Source: Acidobacteriota bacterium (GTDB taxonomy: Bacteria > Acidobacteriota > Vicinamibacteria > Vicinamibacterales > UBA2999). From it: a DNA stretch of 64,000 bases. The first letter of the stretch is position 1. Each line of letters starts with the position of its first letter. The notes beneath the pieces are model-generated. The model saw nothing but the letters and a program-made list of their open reading frames with translations, did not search any database and had not been told where the DNA came from. Shown here piece after piece: positions 1 to 64,000 of this stretch. Made by a program: the position numbers and the translations under genes. The stretch spans positions 62,001 to 126,000 of the forward strand of contig JAUYQQ010000022.1 of NCBI GenBank assembly GCA_030697165.1, read 5' to 3'.

Positions 1-619
1 TCCGCGGGTCAGCGCCCGCCTTCGCCTGCGTGAACAGGTCGAACAGCGGCACCCCCGGCCGGTGAAACAACGATGCGTAGGACGTGATCCATTGCTGCGC
101 GTCCCGTCGGTTCGGATCCGGCTGCATCGCTTCGAGGACGTCCCACGTCCGGTAGCCGTGGATCTCGTCGTAGCCGACGAACCGATAGGACTTGCCGTGC
201 TGCCCGACCACGTCGCCGGCCGGCAGCACTTCGAGGAACCCGCGCCCGTCCTTCCGCTCGATGCTGTTCGCCTTGACCTTCAGCCATTGACCGAGGACGT
301 CCGGGTTGGCTTTGACCATCTTCTTCGCGAGCGACAGATCGTCTCGGGCTTGGTCGCCGTCGTTCGCGAGGATGTAGCACTCCGAGTCGTGGCCCGCGGG
401 CGAGTCGCCGACGAGCGCGAACAACGACGCATGGACCAGGTCGGACGTCTTGTCGTTCTTCTTCGAGCGGCCGAAGAGACCGAGGTTGCGGAGAAACACG
501 CCATCGTCGCCCACGGCGAAGAACTCCTCGAACAACCGAAGGCGATACGGCTGGATCCGCGGCAGGAGCGGCGCGCCGTCGAGCCATACGAGCCGGGCGA
601 GGAAGTCCTCAATCCGCAT
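1..619 (-). CDS. Phage terminase large subunit, N-terminal part (cut by window edge)
   Basis: Reading from ATG at 619 gives about 206 residues that run off the left edge. The start MRIEDFLARLVWLDGAPLLP, a Walker A-like segment GRSKKNDKTS (residues 50-59, the place where tailed-phage terminases carry KKNxKS/T) and a Walker B-like VGYDEIHGY near residue 165 fit the ATPase half of a large terminase, the motor that packs DNA into the capsid. The nuclease half lies outside the window. It overlaps the upstream gene by 11 bp, so the two are translationally coupled. It belongs to the element spanning 1-3197. The family call rests on motifs and is fairly firm; whether this is a prophage or a satellite is inference. 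Confidence 0.7.
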   Translation of the reverse strand, partial: MRIEDFLARLVWLDGAPLLPRIQPYRLRLFEEFFAVGDDGVFLRNLGLFGRSKKNDKTSDLVHASLFALVGDSPAGHDSECYILANDGDQARDDLSLAKKMVKANPDVLGQWLKVKANSIERKDGRGFLEVLPAGDVVGQHGKSYRFVGYDEIHGYRTWDVLEAMQPDPNRRDAQQWITSYASLFHRPGVPLFDLFTQAKAGADPR

Positions 620-1298
620 CGGACCTCCCGCGCACCGGCTGCGCCATGAGCGCCTCGGTCAACGAGGTCACCGGCCGAGAGACGCGGGCGAGCCCGACCA
701 TCTGGCGAAGGCGTTGCACCCGGTCGAGCACCTGTAGGTAGGTCATCGTCGCGGCCCTCGTGCGGCCCTTGCCGGTCAACGGGCCGCTCTCCAGCAGCCG
801 GTCGAACAGGAACTCGCCCACCAGCTCCAGACGCAGGAGGTCTCGAATCGCGTCCCGATGAACACGCGACAGGTTCGGCGCACCGCCGAGGTCTGCCTCG
901 ATCTCGCTCTGACGGTCAGTCAAGGCCGCGAGGGCATCGGCCTGCGAGGGCAGCTCCCCGCGCTGAAGCAGCGTCGAGCTACGGCCATGCCTGAGAGCCG
1001 GGCCGGGACACCCGGCGACCGCCCGGCCGCCCGGATGCACCTTGCCGCAGGAGCGGCAGGCCACGCCCCGTGGCTCAGGCGCGACGATCGTCTCGTCGGA
1101 TGGAGCCGAGTCAAGGTGTGCGACATCGCACGGCGTAGGCTGGCTAGGCTGCGAGGGTATAAGCCCAGAGCGCGGGAGTTCCTGAGACGGCGCCGACGGT
1201 TGCAAAGGTGGTTGCAAGATCACTCCCGAATCCTCGGAATTACTAGACAAATTGCGAGAGACCTGTTGCCTGCGTGGCAAAGGGTCAGGGACGCGCAC
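609..1298 (-). CDS. Hypothetical phage-element protein, possible small terminase-like partner
   Basis: A 229-residue protein of no recognised family. The N-terminal 60 residues are Pro/Ser/Gln-rich and probably disordered. A short Cys cluster, CRSCGKVHPGG followed by another Cys, could bind a metal. The C-terminal 120 residues are charged and helical (DRQSEIEADLGGAPNLSR, then a Leu-rich stretch). It sits between a RepA-like ATPase and the large terminase and overlaps the latter by 11 bp. Position fits a small terminase subunit or other packaging accessory, but the sequence alone does not show this. The true start could be further in, because the N-terminus is low complexity. Confidence 0.5.
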   Translation of the reverse strand: MRVPDPLPRRQQVSRNLSSNSEDSGVILQPPLQPSAPSQELPRSGLIPSQPSQPTPCDVAHLDSAPSDETIVAPEPRGVACRSCGKVHPGGRAVAGCPGPALRHGRSSTLLQRGELPSQADALAALTDRQSEIEADLGGAPNLSRVHRDAIRDLLRLELVGEFLFDRLLESGPLTGKGRTRAATMTYLQVLDRVQRLRQMVGLARVSRPVTSLTEALMAQPVRGRSDAD

Positions 1299-1326
1299 GG
1301 GTCAGCCGTTCTGATGATTCGAGTAG

Positions 1327-2601
1327 TCACTGGACGCCGACCCTTGCCAGCGGTCGGAAGACGGCTTCGACGTCACGAAAGACCTTTGAGCGCTGTCGGG
1401 CGCAGGCCGCAGGATCGTCCTCGCAGGAGTCGCGGCTGCACACAGGGCAAAGACCCTCCGATTCTGGTTCCCCGGGAACCGCGGGAACTGAGGGAACTTG
1501 GGAACCTGAATCCGTCCTTGAAACGTTGGATTTTTCTTCAAAGAGAAGAAGAGAGGATTCAGGTTCCCGACTTATAGAGGGAACCTGGGAACCAGAACCG
1601 GAATCGCCCGACAAGGCGAAGCGATGCGGATCGACCTTCGAGCCGGCGCCCGAACGGATGATGGTTCCCGAGGCGACGGCTCGACGGAGGGCTTCGAGCT
1701 TGATTTGGCGTCGGGCTTCGACGGTGTCGAGGAGGTCAGCGCGCAACTGGGAACCTGCTTTCAAGGACTCGATGAACGCGCGGGCGACGCTCTGAACGTC
1801 CGCGTCGTGGCGGGACGGGCCGGCTTCGACGCGGCCGTCGTCGGCGAGCGTGAGCACGGTCTCGGGCAAGTCGGGGCCGATGCGTTGGACCGACGACAGC
1901 ACCCGATACCGCTCGGTGCGCGAGAGGATGAAGACGTTGTCGACGCTGCCGGTGAGCGCCGTTGAGCCGAGCACGCTGTCGAGTCCGGCTCGTTCCGATT
2001 TCCCGGCATGGTGGACGAGCAGCACCGCGGCGCCCGTGTCGCGGGCCAGCGTCAGGATGGGCGTCAGCTTCGTCGTGACTTCGGAGTAGTCGTTGAGATC
2101 GTCGGCCTTGATGAGGCGCTGGAGGGTGTCGACGATGATCAGGCCGGGTCGTTCGCGGATCGCCAGCGCGTGCAGGCGTCCGATGAGGTCGTGGGCCGGT
2201 TGCCGGAATAGAAACCGCACCGGTTCCGATCCCGTCGCGCCCATCTGCCGTAGGTGGCGGCGGACCTCGCTGCGCTTGTCTTCGAGCGCCAAGTACCACA
2301 CGCACCGCGGCAGACAAGCGGAGCCGAGCCAGACGCCGCCGCGCGCCGCTTCAAGTGCCAACCCTCGGGCCGCCGTCGATTTGCCGGCCTTCGGTTTGCC
2401 GGCGAGGATGTTGACGCTTCCGAACGCGATGCGATCGGCCACAAGGTAGTCGGTAGTTTCGTCGGGCTCGGCCAGCAGCTCGCGGAGCGACGTGAGCGCA
2501 AGTCCGGGGCGAGACGTTGCCTTGGTGGTCGTTTCGAACACGGCCTCGACCGTGTCTGGAGGCGCGGCGGCCGTGACGACGCGAATCGATTTCGCCATCA
2601 T
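1327..2601 (-). CDS. RepA-like AAA (RecA-fold) ATPase
   Basis: A 424-residue protein with Walker A GKPKAGKST (68-76), a Walker B-type LIIVDTL near 155, and VLLVHHAGK, the pattern of AAA_25/RepA replicative helicase-like ATPases common in prophages, satellites and plasmids. Preceding residues (SLRELLAEPDETTDYLVADRI) are the usual lead-in. The C-terminal 100 residues are Ser-rich with repeated GSQVPS segments, then a small Cys cluster (CPVCSRDSCEDDPAAC) that may bind zinc. It probably supports replication of the element. The start overlaps the stop of the upstream gene (ATGATGA region), so the genes form one operon. Confidence 0.75.
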   Translation of the reverse strand: MMAKSIRVVTAAAPPDTVEAVFETTTKATSRPGLALTSLRELLAEPDETTDYLVADRIAFGSVNILAGKPKAGKSTAARGLALEAARGGVWLGSACLPRCVWYLALEDKRSEVRRHLRQMGATGSEPVRFLFRQPAHDLIGRLHALAIRERPGLIIVDTLQRLIKADDLNDYSEVTTKLTPILTLARDTGAAVLLVHHAGKSERAGLDSVLGSTALTGSVDNVFILSRTERYRVLSSVQRIGPDLPETVLTLADDGRVEAGPSRHDADVQSVARAFIESLKAGSQLRADLLDTVEARRQIKLEALRRAVASGTIIRSGAGSKVDPHRFALSGDSGSGSQVPSISREPESSLLLFEEKSNVSRTDSGSQVPSVPAVPGEPESEGLCPVCSRDSCEDDPAACARQRSKVFRDVEAVFRPLARVGVQ

Positions 2602-2861
2602 GCCGCCTGCTTCCGATCGGCGCGCCGAGCGTCGAGCAGCGCGTAATAACGTTCGCGCAGACGCATCAACTCGAGGTGTTGATCGTGCAGAAGATGGACC
2701 GCCTGCTGCGCAATCTCGTGATGGCGATCGCGTTCGTTGCGCGCTTCGCTCAGTTCACGCACGATTGAGACGAGCAGCTTGCAAGACTCCGTCGCCGTCA
2801 ATGTCGTGCCTCGCGGAGCGGGCGCAGGATCTCGGCGGGCTCGCTCGACTGCATCAGCCAT
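2598..2861 (-). CDS. Small coiled-coil-like hypothetical protein
   Basis: 87 residues, strongly helical and charged (VRELSEARNERDRHHEIAQQ, then LMRLRERYYALLDARRADRK). No family recognised. It overlaps the HTH gene upstream and the RepA-like gene downstream by a few bases, so it is an operon member of the phage-like element and not a chance frame. A role as a replication or regulatory accessory is only a guess from position. Confidence 0.5.
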   Translation of the reverse strand: MADAVERARRDPAPAPRGTTLTATESCKLLVSIVRELSEARNERDRHHEIAQQAVHLLHDQHLELMRLRERYYALLDARRADRKQAA

Positions 2862-3031
2862 TCATCGACCCAGGCGTCGAGTAGACGGAAGTCGCGGCGT
2901 CCGCCGACGACCGCGGCGCGCAACCTACCTGCGGCAATCTCCCTGTAGATCGTCTTGCGGCCGACTCGAGCACGGGTGGCGGCCTCTGCGACCGTGAGCC
3001 ACGGCGTGAGTGGACGGTCAGGCGCGGGCAC
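2798..3031 (-). CDS. AlpA/excisionase-type helix-turn-helix protein
   Basis: 77 residues with the MerR/excisionase-like pattern LTVAEAATRARVGRKTIYREIAAGRLRAAVVGGRRDFR, where a short HTH is followed by a wing. Such proteins bind element DNA as excisionases or as transcriptional activators. It overlaps the RHH gene by 14 bp upstream and the small coiled gene downstream. In phage satellites AlpA-like proteins commonly sit at the head of the replication operon, which matches this position. The target site cannot be seen. Confidence 0.7.
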   Translation of the reverse strand: MPAPDRPLTPWLTVAEAATRARVGRKTIYREIAAGRLRAAVVGGRRDFRLLDAWVDEWLMQSSEPAEILRPLREARH

Positions 3032-3197
3032 GATCGTCGCCTCCGCCCTGATTGAGTGCGCGCTCGATTAAGTGTCGAGCCTCACCGCTGCGCGTTCGGC
3101 AATTCTTGTTCGCTTCGATGAGCAGCTTCCGCGCCAGCTCACGCGGAACTTTCACAGCGATGGTCGTGGTGGCGGGATTATCGACCTTGACGCGCAT
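3018..3197 (-). CDS. Small ribbon-helix-helix-like regulator
   Basis: A 59-residue gene: ATG at 3197, stop at 3018. The sequence TTTIAVKVPRELARKLLIEA followed by a charged helix has the short beta strand (TIAVKVP) and two helices of a CopG/Arc ribbon-helix-helix DNA-binding protein. A GAGG ribosome site lies 8 nt before the ATG. It is the first gene of the leftward operon, overlaps the HTH gene, and may autoregulate it. The fold assignment is by pattern only. Confidence 0.55.
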   Translation of the reverse strand: MRVKVDNPATTTIAVKVPRELARKLLIEANKNCRTRSGEARHLIERALNQGGGDDRARA

Positions 3198-3406
3198 TCA
3201 GCAAACCTCGGGTGTGAGGCCCGACTGCTGCTGCGCTCGCCCCTGGGCTTTTCTGGGGCGGTCGATGCCCGCGATTTGGTCTGCGGGACTTTAGGAGTTA
3301 GTAAACCTTATAGCACAAACCAAAAAAAGAAAAGGGCAATGCGCTGATGGTAATGGCGAACGCCGCATGGCCGTCAGCTAGATGGCCATGCGCGTCTCTA
3401 CTTAGA

Positions 3407-4264
3407 TCACCGCCCGCAACACGCGCTCGGGGCGAACTGGCCGTTGGGCGCGCGGCAGCGCAGCACGTTCGGGTTTGCGTCCCAGGTGTATGGGGGCGTC
3501 GGGCAGGACGCGGTGGCTGGCGGCGTCGGAGCCGGAGTGTTCTCGGTCAGCGTGAAATCAGACCGCGAATCGCTCGTCAGCGTCACCGTTCGGGAAGTCG
3601 ATTGGAAGCCTGATGCAGTGACCGATGTCCGCACCTCTCCTTCACGCAACGGCGCGATCGAGAAGTAGCCGTTGCCGTCGCTGGAGCCGGTCCGAGCGAC
3701 GTTCGTGCTGTCCGTCGCGCTGACGGTCGCATTGGGAACGGCGCGGCCGGACCGGTCCGACACGACTCCTACCAGGGTGAACGTCCTCGCAACCGGAGCA
3801 GGTGGTGGCGCGGACGGCTGTGTGAAGCTCGCCGAGCCGCTAGCGTTGCCCGAGCGCCCACTGTCGTCCGAAAAGCCGACGCTGACGCTGATTGACGTGA
3901 TCGATGAAGTCGCGCCAGTCGAGTCGTTAATGTTGATGTTGCCTGATGGCGCGCTGGCACCAGCAGCGAGGCGTATCGGCGGTGCGGGATCGGCGTTAGC
4001 ATTCCCGGTGCCTACCCCGAAGCGAATGGTCGTCACGGTTGCTGACGCGCGGCCGCTCGTCTCGGTCATCGTGAAGGAGACCAGATAGCTGCGACCGCTG
4101 CCGACAATCGACGGCGTGACCGTGAACCCGGAGATGGAGACGTTGGCGACTATCGCGCCCTGAGCGCCAGCCGACGGGGATGTCGGTGAGTTGCCGCCAC
4201 CGCCGCCGCAGGCGAGGACAAGGGACAGAGCCGTGGCTAGGGTAGCTAGCCGAGTAAACCGCAT
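3407..4264 (-). CDS. Lipoprotein with carboxypeptidase regulatory-like domain
   Basis: 285 residues. The signal peptide MRFTRLATLATALSLVLAC has a lipobox (LVLA-C), and the mature protein starts CGGGGGNSPTSPS, a typical low-complexity lipoprotein linker. Two all-beta regions follow: an immunoglobulin-like stretch (ISGFTVTPSIVGSG...) and at about 165-240 a carboxypeptidase-D regulatory-like domain (TLVGVVSDRSGRAVPNATVS, GYFSIAPLREG, DSRSDFTL). A short Cys-containing tail ends CCGR. GGAGG lies 9 nt before the ATG. It is a surface- or periplasm-facing protein of unknown ligand. It could belong to the chromosome or be a gene at the element edge. Confidence 0.75.
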   Translation of the reverse strand: MRFTRLATLATALSLVLACGGGGGNSPTSPSAGAQGAIVANVSISGFTVTPSIVGSGRSYLVSFTMTETSGRASATVTTIRFGVGTGNANADPAPPIRLAAGASAPSGNININDSTGATSSITSISVSVGFSDDSGRSGNASGSASFTQPSAPPPAPVARTFTLVGVVSDRSGRAVPNATVSATDSTNVARTGSSDGNGYFSIAPLREGEVRTSVTASGFQSTSRTVTLTSDSRSDFTLTENTPAPTPPATASCPTPPYTWDANPNVLRCRAPNGQFAPSACCGR

Positions 4265-4392
4265 AAGAGGGAGCCTCCAGCTGAGTTAGACGGCCGAGAG
4301 TAGCAAAACTCTCACGCTGGTGGAAGAAAATGCGATCCGTTAGCGGCGCAGGGGAACAAGCGCCGCCGTTGCAATCTCGTTGCAAAGAGGAA

Positions 4393-4417
4393 CGGCGCGG
4401 GTTTGGGGCCCGCGCCG
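4393..4417 (-). terminator. GC-rich hairpin downstream of tRNA-Arg
   Basis: Perfect 9-bp arms CGGCGCGGG / CCCGCGCCG with a 7-nt loop, 18 bp past the encoded CCA of tRNA-Arg on the minus strand. The sequence after it (TTCCTCTTTG) is only mildly T-rich. It probably ends the tRNA transcript. Confidence 0.6.
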
Positions 4418-4434
4418 TAAGTCCTTCATTTCAT

Positions 4435-4512
<78 letters not shown>

Positions 4513-4554
4513 ACAGACTTTCAAGCTTAACACAGGAAATGCCCGTCAATGAAC

Positions 4555-4706
4555 CGGACGGGGAGCTGTTTCCTGTCGGGGAATTGCTGCCGGACGGGGA
4601 GTTATTCCCGACGGGAGGTGCCTCCCGACAGGAGGCGCCCTCCCGTCAAGCAGCAACCCCCCGTCAAGGAGTCCCCTCCCCGTCAAGTGTCGCCGCCTCC
4701 CGTCAG
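4555..4706. repeat. 18-bp repeat array, locus 1 (inverted halves)
   Basis: About four degenerate units reading C-C-G-G-A-C-G-G-G-G-A-G run forward (4555-4620), then about four reverse units containing CTCCCGTCAAG (4621-4706), all on an 18-bp period. The two halves are complementary and could form a long hairpin. The array ends 2 bp from the stop codon of the EF-hand gene at 4709. It is the same family as 8669, 19177 and 19761. Confidence 0.8.
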
Positions 4707-4708
4707 GC

Positions 4709-5875
4709 TCAGCGCGAGGTGCGTCCGCTGACGCTGATGTTGACCACGAACTCGCCGTTGTTATCGGGCAGGTGGTCGTCGTTCACGCCCAGGTACACGC
4801 GGCCGCTCGCCGGCGCGGTCAAGGTCTTGCGGTTGCCGATAAAGACCGGGCCGTAGTCGTCGATCCGCATGATCAGGCCGCCGGCCAGCTGGTTCAGCAC
4901 CGGCGCATCAGGCGCCTTGCGGTTGCGGTCCGAGCCGGCCACCGAGGCGGTGTCGTTGTTGTCGCCGCTCATCGTGATCGAGCCGCTGGCGTCGAACGTG
5001 ATCGTGTCGCCGGCGCGAACGTCGATCGCGGCATCGGTCCAGCGCTGTCGCGCGTTCACGCGCACGCTCTGTGAGCCCGCTGCCGTCGTCGTCGCGCCCA
5101 CCGCCGGCGCGCCGCCGCTGGTGTCGAACTCTTGCCGCGACAGCCGGCCGTCGCGGTTGGTGTCGCGCGACAGGAAGCTGGCGTTCGACCAGTGCCATTC
5201 GGCGCGCTCGATCACCGCATTGCGGTTGACGTCGAGGTCGGCGAACTCGTCGAAGGTGTCGAGGCTCGGGAGCGAGCCAACCACTTCGTGCCGGCTCAGC
5301 ACGCCGTTACGATCGCGGTCGAGCAGGTTGAACATGCTGCCGCTGGCGTGCCACTCGTCGCGCTCGACCAGGCCGTTGTTGTTGAGATCGAGATCGTCGA
5401 AGCTGTCTTCGCGGTCGTCGTCTTCATCCTCGCCTTCGGCCAGGAACTCCTGCCGGGTCAGCACGTCATCACGGTTCCGGTCGGCGCGACGGAATGCTTC
5501 GAGGTTGAAGTGCCACTCGTTGGCGGAGATCCGGTTGTCGCGGTTGTGGTCGAGCGCGGTGAAGCCGGCCGCGGTCCAGTTCAGGTTGCGCTCGCTGCGG
5601 CTGGGGACATGGTCCGCGACTTCGCGGTCGTGGTGGCGTCGCGCGCCAATGCGCACTTCGTCGCCCGAGAGGCGGCCGTCACCGTTCCAGTCGTGAACCG
5701 TGAACGAGCGGGCCGAACCCTTCCATTCCTCGCGCGAAATCTCGCCGTCGCCATTCCGATCCATGGCCTCGAAACGCATCCGGGCGGCGCGGCCCTGCTC
5801 ATCCGTAGACGAGGCGAGCATCAATTGGGTGGATAGTGCCGCGAATGAGAGCGCTAGTAGCGTACGCGAAAGCAT
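4709..5875 (-). CDS. Secreted multi-EF-hand protein with C-terminal PA-IL/LecA-like domain
   Basis: 388 residues with a signal peptide (MLSRTLLALSFAALSTQLML). Eight EF-hand-type loops are visible in order: DRNGDGEISREE, DWNGDGRLSGDE, DHNRDNRISANE, DRNRDDVLTRQE, DLNNNGLVERDE, DRDRNGVLSRHE, DVNRNAVIERAE and DTNRDGRLSRQE; several are degenerate at loop positions. After a Gly/Ala/Thr linker the last 120 residues (SVRVNARQRWTDAAIDVRAG ... GRVYLGVNDDHLPDNNGEFV) resemble the calcium-dependent PA-IL lectin-like fold often found on such proteins. GGAGG lies 6 nt before the ATG. It is probably a periplasmic or extracellular calcium-binding, sugar-binding protein. Its physiological role is unknown. Confidence 0.8.
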   Translation of the reverse strand: MLSRTLLALSFAALSTQLMLASSTDEQGRAARMRFEAMDRNGDGEISREEWKGSARSFTVHDWNGDGRLSGDEVRIGARRHHDREVADHVPSRSERNLNWTAAGFTALDHNRDNRISANEWHFNLEAFRRADRNRDDVLTRQEFLAEGEDEDDDREDSFDDLDLNNNGLVERDEWHASGSMFNLLDRDRNGVLSRHEVVGSLPSLDTFDEFADLDVNRNAVIERAEWHWSNASFLSRDTNRDGRLSRQEFDTSGGAPAVGATTTAAGSQSVRVNARQRWTDAAIDVRAGDTITFDASGSITMSGDNNDTASVAGSDRNRKAPDAPVLNQLAGGLIMRIDDYGPVFIGNRKTLTAPASGRVYLGVNDDHLPDNNGEFVVNISVSGRTSR

Positions 5876-5918
5876 AGGAATCCTCCGTGGGATCCCAGTG
5901 CATATCGCGTACCTTGCC

Positions 5919-6089
5919 CTACTTTTTCTTGCCGACGCGCTTGGCGATGTCGCTCACGACCCGTTCCCAGACCTTCAGCGCCTTGTCGTAGCGCGCCGCG
6001 GCCGGCGTGTCGTCGGTGACTTTGGCGTCCAGGCCGAAGTCCTTCGGCTGGGGCATTGGCGGCAGGTGGACGACAACTCGATCGCTCAT
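5919..6089 (-). CDS. Small hypothetical protein (56 aa)
   Basis: A short gene from ATG 6089 to TAG 5919. It begins MSDRVVVHLPPMPQPKDFGL and ends in a basic tail RVGKKK. It overlaps the stop of the 92-residue gene upstream by 4 bp, which supports real, coupled translation. No family recognised. Confidence 0.5.
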   Translation of the reverse strand: MSDRVVVHLPPMPQPKDFGLDAKVTDDTPAAARYDKALKVWERVVSDIAKRVGKKK

Positions 6090-6364
6090 GGACCGATCCT
6101 AACAGCCCGTGCAGAAAATCGGTGTCCAATCGGTGTGAATCTGTGGCCGGTGTGAATCTGTGGCCCAGACCGGATGGGCGGCCGGACCCTCGTCGACTTT
6201 GGCGCCCCGTCCGGCGGCCCGGAGAGGTCCTTGTCGTCAATGCCATCATGCCGTGGCTGCGGCATCTGCTCGCCCGTGCGGTCCACGATGTCGGCTGAGT
6301 TGGTGTCGCCCGGCACTTCCACTTTACGGTCGTGCCGGACCTGATCTGGGTCGCGGCCTGCCAT
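6086..6364 (-). CDS. Hydrophilic hypothetical protein (92 aa)
   Basis: Begins MAGRDPDQVRHDRKVEVPGD and is charged and Pro/Arg-rich throughout, without signal peptide or hydrophobic core, so probably disordered. Its ATG lies 2 bp after the stop of 6367-6627, and its end overlaps the 56-residue gene by 4 bp, giving a three-gene leftward operon of small hydrophilic proteins. Function unknown. Confidence 0.45.
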   Translation of the reverse strand: MAGRDPDQVRHDRKVEVPGDTNSADIVDRTGEQMPQPRHDGIDDKDLSGPPDGAPKSTRVRPPIRSGPQIHTGHRFTPIGHRFSARAVRIGP

Positions 6365-6366
6365 GG

Positions 6367-6627
6367 CTACGCCTTGTCGGCGTCGGTGCCCGCCGTGTCG
6401 ATGTCCTGGTCGCTCATGGTCTTGTCGAACTCGGACCGCTTCGGCCCGGGCGCGCCCTGCACCTGATCGGCACTGGGGCTCTCGACGTCCTCGGGGGTCG
6501 CCTGCGAAGTGGCGGCCTGGCCCTCGTGTTCCATCTCTTTGACCTGGTCGTCGGTCGTGCCGTGCGGCTTGGTCGCGGGGTTCTTCGGGTCTTCGACGGG
6601 CGCGTTCATGTTGATCATGACCGTCAT
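6367..6627 (-). CDS. Acidic hydrophilic hypothetical protein (~86 aa)
   Basis: From ATG 6627 the protein reads MTVMINMNAPVEDPKNPATK and continues acidic and Gln/Ser/Asp-rich (ADQVQGAPGPKRSEFDKTMS), probably disordered. The frame stays open further upstream, but that stretch crosses a repeat at 6662-6718 and is unlikely to be coding. Starts at 6618 and 6609 are also possible. It heads the small-protein operon. No family recognised. Confidence 0.45.
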   Translation of the reverse strand: MTVMINMNAPVEDPKNPATKPHGTTDDQVKEMEHEGQAATSQATPEDVESPSADQVQGAPGPKRSEFDKTMSDQDIDTAGTDADKA

Positions 6628-6661
6628 GTCAGCAAATGGCGTACCGTCCTCCAGGGTTTCT

Positions 6662-6718
6662 ATCCGCCTAAAGACGGATGCTACATCTTGTCTGGCCGGC
6701 TGAAGCCGGACGCCACAT
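6662..6718. repeat. Tandem pair of small hairpin repeats
   Basis: Two related units of about 32 bp. One contains ATCCGCCTAAAGACGGAT (6662-6679), followed by GCTACAT. The other contains CCGGCTGAAGCCGG (about 6696-6709), followed by GCCACAT. Each is a small inverted repeat plus a shared GC-ACAT tail. The pair abuts the stop codon of the PQQ dehydrogenase at 6719, so it would lie at the 3' end of that mRNA. Confidence 0.65.
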
Positions 6719-8638
6719 TTATTTGGGCATGGCGAAGGCGACGAGGGCGGTGTCTTCGCCGCGGCCGGTCGCAATCAGCACGAACTGCCGGCCATCGGCC
6801 GCCAGATACGTCATCGGCGTGGCCGTCGCCTGGCGCGGCAGCACGTGGCGCCACACCTCGCGTCCCGTCACCTTGTCGAACGCCGACAGCGCCATGTCGT
6901 TGCCGCCGACGAACACCAGCCCACCCTTGGTGACGATGGCGCCGGGAGGGCCGATGGCACCAAGGCGATCCGGCAGCGCCACGCCCTTGAGCGCGGGTAC
7001 GTTGCGCAGCTCGGGCGCGTCGCCGAACGGCACTTTCCAGGCGATCTCGCCGCGATTGAGGTCGATCGCAACCAGGTGCGCATACGGCGGCTTCAGGATC
7101 GGCACGCCGTCCACGAACGACGAGGGGCTGCGCTGCACGTACTCGGCATCCACTTCGTCGAAGCGATCGGCCTGCTGGCCCGCCTTATTGAACGGTTCCA
7201 GCTTGAAGATGCTCGGGCTGCGCGAGGTCTTCACGAACAGGCGGCCGGTGGCGGGATCGAACGCGCCGCCGCCCCAGTTGGCGCCGCCCCACACGCCCGG
7301 CAGGACCACCGTGCCCTGCAGCGACGGCGGCGTGTAGATGGGGCCGAGCCGATACTTCATCAGCTCCGCCTGCGCCTTCGTCTGCAACTCCGGCGTCAGG
7401 TCAAACGCATCGTCCACGGTGACACCCTGCGATTCGAACGCAGGCGGCTTGGTGGGGAACGGCTGCGTCGGCCACGAGGCCTCGCCGGGCACGTCGCTGC
7501 GCGGCACCGCGCGCTCTTCGATCGGCCACACCGGCCGGCCGGTCACGCGGTCGAAGACGAACGCCCAGCCCTGCTTGGTGAGCTGCACTACCGCGTCGAT
7601 GCGCTGGCCGGCGACGGTGATCGTGACCAGGTTCGGCGCGGATGCGGGGTCGTAGTCCCATAAGCCGTGATGCACGATCTGGAAGTGCCACTTGCGCACG
7701 CCGGTGTTGGCGTCGAGACACACCAGCGATTCGGCGAACAGGTTCTGCCCGGGCCGGCGGCCGCCGTAGTAATCGTTGCTTGGCGTGCTGACCGGCAGGT
7801 AGAGCAGGCCGCGCGCTTCGTCCACGCTCATGGGCGCCCACACGTTGGTGTGACCGGTGAACTGCCACGAGCCGGCGTCCCAGGTGTTGTTGCCGAACTC
7901 GCCACGCTGCGGAATGGTGTTGAACTTCCACACCAACTTCCCGCTCCGTGCGTCGAATGCCCGCACGTCGCCCGGCGGATCGTTTTTGTAGGTCAACCGA
8001 TCGCCGACGCCGTTGCCGACGATGATCAAATTCTTGAAGACGATCGGTGGGGAGGTGTTGGTGTAGTGCTTCTTGTTGATGGCCCAGACCAGGCCCTCGC
8101 TCAGATCGACGACGCCGGCGGTGCCAAAGCCCTCGACCGGCAACCCCGTCTTCGCGTCGAGTTGGATCAGCTTGTACCGCGCGTTGATGAAGATGCGCAG
8201 CGCGCCGCCGGAACTTGCCCCGAGCGCAGTCGAGGGATCCCGCCACGCGGCGACGCCGCGATGCGCAAAGCCCTGTCCATTCGGCGGCTGTCCGTCTTCG
8301 TAGGCCTTGGGATCGTACCGCCACAACTGCTTGCCGCTCGCTGCATCGAGCGCCGCGACCTGGTTGTAGGGCGTGCTGACGTAGAGCACGCCGTCGATCA
8401 TCAATGGCGTGTTCTGGAAGGCGCCGGGCCGCGTCCCAAACTCAGGGAGGACCTTCTCGCCCGGTTTCCACTCCCACGCCACCTGGAGCGAGCCGACGTT
8501 GGCGGCCGTGATCTGATCGAGCGGCGAGTAGTGCGACGCCGCCTGGTCGCCGGCGTAGTGCGGCCACTGTTGAGCGCGCGGGGCCGCTACCAGAAGGGCC
8601 GTGAAACAGAGGGCAGCGATCAGGCGATGCTGAAGCAT
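6719..8638 (-). CDS. PQQ-dependent (quinoprotein) dehydrogenase, secreted
   Basis: 639 residues from ATG 8638, chosen because it gives a clean signal peptide (MLQHRLIAALCFTALLVAAPRAQ); the frame open upstream runs through repeat DNA. The body is an eight-bladed PQQ beta-propeller: QWPHYAGDQAASHYSPLDQI at the N-terminus, GVLYVSTPYNQVAALDAASG, NTWDAGSWQFTGHTNVWAPM, a GLWDYDPAS motif, VVLPGVWGGANWGGGAFDP, and the tail ending in ATGRGEDTALVAFAMPK. It resembles membrane-linked glucose/alcohol quinoprotein dehydrogenases that oxidise a sugar or alcohol in the periplasm and pass electrons to quinone. Substrate is not identifiable. A short in-frame insertion, DPSTALGASSGGA, matches a dispersed repeat (8211-8237). 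Confidence 0.85.
   Translation of the reverse strand: MLQHRLIAALCFTALLVAAPRAQQWPHYAGDQAASHYSPLDQITAANVGSLQVAWEWKPGEKVLPEFGTRPGAFQNTPLMIDGVLYVSTPYNQVAALDAASGKQLWRYDPKAYEDGQPPNGQGFAHRGVAAWRDPSTALGASSGGALRIFINARYKLIQLDAKTGLPVEGFGTAGVVDLSEGLVWAINKKHYTNTSPPIVFKNLIIVGNGVGDRLTYKNDPPGDVRAFDARSGKLVWKFNTIPQRGEFGNNTWDAGSWQFTGHTNVWAPMSVDEARGLLYLPVSTPSNDYYGGRRPGQNLFAESLVCLDANTGVRKWHFQIVHHGLWDYDPASAPNLVTITVAGQRIDAVVQLTKQGWAFVFDRVTGRPVWPIEERAVPRSDVPGEASWPTQPFPTKPPAFESQGVTVDDAFDLTPELQTKAQAELMKYRLGPIYTPPSLQGTVVLPGVWGGANWGGGAFDPATGRLFVKTSRSPSIFKLEPFNKAGQQADRFDEVDAEYVQRSPSSFVDGVPILKPPYAHLVAIDLNRGEIAWKVPFGDAPELRNVPALKGVALPDRLGAIGPPGAIVTKGGLVFVGGNDMALSAFDKVTGREVWRHVLPRQATATPMTYLAADGRQFVLIATGRGEDTALVAFAMPK
8211..8237. 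repeat. Dispersed repeat inserted in frame in the PQQ dehydrogenase gene
   Basis: The plus strand reads CTTGCCCCGAGCGCAGTCGA within this stretch, close to the widespread bacterial dispersed repeat CTTGCCCTGAGC...GTCGAAGG. In the protein it adds roughly DPSTALGASSGGA between AAWR and LRIFINARYK, where related dehydrogenases have a much shorter turn. The reading frame is kept. Confidence 0.6.
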
Positions 8639-8668
8639 GCGGCCCATTGTAGTGGCGCTTCGGGCGCG

Positions 8669-8821
8669 CCAGACGGGAGGGTGCTTCTTGCCGGGAGGGT
8701 GTCCCTTGTCGAGACGACACTTCGTGACGGGAGAATGCAGCTCGACGGGAAATGCCCGTCTCAAAGTGCCCTCCCGTCAAGCAGTGTCTTCCCGTCAGGT
8801 CGTACCCTCCCGTCTGGGAGC
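8669..8821. repeat. 18-bp repeat array, locus 2 (inverted halves)
   Basis: Forward units at 8669, 8687, 8705, 8723 and 8741 (for example CCAGACGGGAGGGTGCTT), then reverse units holding CCCTCCCGTCAAG (8769-8821), each 18 bp. It lies just past the stop (8831) of the TPR gene and just upstream of the PQQ gene start. Confidence 0.8.
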
Positions 8822-8830
8822 GCAGGTTCC

Positions 8831-10441
8831 TTAAAAGCGCGACGAGCGGATCCAGGTGTCTGAACGGGCCCAGCTTTTGGCCAGGTCTTCGTCCACCGCC
8901 GGATCGCTCTTGCCCTGCGCCTTGAGCGCCTGCTGCAGGCCGAGCAGCGCCCACCCGTTGTGCGGGTGCGCCTTGATGTCTTCGCGATACGCGCGTTCGG
9001 CGTCGGCCGGCCGCTTGGCTTCGAGCAGCGCCGCGCCCAGCCAGTGGCGCGCTGCGAAGGGCAGCGGCTCGGGCTCGTCGTATTCCAGTTCGTCATCCAG
9101 CTTGGCCGCGGCCTCGAACAGCGTGATGGCCTCGTCCAGCTTGCCTTCGGTGCGGGCGATCTCGCCTTCGAGAATGCCGGCCATGATGCCGCCGAGCCGC
9201 TCGGCCGAGTGCTGGCGGAACTGCTGCTTCGAGGTGGCGGCCGTCTTTTTCACCTTCGCGAGATACGCCCTCGCGAAATCCACGTCGCCCAGCTTCAGCT
9301 TGGCGTAGCCCTGCGAGAAGTCGAACGCCGCGGCGGGGATGTCGCGCTCGGGCCGCTTGGTAATCTCGACCACCTCGTCGAAGCGCCCGAAGCGAACGAG
9401 CGTCAACACCTGGTACATCGTGTCGCCGGTGCGCTTGGTGTAGTCCTTGCCGGCCTGCGTGGCAATGGCGCCCTGCCCGTCCATCGACGCGGCAAACAGC
9501 AGCATGTGCAGGTTGTGATCGGGGTAAATGGCAAAGCCTTCACCGGCATCGGCCTTCAGGTCCGAATGCCACGCGTCGAGGTTGGCGCGCACCGAATCGG
9601 CCCAGCGCCCGACCACGTTCCAGGTGTGCGACGGCATGTGGTTGATGTGGCTGGCGCCCGGAATGGTCTTGCCCAGGTACTCGGCGCAGGCCACGGCCTT
9701 GTCGGGCACGACGGTGGATTCGGTGGCGTGGACGTAGAGGTGGCAGGCGCCCGGGTGCTTCGGATCCTTATTGAGGACCCGCTCCAGCACTTCATGCAGG
9801 CGCTTGACGCTCGGCTGGTTGATGTCGCGGGTGCCGCGTCGCGGCTCGAGCAGGAACAGCGCGTCGCCGTAGAGCGTGACCGCATCCAGGTCGTTCGGAT
9901 ACTGGTCGGCCACCTTCTTCATGGCGTCGGCGTAGGCCTGGTCCTGCTCGCGGCGCGTCTTGGGGTCGAAATCCTTCACGTAGCGGACGCTGAGCGCCTC
10001 GATGAACGCGCGCTCATTCGGCGTCGCCTTGTCCTTCAGGCTGACGGCCTTCTGCATGGCGGCATAGGCAAAGGGCGACTGGTCGGCCGACATCGGGCCA
10101 TTCAGGTACGAGCCCCACGCCCAGCCTTCGCCCCAGTAGCAGATGGCGCATTCCGGGTCACGCTTCCACGCCTCGCGGAACGAACGCACCGCGTCGAGGC
10201 GCGCGAACGCATACATCATCTGCATGCCCTGGTCGAAAAACCCCTGCGCTTCCTTGTTCTTGGAGGAGATGGGCCGGTGGAACGGGCCGAGACCGGTTGT
10301 GAACAGCTTGATGGGCTCCTGGACGTATTTGGGAACCTCGCCAGGTTTGTCGAGATGACTCTCTTGGGCCCAGCTCGGTAACGAGCCGGCTATGAGACAA
10401 CAAAGACACAGGGCCGCGAGACGACAGAAGCGAACGGTCAT
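8831..10441 (-). CDS. Secreted TPR-repeat protein
   Basis: 536 residues from ATG 10441, with GGAGG 7 nt upstream. Signal peptide MTVRFCRLAALCLCCLIAGSLPSWA. The mature protein is built of helical pairs of the tetratricopeptide type: AQGFFDQGMQMMYAFARLDA, AVRSFREAWKRDPECAICYW, LDAVTLYGDALFLL, and near the C-terminus LDEAITLFEAAAKLDDEL, ARHWLGAALLEAKRPADAER and NGWALLGLQQALKAQGK. Conserved His-rich segments (CHLYVHATESTV, HINHMPSHTWNVVGRW) are typical of a large family of uncharacterised periplasmic TPR proteins. It probably scaffolds protein contacts outside the cytoplasm. No enzymatic motif is visible. Confidence 0.75.
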   Translation of the reverse strand: MTVRFCRLAALCLCCLIAGSLPSWAQESHLDKPGEVPKYVQEPIKLFTTGLGPFHRPISSKNKEAQGFFDQGMQMMYAFARLDAVRSFREAWKRDPECAICYWGEGWAWGSYLNGPMSADQSPFAYAAMQKAVSLKDKATPNERAFIEALSVRYVKDFDPKTRREQDQAYADAMKKVADQYPNDLDAVTLYGDALFLLEPRRGTRDINQPSVKRLHEVLERVLNKDPKHPGACHLYVHATESTVVPDKAVACAEYLGKTIPGASHINHMPSHTWNVVGRWADSVRANLDAWHSDLKADAGEGFAIYPDHNLHMLLFAASMDGQGAIATQAGKDYTKRTGDTMYQVLTLVRFGRFDEVVEITKRPERDIPAAAFDFSQGYAKLKLGDVDFARAYLAKVKKTAATSKQQFRQHSAERLGGIMAGILEGEIARTEGKLDEAITLFEAAAKLDDELEYDEPEPLPFAARHWLGAALLEAKRPADAERAYREDIKAHPHNGWALLGLQQALKAQGKSDPAVDEDLAKSWARSDTWIRSSRF

Positions 10442-10622
10442 CAAATCCTCCAGGCACATGGAAATAGTTCGCCCATCATATCAACGACCAGCAGGCGGGG
10501 ATTTTTCGGCGCGCTCCGGGAATCTTCGCGCCCCAGCGGGTCGGCCGCGCGAAATGCGCCTGTTTTCTGCCATCAGCAAACGGCACGCGTTTCGCTATGG
10601 TGAGGGTCAAAGCGGAGGACTT

Positions 10623-11057
10623 ATGTATTCAGGATTACTCGCGTCGCTCGGATTCGCCGGACTACTTCTCATCGCGCCAGCGGCGCTCGCAGCCGAACCA
10701 GGTTGTTGCAGCGACAAGGCCCAGGCAGCGCCCGCAGCGCAGCCGGCTGACAAGGGTTGTTGCGGCGAGAAGTCCCAGGCAGCGCCCGTAGCCGACAAAG
10801 CTTGTTGCGGCGAGAAGGCACCGGCCGCGCACGCGGTGCACGCCGCCGACAAGGCGGACAAGCCCCAGGCCGCGCAAGCCTCGCACGCGTGCTGCGACAT
10901 GCCGTGCTGCAAGGACAAAGCAAACCACAAGAACCATGTGCCAGCGATGGCCATGCTCGAGGCGGACGCCACGGCCATCTTCCTCATGACGATGCAGACC
11001 GATCCGCCGGCCCCGCCGGTGGTCGCCGCCAGGCCCGGCACGCCGACGATTCGGTAG
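10623..11057 (+). CDS. Secreted Cys-Cys repeat protein, putative metal binder
   Basis: 144 residues from ATG 10623, with GGAGG 5 nt upstream. Signal peptide MYSGLLASLGFAGLLLIAPAALAAE. The mature part repeats a paired-Cys unit separated by Ala/Pro/Gln/Lys spacers: GCCSDK, GCCGEK, ACCGEK, then ACCDMPCCKDK. A His-rich bridge (HAVHAADKADK, NHKNH) follows. Ten Cys in five CC pairs suggest binding of soft metals such as copper, silver or mercury, or disulfide cross-linking. The C-terminal 40 residues are mildly hydrophobic. No named family is recognised; metal binding is inference. Confidence 0.65.
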   Translation: MYSGLLASLGFAGLLLIAPAALAAEPGCCSDKAQAAPAAQPADKGCCGEKSQAAPVADKACCGEKAPAAHAVHAADKADKPQAAQASHACCDMPCCKDKANHKNHVPAMAMLEADATAIFLMTMQTDPPAPPVVAARPGTPTIR

Positions 11058-11142
11058 TCCGGTCGCTCAACAGGACGCCAGGAGGCCAGGAGAATTCAGA
11101 ATAGTTTTCTCCTGACCTCCTTATCTCTTGTTTAATGACCTG

Positions 11143-11607
11143 ATGGACCATGAGCACTTCATGCGCCTCGCGCTGGCCCAGGCGGCGCGGGCGCGCGAAC
11201 AGGGCGAAGTGCCCGTCGGCGCCGTCCTGGTTCTCGACGCCGCGGTGATTGGCGCCGGCTACAACCAGCCGATCACGGCCCACGATCCCACCGCCCACGC
11301 TGAAGTCGTCGCCCTGCGCGCCGCGGCCGCGTCCCTCCAGAACTACCGCCTCCCAGATTCAACGATGTATGTCACGGTGGAGCCGTGCCTGATGTGTGTC
11401 GGCGCCATGGTCCATGCGCGCGTCGGCACGGTGGTCTTCGGCGCCACCGAACCCAGGTCCGGCGCGATTGTCTCTATGACGAGCGCGCACGAGTTCGGCG
11501 GACTCAACCATCGCCTGGCGGCGACGGGCGGGGTGCTCGAAGACGAGTGCCGCGCCATCATCCAGGAATTCTTCAGGGAAAGACGGACGGCGATCAGGCA
11601 AGATTAG
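11143..11607 (+). CDS. tadA: tRNA-specific adenosine deaminase TadA
   Basis: 154 residues, the usual TadA length. The zinc site is complete: HAE at 52-54 (His ligand and catalytic Glu) and PCLMC at 81-85 (two Cys ligands). It deaminates A34 to inosine in tRNA-Arg(ACG), which is itself encoded at 4435-4511. ATG 11143 is preferred because it matches the TadA N-terminus (MDHEHFMRLALAQAARAREQ); TTG at 11128 is also in frame. No gene partner is obvious. Confidence 0.93.
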   Translation: MDHEHFMRLALAQAARAREQGEVPVGAVLVLDAAVIGAGYNQPITAHDPTAHAEVVALRAAAASLQNYRLPDSTMYVTVEPCLMCVGAMVHARVGTVVFGATEPRSGAIVSMTSAHEFGGLNHRLAATGGVLEDECRAIIQEFFRERRTAIRQD

Positions 11608-11613
11608 AGCAGA

Positions 11614-11952
11614 GTGACGCGCGACCTCGGCCATTCAGCCAGCGGTAACGACCGCGATCCGACGCCGCACTTCCTGGTTGGCGGCGGTGAGATGGGCGCC
11701 CTGATACGCGCCCACGACTGGAGCCAGTCGTCGGTCGGGCCGCCCATTGCCATGCCGGGCCTCGGCGGGCTCGAGCTGGCCCGCCTCGTCCGCGCGGAGG
11801 CGTGGGGCGGGCCGGTGCTGATGATTGCGGTCAGCGGCTGGGGCCAGGCGGTCGATAAAGCGCGGTCCAGGGAGGCCGGTTTCGATCATCACCTGGTGAA
11901 GCCGGTGGAGTTCGCGGCGCTTGACGTGTTATTGAGAGAGCCGGCCGGCTAG
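11614..11952 (+). pseudogene. Collapsed hybrid histidine kinase: PAS-like head joined to receiver tail
   Basis: 112 codons from GTG 11614. Residues 20-45 (FLVGGGEMGALIRAHDWSQS...GPP) are the well-known start of hybrid kinases with an N-terminal PAS/GAF region. From about residue 46 the sequence is the C-terminal half of a receiver domain (MPGLGGLELARLVRAEAWGG, LMIAVSGWGQ, SREAGFDHHLVKPVE). The whole kinase core and the phospho-acceptor part of the receiver between them are missing, without a frame break. What remains can neither phosphorylate nor be phosphorylated, so it is read as a remnant. It lies 6 bp after tadA and 2 bp before the next gene. Confidence 0.75.
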
Positions 11953-11954
11953 CC

Positions 11955-12848
11955 ATGGCGCTGGTCGTTGGCCTGCTTGCCGCGCTGCTCACGGTGGCGT
12001 CTGCGCACGCGCAAGCGCCTCCCGAACTGGCGATCATCGCGCCGGCCGAACTCGCCGCCGCGCAGAGCCGCCTCGAGCGCTTCAACCGCCTTCCCCTCGC
12101 CGGCATCGTCCGCACCGTTGGACTCGAACAACCGGGCCCGCCGATCCAGGTGGTGCTGGCCGGCGAGGACAGCGCGGCGGCCCGCGGTGCCGGGGCGTGG
12201 ATTGCCGGTTACGCCCTCAGCAATGCCGGCCTGGTGGTGCTGTTCCCGGCGCGCTCCCCGGTTTATCCCCACGACACGCTCGAAGACGTGCTGCGCCACG
12301 AGGTGTCGCATGTGCTGATTGCCCGGGCGGCGGGTGGCCGCGACGTGCCGCGCTGGTTTCACGAAGGGCTGTCGGTCGCGGTCGAGCGGCCGTGGGACTT
12401 CGAGGATCGCTCGCGGCTGGCCTGGGAACTGGTGGCCGGGCCGCGCCTGCGGCTGCGCGAGATCGACGCCATGTTCGAGGAGGGACAGGCGGCGCAGTCG
12501 CGCGCCTACTCACTGTCGGCGGCGTTCGTGCGCGATTTCATCCGCGAGTACGGCGCGACCGCGCCGGCCGCGATCCTGCGGTTGGTGCGGGAGGATGTGG
12601 CATTCGATCAGGCGGTGATCACGGTGGCCGGACGCACCCTGACCGGGGTCGAGAACGAGTTCTGGAACCGGCAGCGGGTGTGGACCGTGTGGGTGCCGTA
12701 CTTCACATCGGGAGAAGCGTTCTGGCTGCTGGTGATTGCGGTGGCCGCGCTGGCCGTGTGGGTGCGGCGCCGCCGCCGGGCCGAGACCCGGCGGCGATGG
12801 GATGACGAGGAGCGCGCCGCGGCCGAGCGAGAGCTGGCAGAACCCTAA
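11955..12848 (+). CDS. Peptidase MA-like metalloprotease with C-terminal membrane anchor
   Basis: 297 residues. N-terminal signal peptide ([20 protein letters not shown]). Zinc motif HEVSH at 115-119 in the context [18 protein letters not shown], followed by [20 protein letters not shown], the arrangement of the peptidase MA (gluzincin-like) family in which the downstream Glu completes the zinc site. A membrane helix ([16 protein letters not shown]) lies near the C-terminus, followed by a basic, charged cytoplasmic tail. It probably acts on periplasmic proteins or peptides. Its 3' end overlaps the convergent acylase gene by 4 bp. Confidence 0.75.
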
Positions 12849-14953
12849 GGCTTCAGCGCCGTCGTTGCGATTGTGTTGGCTTCGATCTGTGTGCGTTGCA
12901 GCCACAGCTCGCGGAACTCGTGCCTCGAGCTGTGCGCGATCTGGTCGCTACGATGCTTGGTGCCCGGTTGCCGCGAATTTCCGTAGGTCATCAAGCCGTA
13001 GGCTTTCACCGGCGTGGTGAACTCGATCATGCCGACCCACGTTTCGCCGTGCTGCGGGTAGCGCTTGCCGGCGGCATCGAGCGGCCCCCAGGTATGCACC
13101 CGAAACGGCCCCAGGCCGCCGACGTGGCCGTCGCCAGGCACATCGACATCACCCAGCTTGAAGCGCGACACGTCGCCGAACACGCGATCGAGGGCGCCGT
13201 ATTTCTTCTTGGTCTCGGCAATGGCCTTCCGCAGCATCTCAACCGCCGCCGCGGGATCCTTGATGCCCGAGGGGGTTGACGTCGCGCGCGCGCCATCGAA
13301 CGGCACGGCGTAGTTGGCGACGCCCGTGAAGCCGTTGCCGGCAAACAGCCGCGCCCATTCCTCGAATAGCAGGCCGGCGCGATTGTCCTTCGAGTAGAGG
13401 CGGTCCCATTCCGACAGCAGCGTCACGGCCGCCTGCATGTCCGCGCTGGTGTCGGCCGTGGCCGCCGCAATCAAGTCGGGGAGCGTGCGGTCGGCGAGCA
13501 GCGAGCGGGTCGAGAGCTTCAGCGCGACGAACTTCTCGAACGTGATCTGCTCGTGCTCGGCAATCATCTTCAACGCGTTCTGGGCGCGCATCGACTCGGG
13601 ACCTTGCGGTGCCAGGTACGGCGGGTAGTCGGCGGCCTTGATCGGCGTCGGCCACGACGGGAACCACGGCGGATCGTTGGAGTTCTGGACGAAGCCGGCC
13701 GGCGGGTTGGTCACGCGCGGCAGGTCCTCGTAGGCGTGCACCTCGGTCCAGAGGTACTCGGACGAGTCGCCGGGCACCAGGCCGCGCCAGAACTCGAGGT
13801 CGCCCGACTTCCGCTTCGGGGCGATGCCGTTGAAGATGTACTCGACGTTGCCGTCGCGGTCGGCGTAGCTGATGTTGAAGGTTGGCACCTGCAGCCGCTT
13901 CATGGCGGCGGTGAACGCCGCGTAGTTCTTCGCCGTCACCATGTCGAAGTACTGGTGCAGCATGGCGGGCCGATCCAGGCCGGCCACGCGCAGCGCCGTG
14001 ACCGTGCCGTCGCGTCGCTCGAAGACCGGACCGTGCACGGTGGACTTGATCTCCAGCGTCTTGTCCACGACCGTCCCGTTGGCCTGGCGCAGCTGGTAGC
14101 TTGTGGTCCTGGTCGTGAACGGGACCACCTTGCCGTCGAACACGTATCCGCCGTCTCTCGTGGTCAGCTGGTAGGTGGTGGCGCCCACCATGCCGTTGAC
14201 GGTGTTCGAAATGCCCATCTGCTGGTTGAAGGCGAAGCGGATGATCGGCAGGCCGATCTGCGTGGCGCCATAGACTTCGAAGTCAGGACCGACCAGGTGC
14301 GCTTCGTAGTAGGTGAAGTAGTTGGTCAGCCACGACAGGTGCGGGTTCTGCAGCAGCATGGTCTTGCCGCTGGCGGTCTTCTTGCCCGAGATGGCCCAGG
14401 TGTTCGAGCCGTCCTCACCCTGGTACTCATCCGCAGGTGCGTCGCCTTCGCCACCCAGGTTTGGTGAGGCGACGTAGACGAAATTCATCAACCGGTGCGC
14501 GTGCGCCACGACATCCACGCCGCTGACTGGCAGCACGACCTTGACTGCGGAGTCGATTGAGTTCGGGTGGGCCGCGGCGTAGTCGTTCATGCCCTTGGCA
14601 AACGCGTCGAGGTTGGCCTTGAACGCCGGCTGCTGGGCGTCATACCAAACCCGCGATCGCGCCGGCACGTCGTTCTTGAGCAGCCACACGGCGGTCGCTT
14701 CATACGCCTCGCCCCAGTACTCCGCACCCCGTCCGCGCGATTCGCCGTAGAGCCGGAGGATCTCGTCGGCGTGGCTCTGCGCCTGCGCGTAGCCGTAGCC
14801 GTAGAACACCGCGCCCGCGTCGCGCCCATAGATGTGGGGGACCCCGTACTTGTCCCAGAGGATTTCGTTCCGGGACGGCGCCTGCGCCGCCGCCAGGCCG
14901 GCACACATGGTCGCCAGCACCAGCGTGGCGAGGGTGCGTCTCGAGATCTGCAT
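12845..14953 (-). CDS. Penicillin acylase / acyl-homoserine-lactone acylase family protein
   Basis: 702 residues. Signal peptide ([23 protein letters not shown]), then the alpha-subunit start [20 protein letters not shown]. The Ntn-hydrolase processing site is [12 protein letters not shown], with Ser183 as the predicted new N-terminus and nucleophile after autocleavage. Downstream are [18 protein letters not shown] and [16 protein letters not shown], both characteristic. Members are periplasmic heterodimers that hydrolyse amide-linked acyl chains such as AHL signals or beta-lactam side chains. AHL acylase is the likelier activity in this subgroup, but substrate cannot be read from sequence. 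Confidence 0.85.
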
Positions 14954-14970
14954 GCCGACACTTTACCGCG

Positions 14971-15064
14971 ACGGGGCCTGGCACGGTTACATGCCTATTC
15001 GTTGCAGTTGTTGCCCAGTGAGCAAGAACTGCGTCCTTTTCGACGTAACCGTGCCAGGCCCCGT
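14971..15064. repeat. REPIN-like nested palindrome
   Basis: Perfect 20-bp arms (14971-14990 and 15045-15064) reading ACGGGGCCTGGCACGGTTAC and its complement, 54 bp apart. Inside is a second inverted repeat, GCAGTTGTTGC (15004-15014) against GCAAGAACTGC (15022-15032), one mismatch. It sits between the divergent or adjacent ends of the acylase and antiporter genes. The motif resembles REP sequences mobilised by RAYT transposases, but no such transposase is in the window. Confidence 0.75.
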
Positions 15065-15073
15065 TACCTCCCG

Positions 15074-16363
15074 TTACCTCCGCCGGCGGGCCGAATAGAG
15101 CTGCATCAGCGGCGTCACCGACACGCCGTGGACCACGATCGAGGCCGAGACGACGACGAGGGTGAGGTCGACGAGCTGGCGGGCCAGCGGGCCGTCGACG
15201 CCGTGCGCCAGCGCGAACGCGAGGTAGTAGATCGACCCGATGCCGCGCACGCCAAACCAGGCGATAAACGCCCGTTGCGCGCGCGACAGGGTGGTTGGCA
15301 GCAGCGCGATCGTGGTCGAGAGCGGCCGAATCACCGCGAACAGGATCACCGCCAGCCACAAGCCCGGCCCGATCGATTCAATGCGGGCCAGCATCGACCC
15401 GACCACGACCACGACCGCCAGTTCGCCGAGCCGCTCGAGTTGTTCGTTGAAGCCCAGCACCGCGCCGGCCATGTAGGCCGGGGCGGTGTTGGCGCCGGTG
15501 GCCTGCTCCTCGGCACTGAGGGCCGCGTTCTTGACGGCCTTGGAGGGCGCGACCTCGGCGTGCTCGCGCTCGACCCGGCGCATCGACAGGCCCGCCGCAA
15601 ACACCGCGAGGAAACCGTAGCCGCCGGCGAGCATCGTGAGGCCGTACGACAGCGCAATCAGGCCAAGCGCGAGGAACTCGTCCAGACCGACCGCTTCCTG
15701 GTGCTCGCGGCGCAGGTAGATCACGAGCCGCGCGACGCCGGCGCCGCACGCCGTGCCGATCGCCAGACCGGCGGCGACTGCCCAGAGCAGATCGACCGTC
15801 CACCAGCGCCATCCGCTCTCGCCCAGTTCGTGGTGCCCCAGCAATCCCAGCCCCAGCATGACGAACGGAAACGCGCTGCCGTCGTTGAGACCGGCTTCGC
15901 CCGTCAGGCTGAACCGCACCGGCTCGCCGTCGTTGGCGTTGGTGACCTGGACATCTGACGCCAGCACCGGATCGGTCGGCGCGAGGATCGCGCCGAGCAG
16001 CACCGCCGCCGCTAGCGGCAAGCCGATCGCGACCCCGAACGCGGTGATTCCGGCCACCGTCAGCACCATCGCCACGCCGGCCAGCATCACGGCCACCCGC
16101 CAGCGGCGATCGGTCATCGGCAGGCGCAGCTTCAGGCCGGCGGTGAACAGCGAGATGATCACGGCAATTTCGGTCAGCCGTTCGAGCATCGCCGTATCGT
16201 CCAGGGCGTCGATGTGCAGCAGGCCCACGCCCCACGGCCCGAGCCACGCGCCGGCGGCCAGGTAGAACATCGACGGCGTCACCGGCAGGCGTTTGAGCAC
16301 GGTGCCGGCCAGGGCAAACCCGATCAGCAGCACGCCGGTGATCACGAACCATGCGTTCGCCAT
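15074..16363 (-). CDS. Cation:proton antiporter, CPA1 (NhaP-type)
   Basis: 429 residues, nearly all membrane helices, about 12-13 segments. Family signatures: the half-site LGAILAPTDPVLASDVQV near 130 and GEAGLNDGSAFPFVMLGLGL near 155, which carry the ion-binding Asp residues, and FIAWFGVRGIGSIYYLAFAL near 365. It exchanges Na+ or K+ for protons at the inner membrane. The C-terminus is short, without a regulatory TrkA-type domain. It lies 15 bp downstream of the AI-2E family gene, in the same direction, so the two may be cotranscribed. Confidence 0.9.
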   Translation of the reverse strand: MANAWFVITGVLLIGFALAGTVLKRLPVTPSMFYLAAGAWLGPWGVGLLHIDALDDTAMLERLTEIAVIISLFTAGLKLRLPMTDRRWRVAVMLAGVAMVLTVAGITAFGVAIGLPLAAAVLLGAILAPTDPVLASDVQVTNANDGEPVRFSLTGEAGLNDGSAFPFVMLGLGLLGHHELGESGWRWWTVDLLWAVAAGLAIGTACGAGVARLVIYLRREHQEAVGLDEFLALGLIALSYGLTMLAGGYGFLAVFAAGLSMRRVEREHAEVAPSKAVKNAALSAEEQATGANTAPAYMAGAVLGFNEQLERLGELAVVVVVGSMLARIESIGPGLWLAVILFAVIRPLSTTIALLPTTLSRAQRAFIAWFGVRGIGSIYYLAFALAHGVDGPLARQLVDLTLVVVSASIVVHGVSVTPLMQLYSARRRR

Positions 16364-16378
16364 CAGCGGGTCCGGTCG

Positions 16379-18187
16379 TTAAACATCGGTCATCGGCTCG
16401 GCGGCCACGGGCGCAGGGATCCGCGGCAGTTCGACCAGGCCCGCCAGGAAATCCCGTGTTTCGGCGAGCGTGGCGCAAACCAGCGAGGCGCCGGCGTCGC
16501 GCAGTAACTGCGTGGAGTCATCGGCCAGCGCCGCCGGACTCCATCGGCCGACGACAATGCGCACGTCGGGCAGCGCGGCGTGCAGGCGCTTCACCAGGTA
16601 CCGCGTCTTCGATGGCGGGCTCGGTGGCAGGTCGGCGATGCACACCACCGAGACGCCTTGCGCGTGGACCAGTGCCACCAACTCCGACGCCAGCACGCGC
16701 GTCTTCGTCATCTCGATGACGATCGGCAGGTCGGCGAGCACGTGCCCGAGCATGGTCAGCGACAACTCGTCGGCCGCGCCGTTGGCGGCGTACCCCAGCA
16801 CGCGCAGCGGCTCGCGAGGTCCGGGCAGGACCGGCGCGCCGGTGGCCGGCGCCGGCGGCTGCAGGCGGCGCATCGAATCCGCCGCGTCCACCAGCAACTC
16901 GCGGGTGGCCTCGATCACCGCGCCCTCTTCTTCGTCCGACAAGCGGCGCTCCAGCCGATCGCGCTCGGCGTAGTTGAGCGCCGGCAGCAGCAGGGCGTCG
17001 TAGACCGAGCCCCAAGACTCGCTCTTGATGTGGCGCTCGATGATGTCGGCGGCTTCGCCCGGATCGCGCGCGAGCAGCCGCTGGTAGTAGCTGAACTCTG
17101 GCGCCAGCGCCGGCGCATCGCCCATCACCGTGCCGATCGACGCCAGCCCCGGCACGTGCCGGCCGAGCACGACGACGCAGACCGTGAGTGGCGTGGCCAT
17201 CAGCAGGCCGAGTGGTCCCCACAGCCAGGTCCAGAAGGCGACCGACACCAGCAGCGCGACCTGCGACACGCCCGCCGCGCCTGCGTAGAGGACGGTTTCG
17301 AGAACCAGGTTCGTGAACAACTCGAGCACGACGAACATGCCCATGACCGAGAGGGGGCCGGTCCAGCCTGGCATGGCGGCGAGGCTGGCCAGGATCGGAC
17401 CGGCGGCGCCGATCATCGGCCCGACATATGGAATGTAGCGAAGCGCCGCGCCGAGCGCGCCCCACACCAGTGGATAGGGCACGCCGAGGAGATACAGGCC
17501 CACTCCCGCCACGACGCCGTAGACGAGGCTGGCCAGCGACTGCATCAGCAGTTGGCGGCTGACCCGGCTGCCGGCTTCATCAAACGCCTTCGTCGTCACC
17601 GTCAGGCGGCCTTGCCCGAACAGCCCGATCAGGCGATCGCGCAGGTCGCGCCGTTCGAGCAGGATGAAGATCACCAGCACCACCACCAGGCTGGCCGTGC
17701 CGAGCGGGGCCATGATGGGCTCCAGCCACCCAAAGCCCGAGGCGAGCTCGGAGGTGACCACCACCGGCGGGGGTGCCGGCTGTCCTTTCGGGACCTCGGT
17801 TTTGCCGAGGTCGGTCTTGATCTCCTCGATCGTCTCCTGCAGCTTCTCGACCGTGCCGCCCTTGCCGGCGCCGCGCACGTCGGCGATCTTGGCGAGGATG
17901 TTGACGCGGTAGCGCGGCAGGTCCTCGGCGAGGTTCCCCATCTGCCTGGCCAGGCCCCAACCGGCCAGGCCCAGCACGACGAAGACCAGGGTGACGACCA
18001 CCAGCACCGCCGGCACGCGGCCGAGCCAGCGCTCGAGCCAGGTCACCGGCGGGGCCAGCACGAACGAAATCAGCACGGCGAGCGCGATTGGCACCAGCAC
18101 CGCTTGCGCCCAGTACAGGACGACCACGATCAGCACGCTGCCGGCGAATGTGATCCACGGTTTCAGGGAGTTCGGCGCTTCAGTCAT
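16379..18187 (-). CDS. AI-2E/PerM family transporter with extra C-terminal domain
   Basis: 602 residues, much longer than the usual 350-400. Residues 1-370 form the AI-2 exporter (PerM) fold with the characteristic PYPLVWGALGAALRYIPYVGPMIGA segment and about eight helices. After it come a soluble helical stretch and a domain at about 470-590 (PLRVLGYAANGAADELSLTM, VVCIADLPPSP, DVRIVVGRWSP, ASLVCATLAETRDFLAGLVE) with the alternating beta-alpha look of a B12-binding-like Rossmann domain. The transporter part probably exports a small molecule or cation; the role of the tail is unknown. It is followed closely by the antiporter gene. Confidence 0.8.
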   Translation of the reverse strand: MTEAPNSLKPWITFAGSVLIVVVLYWAQAVLVPIALAVLISFVLAPPVTWLERWLGRVPAVLVVVTLVFVVLGLAGWGLARQMGNLAEDLPRYRVNILAKIADVRGAGKGGTVEKLQETIEEIKTDLGKTEVPKGQPAPPPVVVTSELASGFGWLEPIMAPLGTASLVVVLVIFILLERRDLRDRLIGLFGQGRLTVTTKAFDEAGSRVSRQLLMQSLASLVYGVVAGVGLYLLGVPYPLVWGALGAALRYIPYVGPMIGAAGPILASLAAMPGWTGPLSVMGMFVVLELFTNLVLETVLYAGAAGVSQVALLVSVAFWTWLWGPLGLLMATPLTVCVVVLGRHVPGLASIGTVMGDAPALAPEFSYYQRLLARDPGEAADIIERHIKSESWGSVYDALLLPALNYAERDRLERRLSDEEEGAVIEATRELLVDAADSMRRLQPPAPATGAPVLPGPREPLRVLGYAANGAADELSLTMLGHVLADLPIVIEMTKTRVLASELVALVHAQGVSVVCIADLPPSPPSKTRYLVKRLHAALPDVRIVVGRWSPAALADDSTQLLRDAGASLVCATLAETRDFLAGLVELPRIPAPVAAEPMTDV

Positions 18188-18242
18188 GCGGTCTGATCCA
18201 GTTTGACTGTAGTGCGCCGGCGCGCGGAAGGGACGTTCACTA

Positions 18243-19175
18243 TTGAACAGTCACGCTACAGTGGTCATGACAATGCTGGTGAGACTGATGAGCATGGCGG
18301 TGTTCCTGAAGCTGTTTGGCGCGGCGGCCAGGGCGTGGTGGGACGATGACGCGACGCGGCTTGGCGCCTCGCTCGCGTATTACACGTTGTTTGCGATCGC
18401 GCCCATTCTGCTGGTCGCGACCGCGATCGCGGGCGCGGCCTTCGGCGAAGAGGCGGTGCGCGGCGAGATTGTCGGTCAGCTCGATTCGCTGGTCGGACGC
18501 GAAGGCGCGCTCGCGGTGCAGAGTTTGCTCGAGGGCGCCAGCCGACGGCGGGCCGGCGCCATTGCCACGGTGATTGGCGCCACCACGTTCCTGGTGGCCG
18601 CCACCGGCGCGTTCCTCGAATTGCAGGTCGCGCTCAACACGATCTGGCGCGTCAAGGTCAGCGAGGGCATCAACCTGAAGTCGTTCCTGTTGGACCGTTT
18701 GCGATCGTTCGGGCTGGTGGTCGCGGTCGGTTTCCTGCTGCTGGTGTCGCTGGCGGTGACGGCAGCGCTGGCCGCGCTCAATGCCTGGCTGACCCGCCTC
18801 TCCCCCGAACTCCCCTTCGTCTGGAGCGCCATCGGCATGCTGGTGTCGCTCGTGGTCACCACGGGCCTCTTTGCCATGCTGTTCCGTTTCCTGCCCGACG
18901 TTCGTCTGCATTGGCGGGACGTGACGACCGGCGCGCTGGTGACGGCGGTACTCTTTGCCCTGGGCCAACAGGTGATCGGGTTGTACCTGGGGCAGAGCAG
19001 CATGGCCTCGGCTTACGGCGCCGCGGGATCGATGATGGTGCTGCTGCTGTGGGTGTACTACTCGTGCCAGATTCTGTTGTTCGGCGCGGAGTTCACCCGG
19101 GTCTACGCCGAGAGCCGGGGCCGCAGGCCCAAGCCGGAGTCGTTCGCGGAGAAGGATCCTGACGCCATTAAGTGA
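18243..19175 (+). CDS. YihY/BrkB family inner membrane protein
   Basis: 310 residues if TTG 18243 is used; ATG 18267 or 18294 would give a slightly shorter protein that fits the family better. The conserved core is WWDDDATRLGASLAYYTLFAIAPILLVATAI, then FLVAATGAFLELQVALNTIW and SMASAYGAAGSMMVLLLWVYYSCQILLFGAEFTRVYA. Six membrane helices are expected. The family was once misnamed ribonuclease BN; its real role is unclear, with transport suggested. The stop is followed at once by an array of 18-bp repeats. Confidence 0.88.
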   Translation: MNSHATVVMTMLVRLMSMAVFLKLFGAAARAWWDDDATRLGASLAYYTLFAIAPILLVATAIAGAAFGEEAVRGEIVGQLDSLVGREGALAVQSLLEGASRRRAGAIATVIGATTFLVAATGAFLELQVALNTIWRVKVSEGINLKSFLLDRLRSFGLVVAVGFLLLVSLAVTAALAALNAWLTRLSPELPFVWSAIGMLVSLVVTTGLFAMLFRFLPDVRLHWRDVTTGALVTAVLFALGQQVIGLYLGQSSMASAYGAAGSMMVLLLWVYYSCQILLFGAEFTRVYAESRGRRPKPESFAEKDPDAIK

Positions 19176-19176
19176 A

Positions 19177-19266
19177 CCTGACGGGAGGGCATCACTTGTC
19201 GGGAGGGCATCACTTGTCGGGAGGGCACCACTTGTCGGGAGGGACTGCCGGACGGGGCGGGCTGTA
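19177..19266. repeat. 18-bp repeat array, locus 3 (forward units only)
   Basis: Five consecutive 18-bp units: 19177, 19195, 19213, 19231 and a degenerate one at 19249. The middle three read CTTGTCGGGAGGGCATCA or nearly so. The array begins 2 bp after the stop codon of the YihY gene. Confidence 0.9.
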
Positions 19267-19292
19267 AACTGAGTTGAGAAGAGGGAAGAGTC

Positions 19293-19445
19293 ATGTGCCA
19301 GCGGGTTCAGTGTCCAAAATGCGGCAAGCCGTCGTGGGTGGGTTGCGGCCAGCACGTCGAGGCGGTGCTGGGCGACGTGCCGAAAGGGGAGCGCTGCCAA
19401 TGCCCGCGGCCGAAGTCGTTCCTGCAGAAGCTGTTCGGCCGCTAG
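19293..19445 (+). CDS. Small zinc-ribbon-like protein (50 aa)
   Basis: ATG 19293 with GAGGGAAG upstream. The sequence MCQRVQCPKCGKPSWVGCGQ, later CQCPRP and a basic hydrophobic tail FLQKLFGR, has CxxC pairs suited to binding one zinc. Very similar 50-60-residue proteins are widespread in bacteria and are unnamed. The conserved pattern makes a real gene likely despite its size. Confidence 0.7.
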   Translation: MCQRVQCPKCGKPSWVGCGQHVEAVLGDVPKGERCQCPRPKSFLQKLFGR

Positions 19446-19484
19446 GGCAATCGGCGCCGGCGGCGCACTGCCTGGTTTGAAACG

Positions 19485-19715
19485 CTACTCGACGGGGTCG
19501 CGCGTCTTGGCGGGTGGCCGAATGACCGTAACGGCTCGAGAAAGTCCTGGTTCATGAGGCGGCGCGCCCTGCAGTTGCCACTGCTCGACGCTGAGTTTCC
19601 AGGCCTGCATCACCCGCACGTCGATTGGGAGGGCGGCCCAGTAGGCAGCATCGTTACGATCCTGCTCGGCCATCGAGGAAAAGACCCGAACGGTGATATC
19701 GGGGCGCTCCGGCAT
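19485..19715 (-). CDS. Small hypothetical protein (76 aa)
   Basis: From ATG 19715: MPERPDITVRVFSSMAEQDR, then DAAYWAALPIDVRVMQAWKL. The shape resembles short proteins that start with a beta strand and an alpha-helical AExDRxDAxYW segment, some of which sit beside toxin-like genes, but there is no partner here. No function assigned. Confidence 0.5.
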   Translation of the reverse strand: MPERPDITVRVFSSMAEQDRNDAAYWAALPIDVRVMQAWKLSVEQWQLQGAPPHEPGLSRAVTVIRPPAKTRDPVE

Positions 19716-19760
19716 ACCCAACTATTATCCCACGCGGGAAGGGCGGGGCGGAGATAGTCC

Positions 19761-19962
19761 CTGGACGGGGGCACACTGCCTGACAGGGTCGCACTACCTG
19801 ACGGGGACCCACGACGGAGTGACGGGTCTTGAGTCAAGAAGTGCCTCCTGTCAAGGCTTGCGAGCCCGTCAAGAAGTGCCCTCCCGACAAGAAGTGCCCT
19901 CCCGACAAGAAGTGCCCTCCCGACAAGAAGTGCCCCCCCGACAAGAAGTGCCCCCCGTCAAG
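19761..19962. repeat. 18-bp repeat array, locus 4 (inverted halves)
   Basis: About three to four degenerate forward units at 19761-19825 (CTGGACGGGGGCACACTG, CCTGACAGGGTCGCACTA), then seven reverse units at 19839-19962. Three of these (19874, 19892, 19910) are identical copies of AAGTGCCCTCCCGACAAG. This is the cleanest array. It lies 50 bp upstream of tRNA-Ser. Confidence 0.9.
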
Positions 19963-20013
19963 AAGTGCTGATATAATCGGTGATTCCGGCGACAGTCGCG
20001 GTCCCACCCTAGC

Positions 20014-20102
20014 GGAGAGGTACCGAAGTGGTCGTAACGGGCGCGCCTCGAAAGCGTGTTGTCCGAAAGGGCACGTGGGTTCGAATCCCACCCTCTCCGC
20101 CA
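20014..20102 (+). tRNA. tRNA-Ser (CGA)
   Basis: Acceptor GGAGAGG / CCTCTCC, anticodon stem CGCGC / GCGTG with loop CTCGAAA giving CGA, a long variable arm (TTGTCCGAAAGGGCA) typical of class II tRNAs, T arm GTGGGTTCGAATCCCAC, discriminator G and encoded CCA (20100-20102). Everything downstream for 40 kb looks accessory, so its 3' end is a likely attachment site. Confidence 0.95.
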
Positions 20103-20238
20103 AAATAAAGTACAATAAAATCAGTCAGTTATAGGACAGGCGTCTCGGCTGTGTTCCAGTTTTGTTCCAGAATGCCCTCGGCCAACGCCCAGGAAAAGTC
20201 ATCTCGCAACCTCGTGGCCCGAAAGAGAGCGTGAGGGA

Positions 20239-22740
20239 GTGGATTTCAACAAGCTGCGAACGGCAACTAAGAAGCCGAAGGCCATAGATCCGCTCGAGAT
20301 CTTCCGCCGCCTGCCGAAGGCGCCGGGCATCAATGATCTGTACACCAGCCAAGCCGAGGTATTGCAGTCCTGGTTCGCGAAGCGCTCCGACCGCGATGTC
20401 GTCTTGAAGCTGCATACCGGCGGCGGAAAGACGTTGGTCGGCCTCCTCCTCGCGCAGTCGTCCCTGAACGAACTCGGCGACCCAGTACTGTATCTGACCG
20501 TTAACAACCAACTCGTGAACCAAACGGTCGCCAAGGCAATCTCCTACGGGATCGACGCCGTTCCTTACACGGCGGGCGTGCCCCTGGACGAGGACTTCAA
20601 GAACGGCACCAAGGTGATGGTCGCGACCTATGCCGCGCTATTCCACGGCAAGAGCAAGTTTGGCGTCCGGGGCGGCGCCAATGCACCGGTCAGCGTTTCC
20701 GCCGTCGTACTCGACGATGCGCATGCCGCATTTTCGGTGCTGCGGGACCAGTTCACTCTGGCAGTTGAACAAAAGACGGCGAAGGAGCTCTATGCGGCCC
20801 TCACGAATACGTTCCGCGCAGCGTTTCGCGAAATTGGCAAGGTGGGAACGTTCGACGACATTGTTAACGGCGATGACTATGGCGTCATCGAGGTTCCATA
20901 CTGGGCGTGGCGCGAGAAGCTCGATGCGGTACAGGAACTTCTGAAAGCGCGATCGGCGGACTACGCACTGGTGTGGCCCCTTCTGCGTGACAACCTGCAC
21001 CTATGCCACGCCCTGATCACTCGCTCGACATTTTCGATTACACCGGCGCTCCCTCTGGTGAACGCGATCCCCACGTTCTTCGATGCACCGCGTCGCGTTT
21101 ACATGTCCGCAACGATCGCAGACGACAGTGAGATCATCCGCACGTTCGGTGCGGGGCTGGAGGCCGTAAGCAGTGCGCTGACGTCTCGGTCGTTGGCAGG
21201 CGTCAGCGAGCGCATGATCATCATTCCGGAACTGATGCCATCGCGGTTCGATGTGGTCGCCAGCGCCAAGAAGCTGCTTCAAGCAACCGCATCGAAGAAG
21301 AAGGGCGCTGTGGTACTCGTGCCGTCAACTAAGGCGGCCGCCAACTGGACCGACATCGCGACCTTGCCGGCAAACACCCAGGCTGTTGAGGTGGCGGTGG
21401 AGGAACTACAGACGGGTCAAGGTTTCGGACCGGTCGTATTTGCCAGTCGCTACGACGGCATCGATCTTCCTGGAAATGCCTGCCGACTTCTGGTGATCGA
21501 CGGCCTTCCGGTAGGCACGTCAGACTACGAGTTGTTCAGAGCCGCAGCATTGCACGGCGCGACCGCGATCACGCGAATGCTTGCGCAAAGGATCGAGCAA
21601 GGCATGGGGCGCGGAGCCCGAGGTGCTGGCGACCACTGCGTGGTATTGATGCTCGGAAGGAACTTGTCAGCGTGGGTGGCTAAAGCGAGCAACTTTCGAT
21701 ATCTGACGAGTGCGACAAGGGCCCAGCTTGAAATGGGCCAGACCATCAGCAAGTCCATCGCGAATACCAAGGAACTCGGCGCAGCGATCCTGAAGTCGTA
21801 CAACCGTGAAAAAGACTGGACAGAATTTCACGCGGAGACGCTCGCGGATCTCGTCGACGAAACCGCGGTGGACAAAGCTAGCTTCAAGTTGGCAGCTGCG
21901 GAGCGGAAAGCGGTCGACCTTTGGCAGGATGGCCATCATGAATCGGCTATCGCCCGAATCCAGAAGGCGTTGGCGGACCAGGCACCCGATGATCAGACGG
22001 TCGGTTGGTTCGAGCAGTTGTCGGCCCGTATCGCCGACTCGTGGGGACACTCGGAAAGGGCGCAAGAGTTGCAGCGTAGCGCCTATTCCAACAATCGGAA
22101 TTTACAGCGACCGAAGGTGCTGCCGCCGTATCGACCAATACCTGAGCCGAACGATCAAGCCAAGGCGATTGTTGCTCGCGTAGAAGAATACAAACCGAGA
22201 CGCGGTTTCATGCAGGCGTTCGAGGAAGCGGTATCGGCGCTCGACAAGAATGCCTCAGCGAACCAGTTCGAACAGGCACTCGCCGATCTCGGTCGAATGA
22301 TTGGCCTCTCCGCCGAACGTCACGACGAAAACGGAGAAGGGCCAGACGTGTTGTGGCTCTTCCCGTCGAAGATTGGCTGGGTCATCGAAGCCAAGAGCCG
22401 TAAAAAGGCTGCGGCTGCATTGAAAAAGGAAGAGCACGGTCAACTCCTCGTCGCGAAGGAGTGGTTCTCTAAGAACTATCCGGGCTTCGGGGTTGTAGCG
22501 GTGTCAATGCACCCCGAGGCTAAGGCGACGAAGGCCGCTGGTGCTTACGCGTCGCACGCATTGACGTACGAAAAGCTAGCGATGCTGGTTTCGGACGCAC
22601 GAACGTTGCTAACTGCCGCCTGTGATTCACAGTTGCCCAAAGAGGAACTCGCGCGTGAGTGCGCCAGACTGCTAGGTAAATCGCCTGTTGCTGCCGACAA
22701 ATTGGCAAAAACCTACCTGCAGCCCTTTGCAGAGCTGTGA
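20239..22740 (+). CDS. SF2 helicase with C-terminal PD-(D/E)xK-like nuclease domain, putative defence protein
   Basis: 833 residues from GTG 20239. Helicase motif I is HTGGGKT (about 59-65), motif II LDDAHA (about 157, DDAH in place of DEAH), motif III SATIAD, and motif VI IEQGMGRGARG (about 452). A helical linker follows. At about 670-750 ANQFEQALADLGRMIGLSAE, then GPDVLWLFPSKIGWVIEAKS, gives the D...ExK arrangement of a PD-(D/E)xK nuclease. The fusion suggests an enzyme that unwinds and cuts DNA, as in several antiphage proteins. It is the first gene after tRNA-Ser and next to restriction genes. No named defence system is recognised, and activity is inferred. Confidence 0.7.
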   Translation: MDFNKLRTATKKPKAIDPLEIFRRLPKAPGINDLYTSQAEVLQSWFAKRSDRDVVLKLHTGGGKTLVGLLLAQSSLNELGDPVLYLTVNNQLVNQTVAKAISYGIDAVPYTAGVPLDEDFKNGTKVMVATYAALFHGKSKFGVRGGANAPVSVSAVVLDDAHAAFSVLRDQFTLAVEQKTAKELYAALTNTFRAAFREIGKVGTFDDIVNGDDYGVIEVPYWAWREKLDAVQELLKARSADYALVWPLLRDNLHLCHALITRSTFSITPALPLVNAIPTFFDAPRRVYMSATIADDSEIIRTFGAGLEAVSSALTSRSLAGVSERMIIIPELMPSRFDVVASAKKLLQATASKKKGAVVLVPSTKAAANWTDIATLPANTQAVEVAVEELQTGQGFGPVVFASRYDGIDLPGNACRLLVIDGLPVGTSDYELFRAAALHGATAITRMLAQRIEQGMGRGARGAGDHCVVLMLGRNLSAWVAKASNFRYLTSATRAQLEMGQTISKSIANTKELGAAILKSYNREKDWTEFHAETLADLVDETAVDKASFKLAAAERKAVDLWQDGHHESAIARIQKALADQAPDDQTVGWFEQLSARIADSWGHSERAQELQRSAYSNNRNLQRPKVLPPYRPIPEPNDQAKAIVARVEEYKPRRGFMQAFEEAVSALDKNASANQFEQALADLGRMIGLSAERHDENGEGPDVLWLFPSKIGWVIEAKSRKKAAAALKKEEHGQLLVAKEWFSKNYPGFGVVAVSMHPEAKATKAAGAYASHALTYEKLAMLVSDARTLLTAACDSQLPKEELARECARLLGKSPVAADKLAKTYLQPFAEL

Positions 22741-22851
22741 TCGATTCGACCGAATCGTGTCAACGCGCTCAGGCGGGCATTACTTGTAGAGAAGGGACTT
22801 GCCAGTCCCCGGCCAGCACCCTTGGCGAAATAATAGCGAAACTGCTAGATT

Positions 22852-23142
22852 GTGGGCGTGCCCCCGAAGGACTGCCGGGTCGTGATGACCGACCCGCAAG
22901 GAACGAAGCGAACGGTCAGGGTGACCGCCGACAGCCTCTTTGAAGCCGCGGCTTTGGCCGTCTACGCGTTCAAAAAGGACGGCTTCACCGACTTCATCGC
23001 AAACGTCCTCGAAGTTGAAATTCGTGAACCCGTCGTTAGGCACCAGGTTTCGATTGGGCAGTTGAAACAGTGGCTCAATGGCTCTGTGCAAGACCCGCGC
23101 GAAAGAACGCGCCGCGATCGCCTGAAGGCGATGGTCGGATAA
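22852..23142 (+). CDS. Small hypothetical protein, accessory-island type
   Basis: About 96 residues from GTG 22852; ATG 22885 is also possible and would start MTDPQGTKRTVRVTADSLFE. It is a compact alpha/beta protein: strand-rich start, helix AAALAVYAFKKDGF, strand VLEVEIREPVVRHQVSIGQL, basic C-terminus. Similar short proteins are frequent in bacterial accessory islands without an assigned role. Confidence 0.55.
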   Translation: MGVPPKDCRVVMTDPQGTKRTVRVTADSLFEAAALAVYAFKKDGFTDFIANVLEVEIREPVVRHQVSIGQLKQWLNGSVQDPRERTRRDRLKAMVG

Positions 23143-23151
23143 GGCGATTCC

Positions 23152-23706
23152 GTGACGCTCTCGAATCGAACGCGGCTTGAGTTCTTGAACACTGCTCTCC
23201 AGCGCATGCGCGAGGATCTGGCCGATCACTGGATTTCGGAAATGCGCTTCGAAATCAACAGCGAGCGCTACAACGATCTTCCGCCGACGACTTGGCTCGA
23301 TCTCCAGCAGCAGACGTGGGTCAAGACGGACAACTATTTCGGCAATCCTGCATTCAAGCTCACTGGCAGCGGACTGATTGCCGCCATGAAGCACACCGGC
23401 GAACTGCAATCCGAGGAACACAAAGAACGCTGCGTTCGGCTTCGGGCGGCCTTCAAGGACGTCGTGAAGGGCCGCGAGATTAGTGGTGGCCGCACCGATA
23501 CGTCGGAATTGACCGCTAAGACCGACTTGTCCGCTAGCTGGATATTCAACGCGATTGACGCGCGCTTCCTCGCCAAGCTGTGGCCGCACGATCACGTCGA
23601 TGTTGAATCCCGTTATGGCGGACGGGATATCAAAGTGCCGGCAAATTTCGGGACGCAGCGCCTGTCGGGCCTCGAAGCCGGCCCGCTGGCGCTCATCCCC
23701 GAATAG
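23152..23706 (+). CDS. Hypothetical protein, intact member of a family duplicated at 39.5 kb
   Basis: 184 residues from GTG 23152. Begins MTLSNRTRLEFLNTALQRMR and ends GTQRLSGLEAGPLALIPE. No signal peptide or membrane helix. It is clearly homologous over its whole length to the frameshifted gene at 39519-40083: both share PTTWLDL, DNYG-type, FKLTGxGL, AFKxxVKGRE, GGRTDT, WIFNAxDARFLA, GGRDIxVPANFG and EAGP. It is 9 bp after the previous small gene and upstream of hsdM. Role unknown; two copies on one element argue it matters to the element. Confidence 0.6.
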   Translation: MTLSNRTRLEFLNTALQRMREDLADHWISEMRFEINSERYNDLPPTTWLDLQQQTWVKTDNYFGNPAFKLTGSGLIAAMKHTGELQSEEHKERCVRLRAAFKDVVKGREISGGRTDTSELTAKTDLSASWIFNAIDARFLAKLWPHDHVDVESRYGGRDIKVPANFGTQRLSGLEAGPLALIPE

Positions 23707-23890
23707 ACCAGACGAGCGGCAAATCCGCTGCGAAGCGCGCTCGCCGACGGGCTTGTTTTCGATAAACAGGGTAGGCCGTGGCTGCCGGAACTTCTGGATT
23801 GAACCTCACCCAAGTGGCATAGTTCCTCCTGCTCAGCTTATGGCCGCCATCTACGGTGGGGCGAGCGCAATCAAGCTGAAATAGGTATTC

Positions 23891-25483
23891 ATGGCTCGCA
23901 CCAAGAAAAAGGCAGAGACGGAGTCCGCACCAGCTCCTACCAGCCTGAAGAACAAGAACGGCGCCAACCTGGGCTTCGAAGCCCAATTGTTTCAGGCCGC
24001 CGACAAGCTTCGCAAGAATCTCGAGCCGTCGGATTACAAGCACGTCGCCCTGGGCCTGATTTTTCTGAAACACATCTCGAATGCGTTTGAGGCGAAACAC
24101 GAGCAGCTGCTGAAAGAAGACCCGTCGATTGCCGAGGACTCCGACGAGTATCTCGCAGAGAACGTGTTCTGGGTCCCAAAGGAGGCGCGCTGGTCGTATC
24201 TCCAGGCGAACGCCAAGCAACCAACGATTGGCAAGATCATTGACGACGCCATGTTGGCGATTGAGACATCAAACGCGAGCCTCAAAGGCGTTCTTCCGAA
24301 GGATTACAACCGGCCCGCGCTCGACAAGGTCATGCTGGGGGAGTTGATTGACCTGGTCTCCGGCATCGGCATGGGCGAACCGGGCGACAAGGCGCGCGAC
24401 ATTCTCGGACGGGTTTACGAATACTTCCTCGGCGGTTTCGCCGGTTCGGAAGGCAAGCGCGGCGGCGAGTTCTACACGCCGCAGTCCGTCGTCCGCGTCC
24501 TCGTCGAGATGCTGGAGCCCTACAAGGGCCGTGTCTACGATCCCTGCTGCGGTTCCGGCGGCATGTTCGTTCAGTCAGAGAAATTCGTCGAGAGCCACGG
24601 CGGACGCCTCGGCGACATTGCTATTTATGGTCAGGAGTCGAACTATACGACATGGCGGCTGGCCAAAATGAATCTCGCCGTTCGCGGCATTGACGCCGAT
24701 ATTCGCTGGAACAACGAGGGAAGTTTTCACAAGGATGAACTAAGGGATCTTCGTTTCGACTACATACTGGCCAATCCACCTTTTAATGACTCCGACTGGG
24801 GCGGCGAACGTCTTCGTGAAGACGCTCGTTGGTCATACGGAGCGCCCCCAGCCGGAAATGCGAACTTCGCTTGGCTTCAGCACATTCTCTGGCACTTAGC
24901 GCCTCGCGGTGCCGCAGGCGTGGTCTTGGCGAACGGTTCTATGTCTTCCACGCAGAACGGTGAGGACGAAATCCGCAAAGCCATGGTCGAGGCCGATGTG
25001 ATCGACTGCATGGTCGTGCTTCCGGGCCAATTGTTCTATTCAACTCAGATTCCCGCCTGTCTTTGGTTCTTGACACGCAACAAGAATCCTGGCGGCAAGT
25101 GGCGCGATCGACGAGGCGAGATCCTTTTTATCGACGGAAGGAAACTTGGCGCATTAGTCGACCGCACGCGCAAAGAACTCAGCCCCAACGACGTCACGCG
25201 GATTACTGATACGTACCACGCATGGCGTGGCGAAGCAGACTGCGGACCGTACTCAGATCAGCCTGGTTTCTGCAAGAGCGTCGAGCGCGAAGCGATTGTC
25301 AATCACGGGTTCGTGTTAACCCCGGGCCGATACGTAGGGGCGCCGGACGTGGAGGATGATTCGGCATCGTTCCCGGCCCGCTACGCCTCGCTCCGCTCCG
25401 AGCTGGAAAGCCAGTTCTCTGTTGCCCATCATCTCCAAGAGCAGATCAGAGCGACCCTGGAGAGGACTCGGCGTGACGACTAG
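23891..25483 (+). CDS. hsdM: Type I restriction-modification DNA methyltransferase subunit HsdM
   Basis: 530 residues. N-terminal helical HsdM domain ([20 protein letters not shown]), then the SAM-binding motif [14 protein letters not shown] near 216-229 and the catalytic NPPF near 295 (N6-adenine methylase type). [18 protein letters not shown] leads into the SAM motif as usual. It methylates host DNA at the sequence chosen by HsdS and forms the core of the restriction complex. Its stop lies inside hsdS (11-bp overlap), so translation is coupled. Confidence 0.95.
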
Positions 25484-26861
25484 ATCTCCGATAAGCGTCG
25501 CGCGCGACTGGCCGGTAGTGCGACTCGATGAGATCGCTACGAAGATAGGCTCTGGGGCGACTCCAACAGGAGGGGCCGAAGCCTACCTGAAACAGCGGAA
25601 TCAATTCGCACTCATTAGAAGCCAGAACGTCTTTGATCGTCGCTTTGACCCGGATGGTCTGGCCTTTATTTCTGACGCGCAGGCAAGCGCCCTGAGAGGT
25701 GTAGTCGTCCAACCCGGCGACCTTCTGCTCAACATCACCGGCGACGGGATCACCTTTGCGCGGTGCTGCGCTGCCCCTGAGGCGCTGCTGCCTGCTTGCG
25801 TCAATCAGCACGTGGCGATTATCCGCGTCGACCCCGCTCGGGCGCACCCAGGCTACGTCCTTGCGTATCTCACACACCCACAGGTGAAGGCGTACATCGA
25901 GTCATTCAACGCAGGTGGTTCGCGCCGCGCTATTACGAAGGGACATATCGAGTCATTTCGCCTGCCGCTACCACCACTCGCGGAGCAAAAAGCGATTGCC
26001 AGAGTGCTTGACCTCCTCGACGAGAAGATTATTGCGAACACGCAAATGAATCGAACGCTGGACGGTCTCGCCCGGTCGATATTTGGCGACTGGTTTCTGG
26101 CGTTTGGCCCGACCCGAGCGATGGCGCGAGGCGAGAAGCCCGCGAGCATTGGCAAGAACCTCTCGGCGTTCTTTCCACCGGCTTTTGAGCATTCGCCGGT
26201 TGGGCCAATCCCCAAAGGGTGGAGAGTTGAACCACTAGCCGAGCACGTCGATATTGAGCGCGGGCTAAGTTACGACGGCGATGGGCTTCGAGAAGATGGC
26301 ACCGGCCTTCCGATGCACAACCTGAATTCGATTTACGAAGGCGGCGGATACAAACACGATGGCATCAAGTTCTTCTCGGGCACGAACCGTGACAAACACC
26401 TGATCTTGCCTGGTGACATGATCGTCGCAAATACCGAGCAGGGGTTTGATCGATTGCTGATCGGCCACGCCGCAATCGTGCCCGCGCGCTTTGGTCAACG
26501 AACTATTTTCAGTCACCATCTGTACCGCGTCCGGCCAGCGCCGGGGTCGCCGATGACCACGCACTATCTTGTGCAGCTGTTTAATTCTGAGCGTTGGCAC
26601 TACTGGATTAGTGGCTTTGCGAACGGCACGACAGTAAACATGCTGCCCAAAGACGCTCTGCAGATGCCTCTGATTGTCATCCCTCCAGAGGAATTGGTTC
26701 AGGCATTCACAGAGATTGCTCAGGCGTTACACCAGCAGAGCGAAGCGAACTTGTTAGAGTCCCGAACATTGGACGCAACACGCGACCTGCTTGGACCACC
26801 GCTCGTCTCGGGAGAGATCGGCGTGTCAGAGCAGATCAACCCATCGGGGGCGGCGCATTGA
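25473..26861 (+). CDS. hsdS: Type I restriction specificity subunit HsdS
   Basis: 462 residues from GTG 25473, a start chosen because it overlaps the end of hsdM by 11 bp and leads straight into [20 protein letters not shown], the start of the first target-recognition domain. The first domain ends with the conserved region [20 protein letters not shown]. The second begins [20 protein letters not shown] and ends in [20 protein letters not shown]. Two recognition domains with helical spacers imply a bipartite target. The exact site cannot be read from the sequence. Confidence 0.92.
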
Positions 26862-27700
26862 GCAGCCTCACGGATATCGACAAGCGCTATCTCGAAAAGC
26901 TGCTCAATATGCAGGGCGGCTACGTCCTGAACTATACCGACCCGACATTTGGTGCTTTCTTCGCCCGCCACAAGATCGACGTTCACAACGACATGCGGTA
27001 CCAGAAATACGGCACGTCGAAAGCCAAGAAGATGCGTGCATTCTGGGAGGTTGAGCCAGATGGAGCCGTCGCACCGGTTCTGTCGGAGTTGCTGGAATCC
27101 TATGTTGCCGACTGCGAACTGAATGGCACGGCTCAGGACGTGCCGATTCTAGAAAAGTGCCACACGATTGTTAACCGCCTGGCCGGTGTGAAGCCGAAAC
27201 CTGCGCCGGCACCTGCGGCAACGGCAGACAATTTCCTCGAGAAAGAATTCACGATCCCGAATCTCCACAAGCTACCGGTCGAGTCCCAGGTTGCAGCGAT
27301 AGTGGAAGCACGTCTCACGGAGGCTCGGGTCGCTCTCAAGGCCGGGGCAAACCTGTCGGTCATCTTCCTGTGCGGCAGCGTTCTTGAGGCAGTCTTGCTC
27401 GGTGCCGCTCAGAAGGAGCCGCAGAAATTCAACTGTTCAAGTGCCGCGCCGAAGGACCGCAATGGAGCGGTGAAGCCTTTCCACGGCTGGTCCCTGGCGG
27501 AGTTCATCGACGTGGCCTGTGATGTCCAATTGTTGCAGCCAGACGTCAAGAAGTTCAGCCACGGATTGCGCGATTTTCGGAACTATATTCATCCCTATCA
27601 GCAAATGATCTCGGGCTTCACGCCGGATGAGCACACGGCGAAGGTGTGCTTTCAGGTCCTGAAGGCGGCATTGGCCAGCGTCGCGGGGGAGCGGAAGTGA
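26858..27700 (+). CDS. HEPN-like protein embedded in the hsd operon, putative abortive-infection partner
   Basis: 280 residues from TTG 26858, overlapping hsdS by 4 bp and hsdR by 4 bp. The N-terminal 85 residues ([18 protein letters not shown]-like, then [20 protein letters not shown]) form a small domain. A Pro/Ala linker follows. The C-terminal half is all helical ([40 protein letters not shown]) and contains RDFRNYIH, an R-x6-H motif near 245 of the sort that forms the RNase site in HEPN toxins. AbiJ-like architecture is plausible. Its place between hsdS and hsdR suggests a backup response if restriction fails. Function inferred. Confidence 0.6.
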
Positions 27701-30700
27701 CCAAGCTCGTGGAAAGTCACGTCGAAGAAGCGGCACTTGCCTGGCTTGGGGAGCTCAGTTGGGCGACAACGCATGGAAGCGTGATCGGGCCGGACGCGGA
27801 TGTTCCGGAGCGTGCCAGCTATGGTGACGTTCTCCTGCTTGGGCGACTGAAGGCCGCGATCGAGCGGCTCAACCCGCGGTTTGAGCCCGAGGCGCGCGCC
27901 GCGGTACTCTCGAAGGTGATCCAGTCTGAGACTCCCTCGGCCGTTGAAGAGAACCGCAGGCTGCATCGCTACCTGGTCGAAGGCGTGCCGGTTGAAGTGC
28001 GCCGTGCCGACGGCTCCATCAGCGGCGAGTATGCGCGCTTGATCGACTTCGACGATATCGACGCAAATGACTGGCTCGCCGTCAACCAGTTCACTGTGAT
28101 CGAGAACAAGGTGAACCGGCGGCCTGATGTCGTGCTCTTCGTTAACGGTCTGCCGCTGGGTATTCTCGAACTCAAGAACCCGGGTGATGAGAACGCCACC
28201 GTCGACGGGGCTTTCAACCAGTTCCAGACCTACAAGGCACAGATCCCGTCCCTGTTCCGGACAAATGCTGTCCTGGTGATCTCCGACGGCATCGGCGCGC
28301 GCATAGGCTCCCTGACCGCCGATCGCGAGCGCTTTATGCCGTGGCGGACCGTCGAGGGCGATGACGTGGCCCCGAAGGGCACGCCCGAACTTGAAACCAT
28401 TCTCAAGGGAGCCTTCAACCGCCGTCGCTTTCTCGATCTCATCAAGGACTTCATCGTCTTCAGTGAAACGGGAAGCGACGTCGTAAAGATCCTGGCCGGA
28501 TATCACCAGTTTCATGCCGTGAGGCACGCGGTCCGCCGGACCATCGAGGCGACCAAGCCGGATGGCGACCGCAAGGTCGGGGTCATCTGGCACACGCAGG
28601 GGTCGGGCAAGAGCTTCCTGATGGCCTTTTATGCCGGGCAGGTCATCAAACACCCGGCGATGGAGAATCCGACCCTTGTCGTCCTGACCGACCGCAACGA
28701 CCTGGACGATCAGCTTTTCTCGACGTTCAGCATGTGCAAGGACTTGCTTCGGCAAACCCCACAGCAAGCCGAAGACCGCGAGGAGCTGCGCAAGCTCCTG
28801 GAACGCCCGTCGGGCGGCGTGATCTTCACCACGCTTCAGAAGTTCTCACCCGAGACAGGTGCGTCTTCGTACCCGGTGCTCACGGACCGCCGCAACGTTG
28901 TCGTGATTGCCGACGAGGCGCACCGAAGCCAATACGGATTCAGAGCCAAGGTCGAACGCAAGACCGGCGACATCTCCTATGGGTTTGCCAAATACATGCG
29001 AGATGCGCTTCCCAACGCCTCGTTCATCGGATTCACCGGCACGCCAATCGAGAAGGACGATGTCAACACGCCGGCTGTGTTCGGGAACTACATCGATGTC
29101 TATGACATCAGCCGCGCAGTGGAGGATGGTGCGACCGTTCCCATCTACTACGAGAGCCGTCTCGCGCGGATCGAACTGGATGAGAACGAGAGGCCTAAGA
29201 TCGACGGGGAAGTCGAGGAGGTCACCGAAGACGAAGCTCTGACCGAGCAGGAACGCCTCAAGCGGAAGTGGGCGAGCGTCGAGGCCCTTGTCGGCGCGGA
29301 CAAGCGCCTCAAGATGATCGCCAAGGACCTGGTCACGCACTTTGAAGCGCGCACGGCGGCCCTCGCCGGCAAAGGCATGGTCGTCTGCATGAGCCGCCGG
29401 ATTTGCGTGGCTCTTTACAAGGAGATCACCGCGCTGCGCACCAACTGGCACAGCGACGACGACGAGAAGGGCGCGATTAAGGTGGTGATGACCGGCGCGG
29501 CCTCCGATCCGGCGGCGTGGCAGCCGCATATCGGTGGGCGACCGAAGGCACGCCGTGAGTTGCTGGCCAAGCGCGCTAAGAGCGCGAACGACCCGCTGAA
29601 ACTCGTGATTGTCCGTGATATGTGGCTTACCGGCTTCGACGCGCCGTCGATGCACACGATGTATATCGACAAGCCGATGAAGGGCCACGGCCTGATGCAG
29701 GCCATCGCCCGCGTGAACCGCGTCTTCCGGGACAAGCCCGCAGGGCTCATTGTTGACTACATTGGCGTAGCGCAGAACCTAAAGACTGCGCTCGGCCAGT
29801 ACTCGGGCGCGGATCGCGACCAGACGGGCATCGATGAGGAAGAGGCCGAACGAGTTCTGCAGGAGAAGTACGAGATCGTGCGGGCCGTCTTTAGACCTGA
29901 CACACCCGGTGGCTTTGATTACCGGCCGGCCGTCGACGCCAGTGCGACGCCGCAATCGCGGCTGAAGCTCATGGCTGGCGCCATCGATTGGGTCCTAACA
30001 GTCCAACAGGCTGAGGCCGAGAAGGAGACATCGAAGGAGGGTAAGAAACGGGCGCACCGCCGCTACGGCGACGCGGTTGTCGCCCTTTCGAAAGCCTTCG
30101 CCCTCGCCGGTGCCAGCGACACCGCGAGCGCGATCCGGGAAGAGGTCGGATTCTTCCAGGCCATCCGCGCGGCGCTGATCAAGAGCTTGCCGGGTGACGG
30201 CAAGAAGAGCGCCGCGGAGCGGGAACTGGCCATCCAGCAGATCGTAAGCCGCGCCATCGTGTCGACCGAGATCATCGACATCATGAAGGCCGCCGGCCTG
30301 GAGAGTCCCGATATCTCGATCCTGTCTGACGAGTTCCTCGCTGAGATTCGTCAGACCGACAAGAAGAATCTCGCGATCGAGGCGCTCAAGAAATTGATCA
30401 ATGGCGAGGTACGCTCACGCTCGAAGTCAAACATCACGCAATCGAAAGCATTCACCGAGCGCCTTGAGGCTGCAATCGCCCGCTATCACAACAACGCCAT
30501 CACGACTGCGCAGGTGCTGGAAGAGTTGATCCAGATTGCCAAGGACATCCGTGCCGCTCGCACGCGCGGCGAAGAAACGGGCCTGACGGAGGACGAGATT
30601 GCTTTCTACGACGCCCTCGCCGAGAACGACAGCGCGCGCGAGGTCATGGGCGAGCCACAGTTGAGGGTCATCGCCCATGAGTTGGTGTCGGTCATCAAGA

Positions 30701-30870
30701 GCAACGTCTCGGTGGACTGGATGCACCGCGATTCCGCCCGCGCTAACATCCGCCGCCACGTCAAGCGGTTGCTGCGGAAATACGGCTATCCGCCGGACCT
30801 TCAGGACGCCGCCGTCCAGAACGTCCTGCAGCAGGCTGAAGCCCTGTCTAGCGAGTGGGCGAGCCTGTGA
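27697..30870 (+). CDS. hsdR: Type I restriction endonuclease/translocase subunit HsdR
   Basis: 1057 residues from GTG 27697, sharing 4 bp with the preceding stop. The N-terminal nuclease has [20 protein letters not shown] (D and ExK near 140-160). The motor has motif I HTQGSGKS (about 299), motif [12 protein letters not shown] (about 405), [11 protein letters not shown], and the late motif [19 protein letters not shown]. The C-terminal helical part docks to HsdM. It translocates and cuts unmethylated DNA in an ATP-driven manner. The operon hsdM-hsdS-HEPN-hsdR is complete and all frames are intact. Confidence 0.95.
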
Positions 30871-30897
30871 TGCGAGTTTCAGGGCGGTCCCTCACCC

Positions 30898-33800
30898 ATG
30901 GATAGGGGCCTGGTCGCAACCATCACTGGAGTGCGGCTCCCCGCACGTTACGCATTCGAGCATCGCGTAAGCGGCCTAGTAGTCCGGCGCCTGCAGCAGG
31001 GAGGCCACAAGGTTCCCTGCTCAGCCCAGCCTTTCAAGTCTCGCGGTGCGAATTGTCGCAGGTTGATAGTCGAGGCTGAGGGCGGTGAGCGTCTCGTTAT
31101 TGAGCTGGCTAGCGTCACGGAAGACTACGGACCTGACATCTCAGGCGTTCTTCGATCAAGGGCAGCGAATGTGGTTGATGGAACGCTCATTCTCGAGCAG
31201 CCCGCATTTCGCAACATCCCATCGGAGATTGCTCCCTTCGTCGGCGTCAGAGACCAGGTCCACGCGGCATGGGGAGAAGGCATTCGCTATCGCGAAGAAC
31301 GGGAGGCCGACGCCGTAGCACCTGCGCGCCTCGGGCTGCGTCTCCCGCAAGTGGGAGCACTGCACGCCATTGCGTCCCACTGGACAGTCAATGACGACCC
31401 GGCCTTGGTCGTGATGCCGACCGGAACCGGGAAAACGGAAGTCATGATGGCTGCGGCGATCGCGTCCCGCTGCCGTCGATTGCTTGTCGTGGTGCCGACA
31501 GACGCACTTCGCACTCAAACGGCTGAAAAGTTCGAGAGTTACGGGCTATTGGAGAAGATTGGCGTCATTACCGGTATGCCGAACCCCGTGGTCGGCGTCC
31601 TCGAATCGGCCCCTGCCGACGTGCATCTTGACGCGCTACGGGCGTGCAACGTCGTTCTTACAACAATGAGTTCAATCGGTCAGGCTACCGAAGCGCCGCA
31701 GCGCATATTCGCGCAGCTGTTTTCTCACGCGTTCTTCGACGAGGCCCATCACGTCGAGGCGACCACCTGGAAGAAGTTTCGCGCGCATTGTAAAGCCGCC
31801 AAAGTCGTGCTCTTCACGGCGACGCCTTACCGGGAAGACGGCAAGGCCGTTGATGGGCGCATCATCTATGAGTTTCCGCTCAATGTCGCTCAGGAGCAGG
31901 GTTACTTCAAACCAATCCGGTTTGTTGAGGTCTTTGAGCCCGATGATGCCCGGGCTGATTCTGCGATTGCCGAAGCTGCCGTCGCCCGGCTACGAGAGGA
32001 CCTAGCCGCTGGCCACAGTCACGTCTTGATGGCCCGAGCCGCAACGATTGCCGATGCTGAGCGCCTGTTCGAGACGATCTATCAGCCCGTTGCGGGCGAC
32101 CTGAATCCCATCTTGATTCACAGCCGTACACGGGGTAAACGCGCCCTCTTGGCGAATGTGAGGAATGGCCAGCACCGCATAGTCGTCTGCGTGAACATGT
32201 TCGGCGAAGGCTTCGACCTGCCAAGTCTAAAGATTGCCGCCCTTCACGCGGTGCACAAGAGTCTGGGCGTAACACTTCAGTTTATCGGGCGCTTCGCGCG
32301 CACCGCGCAGAACGTAGGGGACGCAACGTTTGTAGCAAACACCGCCGCCGACGGCGTGCCCGAAGCGCTCGAGAGTCTCTATCGCGAAGATGCCGACTGG
32401 AATCTCCTGCTGTCCGACCTCAGCTATGACGCGATCAACCCTCAGGCCCGTCTTTCCGCGCTCGTGGCGAATCTTCGCCCAGCACCAGCGGGGGACCACA
32501 GCCTCGACATTTCGACGCTCGCCTTGCGCCCCAAGATCAGTACCCAGGTTTATCGAACCGACTCTTTCTTCCCCGGACGGTTTGCAAAGGCTTTTCGGCC
32601 CGCCCAGAAGATTCATCACCCATTAATCAGCGAGCGAGATCGATTCCTCGTCTTGGTCGTCAATCAACGCGACACCCTTGATTGGACCGATTCGCGCGAA
32701 ATCGTGACCGATGGATGGGATCTGTACATTGCCTATTTCGACCCGGCGCGCGAGTTTCTTTATGTGCATTGCTCCCGAAAAGGCAACGCGACAGCGGGAC
32801 TGGCCAAGGCCATTGCCAACGATCCGCAGCTGGTAAACGGTGAAGAAGTCTTCAAGACATTTGCGCGACTCCAAAGGCTCATCCTTCACAGTGTTGGGCT
32901 GACCAGCCGGAGTCGGAACGTGCGCTACCAGATGTTTGCCGGCCTCGACGTGCGAAACGCTATCGACCCCGTCCTCCAGCAGGACAAGATGAAGTCCAAC
33001 GTGACGGGCGTTGGATACGAGAACGGCACCAGGCATACGGTTGGCTGTTCGAGAAAGGGGAAGATCTGGTCGATGGCGACGGGCTCTCTCGCACAGTGGA
33101 AATCGTGGTGCGACGAGATCGGCGCCAAGCTGGCGGACCCGAATGCCCAGCCCAACGATTTTCTTCGCTTCACTTTGATTCCGTCTCTAGTCGTCGCCCT
33201 TCCGGACGCGGAAGCACTCCTTGTTGATTGGCCAGACCAGCTCTTCGAGGCGTGGAACTTCCGCTTTCAAGCACGGTCCGCCGCCGACGCTTCCCACGAC
33301 TTTCATGACTGCCAGCTCGATCTGGGCGCATGGACGGTGGGTGGAACCAGCTTTCGATTCATATTCCGCGCAGGACTCGAACTGGAGAGCCTGCTTGAGC
33401 TGACCCTGACACCTGGCGTTGGCGGAAACGAAGGCACCTACGCGGTCAGGCTAGTGGCCGGGGAAGCGCTACGCATTGTGGCCTCCGGGACTGAATGGGA
33501 CATCGCCGCCTTCTTCACTGAGAATCCGCCACTAGTCAGGCTCGCCGACGGCTCCCAACTGTCTGGAAATATTCTCTTGAAGCCGCGCGAGGCGCTCGCG
33601 GATACGTTCGACCGAACACAAGTGCAGACGCTTGATTGGATTGACGTCGATTTCGCCAAAGAGAGCCGTTGGAAGGACGGTGCAGTCCGCGAAGACTCAA
33701 TTCAACATCATTTCATTACCCATCTCGAAGCCACTCTAGCGACCTTTATCGTCGACGACGACGATACTGGCGAGAGTGCCGATATCGTCTCGGTGGAGGA

Positions 33801-34197
33801 AACCGCCGACACGATCACCGTGTTTCTCTGGCACTGCAAGTATTCGCACGGTGCGCAGCCTGGCGAGAGGGCGAGTGACCTCTACGAGTTATGCGGTCAA
33901 GCTGCCAAGAGCGTCAAATGGACATGGAGTCTTGAGACGCTCGTGAAGCACTTGGTCCAGCGAGATAGCCGGCACGGCAGGGGGCGGCCGTCACGCTTCA
34001 TCCGCGGCACACCTGCGCAGCTCGTGACATTGCGCAAGAGCGCCCGCAAGAAATTCGTCGTCTTTCGAGTTGGCATCGTTCAGCCTGGCTTCTCGCGGCA
34101 GGATGCGCCGGCCGACCACCTTTCCATCGTTGGCTCAACCAACAGCCTCATTCAAACGATCACTGGCTACCCGTTGCTGATTTACGGAAGCGACTAG
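30898..34197 (+). CDS. Large SF2 helicase with nuclease-like C-terminus, putative defence protein
   Basis: 1099 residues, 27 bp after hsdR. Helicase motifs: MPTGTGKTE (about 172), DEAHH (about 280), FTATPYRED, FGEGFDLPSLKIAAL and FIGRFART (about 463). The long C-terminal half carries a beta-rich region and, at about 955-985, ESADIVSVEETADTITVFLW followed by HCKYS, which could supply the acidic and Lys residues of a PD-(D/E)xK-type nuclease. Large one-piece helicases of this kind are recurrent in defence islands next to type I restriction genes. No published system name is assigned. Whether it works with HsdR or alone is unknown. Confidence 0.65.
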   Translation: MDRGLVATITGVRLPARYAFEHRVSGLVVRRLQQGGHKVPCSAQPFKSRGANCRRLIVEAEGGERLVIELASVTEDYGPDISGVLRSRAANVVDGTLILEQPAFRNIPSEIAPFVGVRDQVHAAWGEGIRYREEREADAVAPARLGLRLPQVGALHAIASHWTVNDDPALVVMPTGTGKTEVMMAAAIASRCRRLLVVVPTDALRTQTAEKFESYGLLEKIGVITGMPNPVVGVLESAPADVHLDALRACNVVLTTMSSIGQATEAPQRIFAQLFSHAFFDEAHHVEATTWKKFRAHCKAAKVVLFTATPYREDGKAVDGRIIYEFPLNVAQEQGYFKPIRFVEVFEPDDARADSAIAEAAVARLREDLAAGHSHVLMARAATIADAERLFETIYQPVAGDLNPILIHSRTRGKRALLANVRNGQHRIVVCVNMFGEGFDLPSLKIAALHAVHKSLGVTLQFIGRFARTAQNVGDATFVANTAADGVPEALESLYREDADWNLLLSDLSYDAINPQARLSALVANLRPAPAGDHSLDISTLALRPKISTQVYRTDSFFPGRFAKAFRPAQKIHHPLISERDRFLVLVVNQRDTLDWTDSREIVTDGWDLYIAYFDPAREFLYVHCSRKGNATAGLAKAIANDPQLVNGEEVFKTFARLQRLILHSVGLTSRSRNVRYQMFAGLDVRNAIDPVLQQDKMKSNVTGVGYENGTRHTVGCSRKGKIWSMATGSLAQWKSWCDEIGAKLADPNAQPNDFLRFTLIPSLVVALPDAEALLVDWPDQLFEAWNFRFQARSAADASHDFHDCQLDLGAWTVGGTSFRFIFRAGLELESLLELTLTPGVGGNEGTYAVRLVAGEALRIVASGTEWDIAAFFTENPPLVRLADGSQLSGNILLKPREALADTFDRTQVQTLDWIDVDFAKESRWKDGAVREDSIQHHFITHLEATLATFIVDDDDTGESADIVSVEETADTITVFLWHCKYSHGAQPGERASDLYELCGQAAKSVKWTWSLETLVKHLVQRDSRHGRGRPSRFIRGTPAQLVTLRKSARKKFVVFRVGIVQPGFSRQDAPADHLSIVGSTNSLIQTITGYPLLIYGSD

Positions 34198-34436
34198 CCA
34201 CCGTACGGCGGCCCAGCCGCACCTTGTTAATCCGCCGCGTTGGTAGTCGTCGTCCCCACGGTATCGGCAACCGCGGTGTCATGCAGTCCAGTGTCCCGGG
34301 CGTTATGTCGCTGGGCTGTTGCGGCCCGCAGCGCTACCCGGTCCGGATGCGGTTGCATCCTCGTCTCTGGCGCGAAGCAAAGCAGTCAAAGGACACCTTG
34401 GCGTCATCGTCACAATTTGGACACTCAAGGTCGCAG

Positions 34437-35015
34437 TCACTTCCCCTTACTCCATTGCTCTCCACCCGGCTTGGAAGAACTTAGCAACTGGCGAAGTCGG
34501 CATTTGGCTCGGGAGTAAACAGTGTCGACCGAAGGAACGGAGCGACCCAGCAAGTGCGAGATCTCGAAACTTGAGAATCCAGCTTGCTTCCAGAGGCAAA
34601 TGCGGCGCTCTTCGGCGCTTAGCCTGCCCAGTATCTGGCGCAGCAGAATCCGTTGCTCCACTTGCTGAGGAGTTGCACGCACGGCGGGCTCCGCAGTCAG
34701 CAAGGCCTCGCTCGCTCCAGGTTCGAGCGTCTTCTGAGTCAGGCGGACCGAGCCTCGGCGCATGAACGAAGTCGCAACACTGCGAACAGTTACCCACGCG
34801 TAGCCATGGAGATTCGCAAGTGGCCCAGCGCGCTCCTGCCTGGCCACGATCCGGCGGCCGGCCTCCTCCAATACCTCGACGAGAGCCACGTCGTCCTTCA
34901 GCGCCGGAAACTGACGTACGGCTCGTGCCGCCAACCGAATCAGTGCCGCCTGGATTGTGGTTTCGAGAAGCTCCCCATGTTTACCTAGCAGTATCAATCG
35001 ACGCGCATCATTCAT
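34437..35015 (-). CDS. ECF-like sigma factor of the conjugative element
   Basis: 192 residues from ATG 35015; the frame is open upstream, but that part is Arg/Ser/Pro noise. Region 2-like helices (ALIRLAARAVRQFPALKDDV, LHGYAWVTVRSVATSFMRRG) are followed by a region 4 HTH: ILGRLSAEERRICLWKQAGF, then SSFEISHLLGRSVPSVDTVYSRAKCRLRQLL. Such factors direct RNA polymerase to a dedicated promoter set. A truncated homologue lies at 60037. The repeated promoter-like motif at 39058-39087 and 59921-59950 is a natural candidate target. No anti-sigma gene is adjacent. Confidence 0.75.
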   Translation of the reverse strand: MNDARRLILLGKHGELLETTIQAALIRLAARAVRQFPALKDDVALVEVLEEAGRRIVARQERAGPLANLHGYAWVTVRSVATSFMRRGSVRLTQKTLEPGASEALLTAEPAVRATPQQVEQRILLRQILGRLSAEERRICLWKQAGFSSFEISHLLGRSVPSVDTVYSRAKCRLRQLLSSSKPGGEQWSKGK

Positions 35016-35238
35016 TTCACCCGCCGCAGGTCCATCGACTGGGGAGTCGTCGGAACCTTCGTGAGACAACGTTTTGCAATGCAACGGCCAAGAGCGACTC
35101 GCAGAATGCCGAACGATTCTCGATCCACCGTGCGGCGGCGTCACCGGCGTCGGGTATTGGCTACCCGCCAAGAGTGGGTAGCCGCTTCTCGTTCGAGTAG
35201 CGACTACTCGCGACCGACCACGACCTTACGAGAGCGGG

Positions 35239-35514
35239 TCACCGCGCCCGGCTAGTGCCGACTCCAGCGGTGGCTTCCGCGCGCGCCTTACCGAGCGCGC
35301 GGCGGTAGACACGTTCGGCCACCGACTGCGGGACGCGCAGCACTCGATACCTACGGCGGCCTGGCTGCTGTCTAACCCATTCGGTCACGCCAGGCTCATG
35401 CTGAACGATCTGCCGAACGAACTCGCTGGATAGGTTCCACATGGTTGCCAGCTCGGCGACCGTATAGTGGCGCTCCGCAAAAGGCTCGTCGATTCCAGGT
35501 GATGCGGTGTCCAT
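35239..35514 (-). CDS. Helix-turn-helix DNA-binding protein
   Basis: 91 residues, with AAGGAGA 7 nt before the ATG. HYTVAELATMWNLSSEFVRQIVQHEPGV is a MerR/excisionase-like HTH, followed by RYRVLRVPQSVAERVYRRAL, a wing and a short helix. It probably regulates or helps excise the element. It sits 12 bp after the stop of the next gene upstream, in one leftward operon reaching to about 38.9 kb. Confidence 0.65.
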   Translation of the reverse strand: MDTASPGIDEPFAERHYTVAELATMWNLSSEFVRQIVQHEPGVTEWVRQQPGRRRYRVLRVPQSVAERVYRRALGKARAEATAGVGTSRAR

Positions 35515-35526
35515 CGGCGGTTCTCC

Positions 35527-35907
35527 TTAGGACGTCGCGATGCGAGTTGAACCCGCCTTCTGTGGGCGCTGGAGGCGCCGCCAGAGCCATTCCTGCAGAG
35601 TGTTGAATCCGACCAGCAACGGGTCGGCCGGCGTAAGTCGATGCGCCTGGGCCCTGCAGCTTGCCTTCTGCCACGACAGTTCGGCTGTATCGATGAGGAT
35701 TAGCCGCGCCGGCGTTCTGGCCTTGCTGGCATGCAGCGGAGCCGAATCCAGCGCAAATGCGATCACGTTGATCAGTGGGCCCTCGTAGAGGGTCAGTGTG
35801 GAGGGTGCGTCAAGACTTGCCGGTGCTGTTGTAACAAAGGCGTGATACAGCCGCGTCTGGCGGCCAATCGTGACCTGGATGCTGGGAACCGAAGATGTAT
35901 CGGACAT
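35527..35907 (-). CDS. Hypothetical element protein (126 aa)
   Basis: From ATG 35907: MSDTSSVPSIQVTIGRQTRL, then a strand-rich middle (LTLYEGPLINVIAFALDSAP, ARLILIDTAELSWQ) and a helical end with WLWRRLQRPQ. Upstream in-frame sequence is not convincing as protein. No family recognised. Cotranscribed with the HTH gene. Confidence 0.5.
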   Translation of the reverse strand: MSDTSSVPSIQVTIGRQTRLYHAFVTTAPASLDAPSTLTLYEGPLINVIAFALDSAPLHASKARTPARLILIDTAELSWQKASCRAQAHRLTPADPLLVGFNTLQEWLWRRLQRPQKAGSTRIATS

Positions 35908-36107
35908 GGCGATAACCTGCAAAGGTGATCGGAGTCCGATGCCGGGCAGGTGCGCCGGGACATCGCATAATTGCTCCAATGGCTCGACGAGTCGTCCGTC
36001 AAGGCCGAAGCCTGACGAAGTCAGGTCGAAGCAAAGCGAAGAGCCTTGACGGCGAGGAGGCGAGCCACAAAATCTGGAGTGCGATGGCCCGTCAACCGCG
36101 AGAAGGT

Positions 36108-36160
36108 CCGTGCGGGCACTTGGCCCGCACGGTGAAATGCCACGGTCATTGAACCGTGGC
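36108..36160 (-). terminator. Two hairpins at the end of the DUF932 gene
   Basis: The first is CCGTGCGGGC / GCCCGCACGG (36108-36117 and 36123-36132, 5-nt loop). The second is GCCACGGT / ACCGTGGC (36139-36146 and 36153-36160, 6-nt loop), and the stop codon of the DUF932 gene overlaps this stem and loop. No clear U-run. They may stop or stabilise the transcript. Confidence 0.5.
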
Positions 36161-37252
36161 CAGCAAACTTCCAGCAGCACGGTCCAGGACAAAGCGGCCG
36201 TCCTGCCACGGTGTGCGCTGACTGAGCCTGGTGAGACCCTGAACGTAGCCCCACACTGAGCGGGGGTTGGTCTCGGTCGCCTCGGCGATGTCATAGGCTT
36301 CAGCAGCGTGCTTCTGCGGCAGATCGAGCCGCTGGGTCACGCTCTGGATAACCTGCTCCCGGCTAGGGGCGATCTCTGAGGCAGCCGCCTTCGCGATCAC
36401 CGCCGTGTCGGCATCGGTGTCAGCATCCAACGCCGCCCGAACACCCTGAAGGGAGTCGGACCAGGCATCCTGTATCGACGCGCCGATATGGCGCCGCCGA
36501 AAGCTCGCGACATGTTGGAAGCCCCAGATGATGTGGTTTCCGCAGACCGCGCGGAAGAGGAACACATCAAGGGTCAGGGCTGCGGCGCCGACATCGCTAT
36601 TGCGAAGGATCAACCCACGGAACAGCCCCGAGTGCGAGGCGTCCGTTGGATCGTTGATGTCGCGATTGCCGTCCACCAGGAACAGGAACATGTCTCGATC
36701 CCCCAGGTATGCGCCGGTCGGAACACGTTCCGCGCCGAACACACCGTCCTTGTAGCCGAGCGGCAGGTGCCAGGCGGGATGCGTGGACGTCAGGTCGAGC
36801 ATCCGGCTAGCGAGCTCGTCGTGGTGGACGCGTGCGTATCGAGGCGATGTCATCGCCCTGACGGTCCATGGTGCGATCCGGTCGGCAAACAGCTGATGCT
36901 GCAGGCGCGGTTGTCGCTGTAACCCATGATTGATGGCCGCTGCGGCGATCGTCGCGGGTAGGGTGCGGAGATACTTCGGCGGCGCGCCTGCGATGGTGGC
37001 GAGCTGTTCGAAGCTCCAATGCGTTAAGGCTGCGGGCTGAGCGCATCCGCTCCGCAGAGCCAGACGATCGTCAGGCCCGGCCTGTAACGCGATCTCACGA
37101 GTCTCAACACGATGCTCGTCAGTCTGGAGCCGCCGATTGTGGGCGGCTTCGTAGAGAGCGCGAACGGAATCAAACCGTTCGTCGGGCGGCCGGGTAGCCC
37201 ACTCCTTATGTGCAGTGAGCGCGTTGACAGCCGATACACCAATACCGTGCAT
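36146..37252 (-). CDS. DUF932 phage/plasmid-like protein
   Basis: 368 residues from ATG 37252, with AAAGGAG 7 nt upstream. The family pattern is clear: WSFEQLATIAGAPPKYLRTL, MTSPRYARVHHDELASRMLD, GDRDMFLFLVDGNRDINDP, LFRGLILRNSDVGAAALTLD and FLFRAVCGNHIIWGFQ. DUF932 proteins are found on plasmids, phages and conjugative elements; their biochemical role is not settled. Its place in the element operon with the HTH and sigma genes supports a mobile origin. Confidence 0.8.
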   Translation of the reverse strand: MHGIGVSAVNALTAHKEWATRPPDERFDSVRALYEAAHNRRLQTDEHRVETREIALQAGPDDRLALRSGCAQPAALTHWSFEQLATIAGAPPKYLRTLPATIAAAAINHGLQRQPRLQHQLFADRIAPWTVRAMTSPRYARVHHDELASRMLDLTSTHPAWHLPLGYKDGVFGAERVPTGAYLGDRDMFLFLVDGNRDINDPTDASHSGLFRGLILRNSDVGAAALTLDVFLFRAVCGNHIIWGFQHVASFRRRHIGASIQDAWSDSLQGVRAALDADTDADTAVIAKAAASEIAPSREQVIQSVTQRLDLPQKHAAEAYDIAEATETNPRSVWGYVQGLTRLSQRTPWQDGRFVLDRAAGSLLATVQ

Positions 37253-37299
37253 GGTCTTACTCCTTTGAATGTGGCCGTTATGGCGACAGTGGTGAGTAA

Positions 37300-37340
37300 C
37301 TCCGCATCGGGCGATGCGGAGGAGTGGCCGGAATGGCCAC
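37300..37340 (-). terminator. Hairpins downstream of the 372-residue gene
   Basis: CTCCGCATCG / CGATGCGGAG (37300-37309 and 37312-37321) has a 2-nt loop; directly beside it is GTGGCC / GGCCAC (37324-37329 and 37335-37340). Both lie between the stop at 37378 and the DUF932 start at 37252. They could attenuate the transcript between the two genes. Confidence 0.45.
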
Positions 37341-37377
37341 GGCGAGAGATCAGACGCGAAGCTCAGTGCGTGATGGC

Positions 37378-38496
37378 TTACCTGCTCGGCACGGCGAACT
37401 CGCGACGAAGGTTGAACGGACCAACCCGCCTCGTTACCAAGGCACCAAAGATCACCAGTTCGTGAGGGCGCATGTCCCGCCGCGAAGACAACCGGTGCTC
37501 GCGCAGTTTGACCGTGGCGTCGGGCAGGGCAGACTGCAGGCGCTTGACGACGGCCCACTGGCCCGCGGTCGCGCCGGTCGCGTCCGCGGACTTAACCATC
37601 AGGTCGGCTGGCGCAACAATTACGTTCGCGTCGCCGACCGTGTCGCGCAGGTGCGCCTGGAGTCTCTCGGAGCCGTCCATCTCGTAGCGGGGCAGTTCCG
37701 CGACGGCCTGAAATGCCTCATCGGTCATCGCCGCGATCACTTCGTCCAGCGGCAGAACCCCAGCCGCCGAGCGTGCCTGCTGTTCGGCGCTGCCCCTGAG
37801 CGCGACCCATTCGCGAGCGGCCGCGGTCTTCTGCTCGTGGAGCGCCAGCTGGTCGGCGCGCTGGCTCAGGTTGCGCTGGCGCCGAGCGGCCAAATCCGCA
37901 CGGAACCGCCGATGGGCCTCGGCGGGAACTTCGCGCGCTGGTCCGACATCGGAGGTGACATCGAACATCACTCGGCCATTCGGTGTAGCTAGGAAGCACC
38001 GTGAGGGACTGGGAGCAGGGTGAACCGTCGCCCGCTGTTTGGGGCTGGACAGGAACTCGAGCGCGGCCTGGGAACGGCGATCCTGGTCGGCTTCTCGCCG
38101 CTGAGAGCGCCAAGTGTTTCGCTGAGCCTGGAACAGCCGCTCGAGCTCGTGATTCCTCGCCGCATCCCGAAACAGATCTTCGACCGTCGGCGGCGCGTCG
38201 TAGGTCGGAAACGCGTCATGCCGAACGACGCGTTCGTTGGCACCCAGCTCGAATCGCGGTCGCAGCTTCAGTCGCGCGACGCCCGCCGTATCGACATCGA
38301 CCAGGTGCAACCTGGAGATGGGAACTGGAATCGTGAACTGCTGGCGCCCGCGGCCATCCCCACCGGTGAGCAGTGAGGCCTTTCGACCCGCCTCGGAGAG
38401 GTCATAGGTGACCGTCACACTAAGCGTTTGGGCCGCGTCGGCTGGACGCAGGTGCGGGTGTGGTCTCTCGGCAGTGGCGCGAACGGCGGTATCCAT
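37378..38496 (-). CDS. Hypothetical element protein (372 aa)
   Basis: From ATG 38496, with GAAGGA 7 nt upstream. An N-terminal strand-rich part (LSVTVTYDLSEAGRKASLLT, RQQFTIPVPISRLHLVDVDT), an Arg/Gln-rich helical middle that may form a coiled coil (HELERLFQAQRNTWRSQRRE), and an alpha/beta end (NVIVAPADLMVKSADATGAT). No family recognised. Soluble, cytoplasmic. It lies between DUF932 and the 106-residue gene in the operon driven from about 39.06 kb. Confidence 0.5.
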   Translation of the reverse strand: MDTAVRATAERPHPHLRPADAAQTLSVTVTYDLSEAGRKASLLTGGDGRGRQQFTIPVPISRLHLVDVDTAGVARLKLRPRFELGANERVVRHDAFPTYDAPPTVEDLFRDAARNHELERLFQAQRNTWRSQRREADQDRRSQAALEFLSSPKQRATVHPAPSPSRCFLATPNGRVMFDVTSDVGPAREVPAEAHRRFRADLAARRQRNLSQRADQLALHEQKTAAAREWVALRGSAEQQARSAAGVLPLDEVIAAMTDEAFQAVAELPRYEMDGSERLQAHLRDTVGDANVIVAPADLMVKSADATGATAGQWAVVKRLQSALPDATVKLREHRLSSRRDMRPHELVIFGALVTRRVGPFNLRREFAVPSR

Positions 38497-38578
38497 AGTC
38501 AAGTCCTTCGGTTACGGAATGAAGTCGGCTCAAGCGGCCGGGCCCTAAGGCCCGACCGCCAGAGACGTATTGGACGCG

Positions 38579-38899
38579 TCAGACAGGCTGCTCGACGCGG
38601 CTGTACGCGTCGAGGATGCACTGCCGAATCGCGTCCTGCACACCGGCCTCGCCATTTGCGGGGCGCAACAGTGAGAAGCTGCGGCGTTCTCCGTTCACGG
38701 AGTACGTCCGAGCTGGAAACGTCACGTTCTTCCCTCCGGTTGGACGTTCCCAAACCGCGAAGCCGAGAAGACGCAGACCGCTGAACGGGCCGCTACCGGC
38801 TTCGAAGATCACCTCCGCATCAGCCAGCTTCCCCTTGGGACTGCCGGATTCGTTACGGAGAATCTTCACAGACACCACTTCGCCATTGCCTTTGGACAT
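38579..38899 (-). CDS. Hypothetical element protein (106 aa)
   Basis: From ATG 38899, with a strong AGGAGG 6 nt upstream. MSKGNGEVVSVKILRNESGS is followed by a beta-rich body (GLRLLGFAVWERPTGGKNVT, ARTYSVNGERRSF) and a C-terminal helix (GVQDAIRQCILDAYSRVEQ). The overall look is of a single-strand nucleic acid or SpoVG-like small beta protein, but no motif proves it. First gene of the leftward operon. The frame stays open to 39001 without a good start. Confidence 0.5.
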   Translation of the reverse strand: MSKGNGEVVSVKILRNESGSPKGKLADAEVIFEAGSGPFSGLRLLGFAVWERPTGGKNVTFPARTYSVNGERRSFSLLRPANGEAGVQDAIRQCILDAYSRVEQPV

Positions 38900-39057
38900 G
38901 ATGGGCCTCCTGAAAAACGCTACGGGCCTGAACCGATAGCGTTGGCTACGTTCGCGTGTGTCGGTATGACGCACGGAACAAGGGCGGGACGCACGAGCCA
39001 ATGAGGCGCGAGCGTGAACGATGAATCGCGGCGACTTGGAGCCGTCGCCTATATCGT

Positions 39058-39087
39058 CTGAACGCGCGATTCTATTGAAACCTTACA
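39058..39087 (-). promoter_or_regulatory. Putative ECF-type promoter for the 38.9-kb operon
   Basis: On the minus strand TGTAAGG (39087-39081), 16 bp, then CGTTCAG (39064-39058). An extended TGTAAGGTTTCA and the following GCGTTCA match the motif upstream of virB2 (59921-59950) at exactly the same spacing. The expected start site is about 150 nt before the first gene of the operon. The 320 bp from 38900 to 39221 hold no other convincing feature apart from a small hairpin near 38916-38943. Confidence 0.6.
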
Positions 39088-39221
39088 AGTCGATTACCTG
39101 GGAGGACCCACGCTTCTCCAGATGGAACCCGCTGATGACGTGGTTGCGCAGCATCGAAGCAATCAAGGCTAGCGAAGCGCGCCCTTGGATGAAACAGGGC
39201 GGCTGACCCGCTGACTAGGGG

Positions 39222-39377
39222 TCAATGACAATTCCTAAAGCTTATTGGCTCGCGAGCGGCTTTCGATGGTCGGATGTTTAGTGCTCGCCGCGTTGGCAGC
39301 CACGCCGCTGTCAACGCCGCCGCAAGGCCTGCCAGTATCACAGCGCCAATGACGACAGTCGGATTGCCGCCGCCATC
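39222..39377 (-). pseudogene. C-terminal fragment of an ABC transporter (MacB/FtsX-type) permease
   Basis: One frame reads DGGGNPTVVIGAVILAGLAA, then ALTAAWLPTRRALNIRPSKA and a stop at 39222. The hydrophobic helix followed by A-x-LPxRRAL-x-I-xP is the characteristic end of FtsX-domain permeases, here without the rest of the gene. No start codon context or upstream homology is seen. It looks like debris left between element modules. Confidence 0.45.
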
Positions 39378-39518
39378 GTCAGTTTCTCTTCGTGCGCGCT
39401 GGCCGGGACGCGGGGCGGCCCGGTGAGGCTTGCCGAATAGAGCGTGGTCCGCGCCGCGCGCGGATTCGCCGGCACACTGCTACAGATGCCAAGCCTGTCT
39501 ATGGGGACCGGGTGCGAA

Positions 39519-40083
39519 TTAGAGATCGGCCATCGGCAGTATCGGCCCTGCCTCCATCCCCCAGGGCCGTTGCATTCCGAAGTTAGCCGGAACCCGGATG
39601 TCGCGGCCACCACTACGGAAATCAACATCTACATAATCACGCGGCCATTCATGCGCCAGGAAGCGCGCGTCCATGGCATTGAAGATCCAGTTGTCAGTCA
39701 GGCCGGTCGTCGCGACAAGCGACCACGTATCAGTGCGGCCTCCTTCGAGTTCACGGCCTTTGACAAGGGCCTTGAAGGCGGTGCGCAGAGTGACACATCG
39801 TTGCTTGTGCTCATCAGATGGCAGTTCGCCGGCCGCGCGCATCGCAGCGATTAAGCCCGGCCCCCGTGAGCTTGAACCCGAGGTCACCGTAATTGTCGGG
39901 CCGAATCCACATCCGCTCTTTCAAGTCGAGCCATGTGGTTTGCGGTACACCACTAAACAGATCGTCGTCGACTGCAAAGCGCACCGCACCTATCCACAAT
40001 TGGCCGAGCTCTTCACGCATACGCCAAAGTGCCGTATCGATCGACTCGAGGCGGGCGCGGCTAGAGATTGTCACTGGGGGCAT
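39519..40083 (-). pseudogene. Frameshifted paralogue of the 184-residue gene at 23152
   Basis: The first part (40083 to about 39853) reads MPPVTISSRARLESIDTALW ... PQTTWLDL ... DNYGDLGFKLTGAGL. The second part, in another frame (about 39851 to 39519), continues LIAAMRAAGELPSDEHKQRC ... GGRTDTWSL ... WIFNAMDARFLAHEWPRDYV ... GMEAGP. Together they align end to end with 23152-23706. One extra base in CTTAATCGC at about 39851-39854 breaks the frame. It overlaps the end of the HNH gene by 23 bp. Either it is a decayed copy or an assembly error hides a working gene. Confidence 0.8.
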
Positions 40084-41074
40084 TCTCAGGCGGCCGCCCT
40101 TCAGACGCTTGCTCCGAGTCAGGTTTGGATTGTGGTAATGGGAGGCCAAAGGACGGCTCGTGCGGCCATTCGTAGGACTGGCCATTTACCATCACACTCG
40201 AATCGCCGCTGTCACGGGATTCAGCGAGCCGGTCGTAGAAGTCCATATCCCAGGGCGCGGGAAGGAAGATGATGTGGCGTCCAACACGCGCACAATAACC
40301 ATGCAACGATTCAGGCTGGCGAACTGTCACGAACGTTCGCTCAGTCCAGTCGTGCTCCCCCGGAGTCGTAACCATCCAGAGACGAATGTGCTCCGCCTCT
40401 GGATCGGCGATCTGTCTGCGTACCGGATCGAGTGCGGGAGAGAAGATGTAGCGATATCCCATGCACGCAAACGCAGCAAGGTACGCCGTTCGCAACCAGC
40501 TTATCCGTGCGTTCCTCTCGGAGTGCCTGTCGCCGCTGAAATCGATGTTGATGTCTGAAGGCTGACCTGCGGCGAACTGGGTGACGGCCCGAAATCCTTC
40601 CAAGGCACCAGGTTTCTGATACTTCTCTTTGTTGATCTTGATCGCCAGTACGCCTTCTTGGTTCTCGAAGCTGGCCGACAGTGTGTGCCCCCCTGCCGTG
40701 ACGTTGACAGCCAGCGGCGTGGTCGGCCGTCCCGCGAACACGTCGCCCGGGTTCTCCCGGCGCCTTGCGTGCGAATCGAGAAATGCACCGGCCCTGTGGT
40801 TGCATTCGGCGCAGGTGAGAAGCAGATCCCGGCCGGCGAAACTCTCGGGTGGCACGTGCTCTGAGGTCAGCTCGCCAGACCCGACAGCGCCTCGGCGAAG
40901 CATTCGAAATGAGTAACGGCCTGTAACCTCGTCGCGGCGGATGCAGAGGGGGCACACATAGTAGGGCTCGGTCAGCTCGTCGCCCGTCGCCGTCTTGAAT
41001 GACGGGAAGAAGGCGCGCGCGGCCTCCGCGCCACGGTCGAACCACCGAAACTTGGTTTCAGGACGGACTGCCAT
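40061..41074 (-). CDS. HNH-endonuclease-like protein
   Basis: 337 residues. The N-terminal 100 residues carry two CxxC pairs (CPLC at 41-44, CAEC at 88-91) around EHVPPESFAGRDLL (His74) and CNHRAG (His93), an HNH/treble-clef nuclease-like arrangement. The remainder is a strand-rich domain (ALEGFRAVTQFAAGQPSDIN, SWLRTAYLAAFACMGYRYIF) with no recognised family. It lies downstream of the ABC-3C genes in the same direction and overlaps the frameshifted gene. It could be an added effector or an independent nuclease; catalytic competence is not proven. Confidence 0.6.
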   Translation of the reverse strand: MAVRPETKFRWFDRGAEAARAFFPSFKTATGDELTEPYYVCPLCIRRDEVTGRYSFRMLRRGAVGSGELTSEHVPPESFAGRDLLLTCAECNHRAGAFLDSHARRRENPGDVFAGRPTTPLAVNVTAGGHTLSASFENQEGVLAIKINKEKYQKPGALEGFRAVTQFAAGQPSDINIDFSGDRHSERNARISWLRTAYLAAFACMGYRYIFSPALDPVRRQIADPEAEHIRLWMVTTPGEHDWTERTFVTVRQPESLHGYCARVGRHIIFLPAPWDMDFYDRLAESRDSGDSSVMVNGQSYEWPHEPSFGLPLPQSKPDSEQASEGRPPENAPSDNL

Positions 41075-41183
41075 ATCTCTATTTTACGTGTCTGGTGACG
41101 GGTGAGCTATGTAACCAAACAGGACTATGGGGGGGGGGCGTCGGAGCCGTTACGGCTATTGGAGCCGGTTAGCTACGATCGCA

Positions 41184-43040
41184 TCATGAGGGTGCTGAAA
41201 CTGGTTGTGCCGGAGGCAACGGAATGAAGCCCCAACGCCCTTCAGCCGTGCCGGTGAAAAGTACAACGTGAGCGGCGTCACCGAGATCGGCTGGCGGCTC
41301 GTCGTTCTCCAAGATGATAACTTGCATTTCAGTGAACACCTTTGAGACTTCTCGGTAGAAGGAGTCCTTGACGCTGGCCGGGAACTCTTCCTCGCCCGGA
41401 TCGGGCTCTCGGTATACGACAAGGGGAGAGTCAATCAACACCATCGCAGAATACGGCTTACCCTCACCCTGAAACAGCCGCAAGAGGGCGAGATTGAAAG
41501 CAGCGTGTGTGATGGCGCGAACGCCTTTCCCATGGCTTCCGCGAGGTTCGCCCGAAATAACTACATCGAGCTTCTCTTCGCTGAAAGTTACTCGGTCCAA
41601 GTTCGGGAAACGCCAATCCCGAAGAAGCCGCTCGGTTTCCCGGCTGAAGTTTTCAGCAGCGCCGCTGCTAACAGCGATCTGTGCCGGCTCCTTCTTCTGC
41701 TTAGCCCGCGGCGCTTCAGCCTCACCCAAAAGCCTTTCGTATTCATCGACGCGCCCCAGAAGTTCTAGCTCCGTGTAAATTTTGTCTCGCTGCAGCTGAA
41801 GTTGCCGGAATTTCTGCACGGCTGCCTGCAGACGAGGCTGAAATTGGGTTCGGAGTTCTAAAGCTGCTGCGTCGAGTTCCAACTTCCACTTCCGACCGCT
41901 CGCTGCGAGCTGCTCAATCTCTGCGCCATTCGAGGCAAGCGTCGTGGCGAGATCGCGCATCAATGCCGCCGTCTTCTGCGCCTCGGCGCGCGAGGCGCCA
42001 GCGACATCGACCGCTGCGGTATCATTATGTTGATGCTCTTGCACGTGATGTTCTGGAAGGGCGCCGCAAACCGGACACCTGTCCTGTTTCATCTGACCAA
42101 GGCGGAAACCCGCTTCAGCGACGGCCTCTAGCCGTCGCAGATCGGAGCCATATTGCTGTTCAAGAAGCTCGAAGCGCGCCTGCAGCTCCGTCAGTACATT
42201 GCTGCGTGATTCAATTTGGCGAAGTTCATTCCACGCCTTACGGCGGCGCTCCTCAATGGCCGCGACGCCAGCCTGCTCGGCTTCGAGTTCGTTGTTGGCC
42301 GCGTCGATTGATTCGTCTGCTCGCGCCAACTGCTCGCGCTTATCTTCGAGGGTCACTTCGAGTTTTCTTTCTTGAAGCTTCTCGCGGGCTCTATCCAGCA
42401 ACGCCGCCAGGACTTCGGTCTTGCCTTCTGTCCGGCCTTTTAGGACTTTCGGATCGACCTTCGCGATTACACCACTGTCGTCGGTTCCAGTGAGCAGCAA
42501 ACGGAACACACTGCTCTCAACCGTTTCGTGAATGAATTGGCCGCTCAAAGCGGGAGAGCCTTTTGTAACGACGGACAGCTCGTCCACGATAACGAGAGGG
42601 GCGATGTCTCGAAAACTGAGCATGCGGGTCGTGCCCCTGGAATTCATTCTGACCTTCCTGCCTTCTAGCCCACAAAGTGTCAGCAGGAAAGCGGAGACAG
42701 TGTCAGGATCATTGGGATCATGCTTAGCCGACACCGTACGCGGGTGGTGGCCCATCGCCTTGATCCCAATGTCACCGCCCCGCAGGCCTCGTTCGAGCGT
42801 GTAGAGGGTGCCGTCTGGTCCCTCTATATCGAGGAAAATCGATGTGTATGGCTCTGCCTTCTTTATGTCCCTTGGGGCGGTCCCACTTCCTAACGCGTAG
42901 TCGATACATTCGACGATGAACGTCTTTCCGGTATCAGACGGGCCGGCGATAACATTCAATCCTCGCTCGAACGTTACTTCGGCACCTTCGACCCTGGGCC
43001 CGGAGAGGAGCAGGCGCTTGAGGATGAATCCAGTGCTCAT
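41184..43040 (-). CDS. ABC-3C system ATPase, Rad50/SMC-like with zinc hook
   Basis: 618 residues from ATG 43040, whose ATGA overlaps the stop of the middle component. Walker A GPSDTGKT near residue 34, then long charged coiled coils broken by CPVCGALPEHH near 318, a zinc-hook-like CxxC. The C-terminal half has GVRAITHAAFNLALLRLFQG and AMVLIDSPL (Walker B near 535). The layout is that of Rad50-like ATPases of ABC-three-component conflict systems, where the ATPase is thought to sense invading or abnormal nucleoprotein and license the effector. Sensing is inferred from the family. Confidence 0.8.
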   Translation of the reverse strand: MSTGFILKRLLLSGPRVEGAEVTFERGLNVIAGPSDTGKTFIVECIDYALGSGTAPRDIKKAEPYTSIFLDIEGPDGTLYTLERGLRGGDIGIKAMGHHPRTVSAKHDPNDPDTVSAFLLTLCGLEGRKVRMNSRGTTRMLSFRDIAPLVIVDELSVVTKGSPALSGQFIHETVESSVFRLLLTGTDDSGVIAKVDPKVLKGRTEGKTEVLAALLDRAREKLQERKLEVTLEDKREQLARADESIDAANNELEAEQAGVAAIEERRRKAWNELRQIESRSNVLTELQARFELLEQQYGSDLRRLEAVAEAGFRLGQMKQDRCPVCGALPEHHVQEHQHNDTAAVDVAGASRAEAQKTAALMRDLATTLASNGAEIEQLAASGRKWKLELDAAALELRTQFQPRLQAAVQKFRQLQLQRDKIYTELELLGRVDEYERLLGEAEAPRAKQKKEPAQIAVSSGAAENFSRETERLLRDWRFPNLDRVTFSEEKLDVVISGEPRGSHGKGVRAITHAAFNLALLRLFQGEGKPYSAMVLIDSPLVVYREPDPGEEEFPASVKDSFYREVSKVFTEMQVIILENDEPPADLGDAAHVVLFTGTAEGRWGFIPLPPAQPVSAPS

Positions 43041-43555
43041 GCCTGTTCCTCCGCCCACAACACTGACTCAAGCGCGAATTCCGCTCCCCATTGACCGATG
43101 TGCTGGCGCACCAACGCGTCAAGCTCGGTATCGCTCAGCGCGCTAAACCCCTCCACCACCCAATCAGCCCGGTCGCGCAAGCCTGCGACGTAACTCGAAC
43201 TCAGCACATCCAGAAAGGGTGCGGATTGATCCGTCGCCGCGTAGAAGACGCCTGAAGTGGTGTAGACGGTGTCAATCAGTCCGCGGCTCTGGTAGAGAAG
43301 TAGCCCAGATTGCAATACGCCTCGGCGTACGAGAATCTCGCCGCTACGGTGTGGTGTCTGCGGGTGAAGCCCGGGCGGGCCTCCTGGGATGTCATCTGAG
43401 TGCACCACCAAGTAGTCAAAGACGACCAGTCGTTGCAGTGAGCATGGGGTAGGGAATCCAGCCGATAAAAGGCATAGCATCCGCAAGCCCGTTTCGATCG
43501 GCGAATTGAAGGGCGAAGTTCGCTCGCGCGCGATGTCGTCCGTCACTTCACCCAC
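43037..43555 (-). CDS. ABC-three-component middle component
   Basis: 172 residues from GTG 43555. SPFNSPIETGLRMLCLLSAG, then LQRLVVFDYLVVHSDDIPGG, PPGLHPQTPHRSGEILVRRG and LLLYQSRGLIDTVYTTSGVF match the conserved pattern of the ABC-3C middle component, a winged-helix-like adaptor. It overlaps the effector gene by 13 bp upstream and the ATPase gene by 4 bp downstream, so the three proteins are made together. The family is known from genomic surveys of conflict systems; its mechanism is not established. Confidence 0.75.
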   Translation of the reverse strand: MGEVTDDIARERTSPFNSPIETGLRMLCLLSAGFPTPCSLQRLVVFDYLVVHSDDIPGGPPGLHPQTPHRSGEILVRRGVLQSGLLLYQSRGLIDTVYTTSGVFYAATDQSAPFLDVLSSSYVAGLRDRADWVVEGFSALSDTELDALVRQHIGQWGAEFALESVLWAEEQA

Positions 43556-44622
43556 CGGAACTTTTGATCGTTCACCATCTGATGGCAGATGCCACCGCGA
43601 TCGCGCATGGACATGCGACCGTGGACGGCGTGAGAGGTCAAGGGCAGAAGTCGCGCTGTTTTGACTACGGCGACGACTCGGCGGTATCCATCTTCGTGCC
43701 GGTCGTCTCGCAGATCGTCGGCAATGCCGGTGTGAAGATCGTCTTGCAGACGCTCGTACGCGCCGGGTGGCAAGGTATCTCGAGAGAATGTTCTCAGCGA
43801 TTCTGCGCTGTAGAACTCAAGTCTCGCGTCGCCATAGTGTTGTCGCAAATCGTCCGAATCAAGGTCGTCAACTACGCTGACGGGCTTCTTAAGATGGTCG
43901 CCATAAGCAGCCAGCAGTTCCTGTACGAACACAGTCTCGTGGACGGCAGGCGTATGCGGTGGCATTGCGTCGGCCGGGCGTTCCGGCAACCCTCCCCCAA
44001 ACCGCGCCACGTGCCAGCGCGTCTTGGCGTGCCCATCCAGGATCCGTAGCGGCGGAACGTAATCGAAGATTGAGAAGTCAAGGCCCGCGATGTGCGCTCG
44101 CATCTCAGTGTCGAGCTCGATCGTCTTTGCCTTCGTGATCTTCGTTCGGCAGTGTTCGGCCCAGTTATCCAAAAGACCGGCGCGAAGCTTATCGGGCTTC
44201 TTAAGTAGTTTCGAAAGCTTCTGCCCGGCGCCTAGCGGAGCAACGAAGAAGTATCGGCGTGGATAGGCATACTCGCCGCGCTTTGTGTAATAAACGAGCT
44301 TCCCAAGCTCAATCCAAATATGGTGCGGGGCAAGAAGTTCCTTGTAGTGCTTGCACTGATAGTTGTCCCATGCGCCAGTAGCAGGATCGACCATCGCAAT
44401 GACGTCTCGCCCCATATCGCCCGCGCCGCCGCACCGCTCCACCCGCGGATACTCTTTCGCGAGAGAATCAGCCCACTCCAGCACAAACTCTTCCCATTGG
44501 GTATCGCTGAATATTTTCAGGTGATCAAGGGCCGGGACCAACTTGCCGAATGCGGTGACGTCGCTGGAAACGTTGGCAGGCTCTGGCGGTGACGGGATCG
44601 GAGCGGATGGTAGCTTGGACAT
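43543..44622 (-). CDS. ABC-3C effector: restriction-endonuclease-like domain plus ABC-3C C-terminal domain
   Basis: 359 residues from ATG 44622; GTG 44658 is an alternative. At about 35-100, FSDTQWEEFVLEWADSLAKE leads to GDMGRDVIAMVD and WDNYQCKHYKELL, the D...QxK core of Mrr-like restriction nucleases. The C-terminal 200 residues (DFSIFDYVPPLRILDGHAKT, PAVHETVFVQELLAAYGDHL, DLRDDRHEDGYRRVVAVVKT) form the domain that links such effectors to the middle component. Predicted role: a nuclease held in check and released by the ATPase. It is the first gene of the three-gene operon. Confidence 0.75.
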   Translation of the reverse strand: MSKLPSAPIPSPPEPANVSSDVTAFGKLVPALDHLKIFSDTQWEEFVLEWADSLAKEYPRVERCGGAGDMGRDVIAMVDPATGAWDNYQCKHYKELLAPHHIWIELGKLVYYTKRGEYAYPRRYFFVAPLGAGQKLSKLLKKPDKLRAGLLDNWAEHCRTKITKAKTIELDTEMRAHIAGLDFSIFDYVPPLRILDGHAKTRWHVARFGGGLPERPADAMPPHTPAVHETVFVQELLAAYGDHLKKPVSVVDDLDSDDLRQHYGDARLEFYSAESLRTFSRDTLPPGAYERLQDDLHTGIADDLRDDRHEDGYRRVVAVVKTARLLPLTSHAVHGRMSMRDRGGICHQMVNDQKFRWVK

Positions 44623-44956
44623 GCGCGTCAAATCACCGCGATGGCGTCTTGGGCGCACGAACGGCCAAACCTACTTGTGCCTTTTGTCTCAATGTCCCTA
44701 TGGCTCATCTGCATTCGCAAGAGCCTATGGCCCCCACTTCATCCTGTCAAACGTTGATTAGAGCCGGGACGTGCTCACCGTAGTTGAACGCTCACGCCCT
44801 CAGCCTGCATGCGCTGCGAAACGAATAGTTCCGTTTGTGGCTAGGGCTCTTCGTGAGTATTGCTAGGTTGGCTTCTAACTGCGAGCGATGCGAGTGGCGG
44901 CGGTGATCGCAAGGCGACCAGAGTGAGTCGCCGAAAGTTAAGGTAAGTAGACTTGG
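44623..44956. other. Intergenic gap, 334 bp
   Basis: Lies between the start of the ABC-3C effector gene and the end of the T4SS-associated lipoprotein gene. It must hold the ABC-3C promoter, but no clear promoter, terminator, repeat or small gene could be supported. Confidence 0.5.
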
Positions 44957-45433
44957 CTAACTCTTTGTGAGAATCAAGTGGCCAGTGAACGTCGCCGCTT
45001 GGCAATCCGTGCCGGTAAAGTCGGCTTCAATCCGGCCGGTCTCCGCACGTCCGACGCTTCCAAACGTGCCTCGGCATCCGCGCGGCGACGTGAACTCACC
45101 CTGGGTGCTGATCTGAGCTGGTGCGGTGTTCCCGGGAGTGATCGCCGTCGTGCCGGTCGTTGTCATGGTCAGCCACGAATGGTCCGAGTGCACCGACGTG
45201 CGGAAGGACTGCAGGTTTGTCTGCGGGAGCGCCTCAAAGGTCCACTCCATCGCGCCACTGGTTGGAGGCGGCGCCTGAGGATCGCCAGGGTTCACCTGCA
45301 GAACCAGGGTCCCGCGCCACGTTCCCGTCAAGAACGATGTGGGAGCTGATGGACTGGTGGGACCCGGTGAACCTCCACCGCACGCAGTCAATCCGAGAAA
45401 CAGCATTGGCGCCAGCCAGGCTCTTGTCGTCAT
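44957..45433 (-). CDS. Lipoprotein at the end of the conjugation operon
   Basis: 158 residues. Signal MTTRAWLAPMLFLGLTAC with lipobox (LTA-C), mature start CGGGSPGPTSPSAP. The rest is a small beta-rich domain (FLTGTWRGTLVLQVNPG, GEFTSPRGCRGTFGSVG, TFTGHLILTKS). Its ATG overlaps the virB11 stop by 4 bp. A VirB7-like role is conceivable by position, but VirB7 proteins are usually far shorter. The style matches chromosomal lipoproteins of the host (compare 3407). Confidence 0.65.
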   Translation of the reverse strand: MTTRAWLAPMLFLGLTACGGGSPGPTSPSAPTSFLTGTWRGTLVLQVNPGDPQAPPPTSGAMEWTFEALPQTNLQSFRTSVHSDHSWLTMTTTGTTAITPGNTAPAQISTQGEFTSPRGCRGTFGSVGRAETGRIEADFTGTDCQAATFTGHLILTKS

Positions 45434-46437
45434 GAGTCCTCGCTTTCGTGGGGAGCCATTTCATCAAACACCCAAAATCGATCGAGTTCAAACTGATCCG
45501 TTGGGCCGCAATAGCCGGAGACGTGCAAGGCTTCGGTAACGATCCGCCGCCCGGATCGGCGGTCGATGTGAACGACTAGATCGATCGCCAGGGCAATCGC
45601 CTCCCGCGTGCTGTGGTGAGGCAGGCCGACGTTCGCTGCAACCACGCAATGAGCCAAGCGGGCGAGAGCTTGTGTGGCGGAGTTCGCGTGGATAGTGCTG
45701 AGGGCGCCCTGGTGGCCGGTATTGAGCGCTTGCAGGAGGTCAAACGCTTCCGCTCCCCGGACCTCGCCCACAAGGATGCGGTCCGGCCGGTGCCGCAAAG
45801 TTGCTCGCAGAAGGTCGGCAATCGTCACCGCCGGCAAAGGGGCTTCCTGCCCGAGCGGTTGCTGCAGGCGACGGGCCTCGAATCGGACTAGATTGGGCTT
45901 GTCGATCCGGATCTCTGATGTCTCCTCGATCAGCACAATCCGATCGGTTGCCGGGATGGTTGCGGCAAGGGCGTTGAGAAGCGTTGTCTTTCCCGTCCCG
46001 GTGCCGCCGGATATCAGGATGTTCTGGCGCGTGCGGACAGCATCCACCAGAGTGTTCGCCAGGTGGTCAGGCAACGTTCCAGACTGGACGAGTTCGTCCA
46101 GCGAATAGTGGTGGGTGAACTTCCGCACCGTGAGTGTCGGTCCATCGACCGAACACGGCGGAAACATTGCTGCTACGCGCGAGCCATCCTCAAGTCTGGC
46201 ATCGAGCGCGGGTTGGGCCTCCGAGATCTCATCGCCGCAGGCCCTGGCGATGTTCTTGATCGCGACCGTCAGGCTGCGGGAGTCCAGTGTGCGATCGGCT
46301 ACCGCCTCGATGGCGCCGTGGCGCTCGACGAAGACCTGCCGGCCGCCACGGTTCACCATTACCTCCGTAACCGTCGGATCCCGCAGAAGATCCTCGATGG
46401 GCCGCAGAAAAGGAAGGATCCGGTCCAGGCTGCTCAC
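45430..46437 (-). CDS. trbB: T4SS traffic ATPase VirB11/TrbB
   Basis: 335 residues. Walker A GGTGTGKTT (144-152), IVLIEETSEIRI, the Asp-box region and Walker B-like RPDRILVGEVRGAEAFDLLQ, then the His box HQGALSTIHANSATQAL. This is the hexameric secretion ATPase at the cytoplasmic base of the conjugation machine. It overlaps virD4 by 4 bp upstream and the lipoprotein by 4 bp downstream. Confidence 0.92.
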   Translation of the reverse strand: MSSLDRILPFLRPIEDLLRDPTVTEVMVNRGGRQVFVERHGAIEAVADRTLDSRSLTVAIKNIARACGDEISEAQPALDARLEDGSRVAAMFPPCSVDGPTLTVRKFTHHYSLDELVQSGTLPDHLANTLVDAVRTRQNILISGGTGTGKTTLLNALAATIPATDRIVLIEETSEIRIDKPNLVRFEARRLQQPLGQEAPLPAVTIADLLRATLRHRPDRILVGEVRGAEAFDLLQALNTGHQGALSTIHANSATQALARLAHCVVAANVGLPHHSTREAIALAIDLVVHIDRRSGRRIVTEALHVSGYCGPTDQFELDRFWVFDEMAPHESEDS

Positions 46438-48437
46438 AGGGCGCCTCGTTCGAGGTGATCGAAATAGCTCGTTTGCACATCCAGGTAGTGCGGTTTCAGA
46501 TAGCAGAACTGCGGGGGTAAGGGATTCACGCCGTCGTAGGGCAGGACGATGGCCTGCGCGTTCTGCAACTGGGTGAAGACCCGTGGGGCAAAGATGTGTT
46601 CGTGGGTGGGTGCGTAGCTCTTTGTCGCGGTGATCGAATGCTTGTTCGCGGCAGCGCGGCCGGTGAGCAGTGAAATGTGAGCCTCGCGCCCGGACTCGGA
46701 GAGGCTGTAGTGCGCCTTGAGCTTGTCATGCCGCCCGCACAGGTCGGCGGCGTTTCGGGCCGTGAACTCGTCGCTGGTGGCGAGAAACACTTTGTTACGG
46801 AAGCACTGCAGCAGCGTCCTCCAGCTCTCGTCTCCGGGAAGGACCGACCGCAGTGAGCTGATGCTTTGTGTGGCAACGATCGGAATCAATCTCGCCTGCC
46901 TGGATAGCGCGAACGTGCGCTCGTCGCCGGTCGGATCGGTCTCCCCAACCGTCGCGAACGCATGGTACTCGTCGCAGATGAACATCAGGTCTCGCCAGGC
47001 CTTGCCCGGTTGCGAACTAATCTTCGGAATGCGCTGAAGAACGGCTCGCTGAAAATCCAGCTTCAGCATCACGCCGATGATGCGCGCGAGCCCTGGATTG
47101 GCGGCAACAGGAAAGTTCAGAGCCAGCACGCGACCGGCATCGAGGAGCGTATCGATGGGAGGTAAGGGTGTGGGCTCGCCCGGACTCAAAGTTCCGGAGT
47201 AGGCGCGACGCGGGGGACAGAAGGCCCGGTGGACCGCAGGGTTATCGTCGAACAGTGACAGGAACACGACGATGCCCTCTGTGATCGACGAACGCAAACG
47301 TGTGTCGAGACGACTCCAACCGCCGGCGTACCAGCGCTCGACGGCTTCCAGCTGATGCCTCCGATCGGCCCAGCCGGCGCCTTTGGCCTTTCGCACTTCA
47401 TACGACGCGCCTCTGCTGTCCAAGAACGTTTCGAGCTCGGCGTCATAAGGGTGCGCCATATGCTCCGCATCGTCCTGGAACCAATGAGCCCAGGAACGCT
47501 GCAGGTCCAGCAGTTGATACTCGACCGTCGGCACGAGCACTACTTCCGGAACATCCGACAGTGACACCTTCAGTCGCCGGATGTCGCGGTCGATCTGCGA
47601 ATCGTCCAGCACATAGCGGTAGACATCGGAGAGGGTGGTGTAGCCGTCGCTCAGACGCCGCAGCAGGATCACGAACTTCAACAGGTCGGTGTACGCCTGT
47701 TGCCAGAACGGCTCCTTTGACTTCCCGAACAAGTTGTTCAGCAAGGAAGCAATCGCGTAGGCCACGGCATACGGGTCAAGGTCGTTGTGAAGCGGGTTGT
47801 AGCAAGTGCCCGTATCCAACCCGATCTCAACGTAGTCGTCGGCACGACCCGCGTCCGTTAGCATCCTGCGGACCTGCAGACAGAAATCGCCCTTGACCTC
47901 CATCACCAGGCCACCGATCTTCCGCTCTTGGTCCTGGCTGCGCCACCTCACAAGCTGGTCCACGTAGGGATACATGCATGCGGAAGTCTTTCCGGTTCCG
48001 ATGGCACCAACGATCATCGTTCCCGTGTAGAGCCCGCGTTCCGGAATGATCAGCCACGTCGGTTCGGCGGCCCGACCAATCGTGGTGGGATGGTGGGACT
48101 CGCCGAGTATTAGCGATGGGGCTGGGCGAGTCTCGGGAGATGGGTAGGGCGGTAGCTCGCGGAACCGCATGCGCGGTTGCTTGCGGTAAAGGACGATTGC
48201 CGTCAGAGACAAGAGAAGGGACGCCACGTGGAAAGGCGTTGAGAACCACATGGCGGCGTACCCGTAGCTGATCACTGTGAGGACATCTGGCCGGCGGCTT
48301 GCGATCGCGGCGAGGAATGGCTCGTCCGGATTAACAGGAAACGCGTAGAGCCCTGCCGATCCGACCAAGGCCGCCGTGGTCAAGGCAATCAGGGCCCTCG
48401 ACTCAAGGAACGCGCGCAGGCTCGACGTTGCCAGCAC
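46434..48437 (-). CDS. T4SS coupling protein VirD4/TraG-like
   Basis: 667 residues from GTG 48437. Two N-terminal membrane helices (LIALTTAALVGSAGLYAFPV, VASLLLSLTAIVLYRKQP), Walker A GAIGTGKTSACMYPYVDQL near 143, Walker B DLMFICDEYHAFATVGE and RLIPIVATQSISSLRSVLPG. It is the hexameric DNA pump that brings the relaxosome to the secretion channel. It is 12 bp downstream of the small accessory gene. The length is normal for the TraG/VirD4 family. Confidence 0.9.
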   Translation of the reverse strand: MLATSSLRAFLESRALIALTTAALVGSAGLYAFPVNPDEPFLAAIASRRPDVLTVISYGYAAMWFSTPFHVASLLLSLTAIVLYRKQPRMRFRELPPYPSPETRPAPSLILGESHHPTTIGRAAEPTWLIIPERGLYTGTMIVGAIGTGKTSACMYPYVDQLVRWRSQDQERKIGGLVMEVKGDFCLQVRRMLTDAGRADDYVEIGLDTGTCYNPLHNDLDPYAVAYAIASLLNNLFGKSKEPFWQQAYTDLLKFVILLRRLSDGYTTLSDVYRYVLDDSQIDRDIRRLKVSLSDVPEVVLVPTVEYQLLDLQRSWAHWFQDDAEHMAHPYDAELETFLDSRGASYEVRKAKGAGWADRRHQLEAVERWYAGGWSRLDTRLRSSITEGIVVFLSLFDDNPAVHRAFCPPRRAYSGTLSPGEPTPLPPIDTLLDAGRVLALNFPVAANPGLARIIGVMLKLDFQRAVLQRIPKISSQPGKAWRDLMFICDEYHAFATVGETDPTGDERTFALSRQARLIPIVATQSISSLRSVLPGDESWRTLLQCFRNKVFLATSDEFTARNAADLCGRHDKLKAHYSLSESGREAHISLLTGRAAANKHSITATKSYAPTHEHIFAPRVFTQLQNAQAIVLPYDGVNPLPPQFCYLKPHYLDVQTSYFDHLERGAL

Positions 48438-48449
48438 TGAATGGACTCC

Positions 48450-48740
48450 TCACGCACCGCTGGCAGCAACGGGAGTGCGACGCCGCCCTCCGGGAGCCCG
48501 AGCACCGCGCGCACCAGATGCGCTCGGAACGAATGTCTCACTGTGGGTCGCACGCCACTGCAGGTATTCCTTGTCCCTGGCGAGCACGGTGTCGATCACC
48601 TGATTCAGGACGTACTCGGTGGACTCGCCGATGAAGTGCGCGTAGGCGTACAGCGTCTCGTTGGTTTCGTAGTCGAGACGCGTCCGGTGCCGCACCAGTT
48701 GCTTCCCGCGAGTGCGTGGCTTGATCAGTGTCATGGGCAT
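48450..48740 (-). CDS. Small ICE accessory protein, possible DNA-binding
   Basis: About 96 residues from ATG 48740 (48734 and 48743 are alternatives): MPMTLIKPRTRGKQLVRHRT, then RLDYETNETLYAYAHFIGES and TEYVLNQVIDTVLARDKEYL. A basic start followed by two helices resembles ribbon-helix-helix or relaxosome accessory proteins. It lies directly upstream of the coupling protein and just downstream of the large inverted repeat at 48888, which would suit an oriT-binding protein. This is inference. Confidence 0.55.
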   Translation of the reverse strand: MPMTLIKPRTRGKQLVRHRTRLDYETNETLYAYAHFIGESTEYVLNQVIDTVLARDKEYLQWRATHSETFVPSASGARGARAPGGRRRTPVAASGA

Positions 48741-48887
48741 CATCCTTCCCGTCGGCGGAACGACAAAGAGGGCAGAGGCGACTGCCTGAAACAGACCGCC
48801 AGTCTGAGTGAACGGCGAGGGCAGGCCGCGACCAACGCCGCGACTGCATCTGGCCATGAATCTCCCGTAGACCTTACCGACGCCGGC

Positions 48888-48960
48888 TGGGCGTGAGCGA
48901 CCCCCCTTGGACGGACCGTGGGCCACCAAACCCACTTTTGAGGGGGGTCGCTCACGCCCA
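48888..48960. repeat. Perfect 20-bp inverted repeat, candidate oriT or terminator
   Basis: TGGGCGTGAGCGACCCCCCT (48888-48907) and its exact complement (48941-48960), separated by 33 bp that contain a further small stem, GTGGG / CCCAC. It lies in the 450-bp gap 48741-49191, the only long non-coding stretch in the transfer region. Confidence 0.75.
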
Positions 48961-49133
48961 GACTCCCCTAATTGCGGTCTGTTCGGATCGCGGAGGGCGG
49001 CAGAAGGCGCCGCCCCATCAGCCAACGACTGCTCAAGCCCAAGTCCGGACCACGCAACGAGTTGGAGGCGCCGCCCGCGATTCCTGGCTAGAGGCTTTCG
49101 ACGGAGGAAGCCAGGATTCCGAGCCTCGCCGAG

Positions 49134-49178
49134 GGGGGAACATACTCCTCCGATTTGCGTTCCCCTCCGTGTTCCCCC
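49134..49178. repeat. Inverted repeat after the 330-residue gene
   Basis: GGGGGAACA (49134-49142) and TGTTCCCCC (49170-49178), 9-bp arms with a 27-bp spacer, 13 bp past the stop codon at 49192. It could end or stabilise the upstream transcript. Confidence 0.45.
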
Positions 49179-49191
49179 ATTTCGACCCGCG

Positions 49192-50184
49192 CTATGCAGT
49201 GCCGACCAGAGTTCGCAAGTGGAAGTACGGGTGTGGCAGGACATGTGCTTCAACCTTTCCAGTGCCGCGAGCCATCGCGTCCGCCAGTGCCGGTGACGAG
49301 AGGTCGCTAAGGGCGCCCGCACCCTCGTTCCGCCACCGCCGATACAACAAACGAAATCGAGGCGTTCCGAAGGCCAGACGAGCCCGCAGGAGTCGCTCCT
49401 GGTCGGCTGCCGAGTCGTTCGCGCCCGTGCGCTGCGCCTCGAATAGCCACTGCAACTCCGCGGCTGCGGACAAGCGCATCGGGCTCAGCAGTTCTTGCTG
49501 AAACGCCGAAAGGTAGACCTGGCGAGCGGGCGCGAGGTGGGCCGGTATCAGCAGTCGCACACGCCACGCCGGGAGTCCTCGGAGGAGTTCCGCATGGCGC
49601 TGTAGAAACTTCCTGAAATCCCGCGCGTCATCGCCCGTCACCAGGAAAGTGAACACCCGCACTTGGCCGTCTGACGAGACTCCAATGGGCAGTTTGTCGG
49701 GGAAGTACCGCGTCGTGGTTCTGGGCGGTTCTCCGAACACCAACCGGGGCAATTCCTCTCGACGAATCGTGGTGCCGAACATACGAGTGAAATGCGCCAG
49801 CTTGTCCTGCTCGGTCGCCAGCCAATCGAGGTCGCGACTTCCAATTACCGCGTCGAGCAACATCAAGCGTTCGATGGCCGCCCCAACGGGAACAGGCTTC
49901 CGATTGCGGTTATTCTCCTGGCCGATTGCCTCATACAGGGAGCGGTGCTGAACGTGAAATATCCGCGTTCGCTGATAGGGATCGGTCGTGAATGAAGCAT
50001 GCTTTCGCTCGAGTAGCGCAGAAAAGAAGTTTTGCGTCTTCTGGCCGCGGGCGATGCCACTGAACTCGCAGTACTGGCGCACCATGCACACCCCTGAGTG
50101 GAGCAAGACGGTCACCAGGAAGCGAGCCTGCCGGTCGGTATATCCCTTCGACGCAATCGCGGCAACGCGGTCCTCGAACGTCAA
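49192..50184 (-). CDS. Conserved element protein of unknown function (330 aa)
   Basis: Soluble and helical. YTDRQARFLVTVLLHSGVCM, RQYCEFSGIARGQKTQNFFS at the start look like a winged-helix DNA-binding domain with a long linker; later parts (RVRLLIPAHLAPARQVYLSA, TPRFRLLYRRWRNEGAGALS) are of no recognised family. It overlaps the next upstream gene by 4 bp, so both are expressed with the T4SS genes. A DNA-processing role for transfer is likely from position. Confidence 0.55.
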   Translation of the reverse strand: MTFEDRVAAIASKGYTDRQARFLVTVLLHSGVCMVRQYCEFSGIARGQKTQNFFSALLERKHASFTTDPYQRTRIFHVQHRSLYEAIGQENNRNRKPVPVGAAIERLMLLDAVIGSRDLDWLATEQDKLAHFTRMFGTTIRREELPRLVFGEPPRTTTRYFPDKLPIGVSSDGQVRVFTFLVTGDDARDFRKFLQRHAELLRGLPAWRVRLLIPAHLAPARQVYLSAFQQELLSPMRLSAAAELQWLFEAQRTGANDSAADQERLLRARLAFGTPRFRLLYRRWRNEGAGALSDLSSPALADAMARGTGKVEAHVLPHPYFHLRTLVGTA

Positions 50185-51080
50185 TGGAGCATCTCCTCAG
50201 CGAGCCGAGACTCGCGGCCCCGGCCGCCTCGACCAGACGAGCCGGCGCTACCAACCCTGGCGGATCCGTATCGGTAACAGGTGAAACCTGCTGATACTTT
50301 CGCCGACGCATGACTGCCGCGGTAGTGGGGGGTGACGACCTCTATGTCTTGGTGACCCCGCTCGCCATCCGGACGGTCGTACTCGATGCGGAAGTCAGGA
50401 AATTTGACGCTGTCGTCGATGACGGGTAGGCCGTGCTCTTCGGCCCACCTGGCAATGGCCTCCCGATCGCGTCTTGGCTGCCCAGTCGCCCCGCGACGCC
50501 GGCGATTGGGGTCTTGGAGAAAGCTTTGGTATTCGCGTTTCAGCTCGCGATCCAAGGTGACTCTTTGGATTCGACACCCGTCCCGGGCCAGCCGCTCAGC
50601 GGCATCCAGATACGCCGGAAGCAGCCGGCTGTCGTGAGCCAGCTCGCGCTTCGTCGAACCAACGTGGAACGCCTGCGGCCTTGGCTGGTTGCGGTCGCCA
50701 CGGCTACTCTCCAAGACGGCCCGCCCCTGGTCCGTCAAGGTGACGAGCGTGCATCGCTCACGGCCAACCACGTAAGCGCTGGTCGACACCAAACCGGCTT
50801 GGCGGAGGGGCTCGACGTCCTTCGACAGCAGCTCGCCAGAGCCCGCCAGTCGTTGAAGATCGTCCTCTCTGACGACGCGGAATGCGCCGACCGTGGCGAG
50901 GGTCCGAACCTCTGACGCGCGTAGTCTGCAGTTTCCAATGCGCTCACGTCTCAGACCGCTCGGAAGGTGCAGGTCGCGGCTGAAGACCTCTCGCGGATCA
51001 ACGCCGCGGCGAGCCTCCTGTTCACGGAGACGGTCGATATCGCGGGCCTCAGATTCGCCTGGCTCTCGATCTCTTGGCAT
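50181..51080 (-). CDS. Winged-helix and nuclease-like protein, possible replication-relaxation protein
   Basis: 299 residues. Residues 50-130 form a winged-helix-like domain (RASEVRTLATVGAFRVVRED, VVGRERCTLVTLTDQGRAVL). At about 225-255 VIDDSVKFPDFRIEYDRPDG then GHQDIEVVT gives a D...E-x-E pattern like a PD-(D/E)xK core. The layout resembles replication-relaxation family proteins that replace classical relaxases on some elements. It is therefore the best candidate here for DNA processing at oriT. The C-terminus is Gly/Arg-rich. Confidence 0.5.
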   Translation of the reverse strand: MPRDREPGESEARDIDRLREQEARRGVDPREVFSRDLHLPSGLRRERIGNCRLRASEVRTLATVGAFRVVREDDLQRLAGSGELLSKDVEPLRQAGLVSTSAYVVGRERCTLVTLTDQGRAVLESSRGDRNQPRPQAFHVGSTKRELAHDSRLLPAYLDAAERLARDGCRIQRVTLDRELKREYQSFLQDPNRRRRGATGQPRRDREAIARWAEEHGLPVIDDSVKFPDFRIEYDRPDGERGHQDIEVVTPHYRGSHASAKVSAGFTCYRYGSARVGSAGSSGRGGRGRESRLAEEMLH

Positions 51081-51092
51081 GCACTCTCCCTG

Positions 51093-51380
51093 CTATTCCG
51101 CTTGCCCTGGAAGCTGCGGCAGCGACGAGTCGGCGGTGCCTAGCTGGCGATCGAGGTGCAGCAACTTGCTGCCGGAGTCGCGTAGAAAGAGCCATCTAGC
51201 AAGGTTGTAGTAAATGGCGCAAAGGTTGAAGAACGTGACCAGGCAGGCCGCGCCAATCAACCAGCCATGACGCCGGAAGAGAGTCGCCTTGTATGGCGCC
51301 AGGAAACTGAGTTCGCTGGCCAGCCAGCCGGCCAGCAGGAAGACGGTAACGCCCGCCAAGAACGCGGTGTTCGCAATCAT
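51093..51380 (-). CDS. Small inner-membrane protein of the T4SS operon
   Basis: 95 residues with two membrane helices (AFLAGVTVFLLAGWLASELS and WLIGAACLVTFFNLCAIYYN) and a short cytoplasmic tail. Overlaps virB8 by 4 bp. An entry-exclusion or assembly role is possible; no motif decides. Confidence 0.6.
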   Translation of the reverse strand: MIANTAFLAGVTVFLLAGWLASELSFLAPYKATLFRRHGWLIGAACLVTFFNLCAIYYNLARWLFLRDSGSKLLHLDRQLGTADSSLPQLPGQAE

Positions 51381-52078
51381 CTTCTGGCCTCGTCGAACGC
51401 CTGGTCGATTCGGAAGTAAACGATTTGCAGCCCGAGCGGGTTGACTCGCACAAACGCGTTCGGCACCTGCTCGCGCAGGACGAAATCGACTTGCGCGACG
51501 TAGGTCTCCCGGGACCGCTCTTGCCGGGTCCCAGGCGCGTAATGCACCTTCTGAAAGCCGATGGCGGCCTTGAAGGGCGGCCGGGTCAGCTCGGTCAGGC
51601 TGACGTTCTGGACGATGACATCGGTTTCATCAGCACCGGGATTGGTGACGAAGGACTCGATGCCGCGGGTTTGATCATTCTGCGCAATGGTGGCGTCAGC
51701 CAGCGTCGCATCGAGGAACAGCAGCGAGTCGGGATACTCGCGCTGAACAGTGGCCCGGATGCGGCTGAAGTGCTTGATTACGAACTGCGTCAGAAAGTAC
51801 CGGAGTTCTGGTGGTTGTGGCTGGTATCGGGTCGCGTCATACTCGACGGCCTCCGCTCGCCCGACCGAATCAATTCGGATCACCAGCGGTTTTACTTGGG
51901 CGTATTTCGTCACGGTGTGGGCGTTGAGAGCCACCAGGCCGGCTGCCACCAGCGACACGAGGACGAGGGCAATCTTCAGATAGGAGTTCAGCACTAGCGA
52001 CGAGCCGTACAGCTCCACGAACTGGCGCTTCGCGCTTTCCAGCGTCTTGGGATTGATGTCGCCAACGGTCGGATTCAT
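51377..52078 (-). CDS. trbF: T4SS inner-membrane protein VirB8/TrbF
   Basis: 233 residues: a short cytoplasmic start, one membrane helix (IALVLVSLVAAGLVALNAHT), then a periplasmic NTF2-like domain with RIDSVGRAEAVEYD, FLTQFVIKHFSRIRATV and a strand-rich end (YVAQVDFVLREQVPNAFVRV). VirB8 dimers bridge the inner-membrane complex and the outer core. 10 bp after the small membrane gene. Confidence 0.85.
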   Translation of the reverse strand: MNPTVGDINPKTLESAKRQFVELYGSSLVLNSYLKIALVLVSLVAAGLVALNAHTVTKYAQVKPLVIRIDSVGRAEAVEYDATRYQPQPPELRYFLTQFVIKHFSRIRATVQREYPDSLLFLDATLADATIAQNDQTRGIESFVTNPGADETDVIVQNVSLTELTRPPFKAAIGFQKVHYAPGTRQERSRETYVAQVDFVLREQVPNAFVRVNPLGLQIVYFRIDQAFDEARR

Positions 52079-52088
52079 CAGGTGCTCG

Positions 52089-52241
52089 CTATTGAAGAAG
52101 GTTCCAGCCCATCCAGATCACGCCCGCGACGAGACCCATTGCCCCAGCCACGATGAACCCTAGAACCAGCGCTCTAGATACCGCTCCAGAGGCCGGCAGT
52201 TCGTCGTCGTGGCTGCGGCCCGTTGGCCAACGTTTGGACAT
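52089..52241 (-). CDS. Very small membrane protein between virB6 and virB8 (50 aa)
   Basis: ATG 52241, TAG 52089. A charged N-terminus (MSKRWPTGRSHDDE) and one membrane helix (VLGFIVAGAMGLVAGVIWMG). The neat fit, 12 bp after virB6 and 10 bp before virB8, supports a real gene. Possibly a channel-stabilising or exclusion peptide. Confidence 0.6.
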   Translation of the reverse strand: MSKRWPTGRSHDDELPASGAVSRALVLGFIVAGAMGLVAGVIWMGWNLLQ

Positions 52242-52253
52242 AGTCAACTCCTG

Positions 52254-53108
52254 CTAGCGCCGCGAAAATATCCGGCTGATGCTGACTCGGTTCGCCAAGG
52301 TGCTTTCTCCGCTCGATCCCGAGAAAATGGATTGGGTCAGCGAGGGCACCTGGAGAATCCCCATGCAAAAAGTGGCCACAACGGCAAACGCCTGCATCGC
52401 GTAGATGCCGTAGTCCGCCTGCGTGATCACGGGCGGCAACGTCGTGACGTAGCGGAAGATGAATTGCTCGAAAATCATTAGGAAAGCGATGGCTACGACC
52501 GGGATGAACGAATATTGAATGAACGATTTGAACCAGCCCCAGAACAGCCAGTCGAGCTTCGGGACAATGAAGAAAGGGACAAAGATTGGCCCCAGAAGTG
52601 CACATACCGCGCTGGCAATCAGTCCAAAAGAGATGACAGCAAGGGACACCGCCTTCGCGAATGCGATTAGAAACAAGACGGTCCAATAGATCAGGTTCGC
52701 AAGGATCGACCACGGATCGGGCTGCATGAAGTGAGCGGACAGCTCATCGAGGTGCCGATAGACGTTGTCGAAGGCGCGCGCCTGAAGGACCGATTGGAAG
52801 TACCCGGCCTGGTCCGTGATGAGGTTGCTGAACGACACGCCGATGCCCGGAAGGGGGCTCTCATAGAAGGCGATCAGGGAGTAGCCGAACGAGATGAAGA
52901 GGAGCAACTTGGCGAAATCAAACATCTGTTCGCCGAGGCCGTCCCCGCTGAACATCACCCTGATGCCGTGCCAGGCGATCAGGATCACGGCGAACGACAG
53001 AAACAGCCGGTATCCGAACCGCAGGAACTCCGGCTCATATGTCAGCAACAAGCTGGTGATCGCCTGCTGAACGGTCGGAATAAGGTCGAGCGATGGGTGC
53101 GTCGGCAT
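52254..53108 (-). CDS. trbL: T4SS polytopic channel protein VirB6/TrbL
   Basis: 284 residues with five to six membrane helices (LFLSFAVILIAWHGIRVMFS, IYWTVLFLIAFAKAVSLAVI, FGLIASAVCALLGPIFVPFF, FIPVVAIAFLMIFEQFIFRY). The IFVPFFIVPKLDWLFWGWFK segment is the conserved VirB6/TrbL signature. It forms the inner-membrane part of the DNA channel. Confidence 0.85.
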   Translation of the reverse strand: MPTHPSLDLIPTVQQAITSLLLTYEPEFLRFGYRLFLSFAVILIAWHGIRVMFSGDGLGEQMFDFAKLLLFISFGYSLIAFYESPLPGIGVSFSNLITDQAGYFQSVLQARAFDNVYRHLDELSAHFMQPDPWSILANLIYWTVLFLIAFAKAVSLAVISFGLIASAVCALLGPIFVPFFIVPKLDWLFWGWFKSFIQYSFIPVVAIAFLMIFEQFIFRYVTTLPPVITQADYGIYAMQAFAVVATFCMGILQVPSLTQSIFSGSSGESTLANRVSISRIFSRR

Positions 53109-53126
53109 GGCTTGGCTCCTATCCGA

Positions 53127-53918
53127 TCAGGGCTGACGCCACGTCTGCAGGGCAGTGCCGGCGTCCGAGGGCCTGGCGCTTGCGGTGGCCTCGCGGTAGC
53201 GCCATTCCGACAGCTGCATGTTCATGGCTGCCGCGTGGGAATCCCGTTCCCGCTTGGTGTCGACCATGAGCTGCTCGACCAGGCCAATCATCAGGTTTGT
53301 GCGGGCCTGGCGCTGGCGGGCCGCAATCAGGGAGGCACCGCTAATCTTGTCCAGAACGGCGGTTGCGCTCTGCTCCAGGGTGCCGTTGGTCACATCTCCC
53401 TCGAGTGCCTCGATCGCACGCAGCTCGGCGCGACCCGCGTAGCGGATACGGCCGCTGTTGTGGATGGTTGCGACGCTGACGGCATCGGTGGCGTCAATCG
53501 TGGACAGTTGTTGCTCAAGCACCCTGCGAGCCACGGGCGGCAAACCCGCCGTGACTTCGTCGAAACCGGAAATCTGCTCTGTAACGCTGCGGTAGCCCAC
53601 GCCTTCTGAGTCGCCGAAATCGAGAGCGGATTGGAACGCTGCGGCCACCTCGTCGCCGTCACCAGCGTAGCCAGGATGGGTGCGCCACCGAGGCGCGTCC
53701 GGGGCGCCGTACTTGCCCAAATCCGTGAACATGCTGAGCCGCTGCGCCCATCGGCGAAGCTGACCGTGTTGTGCCACCTGTGTCTCGAGCAGGTACTCCC
53801 TCAGCGTGGCGGTGACCGCATTTCTCAGCGTGACAGAGGTGTCGTGCACCACGATCTGGGCATGTCCAGGCGAGGCAGCGAACAGAATAGCGACCACAAT
53901 CAGGGCGTGTTTCTTCAA
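53127..53918 (-). CDS. VirB5/TrbJ-like periplasmic protein, copy 2
   Basis: 263 residues with signal peptide (MKKHALIVVAILFAASPGHA). All helical mature protein; RQARTNLMIGLVEQLMVDTK, then MNMQLSEWRYRE and a C-terminal LQTWRQP. It shares the MNMQLxxWR region and the final TWRQP with the gene directly upstream, so the two are paralogues. TrbJ/VirB5 proteins are minor pilus components. Confidence 0.7.
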   Translation of the reverse strand: MKKHALIVVAILFAASPGHAQIVVHDTSVTLRNAVTATLREYLLETQVAQHGQLRRWAQRLSMFTDLGKYGAPDAPRWRTHPGYAGDGDEVAAAFQSALDFGDSEGVGYRSVTEQISGFDEVTAGLPPVARRVLEQQLSTIDATDAVSVATIHNSGRIRYAGRAELRAIEALEGDVTNGTLEQSATAVLDKISGASLIAARQRQARTNLMIGLVEQLMVDTKRERDSHAAAMNMQLSEWRYREATASARPSDAGTALQTWRQP

Positions 53919-53930
53919 GGCGATCTCCTT

Positions 53931-54707
53931 CTAGGGTTGACGCCACGTTCTCAGCGCATCAGAGCTGCCCTTGACCATGGCGTCGTTCGCACCCTTACCA
54001 CTGCGCCACGTCTCCAATTGCATGTTCATCGTCGCGGCCTCGGCATCGCGGAGCCGCTTGCCGCGCGCGAGCAGTTGCTCAACGGCGTGGGACAGGAGCT
54101 GATTCGCGGCCATGTCCTGGCGCCGGCCCAGCAGCTCGGCACCGGCGACCTTGTCGAGGATGGCGGTCAGCTCGTGATACCGAAGCAGGCCGTTCATGAC
54201 GTCATCCTCAAGACCTTGCACCGATTGCTGTAACCGGTCGCTGTACTGTCGAATGGCGCCTACCTGGTGACCGGCCATCATGGCGACTGAGTCTGCGATC
54301 TCCACCGTGGCGAGCTGCCTGGAGAACGCCCCCTGCGCCTTTGCGGTCATTCGGGCAGGTAGCTGCGGGCGCGACTCCAAGGGGACGGTGGTCGCCGCAT
54401 AGGCCGCACCGGTCGGATCGCCGGAGTTCAGACCTCTGAGCCAGGGCCCGGCGTGCGACCAACGACCGAAGTCGTGCTTGGCGCCGGAGATCGGGGGCGT
54501 CCGGTACCCCTCCATGTTGCCCAGCCCTTGCGACATTCGGAGGATCGTTCGGTACTGGGCGGTCAATTCTTCCAGCTGTCGCTGTGTTCGTTGAGCGATC
54601 AACACCGCCTGTTCGAGGTTCGATGGGTCGATCACCGCGAGTTGGCCGCGGGCGGGCACCGCAGTGAGCGTTAGGACGGCGAGTGCTAGAGCCAAGCGCG
54701 AAAACAT
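53931..54707 (-). CDS. trbJ: VirB5/TrbJ-like periplasmic protein, copy 1
   Basis: 258 residues with signal peptide (MFSRLALALAVLTLTAVPARG). LAVIDPSNLEQAVLIAQRTQ, then QRQLEELTAQYRTILRMSQG is the usual TrbJ start; the end is MNMQLETWRSGKG ... ALRTWRQP. Pilus-tip or assembly component. Tandem duplication with 53127 is noted there. Confidence 0.75.
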   Translation of the reverse strand: MFSRLALALAVLTLTAVPARGQLAVIDPSNLEQAVLIAQRTQRQLEELTAQYRTILRMSQGLGNMEGYRTPPISGAKHDFGRWSHAGPWLRGLNSGDPTGAAYAATTVPLESRPQLPARMTAKAQGAFSRQLATVEIADSVAMMAGHQVGAIRQYSDRLQQSVQGLEDDVMNGLLRYHELTAILDKVAGAELLGRRQDMAANQLLSHAVEQLLARGKRLRDAEAATMNMQLETWRSGKGANDAMVKGSSDALRTWRQP

Positions 54708-54710
54708 CTG

Positions 54711-55940
54711 TCACCTCTCTTGGTCAACGCCGGTGGTGGCTGCGCTCCACGCCGGCAGTTCCAGGTCGCTGGTCACATAGACCTTCACGCGGTGACCTTC
54801 TCGGATGGTGATCGTGGGCATGCGATTGAGAAATCGATTGAGCGACTGAGCGCTGGCCTGGGATGCTGCGTCAGCCGAGCCCGCCACAATCACCGTCCGG
54901 TCTCCGTCGCCGCTGCCTAACGCGGCGCTCCCGAGCCACTGCGACAGCCCGCCAACCAGGCCCACCGCCGCCGCAGCTCCAAACGTCGACCAGTAGTGCT
55001 GATTGACACGATCCTTCAGCCCGGAATCACCGCGCTGGTTCAGTCCCCTGAACTGGTCGAGGGCCACCGACTGTCCGTCCGGCATCACGACGCGGTGAAA
55101 GCCGACCGCCAGCCGCGTGTCGTTCAATCCTTCAACTTGTCGCGTTTCGCCGAGTACCCGCGCCCCAGCCGGCACCAGAATGTGCTGACCGTTCTGGGAG
55201 TAGACCGGGTTCGTGACCAGGCAGTTGACCGGCGAGGCCGCCGCTCCATCCAGGCGATTCGTCAGAACGGTGTCGATGATGGTGCCTTCGACGATCCGGT
55301 GCATATTGCCGGCAACAATCGAATACTCGCGGGCGTTGGCGGCAACACGTCGCGTGGCGCCCGGCACAGACGCGTTTTCGGACGCGGGGCTGGCCGCGAC
55401 CTCTTGAGGGCTGTTTCGCGTGGTCGCCCGGACAACCGCGTCAGCGATGGCGTCCAGGGATGGCTCGTTCCCAGCCAGGCGCGGTCGTTCGTCGGCCTGA
55501 ACTCCGGACTGGTCCGCCCTCGCGTCTGGCCTCTGCAGCGGTGCCCGCCGGCTCACGACGACATTGCTGGCGAACAGGCTCTCGTAGTCTCGCCGCTGCC
55601 GCTCGCCGGCAAGGGGATCGACTGCCTCAAGCTGGACGTCGTCCTGAAAGGCAGGAGGCAGGGAGGGCTCGCCCCTCAGCTCTGGGGCCGACAGGCCGTT
55701 GAGGGCACTGAGGCGCTCCTGATAGTCACGGACCCTGTCAGGGCTGACGGCCTGCTGCGCCGGGCTCGCCGCACTGCTGCGTTCGGGGGCCTGAGGCTGC
55801 CCGGTGAAGAAGATGATCAGGACAATTCCTAGCGCCAAGGCGACCATAAGCCAGGTCTGGATGCCCTTCGGCAGGACACCGCGCGGAACCGGCCGTCGGT
55901 CGACCACGGGCGCCGCGCCTTGTGTGTCGGTTGCGCTCAT
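54711..55940 (-). CDS. trbI: T4SS core protein VirB10/TrbI
   Basis: 409 residues: a short cytoplasmic start, one membrane helix (WLMVALALGIVLIIFFTG), a long Pro/Ala/Arg-rich periplasmic linker, then the beta-barrel domain (REYSIVAGNMHRIVEGTIID, HILVPAGARVLGETRQV, LDQFRGLNQRGDSGLKDRVN, TITIREGHRVKVYVTSDLEL). It spans both membranes and gates the channel. It follows virB9 by 2 bp. Confidence 0.92.
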   Translation of the reverse strand: MSATDTQGAAPVVDRRPVPRGVLPKGIQTWLMVALALGIVLIIFFTGQPQAPERSSAASPAQQAVSPDRVRDYQERLSALNGLSAPELRGEPSLPPAFQDDVQLEAVDPLAGERQRRDYESLFASNVVVSRRAPLQRPDARADQSGVQADERPRLAGNEPSLDAIADAVVRATTRNSPQEVAASPASENASVPGATRRVAANAREYSIVAGNMHRIVEGTIIDTVLTNRLDGAAASPVNCLVTNPVYSQNGQHILVPAGARVLGETRQVEGLNDTRLAVGFHRVVMPDGQSVALDQFRGLNQRGDSGLKDRVNQHYWSTFGAAAAVGLVGGLSQWLGSAALGSGDGDRTVIVAGSADAASQASAQSLNRFLNRMPTITIREGHRVKVYVTSDLELPAWSAATTGVDQER

Positions 55941-55942
55941 GG

Positions 55943-56722
55943 TTACTGCTCCCGCTGCTCAAACGACAGCCGTGTGCTACCCAGCGCCAAGTACCCACGG
56001 TCGAGCACCTTTGGGATGACGTAGACGCCGCCTCGAACCTGGAAGTTGACGATGGACGGCTTTCCATCCTTCAGCTCATAGAGCGCGGGAAGTTCGCGGG
56101 CGTCGGCTTTGAGAAACGTGAAGGCCCCGTCGTGCCAGATTGCCTGAACGAAGAATGGCTTCTCATACTTGGGGGTGCCATACGCAAACCGGAGTTTGCT
56201 GGGGTAGTCCTGATTGGCCGCTGCCAGCGCCTCCTTTGCGCGCTGTTCCGATCGGACGACCGCAGCTTTTGCCTCGGTCAGCTCCGAGTTCAGCCGTTCG
56301 ACATCAGCTGCGCTGTAGTACTTCTGGTGGCCGGTAGGTGCATCTTGATTCGCGTTCACGTAGATCTTCAGATCCGGCTGGCCTGAGCCGGCCTTCTCCT
56401 TGAGCAGGAAGGAGTAGATCGCACCCTTTGCGGTGACCAAATTGAGATTGGTCTCGGCGTCCGCTTTCGCAGGCTTGACGTGGGCGACGTTCTGCACGGC
56501 ACTGATGACCCAGAAGTCGCGGTCGCCGCAGATCACGTCGAGGATCTCATCGCCGTCCGGAAGGACAATCATCGTCGTATAGCGCAGCCGGGTGTTCAAG
56601 GGGATGACATTGCGGTCGGTCGCGGTCACTTCTCGAATACCACCTACTTGTGCGGCAGCCGGGCGAACGTCGAGGGCAACCCATGTCAGCGAAGCGACGA
56701 TCGGAATCAGTAGTGCGCGCAT
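55943..56722 (-). CDS. trbG: T4SS outer core protein VirB9/TrbG
   Basis: 259 residues from ATG 56722, which gives signal peptide MRALLIPIVASLTWVALDVRPAAA. YTTMIVLPDGDEILDVICGD, FWVISAVQNVAHVKPAKADA, TNLNLVTAKGAIYSFLLKEK are the VirB9 N-terminal domain, and PFFVQAIWHDGAFTFLKADA, FQVRGGVYVIPKVLDRGYLA the C-terminal domain that contacts VirB7/VirB10. The frame open upstream is not needed. Confidence 0.9.
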   Translation of the reverse strand: MRALLIPIVASLTWVALDVRPAAAQVGGIREVTATDRNVIPLNTRLRYTTMIVLPDGDEILDVICGDRDFWVISAVQNVAHVKPAKADAETNLNLVTAKGAIYSFLLKEKAGSGQPDLKIYVNANQDAPTGHQKYYSAADVERLNSELTEAKAAVVRSEQRAKEALAAANQDYPSKLRFAYGTPKYEKPFFVQAIWHDGAFTFLKADARELPALYELKDGKPSIVNFQVRGGVYVIPKVLDRGYLALGSTRLSFEQREQ

Positions 56723-56735
56723 CCAGTACCTCGTT

Positions 56736-59162
56736 TCAGGCAGAGGCGGCCAGGCGATCCAGGCCGGCCGCGAATCCAAACTCACGGAACACCGAAGCCA
56801 CCCGCTCGTTGTCAATCGGGGTGTTTGTATAGATCCAATAGCTCTTGGGATCGACGTTCAGGTCGAGCACTTTTGCTAGCTGAGCCCGCTTGAGCAGCAC
56901 CTGGCGGCGGGGCAGCAGGTTCGCCATCAAGCTCAGCTCCATCTCGTTCATCTGCAGGAGCTCGCGATACTGCTCCGGATTCATGGAGGGGTTCGCCAAG
57001 AGCAGCCGGGTCGGACAGCTCTCGACGACGGTCCTCAGCAGGTCGGCCGATGAGAAGTCTTCGATGCTCTGGGTGGCGAGGAGCATGGCGCCATTTCGCT
57101 TGCGCCAGGTCTTCAGGGCTTCCTGTGCATACGACCGCACCGCCGGGTGCTGAATGAGCCGCCAGGCCTCGTCCAGAACGCATACCTTGAGGCCCGGATC
57201 ACCGGGATCGTGGACGCACTGGCTCACCCGATGCAGGATGTAGAAGAGCAGCGGCTCCAGAACCGCGGGATACGACCGCATGGCCTCAAAGTCGAAGACC
57301 TGAAGCCGGTCCAGCGCTAGGGTGTCGACCGGGTTGTCAAACATCGAGGCGTATCGACCGCCCTCAACCCACTTGTGCAGTCGTCCCCCGACGGCCCTCG
57401 GGAGCAGGCTCGAGAGCGTGAACAGCCTCCGCTGCGATTGTTCAAGAACGTACAAGTTCTCAATCGCTTCGTACACCTCGCGGTCCTCGAGGTGGCTCAG
57501 GCGGTAGCCATCCTCTCCTTCAATCAGAACCTTGGTGAACGCATGGAGAAAGTGCAGTTGCTCCGGCGTTGGTGACGAGATGTCGAAAGGATTGATGGTG
57601 ACGGCCTGACGCCCGAGCCCCAGCTCGACATAGCTGCCCTGGAGAAGTGCCGTCAGCTTCCTGTAGCTGTGACCCAGATCGAGCACGATGGTGAGCGGGT
57701 CATGTTGCTGCAGCTGAGTGATCAGGAAGTTGAGCAGGAAGCTCTTTCCGCTGCCTGTTGAGCCGAGAACGAGTGTGTGGCCGACATCATCCACATGGAG
57801 GTTGAAGTGGTAAGGCGCCTGCTGCGGCGTCTCAAAGACGGCCAATGCACGTTGACCAAGATGAGGGCATAAAGGCTCGCCGTAGTCCTGGCTGAAGATG
57901 AAACTCAGATCCGCGCAATTGGTCTCCAAGAGGGCGATGCGCCGAAGATTGTAGGCGCCGTTGCCGGGGACGATGCTCAGCCAGGCGTTGAGAAGGTTAT
58001 AGGTTTCCTCGACGAAGACTCCGTCATGGGAGGCCAGAACCTTGGCTGCCTCCGCGCTGGCAGTTTCCAGTGCCCTCGTGTCTCGGCCGTGGAGCACGAG
58101 CGTCAGGGAGGTGGAGCCAAAGAAGTGCCCGTTGACCTCGAGCTCGGTGAGCGCATCGCCGAGCTGGCCGACCGTTGCCCCAGCGGAATCGTCTACCAAC
58201 ATCTCGTCCGGTGAGGTATCAGCCGACACGTAGTTCACCAGAGACACCCGTTTGTTGAAGAAATGCCGTCTGCGCGAGTGAATGTCGCGCCGCACTTTGT
58301 CGTTTGGGAGGCGTTGCCACTCGGCGCATGCCACGAACTCACCTGGTAGCTCCACCAGGTCTGAGAGCATGTGTGCGTAGGTATGGCTCGGCGGCTCCTT
58401 CATGGAGAGCACCTTCAGAGACCGTGTGCCAACCCGCAAGTGATCGCGATGGCATTCGATCGCGGAGTCGGCAGCGAAGTAGTCCAGGTATGTGTCGTAG
58501 CGCAGGCTGCTGGCGTCGGCGACACTGGGATCGAGGTTCAGGAGTCGCCGGAAGAAGGCGAACATCTCCGCCTTTGGCAGTCGCCGCAGGTGGCACTCGG
58601 CCAGTTGGACAGCGAATGCCGAGGCAGCCTGGTCAAGAGTGCGAGTGGCTTCATCGAGCTGCGACTCGAGCAGGTGGAACGTGTGCGTCAGCGATAGTTG
58701 CTCCCTGATGGTCGCGAGCGGTTGTCGGATGAATCGCCGCAGCGATCCATCGAGGTGCCCGATGCCGGTTTGGTCCGACAGCAGCACCAGATACTGATCG
58801 ACCTGGAACAGCCGCTCGCGCTTTCCGTTCAGGTACTCCGACCGACGCTGGAAGGCCTCCCGCGCCACTGCTCGCGAACAGTCCGGGACTGCAAACGCGT
58901 CGGCGTGCCGTTTGAGCAAGTATTGGTAGACGCGGGTCTTCTCATCCAACTGCCTCAACGCGGCTTCAAACTGGTGCGTGACGCGCTGTCGCTGCTCATG
59001 GGGCAATGCCTCGGCGTCGGGCCCCTGTACCTGGAACATGACGCCAACGCTCCCACTCTTGGTAACGAAAGTGACGTCATCCAGGAAGCCCCAGAGCGCT
59101 ATCAGTGAGTTGATGGCTCCGGATTCTTGGTAGTCGCGAAAGACTCGACCGAAGCGCGTCAT
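56736..59162 (-). CDS. trbE: T4SS ATPase VirB4/TrbE
   Basis: 808 residues, normal for the family. N-terminal domain starts GRVFRDYQESGAINSLIALW. Walker A VLGSTGSGKSFLLNFLITQL near 466, Walker B VCVLDEAWRLI near 665, and AMLLATQSIEDFSSADLLRT. VirB4 energises pilus assembly and substrate transfer at the inner membrane. It overlaps virB3 by 4 bp. Confidence 0.94.
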   Translation of the reverse strand: MTRFGRVFRDYQESGAINSLIALWGFLDDVTFVTKSGSVGVMFQVQGPDAEALPHEQRQRVTHQFEAALRQLDEKTRVYQYLLKRHADAFAVPDCSRAVAREAFQRRSEYLNGKRERLFQVDQYLVLLSDQTGIGHLDGSLRRFIRQPLATIREQLSLTHTFHLLESQLDEATRTLDQAASAFAVQLAECHLRRLPKAEMFAFFRRLLNLDPSVADASSLRYDTYLDYFAADSAIECHRDHLRVGTRSLKVLSMKEPPSHTYAHMLSDLVELPGEFVACAEWQRLPNDKVRRDIHSRRRHFFNKRVSLVNYVSADTSPDEMLVDDSAGATVGQLGDALTELEVNGHFFGSTSLTLVLHGRDTRALETASAEAAKVLASHDGVFVEETYNLLNAWLSIVPGNGAYNLRRIALLETNCADLSFIFSQDYGEPLCPHLGQRALAVFETPQQAPYHFNLHVDDVGHTLVLGSTGSGKSFLLNFLITQLQQHDPLTIVLDLGHSYRKLTALLQGSYVELGLGRQAVTINPFDISSPTPEQLHFLHAFTKVLIEGEDGYRLSHLEDREVYEAIENLYVLEQSQRRLFTLSSLLPRAVGGRLHKWVEGGRYASMFDNPVDTLALDRLQVFDFEAMRSYPAVLEPLLFYILHRVSQCVHDPGDPGLKVCVLDEAWRLIQHPAVRSYAQEALKTWRKRNGAMLLATQSIEDFSSADLLRTVVESCPTRLLLANPSMNPEQYRELLQMNEMELSLMANLLPRRQVLLKRAQLAKVLDLNVDPKSYWIYTNTPIDNERVASVFREFGFAAGLDRLAASA

Positions 59163-59470
59163 CGGCTCATCCTCACTTCGGCAGGCTGGTGCTTCAGTGG
59201 ATCGAATCGCCTCCGTGCCTTCGACGAAGACAGGAGGATGCGAAGCATCTCGGGGTCCCGGTCAGTGGCCCACAAAGAAAAGCCATAGAGGGCGACGAAC
59301 ATCAGCAGCCCGGCCAGGAACGAATAGAACAGGTTGAACGTTGCGGCGCCCAGGAGCATCGCCAGAAAGAACAGCCGGCGTTCGACGCCCCAAATGGTGA
59401 GCCGCCGATGGAGCCCCTTGTAAGTGACTCGGACCGTCGGTCGCGGCGTTTGAACTGGCTTGGTTGTCAT
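59159..59470 (-). CDS. trbD: T4SS inner-membrane protein VirB3/TrbD
   Basis: 103 residues with the VirB3 pattern: YKGLHRRLTIWGVERRLFFL, then two helices (LAMLLGAATFNLFYSFLAGL and FVALYGFSLWATDRDPE) and PEMLRILLSSSKARRRFDP. It binds VirB4 and takes part in pilus assembly. 6 bp after virB2. Confidence 0.88.
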   Translation of the reverse strand: MTTKPVQTPRPTVRVTYKGLHRRLTIWGVERRLFFLAMLLGAATFNLFYSFLAGLLMFVALYGFSLWATDRDPEMLRILLSSSKARRRFDPLKHQPAEVRMSR

Positions 59471-59476
59471 AGCCGT

Positions 59477-59866
59477 TTAGAACAACCACGTCATGAACTG
59501 GGCCGCGAACAGAGCCAGTCCGCCACCAAATACGATCCCGGAGATCTGTCGCTTGGCTCCACCTTCGCCGAACATGAACATGAGGCCACCGATCACAATG
59601 GCTACCAAGGCGAGCGACCGTGCGAGCGGCCCGGTGAACGTGAACTCGAGATTGCTGGCGGCCCTCTCCCATGGCGACTGCTGAGCAAACGCGACGGATG
59701 GCAGCAGAAGCACAACCGTAGTGAAGGCTTCAAGGATTGACGCGATCGACCAGCGTCGTGGCGGCGTGTTCGACGAGTCTGCCCGAAACGTTGCGCTTGA
59801 AATCGTCTGTGTGGCGACGGTAGATTCTCGACTCGATCGAGAAACAGGATAGATGCAGTCTGGCAT
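59477..59866 (-). CDS. trbC: T4SS pilin VirB2/TrbC
   Basis: 129 residues from ATG 59866, preferred because GAGG lies 8 nt upstream; GTG 59875 is also in frame. A long signal region (ASILEAFTTVVLLLPSVAFAQQ), then two hydrophobic helices (SLALVAIVIGGLMFMFGEGG and GIVFGGGLALFAAQFMTWLF), as in VirB2 pilins. It heads the transfer operon, about 50 nt after the predicted ECF promoter start site. Confidence 0.85.
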   Translation of the reverse strand: MPDCIYPVSRSSRESTVATQTISSATFRADSSNTPPRRWSIASILEAFTTVVLLLPSVAFAQQSPWERAASNLEFTFTGPLARSLALVAIVIGGLMFMFGEGGAKRQISGIVFGGGLALFAAQFMTWLF

Positions 59867-59920
59867 GTCGTTCACCTCGGATCCGACGACGACCTTTCCT
59901 CAAGATCGTCCCGTAACCGA

Positions 59921-59950
59921 TTGAACGCCATCGGGCACTGAAACCTTACA
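59921..59950 (-). promoter_or_regulatory. Putative ECF-type promoter for the T4SS operon
   Basis: On the minus strand TGTAAGG (59950-59944), 16 bp, CGTTCAA (59927-59921). The match to 39058-39087 covers TGTAAGGTTTCA, ten unmatched bases, then GCGTTCA. A 16-bp spacer and a CGT-type -10 are typical of ECF sigma factors. The start site would fall about 50 nt before the virB2 ATG. Confidence 0.65.
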
Positions 59951-60036
59951 CGTCTAAATACCGCCGAGAGTCAGCTCGATACTGAAAACAACCGCTTGTC
60001 CCGCCGCCTCCCCACGGCGAACAGACGGGATGAATC

Positions 60037-60300
60037 ATGGAGCACCTGCGAACGATTGCGCTGCTCGATAGCGACGGCCAGCCATTTCAACCGCGCATAG
60101 AGCACGTTCTCCTGCAGCTGTTACTGTGCCTGCGTCGCGAGTTCCCGTCCTTGCAGGACGAAGTGGGCCTGGCGGAGATCATGGAAGAGGCCGGGCGCAG
60201 GAGTCGGCATCGCGAAGAACGTGGGACCCTCGAACGGCTGCACGGCTATGCCTGGGTCACTGTTCGAAGCATCGCGACGCGGGCTAGGTGTCTCAGCCAT
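60037..60300 (+). pseudogene. Truncated sigma factor, homologue of 34437-35015
   Basis: From ATG 60037: MEHLRTIALLDSDGQPFQPR, then REFPSLQDEVGLAEIMEEAG and LERLHGYAWVTVRSIATRAR, which align with FPALKDDVALVEVLEEAGRR and LHGYAWVTVRSVATSFMRR of the intact factor. After about 60290 homology stops and the frame runs into the antisense of the DUF4198 gene. The whole region 4 HTH is missing, so it cannot work as a sigma factor alone. It is divergent from virB2. The breakpoint marks a past rearrangement. Confidence 0.75.
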
Positions 60301-60331
60301 CGAGCCCGACTCAAAGTCCGTAACGGGTGCG

Positions 60332-61138
60332 TTACTTCCGCGAATAGACAAACGTCGCCCAGTGGACGTCCCATTGGGCGTCGGCGCCGGCCGGCGTTGG
60401 GACGACGTGAATCGTACGCACGTTCCATAAACCCGCACCGGTCGGCACGGTGATGATGCCGCCATTGGACGTTGTGAGCGTGACGTCCTTGGCAGGTTTC
60501 CCGCCGGGCGAGGCCATCTCCGCATGCACGCGAGCGCCGTCAAGCGGCTTTCCCTGAAACATGACGCGCATCCGCAACTGACCTGAGCCGGCGGGATCGT
60601 CCAGTGGAATGAACTCAAGCGGATGGCCAGCGTCGCGATCGTAGGCGCGAGCGCCGTTCCCAACTTCGACGACGGTCTTGCCATACTTCGCATACCGCCG
60701 GACAATGTCTGACTTCGGCAACTGACCCAGGCGATCGTAGCGCGCGAGCGCGTCCTCGGCGCCCTCGCCGACCAAGTACTTGCGGAAACTTTCGGCCGTC
60801 TCCTTGACGTGTCGCCACCCGACCTCGACGGCAACAATCTTCTGGCCAGGCGTCTTGGGCCGATGCCTTAAGACGAGGGAGTTGTCTTGCGTCGCCAGTG
60901 CGGTGATTCGCTCTTCGCTGTCGGCGCCGATGACTCGCGCGGAGGTGACGCGGTCGGGTGTCACCGCGGACAATGTCGTCGGAAACGCACTGCTCGTTTG
61001 GCCCTTGATAACGATCTCTCCTGACGCCGGCACAGCGAACGCGTCAGGCACGAGCCAAAAATCGTGAGCGCTGGCGCCGGCTGCGAGCATGCAGACGGCA
61101 GCGGCCAAAGCCAGGATACGGCGGCGACGAGAAATCAT
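60332..61138 (-). CDS. DUF4198 periplasmic protein
   Basis: 268 residues with signal peptide (RRRRILALAAAVCMLAAGASA), mature start HDFWLVPDAFAVPASGEIVI, the hallmark of DUF4198 proteins. These are beta-rich periplasmic proteins, some linked to nickel or cobalt uptake; an N-terminal His is often conserved, here directly after the cleavage site. ESFRKYLVGEGAEDALARYD is the usual helical insert. It lies 10 bp after lgt in the metal cluster. Metal binding is inferred from family. Confidence 0.75.
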   Translation of the reverse strand: MISRRRRILALAAAVCMLAAGASAHDFWLVPDAFAVPASGEIVIKGQTSSAFPTTLSAVTPDRVTSARVIGADSEERITALATQDNSLVLRHRPKTPGQKIVAVEVGWRHVKETAESFRKYLVGEGAEDALARYDRLGQLPKSDIVRRYAKYGKTVVEVGNGARAYDRDAGHPLEFIPLDDPAGSGQLRMRVMFQGKPLDGARVHAEMASPGGKPAKDVTLTTSNGGIITVPTGAGLWNVRTIHVVPTPAGADAQWDVHWATFVYSRK

Positions 61139-61148
61139 GGATGCGTCC

Positions 61149-61892
61149 TCATTGAGGTTGGATTATGGCCGATCGGCCCTTCAGCAGCAGCGCGACACCT
61201 GCCGCCACGACTGCCAGCGAGGCCAAATGCGCTACTGTCAACGGCCCGAACATTCGCTCGTTCACTCGAACGAACTCGATTAGAAAGCGGGTTAGTCCGG
61301 CAAGCGCGAAGTACGCTCCCAGGACAACTCGATCGCTGCATTGGCGGCGACGCCACACCAACAGTGCCCAGCCAATAGCGAACAGCGCGATGGCCTCGTA
61401 GAGCTGCGTCGGATGAACGCGTTCGAGCGTCGGCGGTAGGCCTTCAGGAAAAGCTACGGCCCAGGGCAGATCGCTGACCTTGCCGTAATCGTCCCCAACC
61501 AGAAAGCAGCCGATTCGCCCGATCGCATGGCCTATCGCCAGGGCTGGGGAAGCCGCCGCAAGGGTGGCGAGAAGCGGCAGCCGCTTCCGGCGAATCACGA
61601 GCAGGCCCGCCGCGAGCCCTCCGGCAAAACCACCGAACCAGCTCAATCCACCGCGTGAAAGAAGGAGCGACAGGAATGGTGCACTGCCGGCAAACTCGAC
61701 AGCCCACCACAGCTTCGCGCCGAACAGGCCGCCGAAGATCCCAGCGAACGCCGCGTCGGTCGTGTCCTGCGGCAGACCGGCTCGGTTCAACTCGCGCCGA
61801 AATACCCACAATCCCACGAGCGCACCAATCGCGACGAGAACGCCAAAGCTGGTGATCTCGAAGCCCCCGATGCGAAAGAGGACGGGATAGAT
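61149..61892 (-). CDS. lgt: Prolipoprotein diacylglyceryl transferase, probable ATC start
   Basis: 247 residues if begun at ATC 61892: IYPVLFRIGGFEITSFGVLV is the normal Lgt N-terminus. Membrane helices follow, with GGLSWFGGFAGGLAAGLLVI, the signature GHAIGRIGCFLVGDDYGK (catalytic His-Gly-Arg region) and RVHPTQLYEAIALFAIGWAL. Lgt attaches diacylglycerol to the Cys of prolipoproteins. There is no ATG, GTG or TTG before GTG 61817, which would remove the first helix, while AGGAGG lies 5 nt before the ATC. It is the second copy type often carried in metal-resistance islands. Confidence 0.8.
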   Translation of the reverse strand: MYPVLFRIGGFEITSFGVLVAIGALVGLWVFRRELNRAGLPQDTTDAAFAGIFGGLFGAKLWWAVEFAGSAPFLSLLLSRGGLSWFGGFAGGLAAGLLVIRRKRLPLLATLAAASPALAIGHAIGRIGCFLVGDDYGKVSDLPWAVAFPEGLPPTLERVHPTQLYEAIALFAIGWALLVWRRRQCSDRVVLGAYFALAGLTRFLIEFVRVNERMFGPLTVAHLASLAVVAAGVALLLKGRSAIIQPQ

Positions 61893-61901
61893 AACCGCCT
61901 C

Positions 61902-62753
61902 CTATTGCGCCGGGCGTCTCGCGCGGCTCGACGTGTGTGAATGCCGGATCTTCCAGCCCTCCGCCGTCTTCACCAGCATCAGCGTCTCGAGCCCCTCCGA
62001 GTCGAGCATCCGCTCGCCCATCTTGGCCTTGATGGTGTAACGCGACGTCGCATAGGCCGATTCCCCCCCGGGCATGAGCGTGACCTTGGTATCGGTGTGG
62101 CCGAACTCCAGGTTCTCAAAAGCCTTGAGCTCCGGACCCAGGTGACGATCGCGATAGTCGGCCCACCCGTTGTTGATGCCGGTGCCTTCGTAAATTGTGA
62201 CGTCGGGATGATAGAAAGGCGCCAGCTTGGTCACGTCCTTGGTCAGGAACGCCGCATCGTAGCCCTTCAACCATGCGGCAATGCCAGCCGCGTCGTTCGG
62301 GACGCCCTGCGCGGCCGCGTCGGCCAATTTCGTCACCGGGCCCGGACGTTTGCCACCGGCCGGCTCCACCCAGGCCGTGTGCGTGCCATCGGCGAAGTGT
62401 TGGTGCGCCTTCCAGGCGATTTCAGTGCCGCCCTGCGGATTGCGGGCGCGGAAGAAGAAATCCGCGGACTCCTTTACAGGAATATTGCGCTTCCAGGTAA
62501 TCGCCACGATGCGATCGCCGTTCTTCTCGACTTCGAAGGTCTCGCCCCCCATTTTCTCCACTTCGAGGACGGTGACCCCATCAGGAATCTCCAGGCGAAC
62601 GGACGTTGTCGCAACCGTGCCTTCCGTGGGAACGCGAACCGAGTAGCGCTCTTCAGCGCCGGGCTTGGACTCCCGAGGCCGGACTCCTACGTGAGCCGCC
62701 GCCAGTGAGGGTAAGGTCAGGAATAGGGTCAGAGCAGAAAGCGTTCGCATCAT
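61902..62753 (-). CDS. YcnI-like (DUF1775) domain fused to SnoaL/NTF2-like domain
   Basis: 283 residues. Signal peptide MMRTLSALTLFLTLPSLAAA, mature start HVGVRPRESKPGAEERYSVR; DUF1775/YcnI proteins bind copper through an N-terminal His exposed in this way, with a Trp (FVITWKR-like AITWKRNIPV here). After WVEPAGGKRPGPVTK the C-terminal 130 residues (AAWLKGYDAAFLTKDVTKLA, ESAYATSRYTIKAKMGERML, GWKIRHSHTSSR) are an NTF2/SnoaL-like domain. The combination suggests a periplasmic copper-handling protein. It ends 9 bp before the lgt start. Confidence 0.75.
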   Translation of the reverse strand: MMRTLSALTLFLTLPSLAAAHVGVRPRESKPGAEERYSVRVPTEGTVATTSVRLEIPDGVTVLEVEKMGGETFEVEKNGDRIVAITWKRNIPVKESADFFFRARNPQGGTEIAWKAHQHFADGTHTAWVEPAGGKRPGPVTKLADAAAQGVPNDAAGIAAWLKGYDAAFLTKDVTKLAPFYHPDVTIYEGTGINNGWADYRDRHLGPELKAFENLEFGHTDTKVTLMPGGESAYATSRYTIKAKMGERMLDSEGLETLMLVKTAEGWKIRHSHTSSRARRPAQ

Positions 62754-62771
62754 CGAATATCTCCTCAGTCG

Positions 62772-63104
62772 CTACTTGGTTGCGGGATCCGCGCCGAGCT
62801 CGATGACCTTGGCGATCGACTTGTCGTCGTTGTCGTCGGTCACTGCCGTCACTACTATCCTCATGCCGACTTTGACGTCGGAGGCCTTCATGGCCTTCTT
62901 GGCACGAAGGAACTTGGTGTCTTTGTTGATGCCGACGGTGGCGTCCTTGCCATCCGGGCTCTTGAGCATGACGTGATCCGCGGCCGCCATTGTCACCGTG
63001 CCCATGATCTTGTGCTCGTGGCCAGGATGCGCCATCGTTACGCCGCCCAAGGCCATTGTCATCACAGCTAAAGCCATCGTTGCCAACATCAATCGTCTCG
63101 TCAT
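62772..63104 (-). CDS. Small periplasmic protein with OB-like domain (DUF5666-type)
   Basis: 110 residues from ATG 63104. Signal MTRRLMLATMALAVMTMALGGVTMA, then HPGHEHKIMGTVTMAAADHV, a His-rich start and small beta-barrel (MLKSPDGKDATVGINKDTKF, VGMRIVVTAVTDDNDDKSIA). Proteins like this accompany copper-resistance genes. Metal binding through HPGHEH is plausible. Confidence 0.65.
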   Translation of the reverse strand: MTRRLMLATMALAVMTMALGGVTMAHPGHEHKIMGTVTMAAADHVMLKSPDGKDATVGINKDTKFLRAKKAMKASDVKVGMRIVVTAVTDDNDDKSIAKVIELGADPATK

Positions 63105-63127
63105 CGTTGCTCCTTTAACCGCCAACC

Positions 63128-63976
63128 CTAGAACCACGTTCGCACGCCGGCCACCAAACGCCACCCGCCGATATCGTGGCCGGCTTCGGTGGAGAAATCG
63201 GCGGTGCCGCCGAACTCACGGTGCCAGACTGCGCCGAGGTACGGAGCGAACTCGCGTCGCACCTCGTAGCGCAACCGGAGCCCGGTTTCCACCGCACTGA
63301 GTCCCGCCCCGAGACCTCGTTCCGGAATGGATTTACCGTAGAACGTCAGCTCGACCAGCGGCTGCAACACCAGGCGGTTGGTGATCAGCATCTCGTACTC
63401 GGCTTCGAACCGGGCCATCGTCGCTGCTGATTCGCCGACGTAGAGCGTCGCCTGTATTTCGAACCACTGCGGCGCGAGCCCCTGAATGCCGACCGTCGCC
63501 CAGGTCTGACCAGGGCCTGGGCGAAAATCCTGTCGCACCCCGGCCACCACATCCCACCACCTGGAGAACGAGTGGCCGTAAGTGAGGTGAACTTCGGCCT
63601 CTTCAAGGCTGGAACCCTCGGAGGCGCCTTCGGAATGAATCCAGACTCGATTCACATCGCCACCGACCCACGACTTGATGTCCCAGATGCCGCCCTTGGT
63701 GTCGCCTGACACTTGCCATTCCAGTTGGTCGAACAGGACCGAGTAGTTGATGGCGCGGTCATGAACGGTGTGGCCGTGGAGGTCTTGCGGAAAGGCGGCG
63801 GCGCGATCCTCATCTGTAACCGGTGGAATAGGAGTCGCAGGCTCGCCCGATACGTTTTGAGCAGGCGCTGCGGGCGGCATGACATGGCCGGCATGAGGGT
63901 CAGGCGGCGTCTCTTGGGCAGAGGCAGCTCGAGCCGAGCAGACGATCAGAAGCAACAGGAGACCGGTGCGGATCAT
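63128..63976 (-). CDS. copB: Copper resistance outer-membrane protein CopB/PcoB
   Basis: 282 residues with signal peptide (LLLLLIVCSARAASA), a His/Met-containing N-terminal segment (PHAGHVMPPAAPAQN, HGHTVHDRAINYSVLFDQLE) and the CopB beta-barrel: GTSFSRWWDVVAGVRQDFRP-like (FSRWWDVVAGVRQDFRPGPG), WFEIQATLYVG, EMLITNRLVLQPLVEL, GLRLRYEVRREFAPYLGAVW and a terminal VRTWF typical of outer-membrane proteins. It takes part in periplasmic copper resistance with CopA. Overlaps the preceding gene by 3-4 bp. Confidence 0.9.
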   Translation of the reverse strand: MIRTGLLLLLIVCSARAASAQETPPDPHAGHVMPPAAPAQNVSGEPATPIPPVTDEDRAAAFPQDLHGHTVHDRAINYSVLFDQLEWQVSGDTKGGIWDIKSWVGGDVNRVWIHSEGASEGSSLEEAEVHLTYGHSFSRWWDVVAGVRQDFRPGPGQTWATVGIQGLAPQWFEIQATLYVGESAATMARFEAEYEMLITNRLVLQPLVELTFYGKSIPERGLGAGLSAVETGLRLRYEVRREFAPYLGAVWHREFGGTADFSTEAGHDIGGWRLVAGVRTWF

Positions 63977-64000
63977 TCTTCGACCCGCACTTCCCGGAAC
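63973..64000 (-). CDS. C-terminal end of the upstream gene, probably copA
   Basis: Only eight codons and the stop are in the window: FREVRVEE then TGA, with the copB ATG overlapping the stop (ATGA). In copper operons copA (multicopper oxidase) directly precedes copB, which is the reason for this call. The fragment itself is too short to identify. Confidence 0.4.

Follow-up and report, generated by a model that had tools for sequence, protein, structure and literature searches.

Relaxases of the MOBC type are reported in plasmids, ICEs and IMEs (PMC12857230; PMC5357655), and the family PF13814 (Replic_Relax) is equated with MobC (PMC5357655). As PMC12857230 describes these enzymes, no covalent intermediate has been seen, and how a nuclease-type relaxase passes the DNA on is an open question. 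In the same account, TraX of pAD1 binds direct repeats away from the nic site. The terms iMOB and iOriT for integrative elements are those of PMC11389934. In the Acidobacteriota, described as abundant in soil, ICEs were described as early as 2011 (PMC3158045). An acidobacterial ICE is described here in which two overlapping genes, A and B, occupy the place near the gene of the VirD4-type coupling protein. It is likely that ORF A, together with ORF B, is a divergent MOBC-like relaxase and that a palindrome beyond B is part of its oriT. In the open-access literature, no account of this A-B module was found.

The stretch analysed (64,000 nucleotides, the window) is part of a contig of 571,542 bases in a genome of 5.39 Mb. 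The element that bears the T4SS is an 81.8-kb ICE integrated at tRNA-Ser. A second copy of the 21-bp repeat formed by the 3' end of the tRNA gene is located outside the window, at contig positions 163901-163921, 81.8 kb rightward, so that the right end of the ICE is about 37.9 kb past the window edge. A further 20-bp repeat is found just inside both ends, and the G+C content falls at the left border. Integrase, T4SS, coupling protein and flanking att repeats, by which an ICE is recognised, are all present (Table 1).

Other cargo was seen in the ICE. Two genes that adjoin the T4SS, at 41184-44658, encode an AAA ATPase and a CTD6 (ABC-three-component) protein that matches Mrr weakly; with this pair, the ICE likely carries a defence system. 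At the left end of the ICE, 20239-34197 holds genes for type I restriction and more helicase-type genes. Genes for efflux and for P-type ATPases are found in the right part (L001, L002), and the annotation of the ICE also includes metal-resistance genes. In L001, copper-oxidase-, phosphoketolase- and acetate-kinase-like genes were read by eye without a profile scan.

Table 1. Features of the ICE and of related loci (positions are those of the window unless a locus is named)
Feature	Position	Strand	Basis or remark
ICE left end, 21-bp repeat	20082..20102	+	3' end of tRNA-Ser (20014-20102)
VirB11 ATPase (T2SSE)	45430..46437	-	Pfam
VirD4-type coupling protein (TrwB_AAD_bind, TraG-D_C)	46434..48437	-	Pfam
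Small basic conserved protein, 96 aa, candidate relaxosome accessory	48450..48740	-	conservation; ribbon-helix-helix-like by eye only
Palindrome, candidate oriT core	48887..48961		21-bp perfect arms 48887-48907 and 48941-48961, 33-nt loop
Direct repeats GGGGAAC (two, with 12 bp between them) plus one inverted copy; candidate protein-binding sites	49133..49178	-	directly after B
ORF B, regular partner of A, 330 aa, TTG start as called	49192..50184	-	winged helix and second α/β domain, PD-(D/E)XK-like topology
ORF A, candidate relaxase, 299 aa	50181..51080	-	winged helix about 46-125, then C-terminal α-β-β-β-α-β domain with H149-D150, P228-D229, E247
Small, apparently membrane, protein kept in T4SS operon	51093..51380	-	in 16 of 65 loci; no Pfam family
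VirB8	51377..52078	-	Pfam
VirB6/TrbL	52254..53108	-	Pfam
Conserved T4SS-operon protein	53127..53918	-	in 14 of 65 loci; no Pfam family
VirB5-position protein	53931..54707	-	weak DUF4141
VirB10/TrbI	54711..55940	-	Pfam
VirB9/CagX	55943..56815	-	Pfam
VirB4 ATPase	56736..59162	-	Pfam
VirB3	59159..59470	-	Pfam
VirB2 pilin (TrbC)	59477..59875	-	Pfam
Tyrosine integrase	L002:16582-17769		about 130 bp from the far copy of the 21-bp repeat
End repeat	L057		26 bp, 9.2 kb; encloses A; integrase Pfam-checked
End repeat	L069		46 bp, 5.5 kb; encloses A; integrase not recognised by Pfam, looks broken
End repeat	L089		44 bp, 13.3 kb; encloses A; integrase Pfam-checked
End repeat	L100		45 bp, 12.0 kb; encloses A

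A first-pass annotation had listed VirB2, 3, 4, 5, 6, 8, 9, 10, 11 and VirD4 in the window and had seen no HUH or tyrosine relaxase. The list stands for VirB2, B3, B4, B6, B8, B9, B10, B11 and VirD4, all above the Pfam cut-offs; VirB5 is weak (DUF4141, 20.8 bits against a cut-off of 30). The lack of a recognisable relaxase was likewise borne out for the five profiles covered: PF03432, PF08751, PF03389, PF07514 and PF13814 gave nothing over the cut-off in the 5.39-Mb genome. The HUH profiles for MOBF, MOBP and MOBQ (PF08751, PF03432, PF03389) had no match genome-wide, and each of them matched in one of 14 control genomes. PF07514 (MOBH) had one match below the cut-off (22.4 against 23.9 bits) on a different contig. 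PF13814 matched in none of the 14 control genomes; among 396 genomes of the phylum, 22 have a match. The first-pass annotation would have been contradicted by a canonical relaxase close to the window edge, but these five profiles found none up to the ICE end or elsewhere in the genome. A ribbon-helix-helix identity of the 96-aa basic protein was also considered; it had no support from Pfam or PDB and was dropped.

The two genes named by the first-pass annotation as the best candidates for DNA processing are both on the minus strand and have 4 nt in common. ORF A is a single copy in the genome and was matched in 22 of 297 genomes of the phylum, its own included; tblastn of ORF A against plasmids gave no match. 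Scanning of genome contigs with 15 close ORF A sequences yielded 65 loci, and B was detected after A in 62 of them. T4SS genes were found in 17 of the 65 (VirB8 in 16, the small protein between A and VirB8 in 16, VirD4 downstream in 15). As far as each stretch extends, the gene order in these loci is that of the window, with A upstream of VirD4. In L104, a lone VirD4 match is on the opposite strand.

Sufficient flanks, at least 2.5 kb upstream and at least 4.5 kb downstream of A, were available for 37 A loci. Three or more T4SS genes are present in 13 of them and none was detected in 24, which means no tblastn match to the genes of this window; a diverged T4SS could escape. Integrase-cluster members, 13 tyrosine and 7 serine, occur in 20 of these 24. 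Membership refers to single-linkage BLAST clusters, fragments included; Pfam was used to check members or neighbours, five of the tyrosine type and two of the serine type. Among 15 tRNA-bearing loci searched, four have tRNA end repeats of 26-46 bp that enclose A. An integrase recognised by Pfam, A-B without T4SS genes and att repeats, which together define an IME, were all found in L057 and L089. One change (support 96/95) is enough to separate T4SS from AB-only forms in a tree built from 50 A proteins, and only four of 37 genomes have both forms (among the 65 loci). By their gene content, the A loci with and without T4SS would be ICE-like and IME-like elements, respectively. The first-pass choice of candidates has thus held: the pair travels together, mostly with the palindrome, in T4SS elements and in integrase-bearing loci without T4SS, and A is like MOBC/Replic_Relax in predicted architecture. 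Given that A-B recurs together with the palindrome, a machine that lacks a relaxase and is moved only in trans is a less favoured reading.

The palindrome is about 230 bp beyond B, in an apparently noncoding stretch of about 450 bp. As single-stranded DNA it has a folding z of -6.5 relative to 200 shuffles. Of 57 post-B regions, one was too short and 56 were scored. An inverted repeat scoring at least 15 is present within 450 nt after B in 42 of the 56, against none of 560 shuffles (shuffle maximum 14); the other 14 fall short of 15, and 11 of these fall short of 13 as well. The pair counts started from 44 regions with a qualifying repeat; four could not be anchored and one was cut, and 36 distinct arm pairs were left. 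Arm positions -12 to +4 are paired in 33-36 of the 36, and Watson-Crick changes on both sides are seen at 10 of these 17 positions. Since the arms were picked for complementarity, the two-sided changes are the informative part.

The window contains a single copy of the palindrome pattern, and 100 shuffles contain none. A search of 162 genomes of the order gave 65 sites, spread over 36 genomes, and none for the reversed-pattern control. B is within 1.5 kb of the palindrome at 46 of these sites. The distance to the edge of the B match is 212-299 bp in 36 cases, 134-169 bp in four, 348-395 bp in three and 827-1129 bp in three. These 46 palindromes are accompanied by T4SS genes in eight cases, by an integrase in 26 and by neither in 12. 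Among the 30 loci L004-L033, many of which are short, 11 have the exact motif; L014-L025 all lack it. Several AB-only loci (L053, L057, L058, L063, L071, L075, L079, L083 and L088) have another inverted repeat about 320-555 nt after B, in most cases with GTCAA as its core.

At 15 of the 19 palindromes without an adjacent B, an integrase is in the stretch, and two of these 15 have B elsewhere in the stretch; the rough chance level is about 3% of 12-kb stretches (12 integrase matches in the 5.39-Mb genome). It should be added that, among the 19, a contig end truncates L176, L179 and L195 within 1.3 kb, that L163 and L173 are on one contig and perhaps share one integrase, and that some 9.5 kb separate the site of L181 from the A-B pair in L090, provided that the equal length of their contigs (189,399) marks a single contig. 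An integrase near the palindrome, with no A or B in the stretch, is seen in L162-L164, L166, L169, L170, L173, L176, L178, L181, L195, L197 and L200. The same holds for L131, the one occurrence of the longer palindrome pattern in viral contigs, which has integrase-like matches and no A or B within 10.8 kb. Loci with palindrome and integrase and without A-B are candidate oriT-only integrative elements, or decayed or cut ones.

Shorter repeats directly follow B. In 13 of 18 T4SS loci (the 17 loci and the window), two direct repeats are 11-13 bp apart, with an inverted copy 27-38 bp after the first. Their sequence varies among the loci (GGGGAAC, TAGACAA, CGAACG, GAAGAG; two are G-rich hexamers). 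A geometry that stays similar while the sequence drifts would suit specific protein-binding sites, for which the repeats are candidates. In the first 110 nt after B, some repeat match was found in 28 of 57 regions; the AB-only loci are irregular in geometry.

The AlphaFold2 model of ORF A (alignment A5; pLDDT 85.4, pTM 0.81) consists of a winged helix followed by an α-β-β-β-α-β domain, a putative PD-(D/E)XK-like fold. The order of elements is winged helix, helix, strand, two helices, strands 230-235 and 241-249, helix and strand. The winged helix proposed in the first pass is borne out by the model and by fold matches, with a Pfam match below the cut-off (HTH_34, 19.1 against 27 bits). The proposed E-x-E segment was not borne out; the conserved signature is H149-D150 ... 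P228-D229 ... E247-V-V-T. In alignment A1 (26 of 28 reference sequences, without L012 and L017), the invariant residues are M1, R68, G119, Q136, H149, D150, A213, L218-P219, P228-D229, E247, Y253 and G265-F266; alignment A2 holds 19 of 21 sequences (without L005 and L017). In A5 (n=50; 49 of 52 sequences and the window, without L070, L095 and L103), H149 is invariant, and D150, P228, D229 and E247 are each conserved in at least 90%. D229 is located just before the strand 230-235, and E247 is on the strand 241-249. PD-(D/E)XK enzymes have the same layout, with D before one strand and E on the next. The lysine that usually follows the catalytic E is absent after E247.

Among the PDB fold matches listed for ORF A, most are of the MarR and PadR types, and only the winged helix is covered. 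Four matches with E<=0.001 and TM-scores of about 0.4 were found in a viral Foldseek library: S5M4M0 (phage JL), G3MBL2 (gp146 of phage G), UPI00232A4C1C and A0A8S5RVR1. The fourth in rank, A0A8S5RVR1, is annotated as a MarR-family regulator. The second, gp146 (Foldseek E 1.7e-5), is the sole one of the four that was family-scanned, and it matches Replic_Relax at 4.1e-25. This protein (L130:60-884) is a Replic_Relax member in a phage; in other words, the family is not confined to conjugative elements, and the fold is no proof of relaxase work.

These regulator-type matches, and the repeats beside B, which could be operators, would fit a reading in which the winged-helix proteins A and B regulate the transfer operon, with the palindrome as operator or transcription terminator, and another unrecognised protein is the relaxase. 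This reading seems unlikely. A has a second conserved domain that bears the PD, E and H motifs, regulators of a T4SS operon would find none in the 24 loci where no T4SS genes were detected, and the 33-nt loop and the lack of a T run after the palindrome are unlike a terminator. Alternatively, the module might be an initiator and origin for replication or maintenance of the excised circle and not serve conjugative nicking, as the Pfam name of the related family (replication-relaxation) and its phage member might suggest. The genes keep a constant position in the T4SS operon, with VirD4 and the small conserved protein close by, and the five profiles found no separate relaxase for the conjugative step, which makes this quite unlikely. 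An initiator can double as a relaxase; therefore, the replication and relaxase readings are not exclusive.

The model of ORF B (alignment A6, 46 sequences: 45 of 47 and the window, without L070 and L097) has a pLDDT of 91.3 and a pTM of 0.87. Profile comparison of ORF A and ORF B gave no significant similarity. SdaI, which consists of a winged helix plus PD-(D/E)XK, is a weak fold match of B: 2ixs_A was Foldseek rank 2 (E 0.027), and by VIA it was rank 50 (Z 5.9 over 127 residues, rmsd 4.3), within the tool's "common" range. The strand 176-181 of B, taken as the counterpart of the E247 strand in A, bears no conserved acidic residue, and the second domain of B is possibly inactive. For this reason, and in view of the weakness of the SdaI match, it is improbable that catalysis lies in B or in a site shared by an A-B complex, as the restriction-enzyme-like domain of B and its presence beside A in 62 of 65 loci might otherwise suggest; such an arrangement would be compatible with the MOBC-like relaxase. 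A role of the palindrome as the site at which the integrases recombine or excise, with A-B as excision factors, is a thought invited by the 15 integrase-bearing stretches among the 19 palindromes without adjacent B, but it is highly improbable. In the window ICE, about 52 kb separate the palindrome and the integrase, and of 11 T4SS loci with 9 kb to either side of them, none holds a member of either integrase cluster. The element ends that were found consist of tRNA repeats, and the palindrome co-occurs with both tyrosine and serine integrases.

The MOBC-like relaxase is the preferred reading. The pair and the palindrome recur in related transfer elements and in small elements without T4SS, and so A-B is probably the missing DNA-cutting enzyme. 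The lack of a profile match, the travelling of A and B as a pair and the MOBC-like predicted architecture together indicate that this machine probably has a relaxase that these profiles miss. A scheme for binding, nicking, oriT function, transfer and the protein contacts can be drawn from this anatomy. The winged helix of A would bind repeats in the apparently noncoding stretch of about 450 bp downstream of B, and its metal-dependent PD-(D/E)XK-like domain (D229 and E247, with H149) would nick one strand in or near the palindrome. B, of similar architecture and probably without a catalytic site, might help to bind or position the oriT. The small basic protein and VirD4 would then hand this strand over to the VirB channel. 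Integrative elements related to the ICE would keep A, B, the palindrome and an integrase and borrow the T4SS, and others, with palindrome and integrase only, would borrow A and B as well. A more specific proposal is put forward tentatively: a two-subunit relaxase composed of a catalytic and a dead winged-helix/PD-(D/E)XK protein, with a covarying palindromic oriT and no tyrosine link, serving a three-layer Acidobacteriota network of ICEs, A-B elements without T4SS, and elements with palindrome and integrase only.

Relaxases serve to recognise and count conjugative and mobilizable elements, and the A-B module escapes the five profiles used here. A DNA pattern suffices to search for the candidate oriT, and such a search brings ICE-like, IME-like and candidate oriT-only elements to light.

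The relation to MOBC was examined by profiles. In PLSDB, a plasmid with a CloDF13-type MobC is typed as MOBC, and this MobC matches PF13814 at 4.1e-22 (79.6 bits). In CloDF13 itself (L034, NC_002119), mobC is not annotated as a single gene and its reading frame is apparently split; other plasmids carry intact copies. ORF A had no match to PF13814, and two of 26 ORF A homologues matched it at E<=1, the best at 3e-5; L006 scored 15.8 bits, with a gathering score of 25.3. Comparison of 64 A proteins with 20 MOBC/Replic_Relax proteins (six MobC and 14 of the phylum) gave Prob 71.8 and P 3.5e-5. By domain, the winged helix reached Prob 92.2 and P 5.8e-7, and the C-terminal domains alone P 0.043, which is not significant. 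The winged helix of B also scores (P 1.2e-4). With only the six MobC proteins, the A profile gave a weak match (Prob 3.5, P 0.012), and an HMM of these six found none of the Replic_Relax loci L106-L129. The T4SS genes of the window were not found within about 1.5 kb on each side of Replic_Relax loci. Since the winged helix carries the profile match, the sequence link between A and MOBC is one of the winged helix only; the link of the catalytic domain is made by the predicted fold, the motif order and one tested fold neighbour (gp146).

When compared with known systems, ORF B is similar in architecture to SdaI-type restriction endonucleases, with a weak fold match, but its gene context differs and it has no conserved acidic residue on the counterpart strand. 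The AB-only loci with integrase and tRNA-end repeats fit iMOB elements (as termed in PMC11389934), although they are candidates for mobilisation and some of them may be decayed, and palindrome plus integrase without adjacent A-B fits iOriT elements (same source), some again maybe decayed. The repeats that adjoin B in the T4SS loci are candidate binding sites; TraX of pAD1 has direct repeats as its binding site, as described in PMC12857230. A and MOBC/Replic_Relax (PF13814; CloDF13 MobC, pAD1 TraX) have in common a winged helix and the motif order H ... PD ... E; in A, a putative PD-(D/E)XK-like domain, the catalytic fold of MOBC, is predicted after the winged helix. In the plasmids examined, the mobC gene adjoins the gene of a VirD4-type coupling protein, as A is near VirD4. 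In contrast to MOBC, ORF A is under the Pfam gathering score, and its C-terminal sequence similarity is not significant; compared with CloDF13-type MobC, it has about 45 extra residues between the H and PD motifs and no E-x-E/D. In its own loci, ORF A has a regular partner, B. ORF A is accordingly not filed as a formal MOBC member; it probably works like one, and the A-B module offers a new system for the MOBC question of how DNA is handed over without a covalent intermediate.
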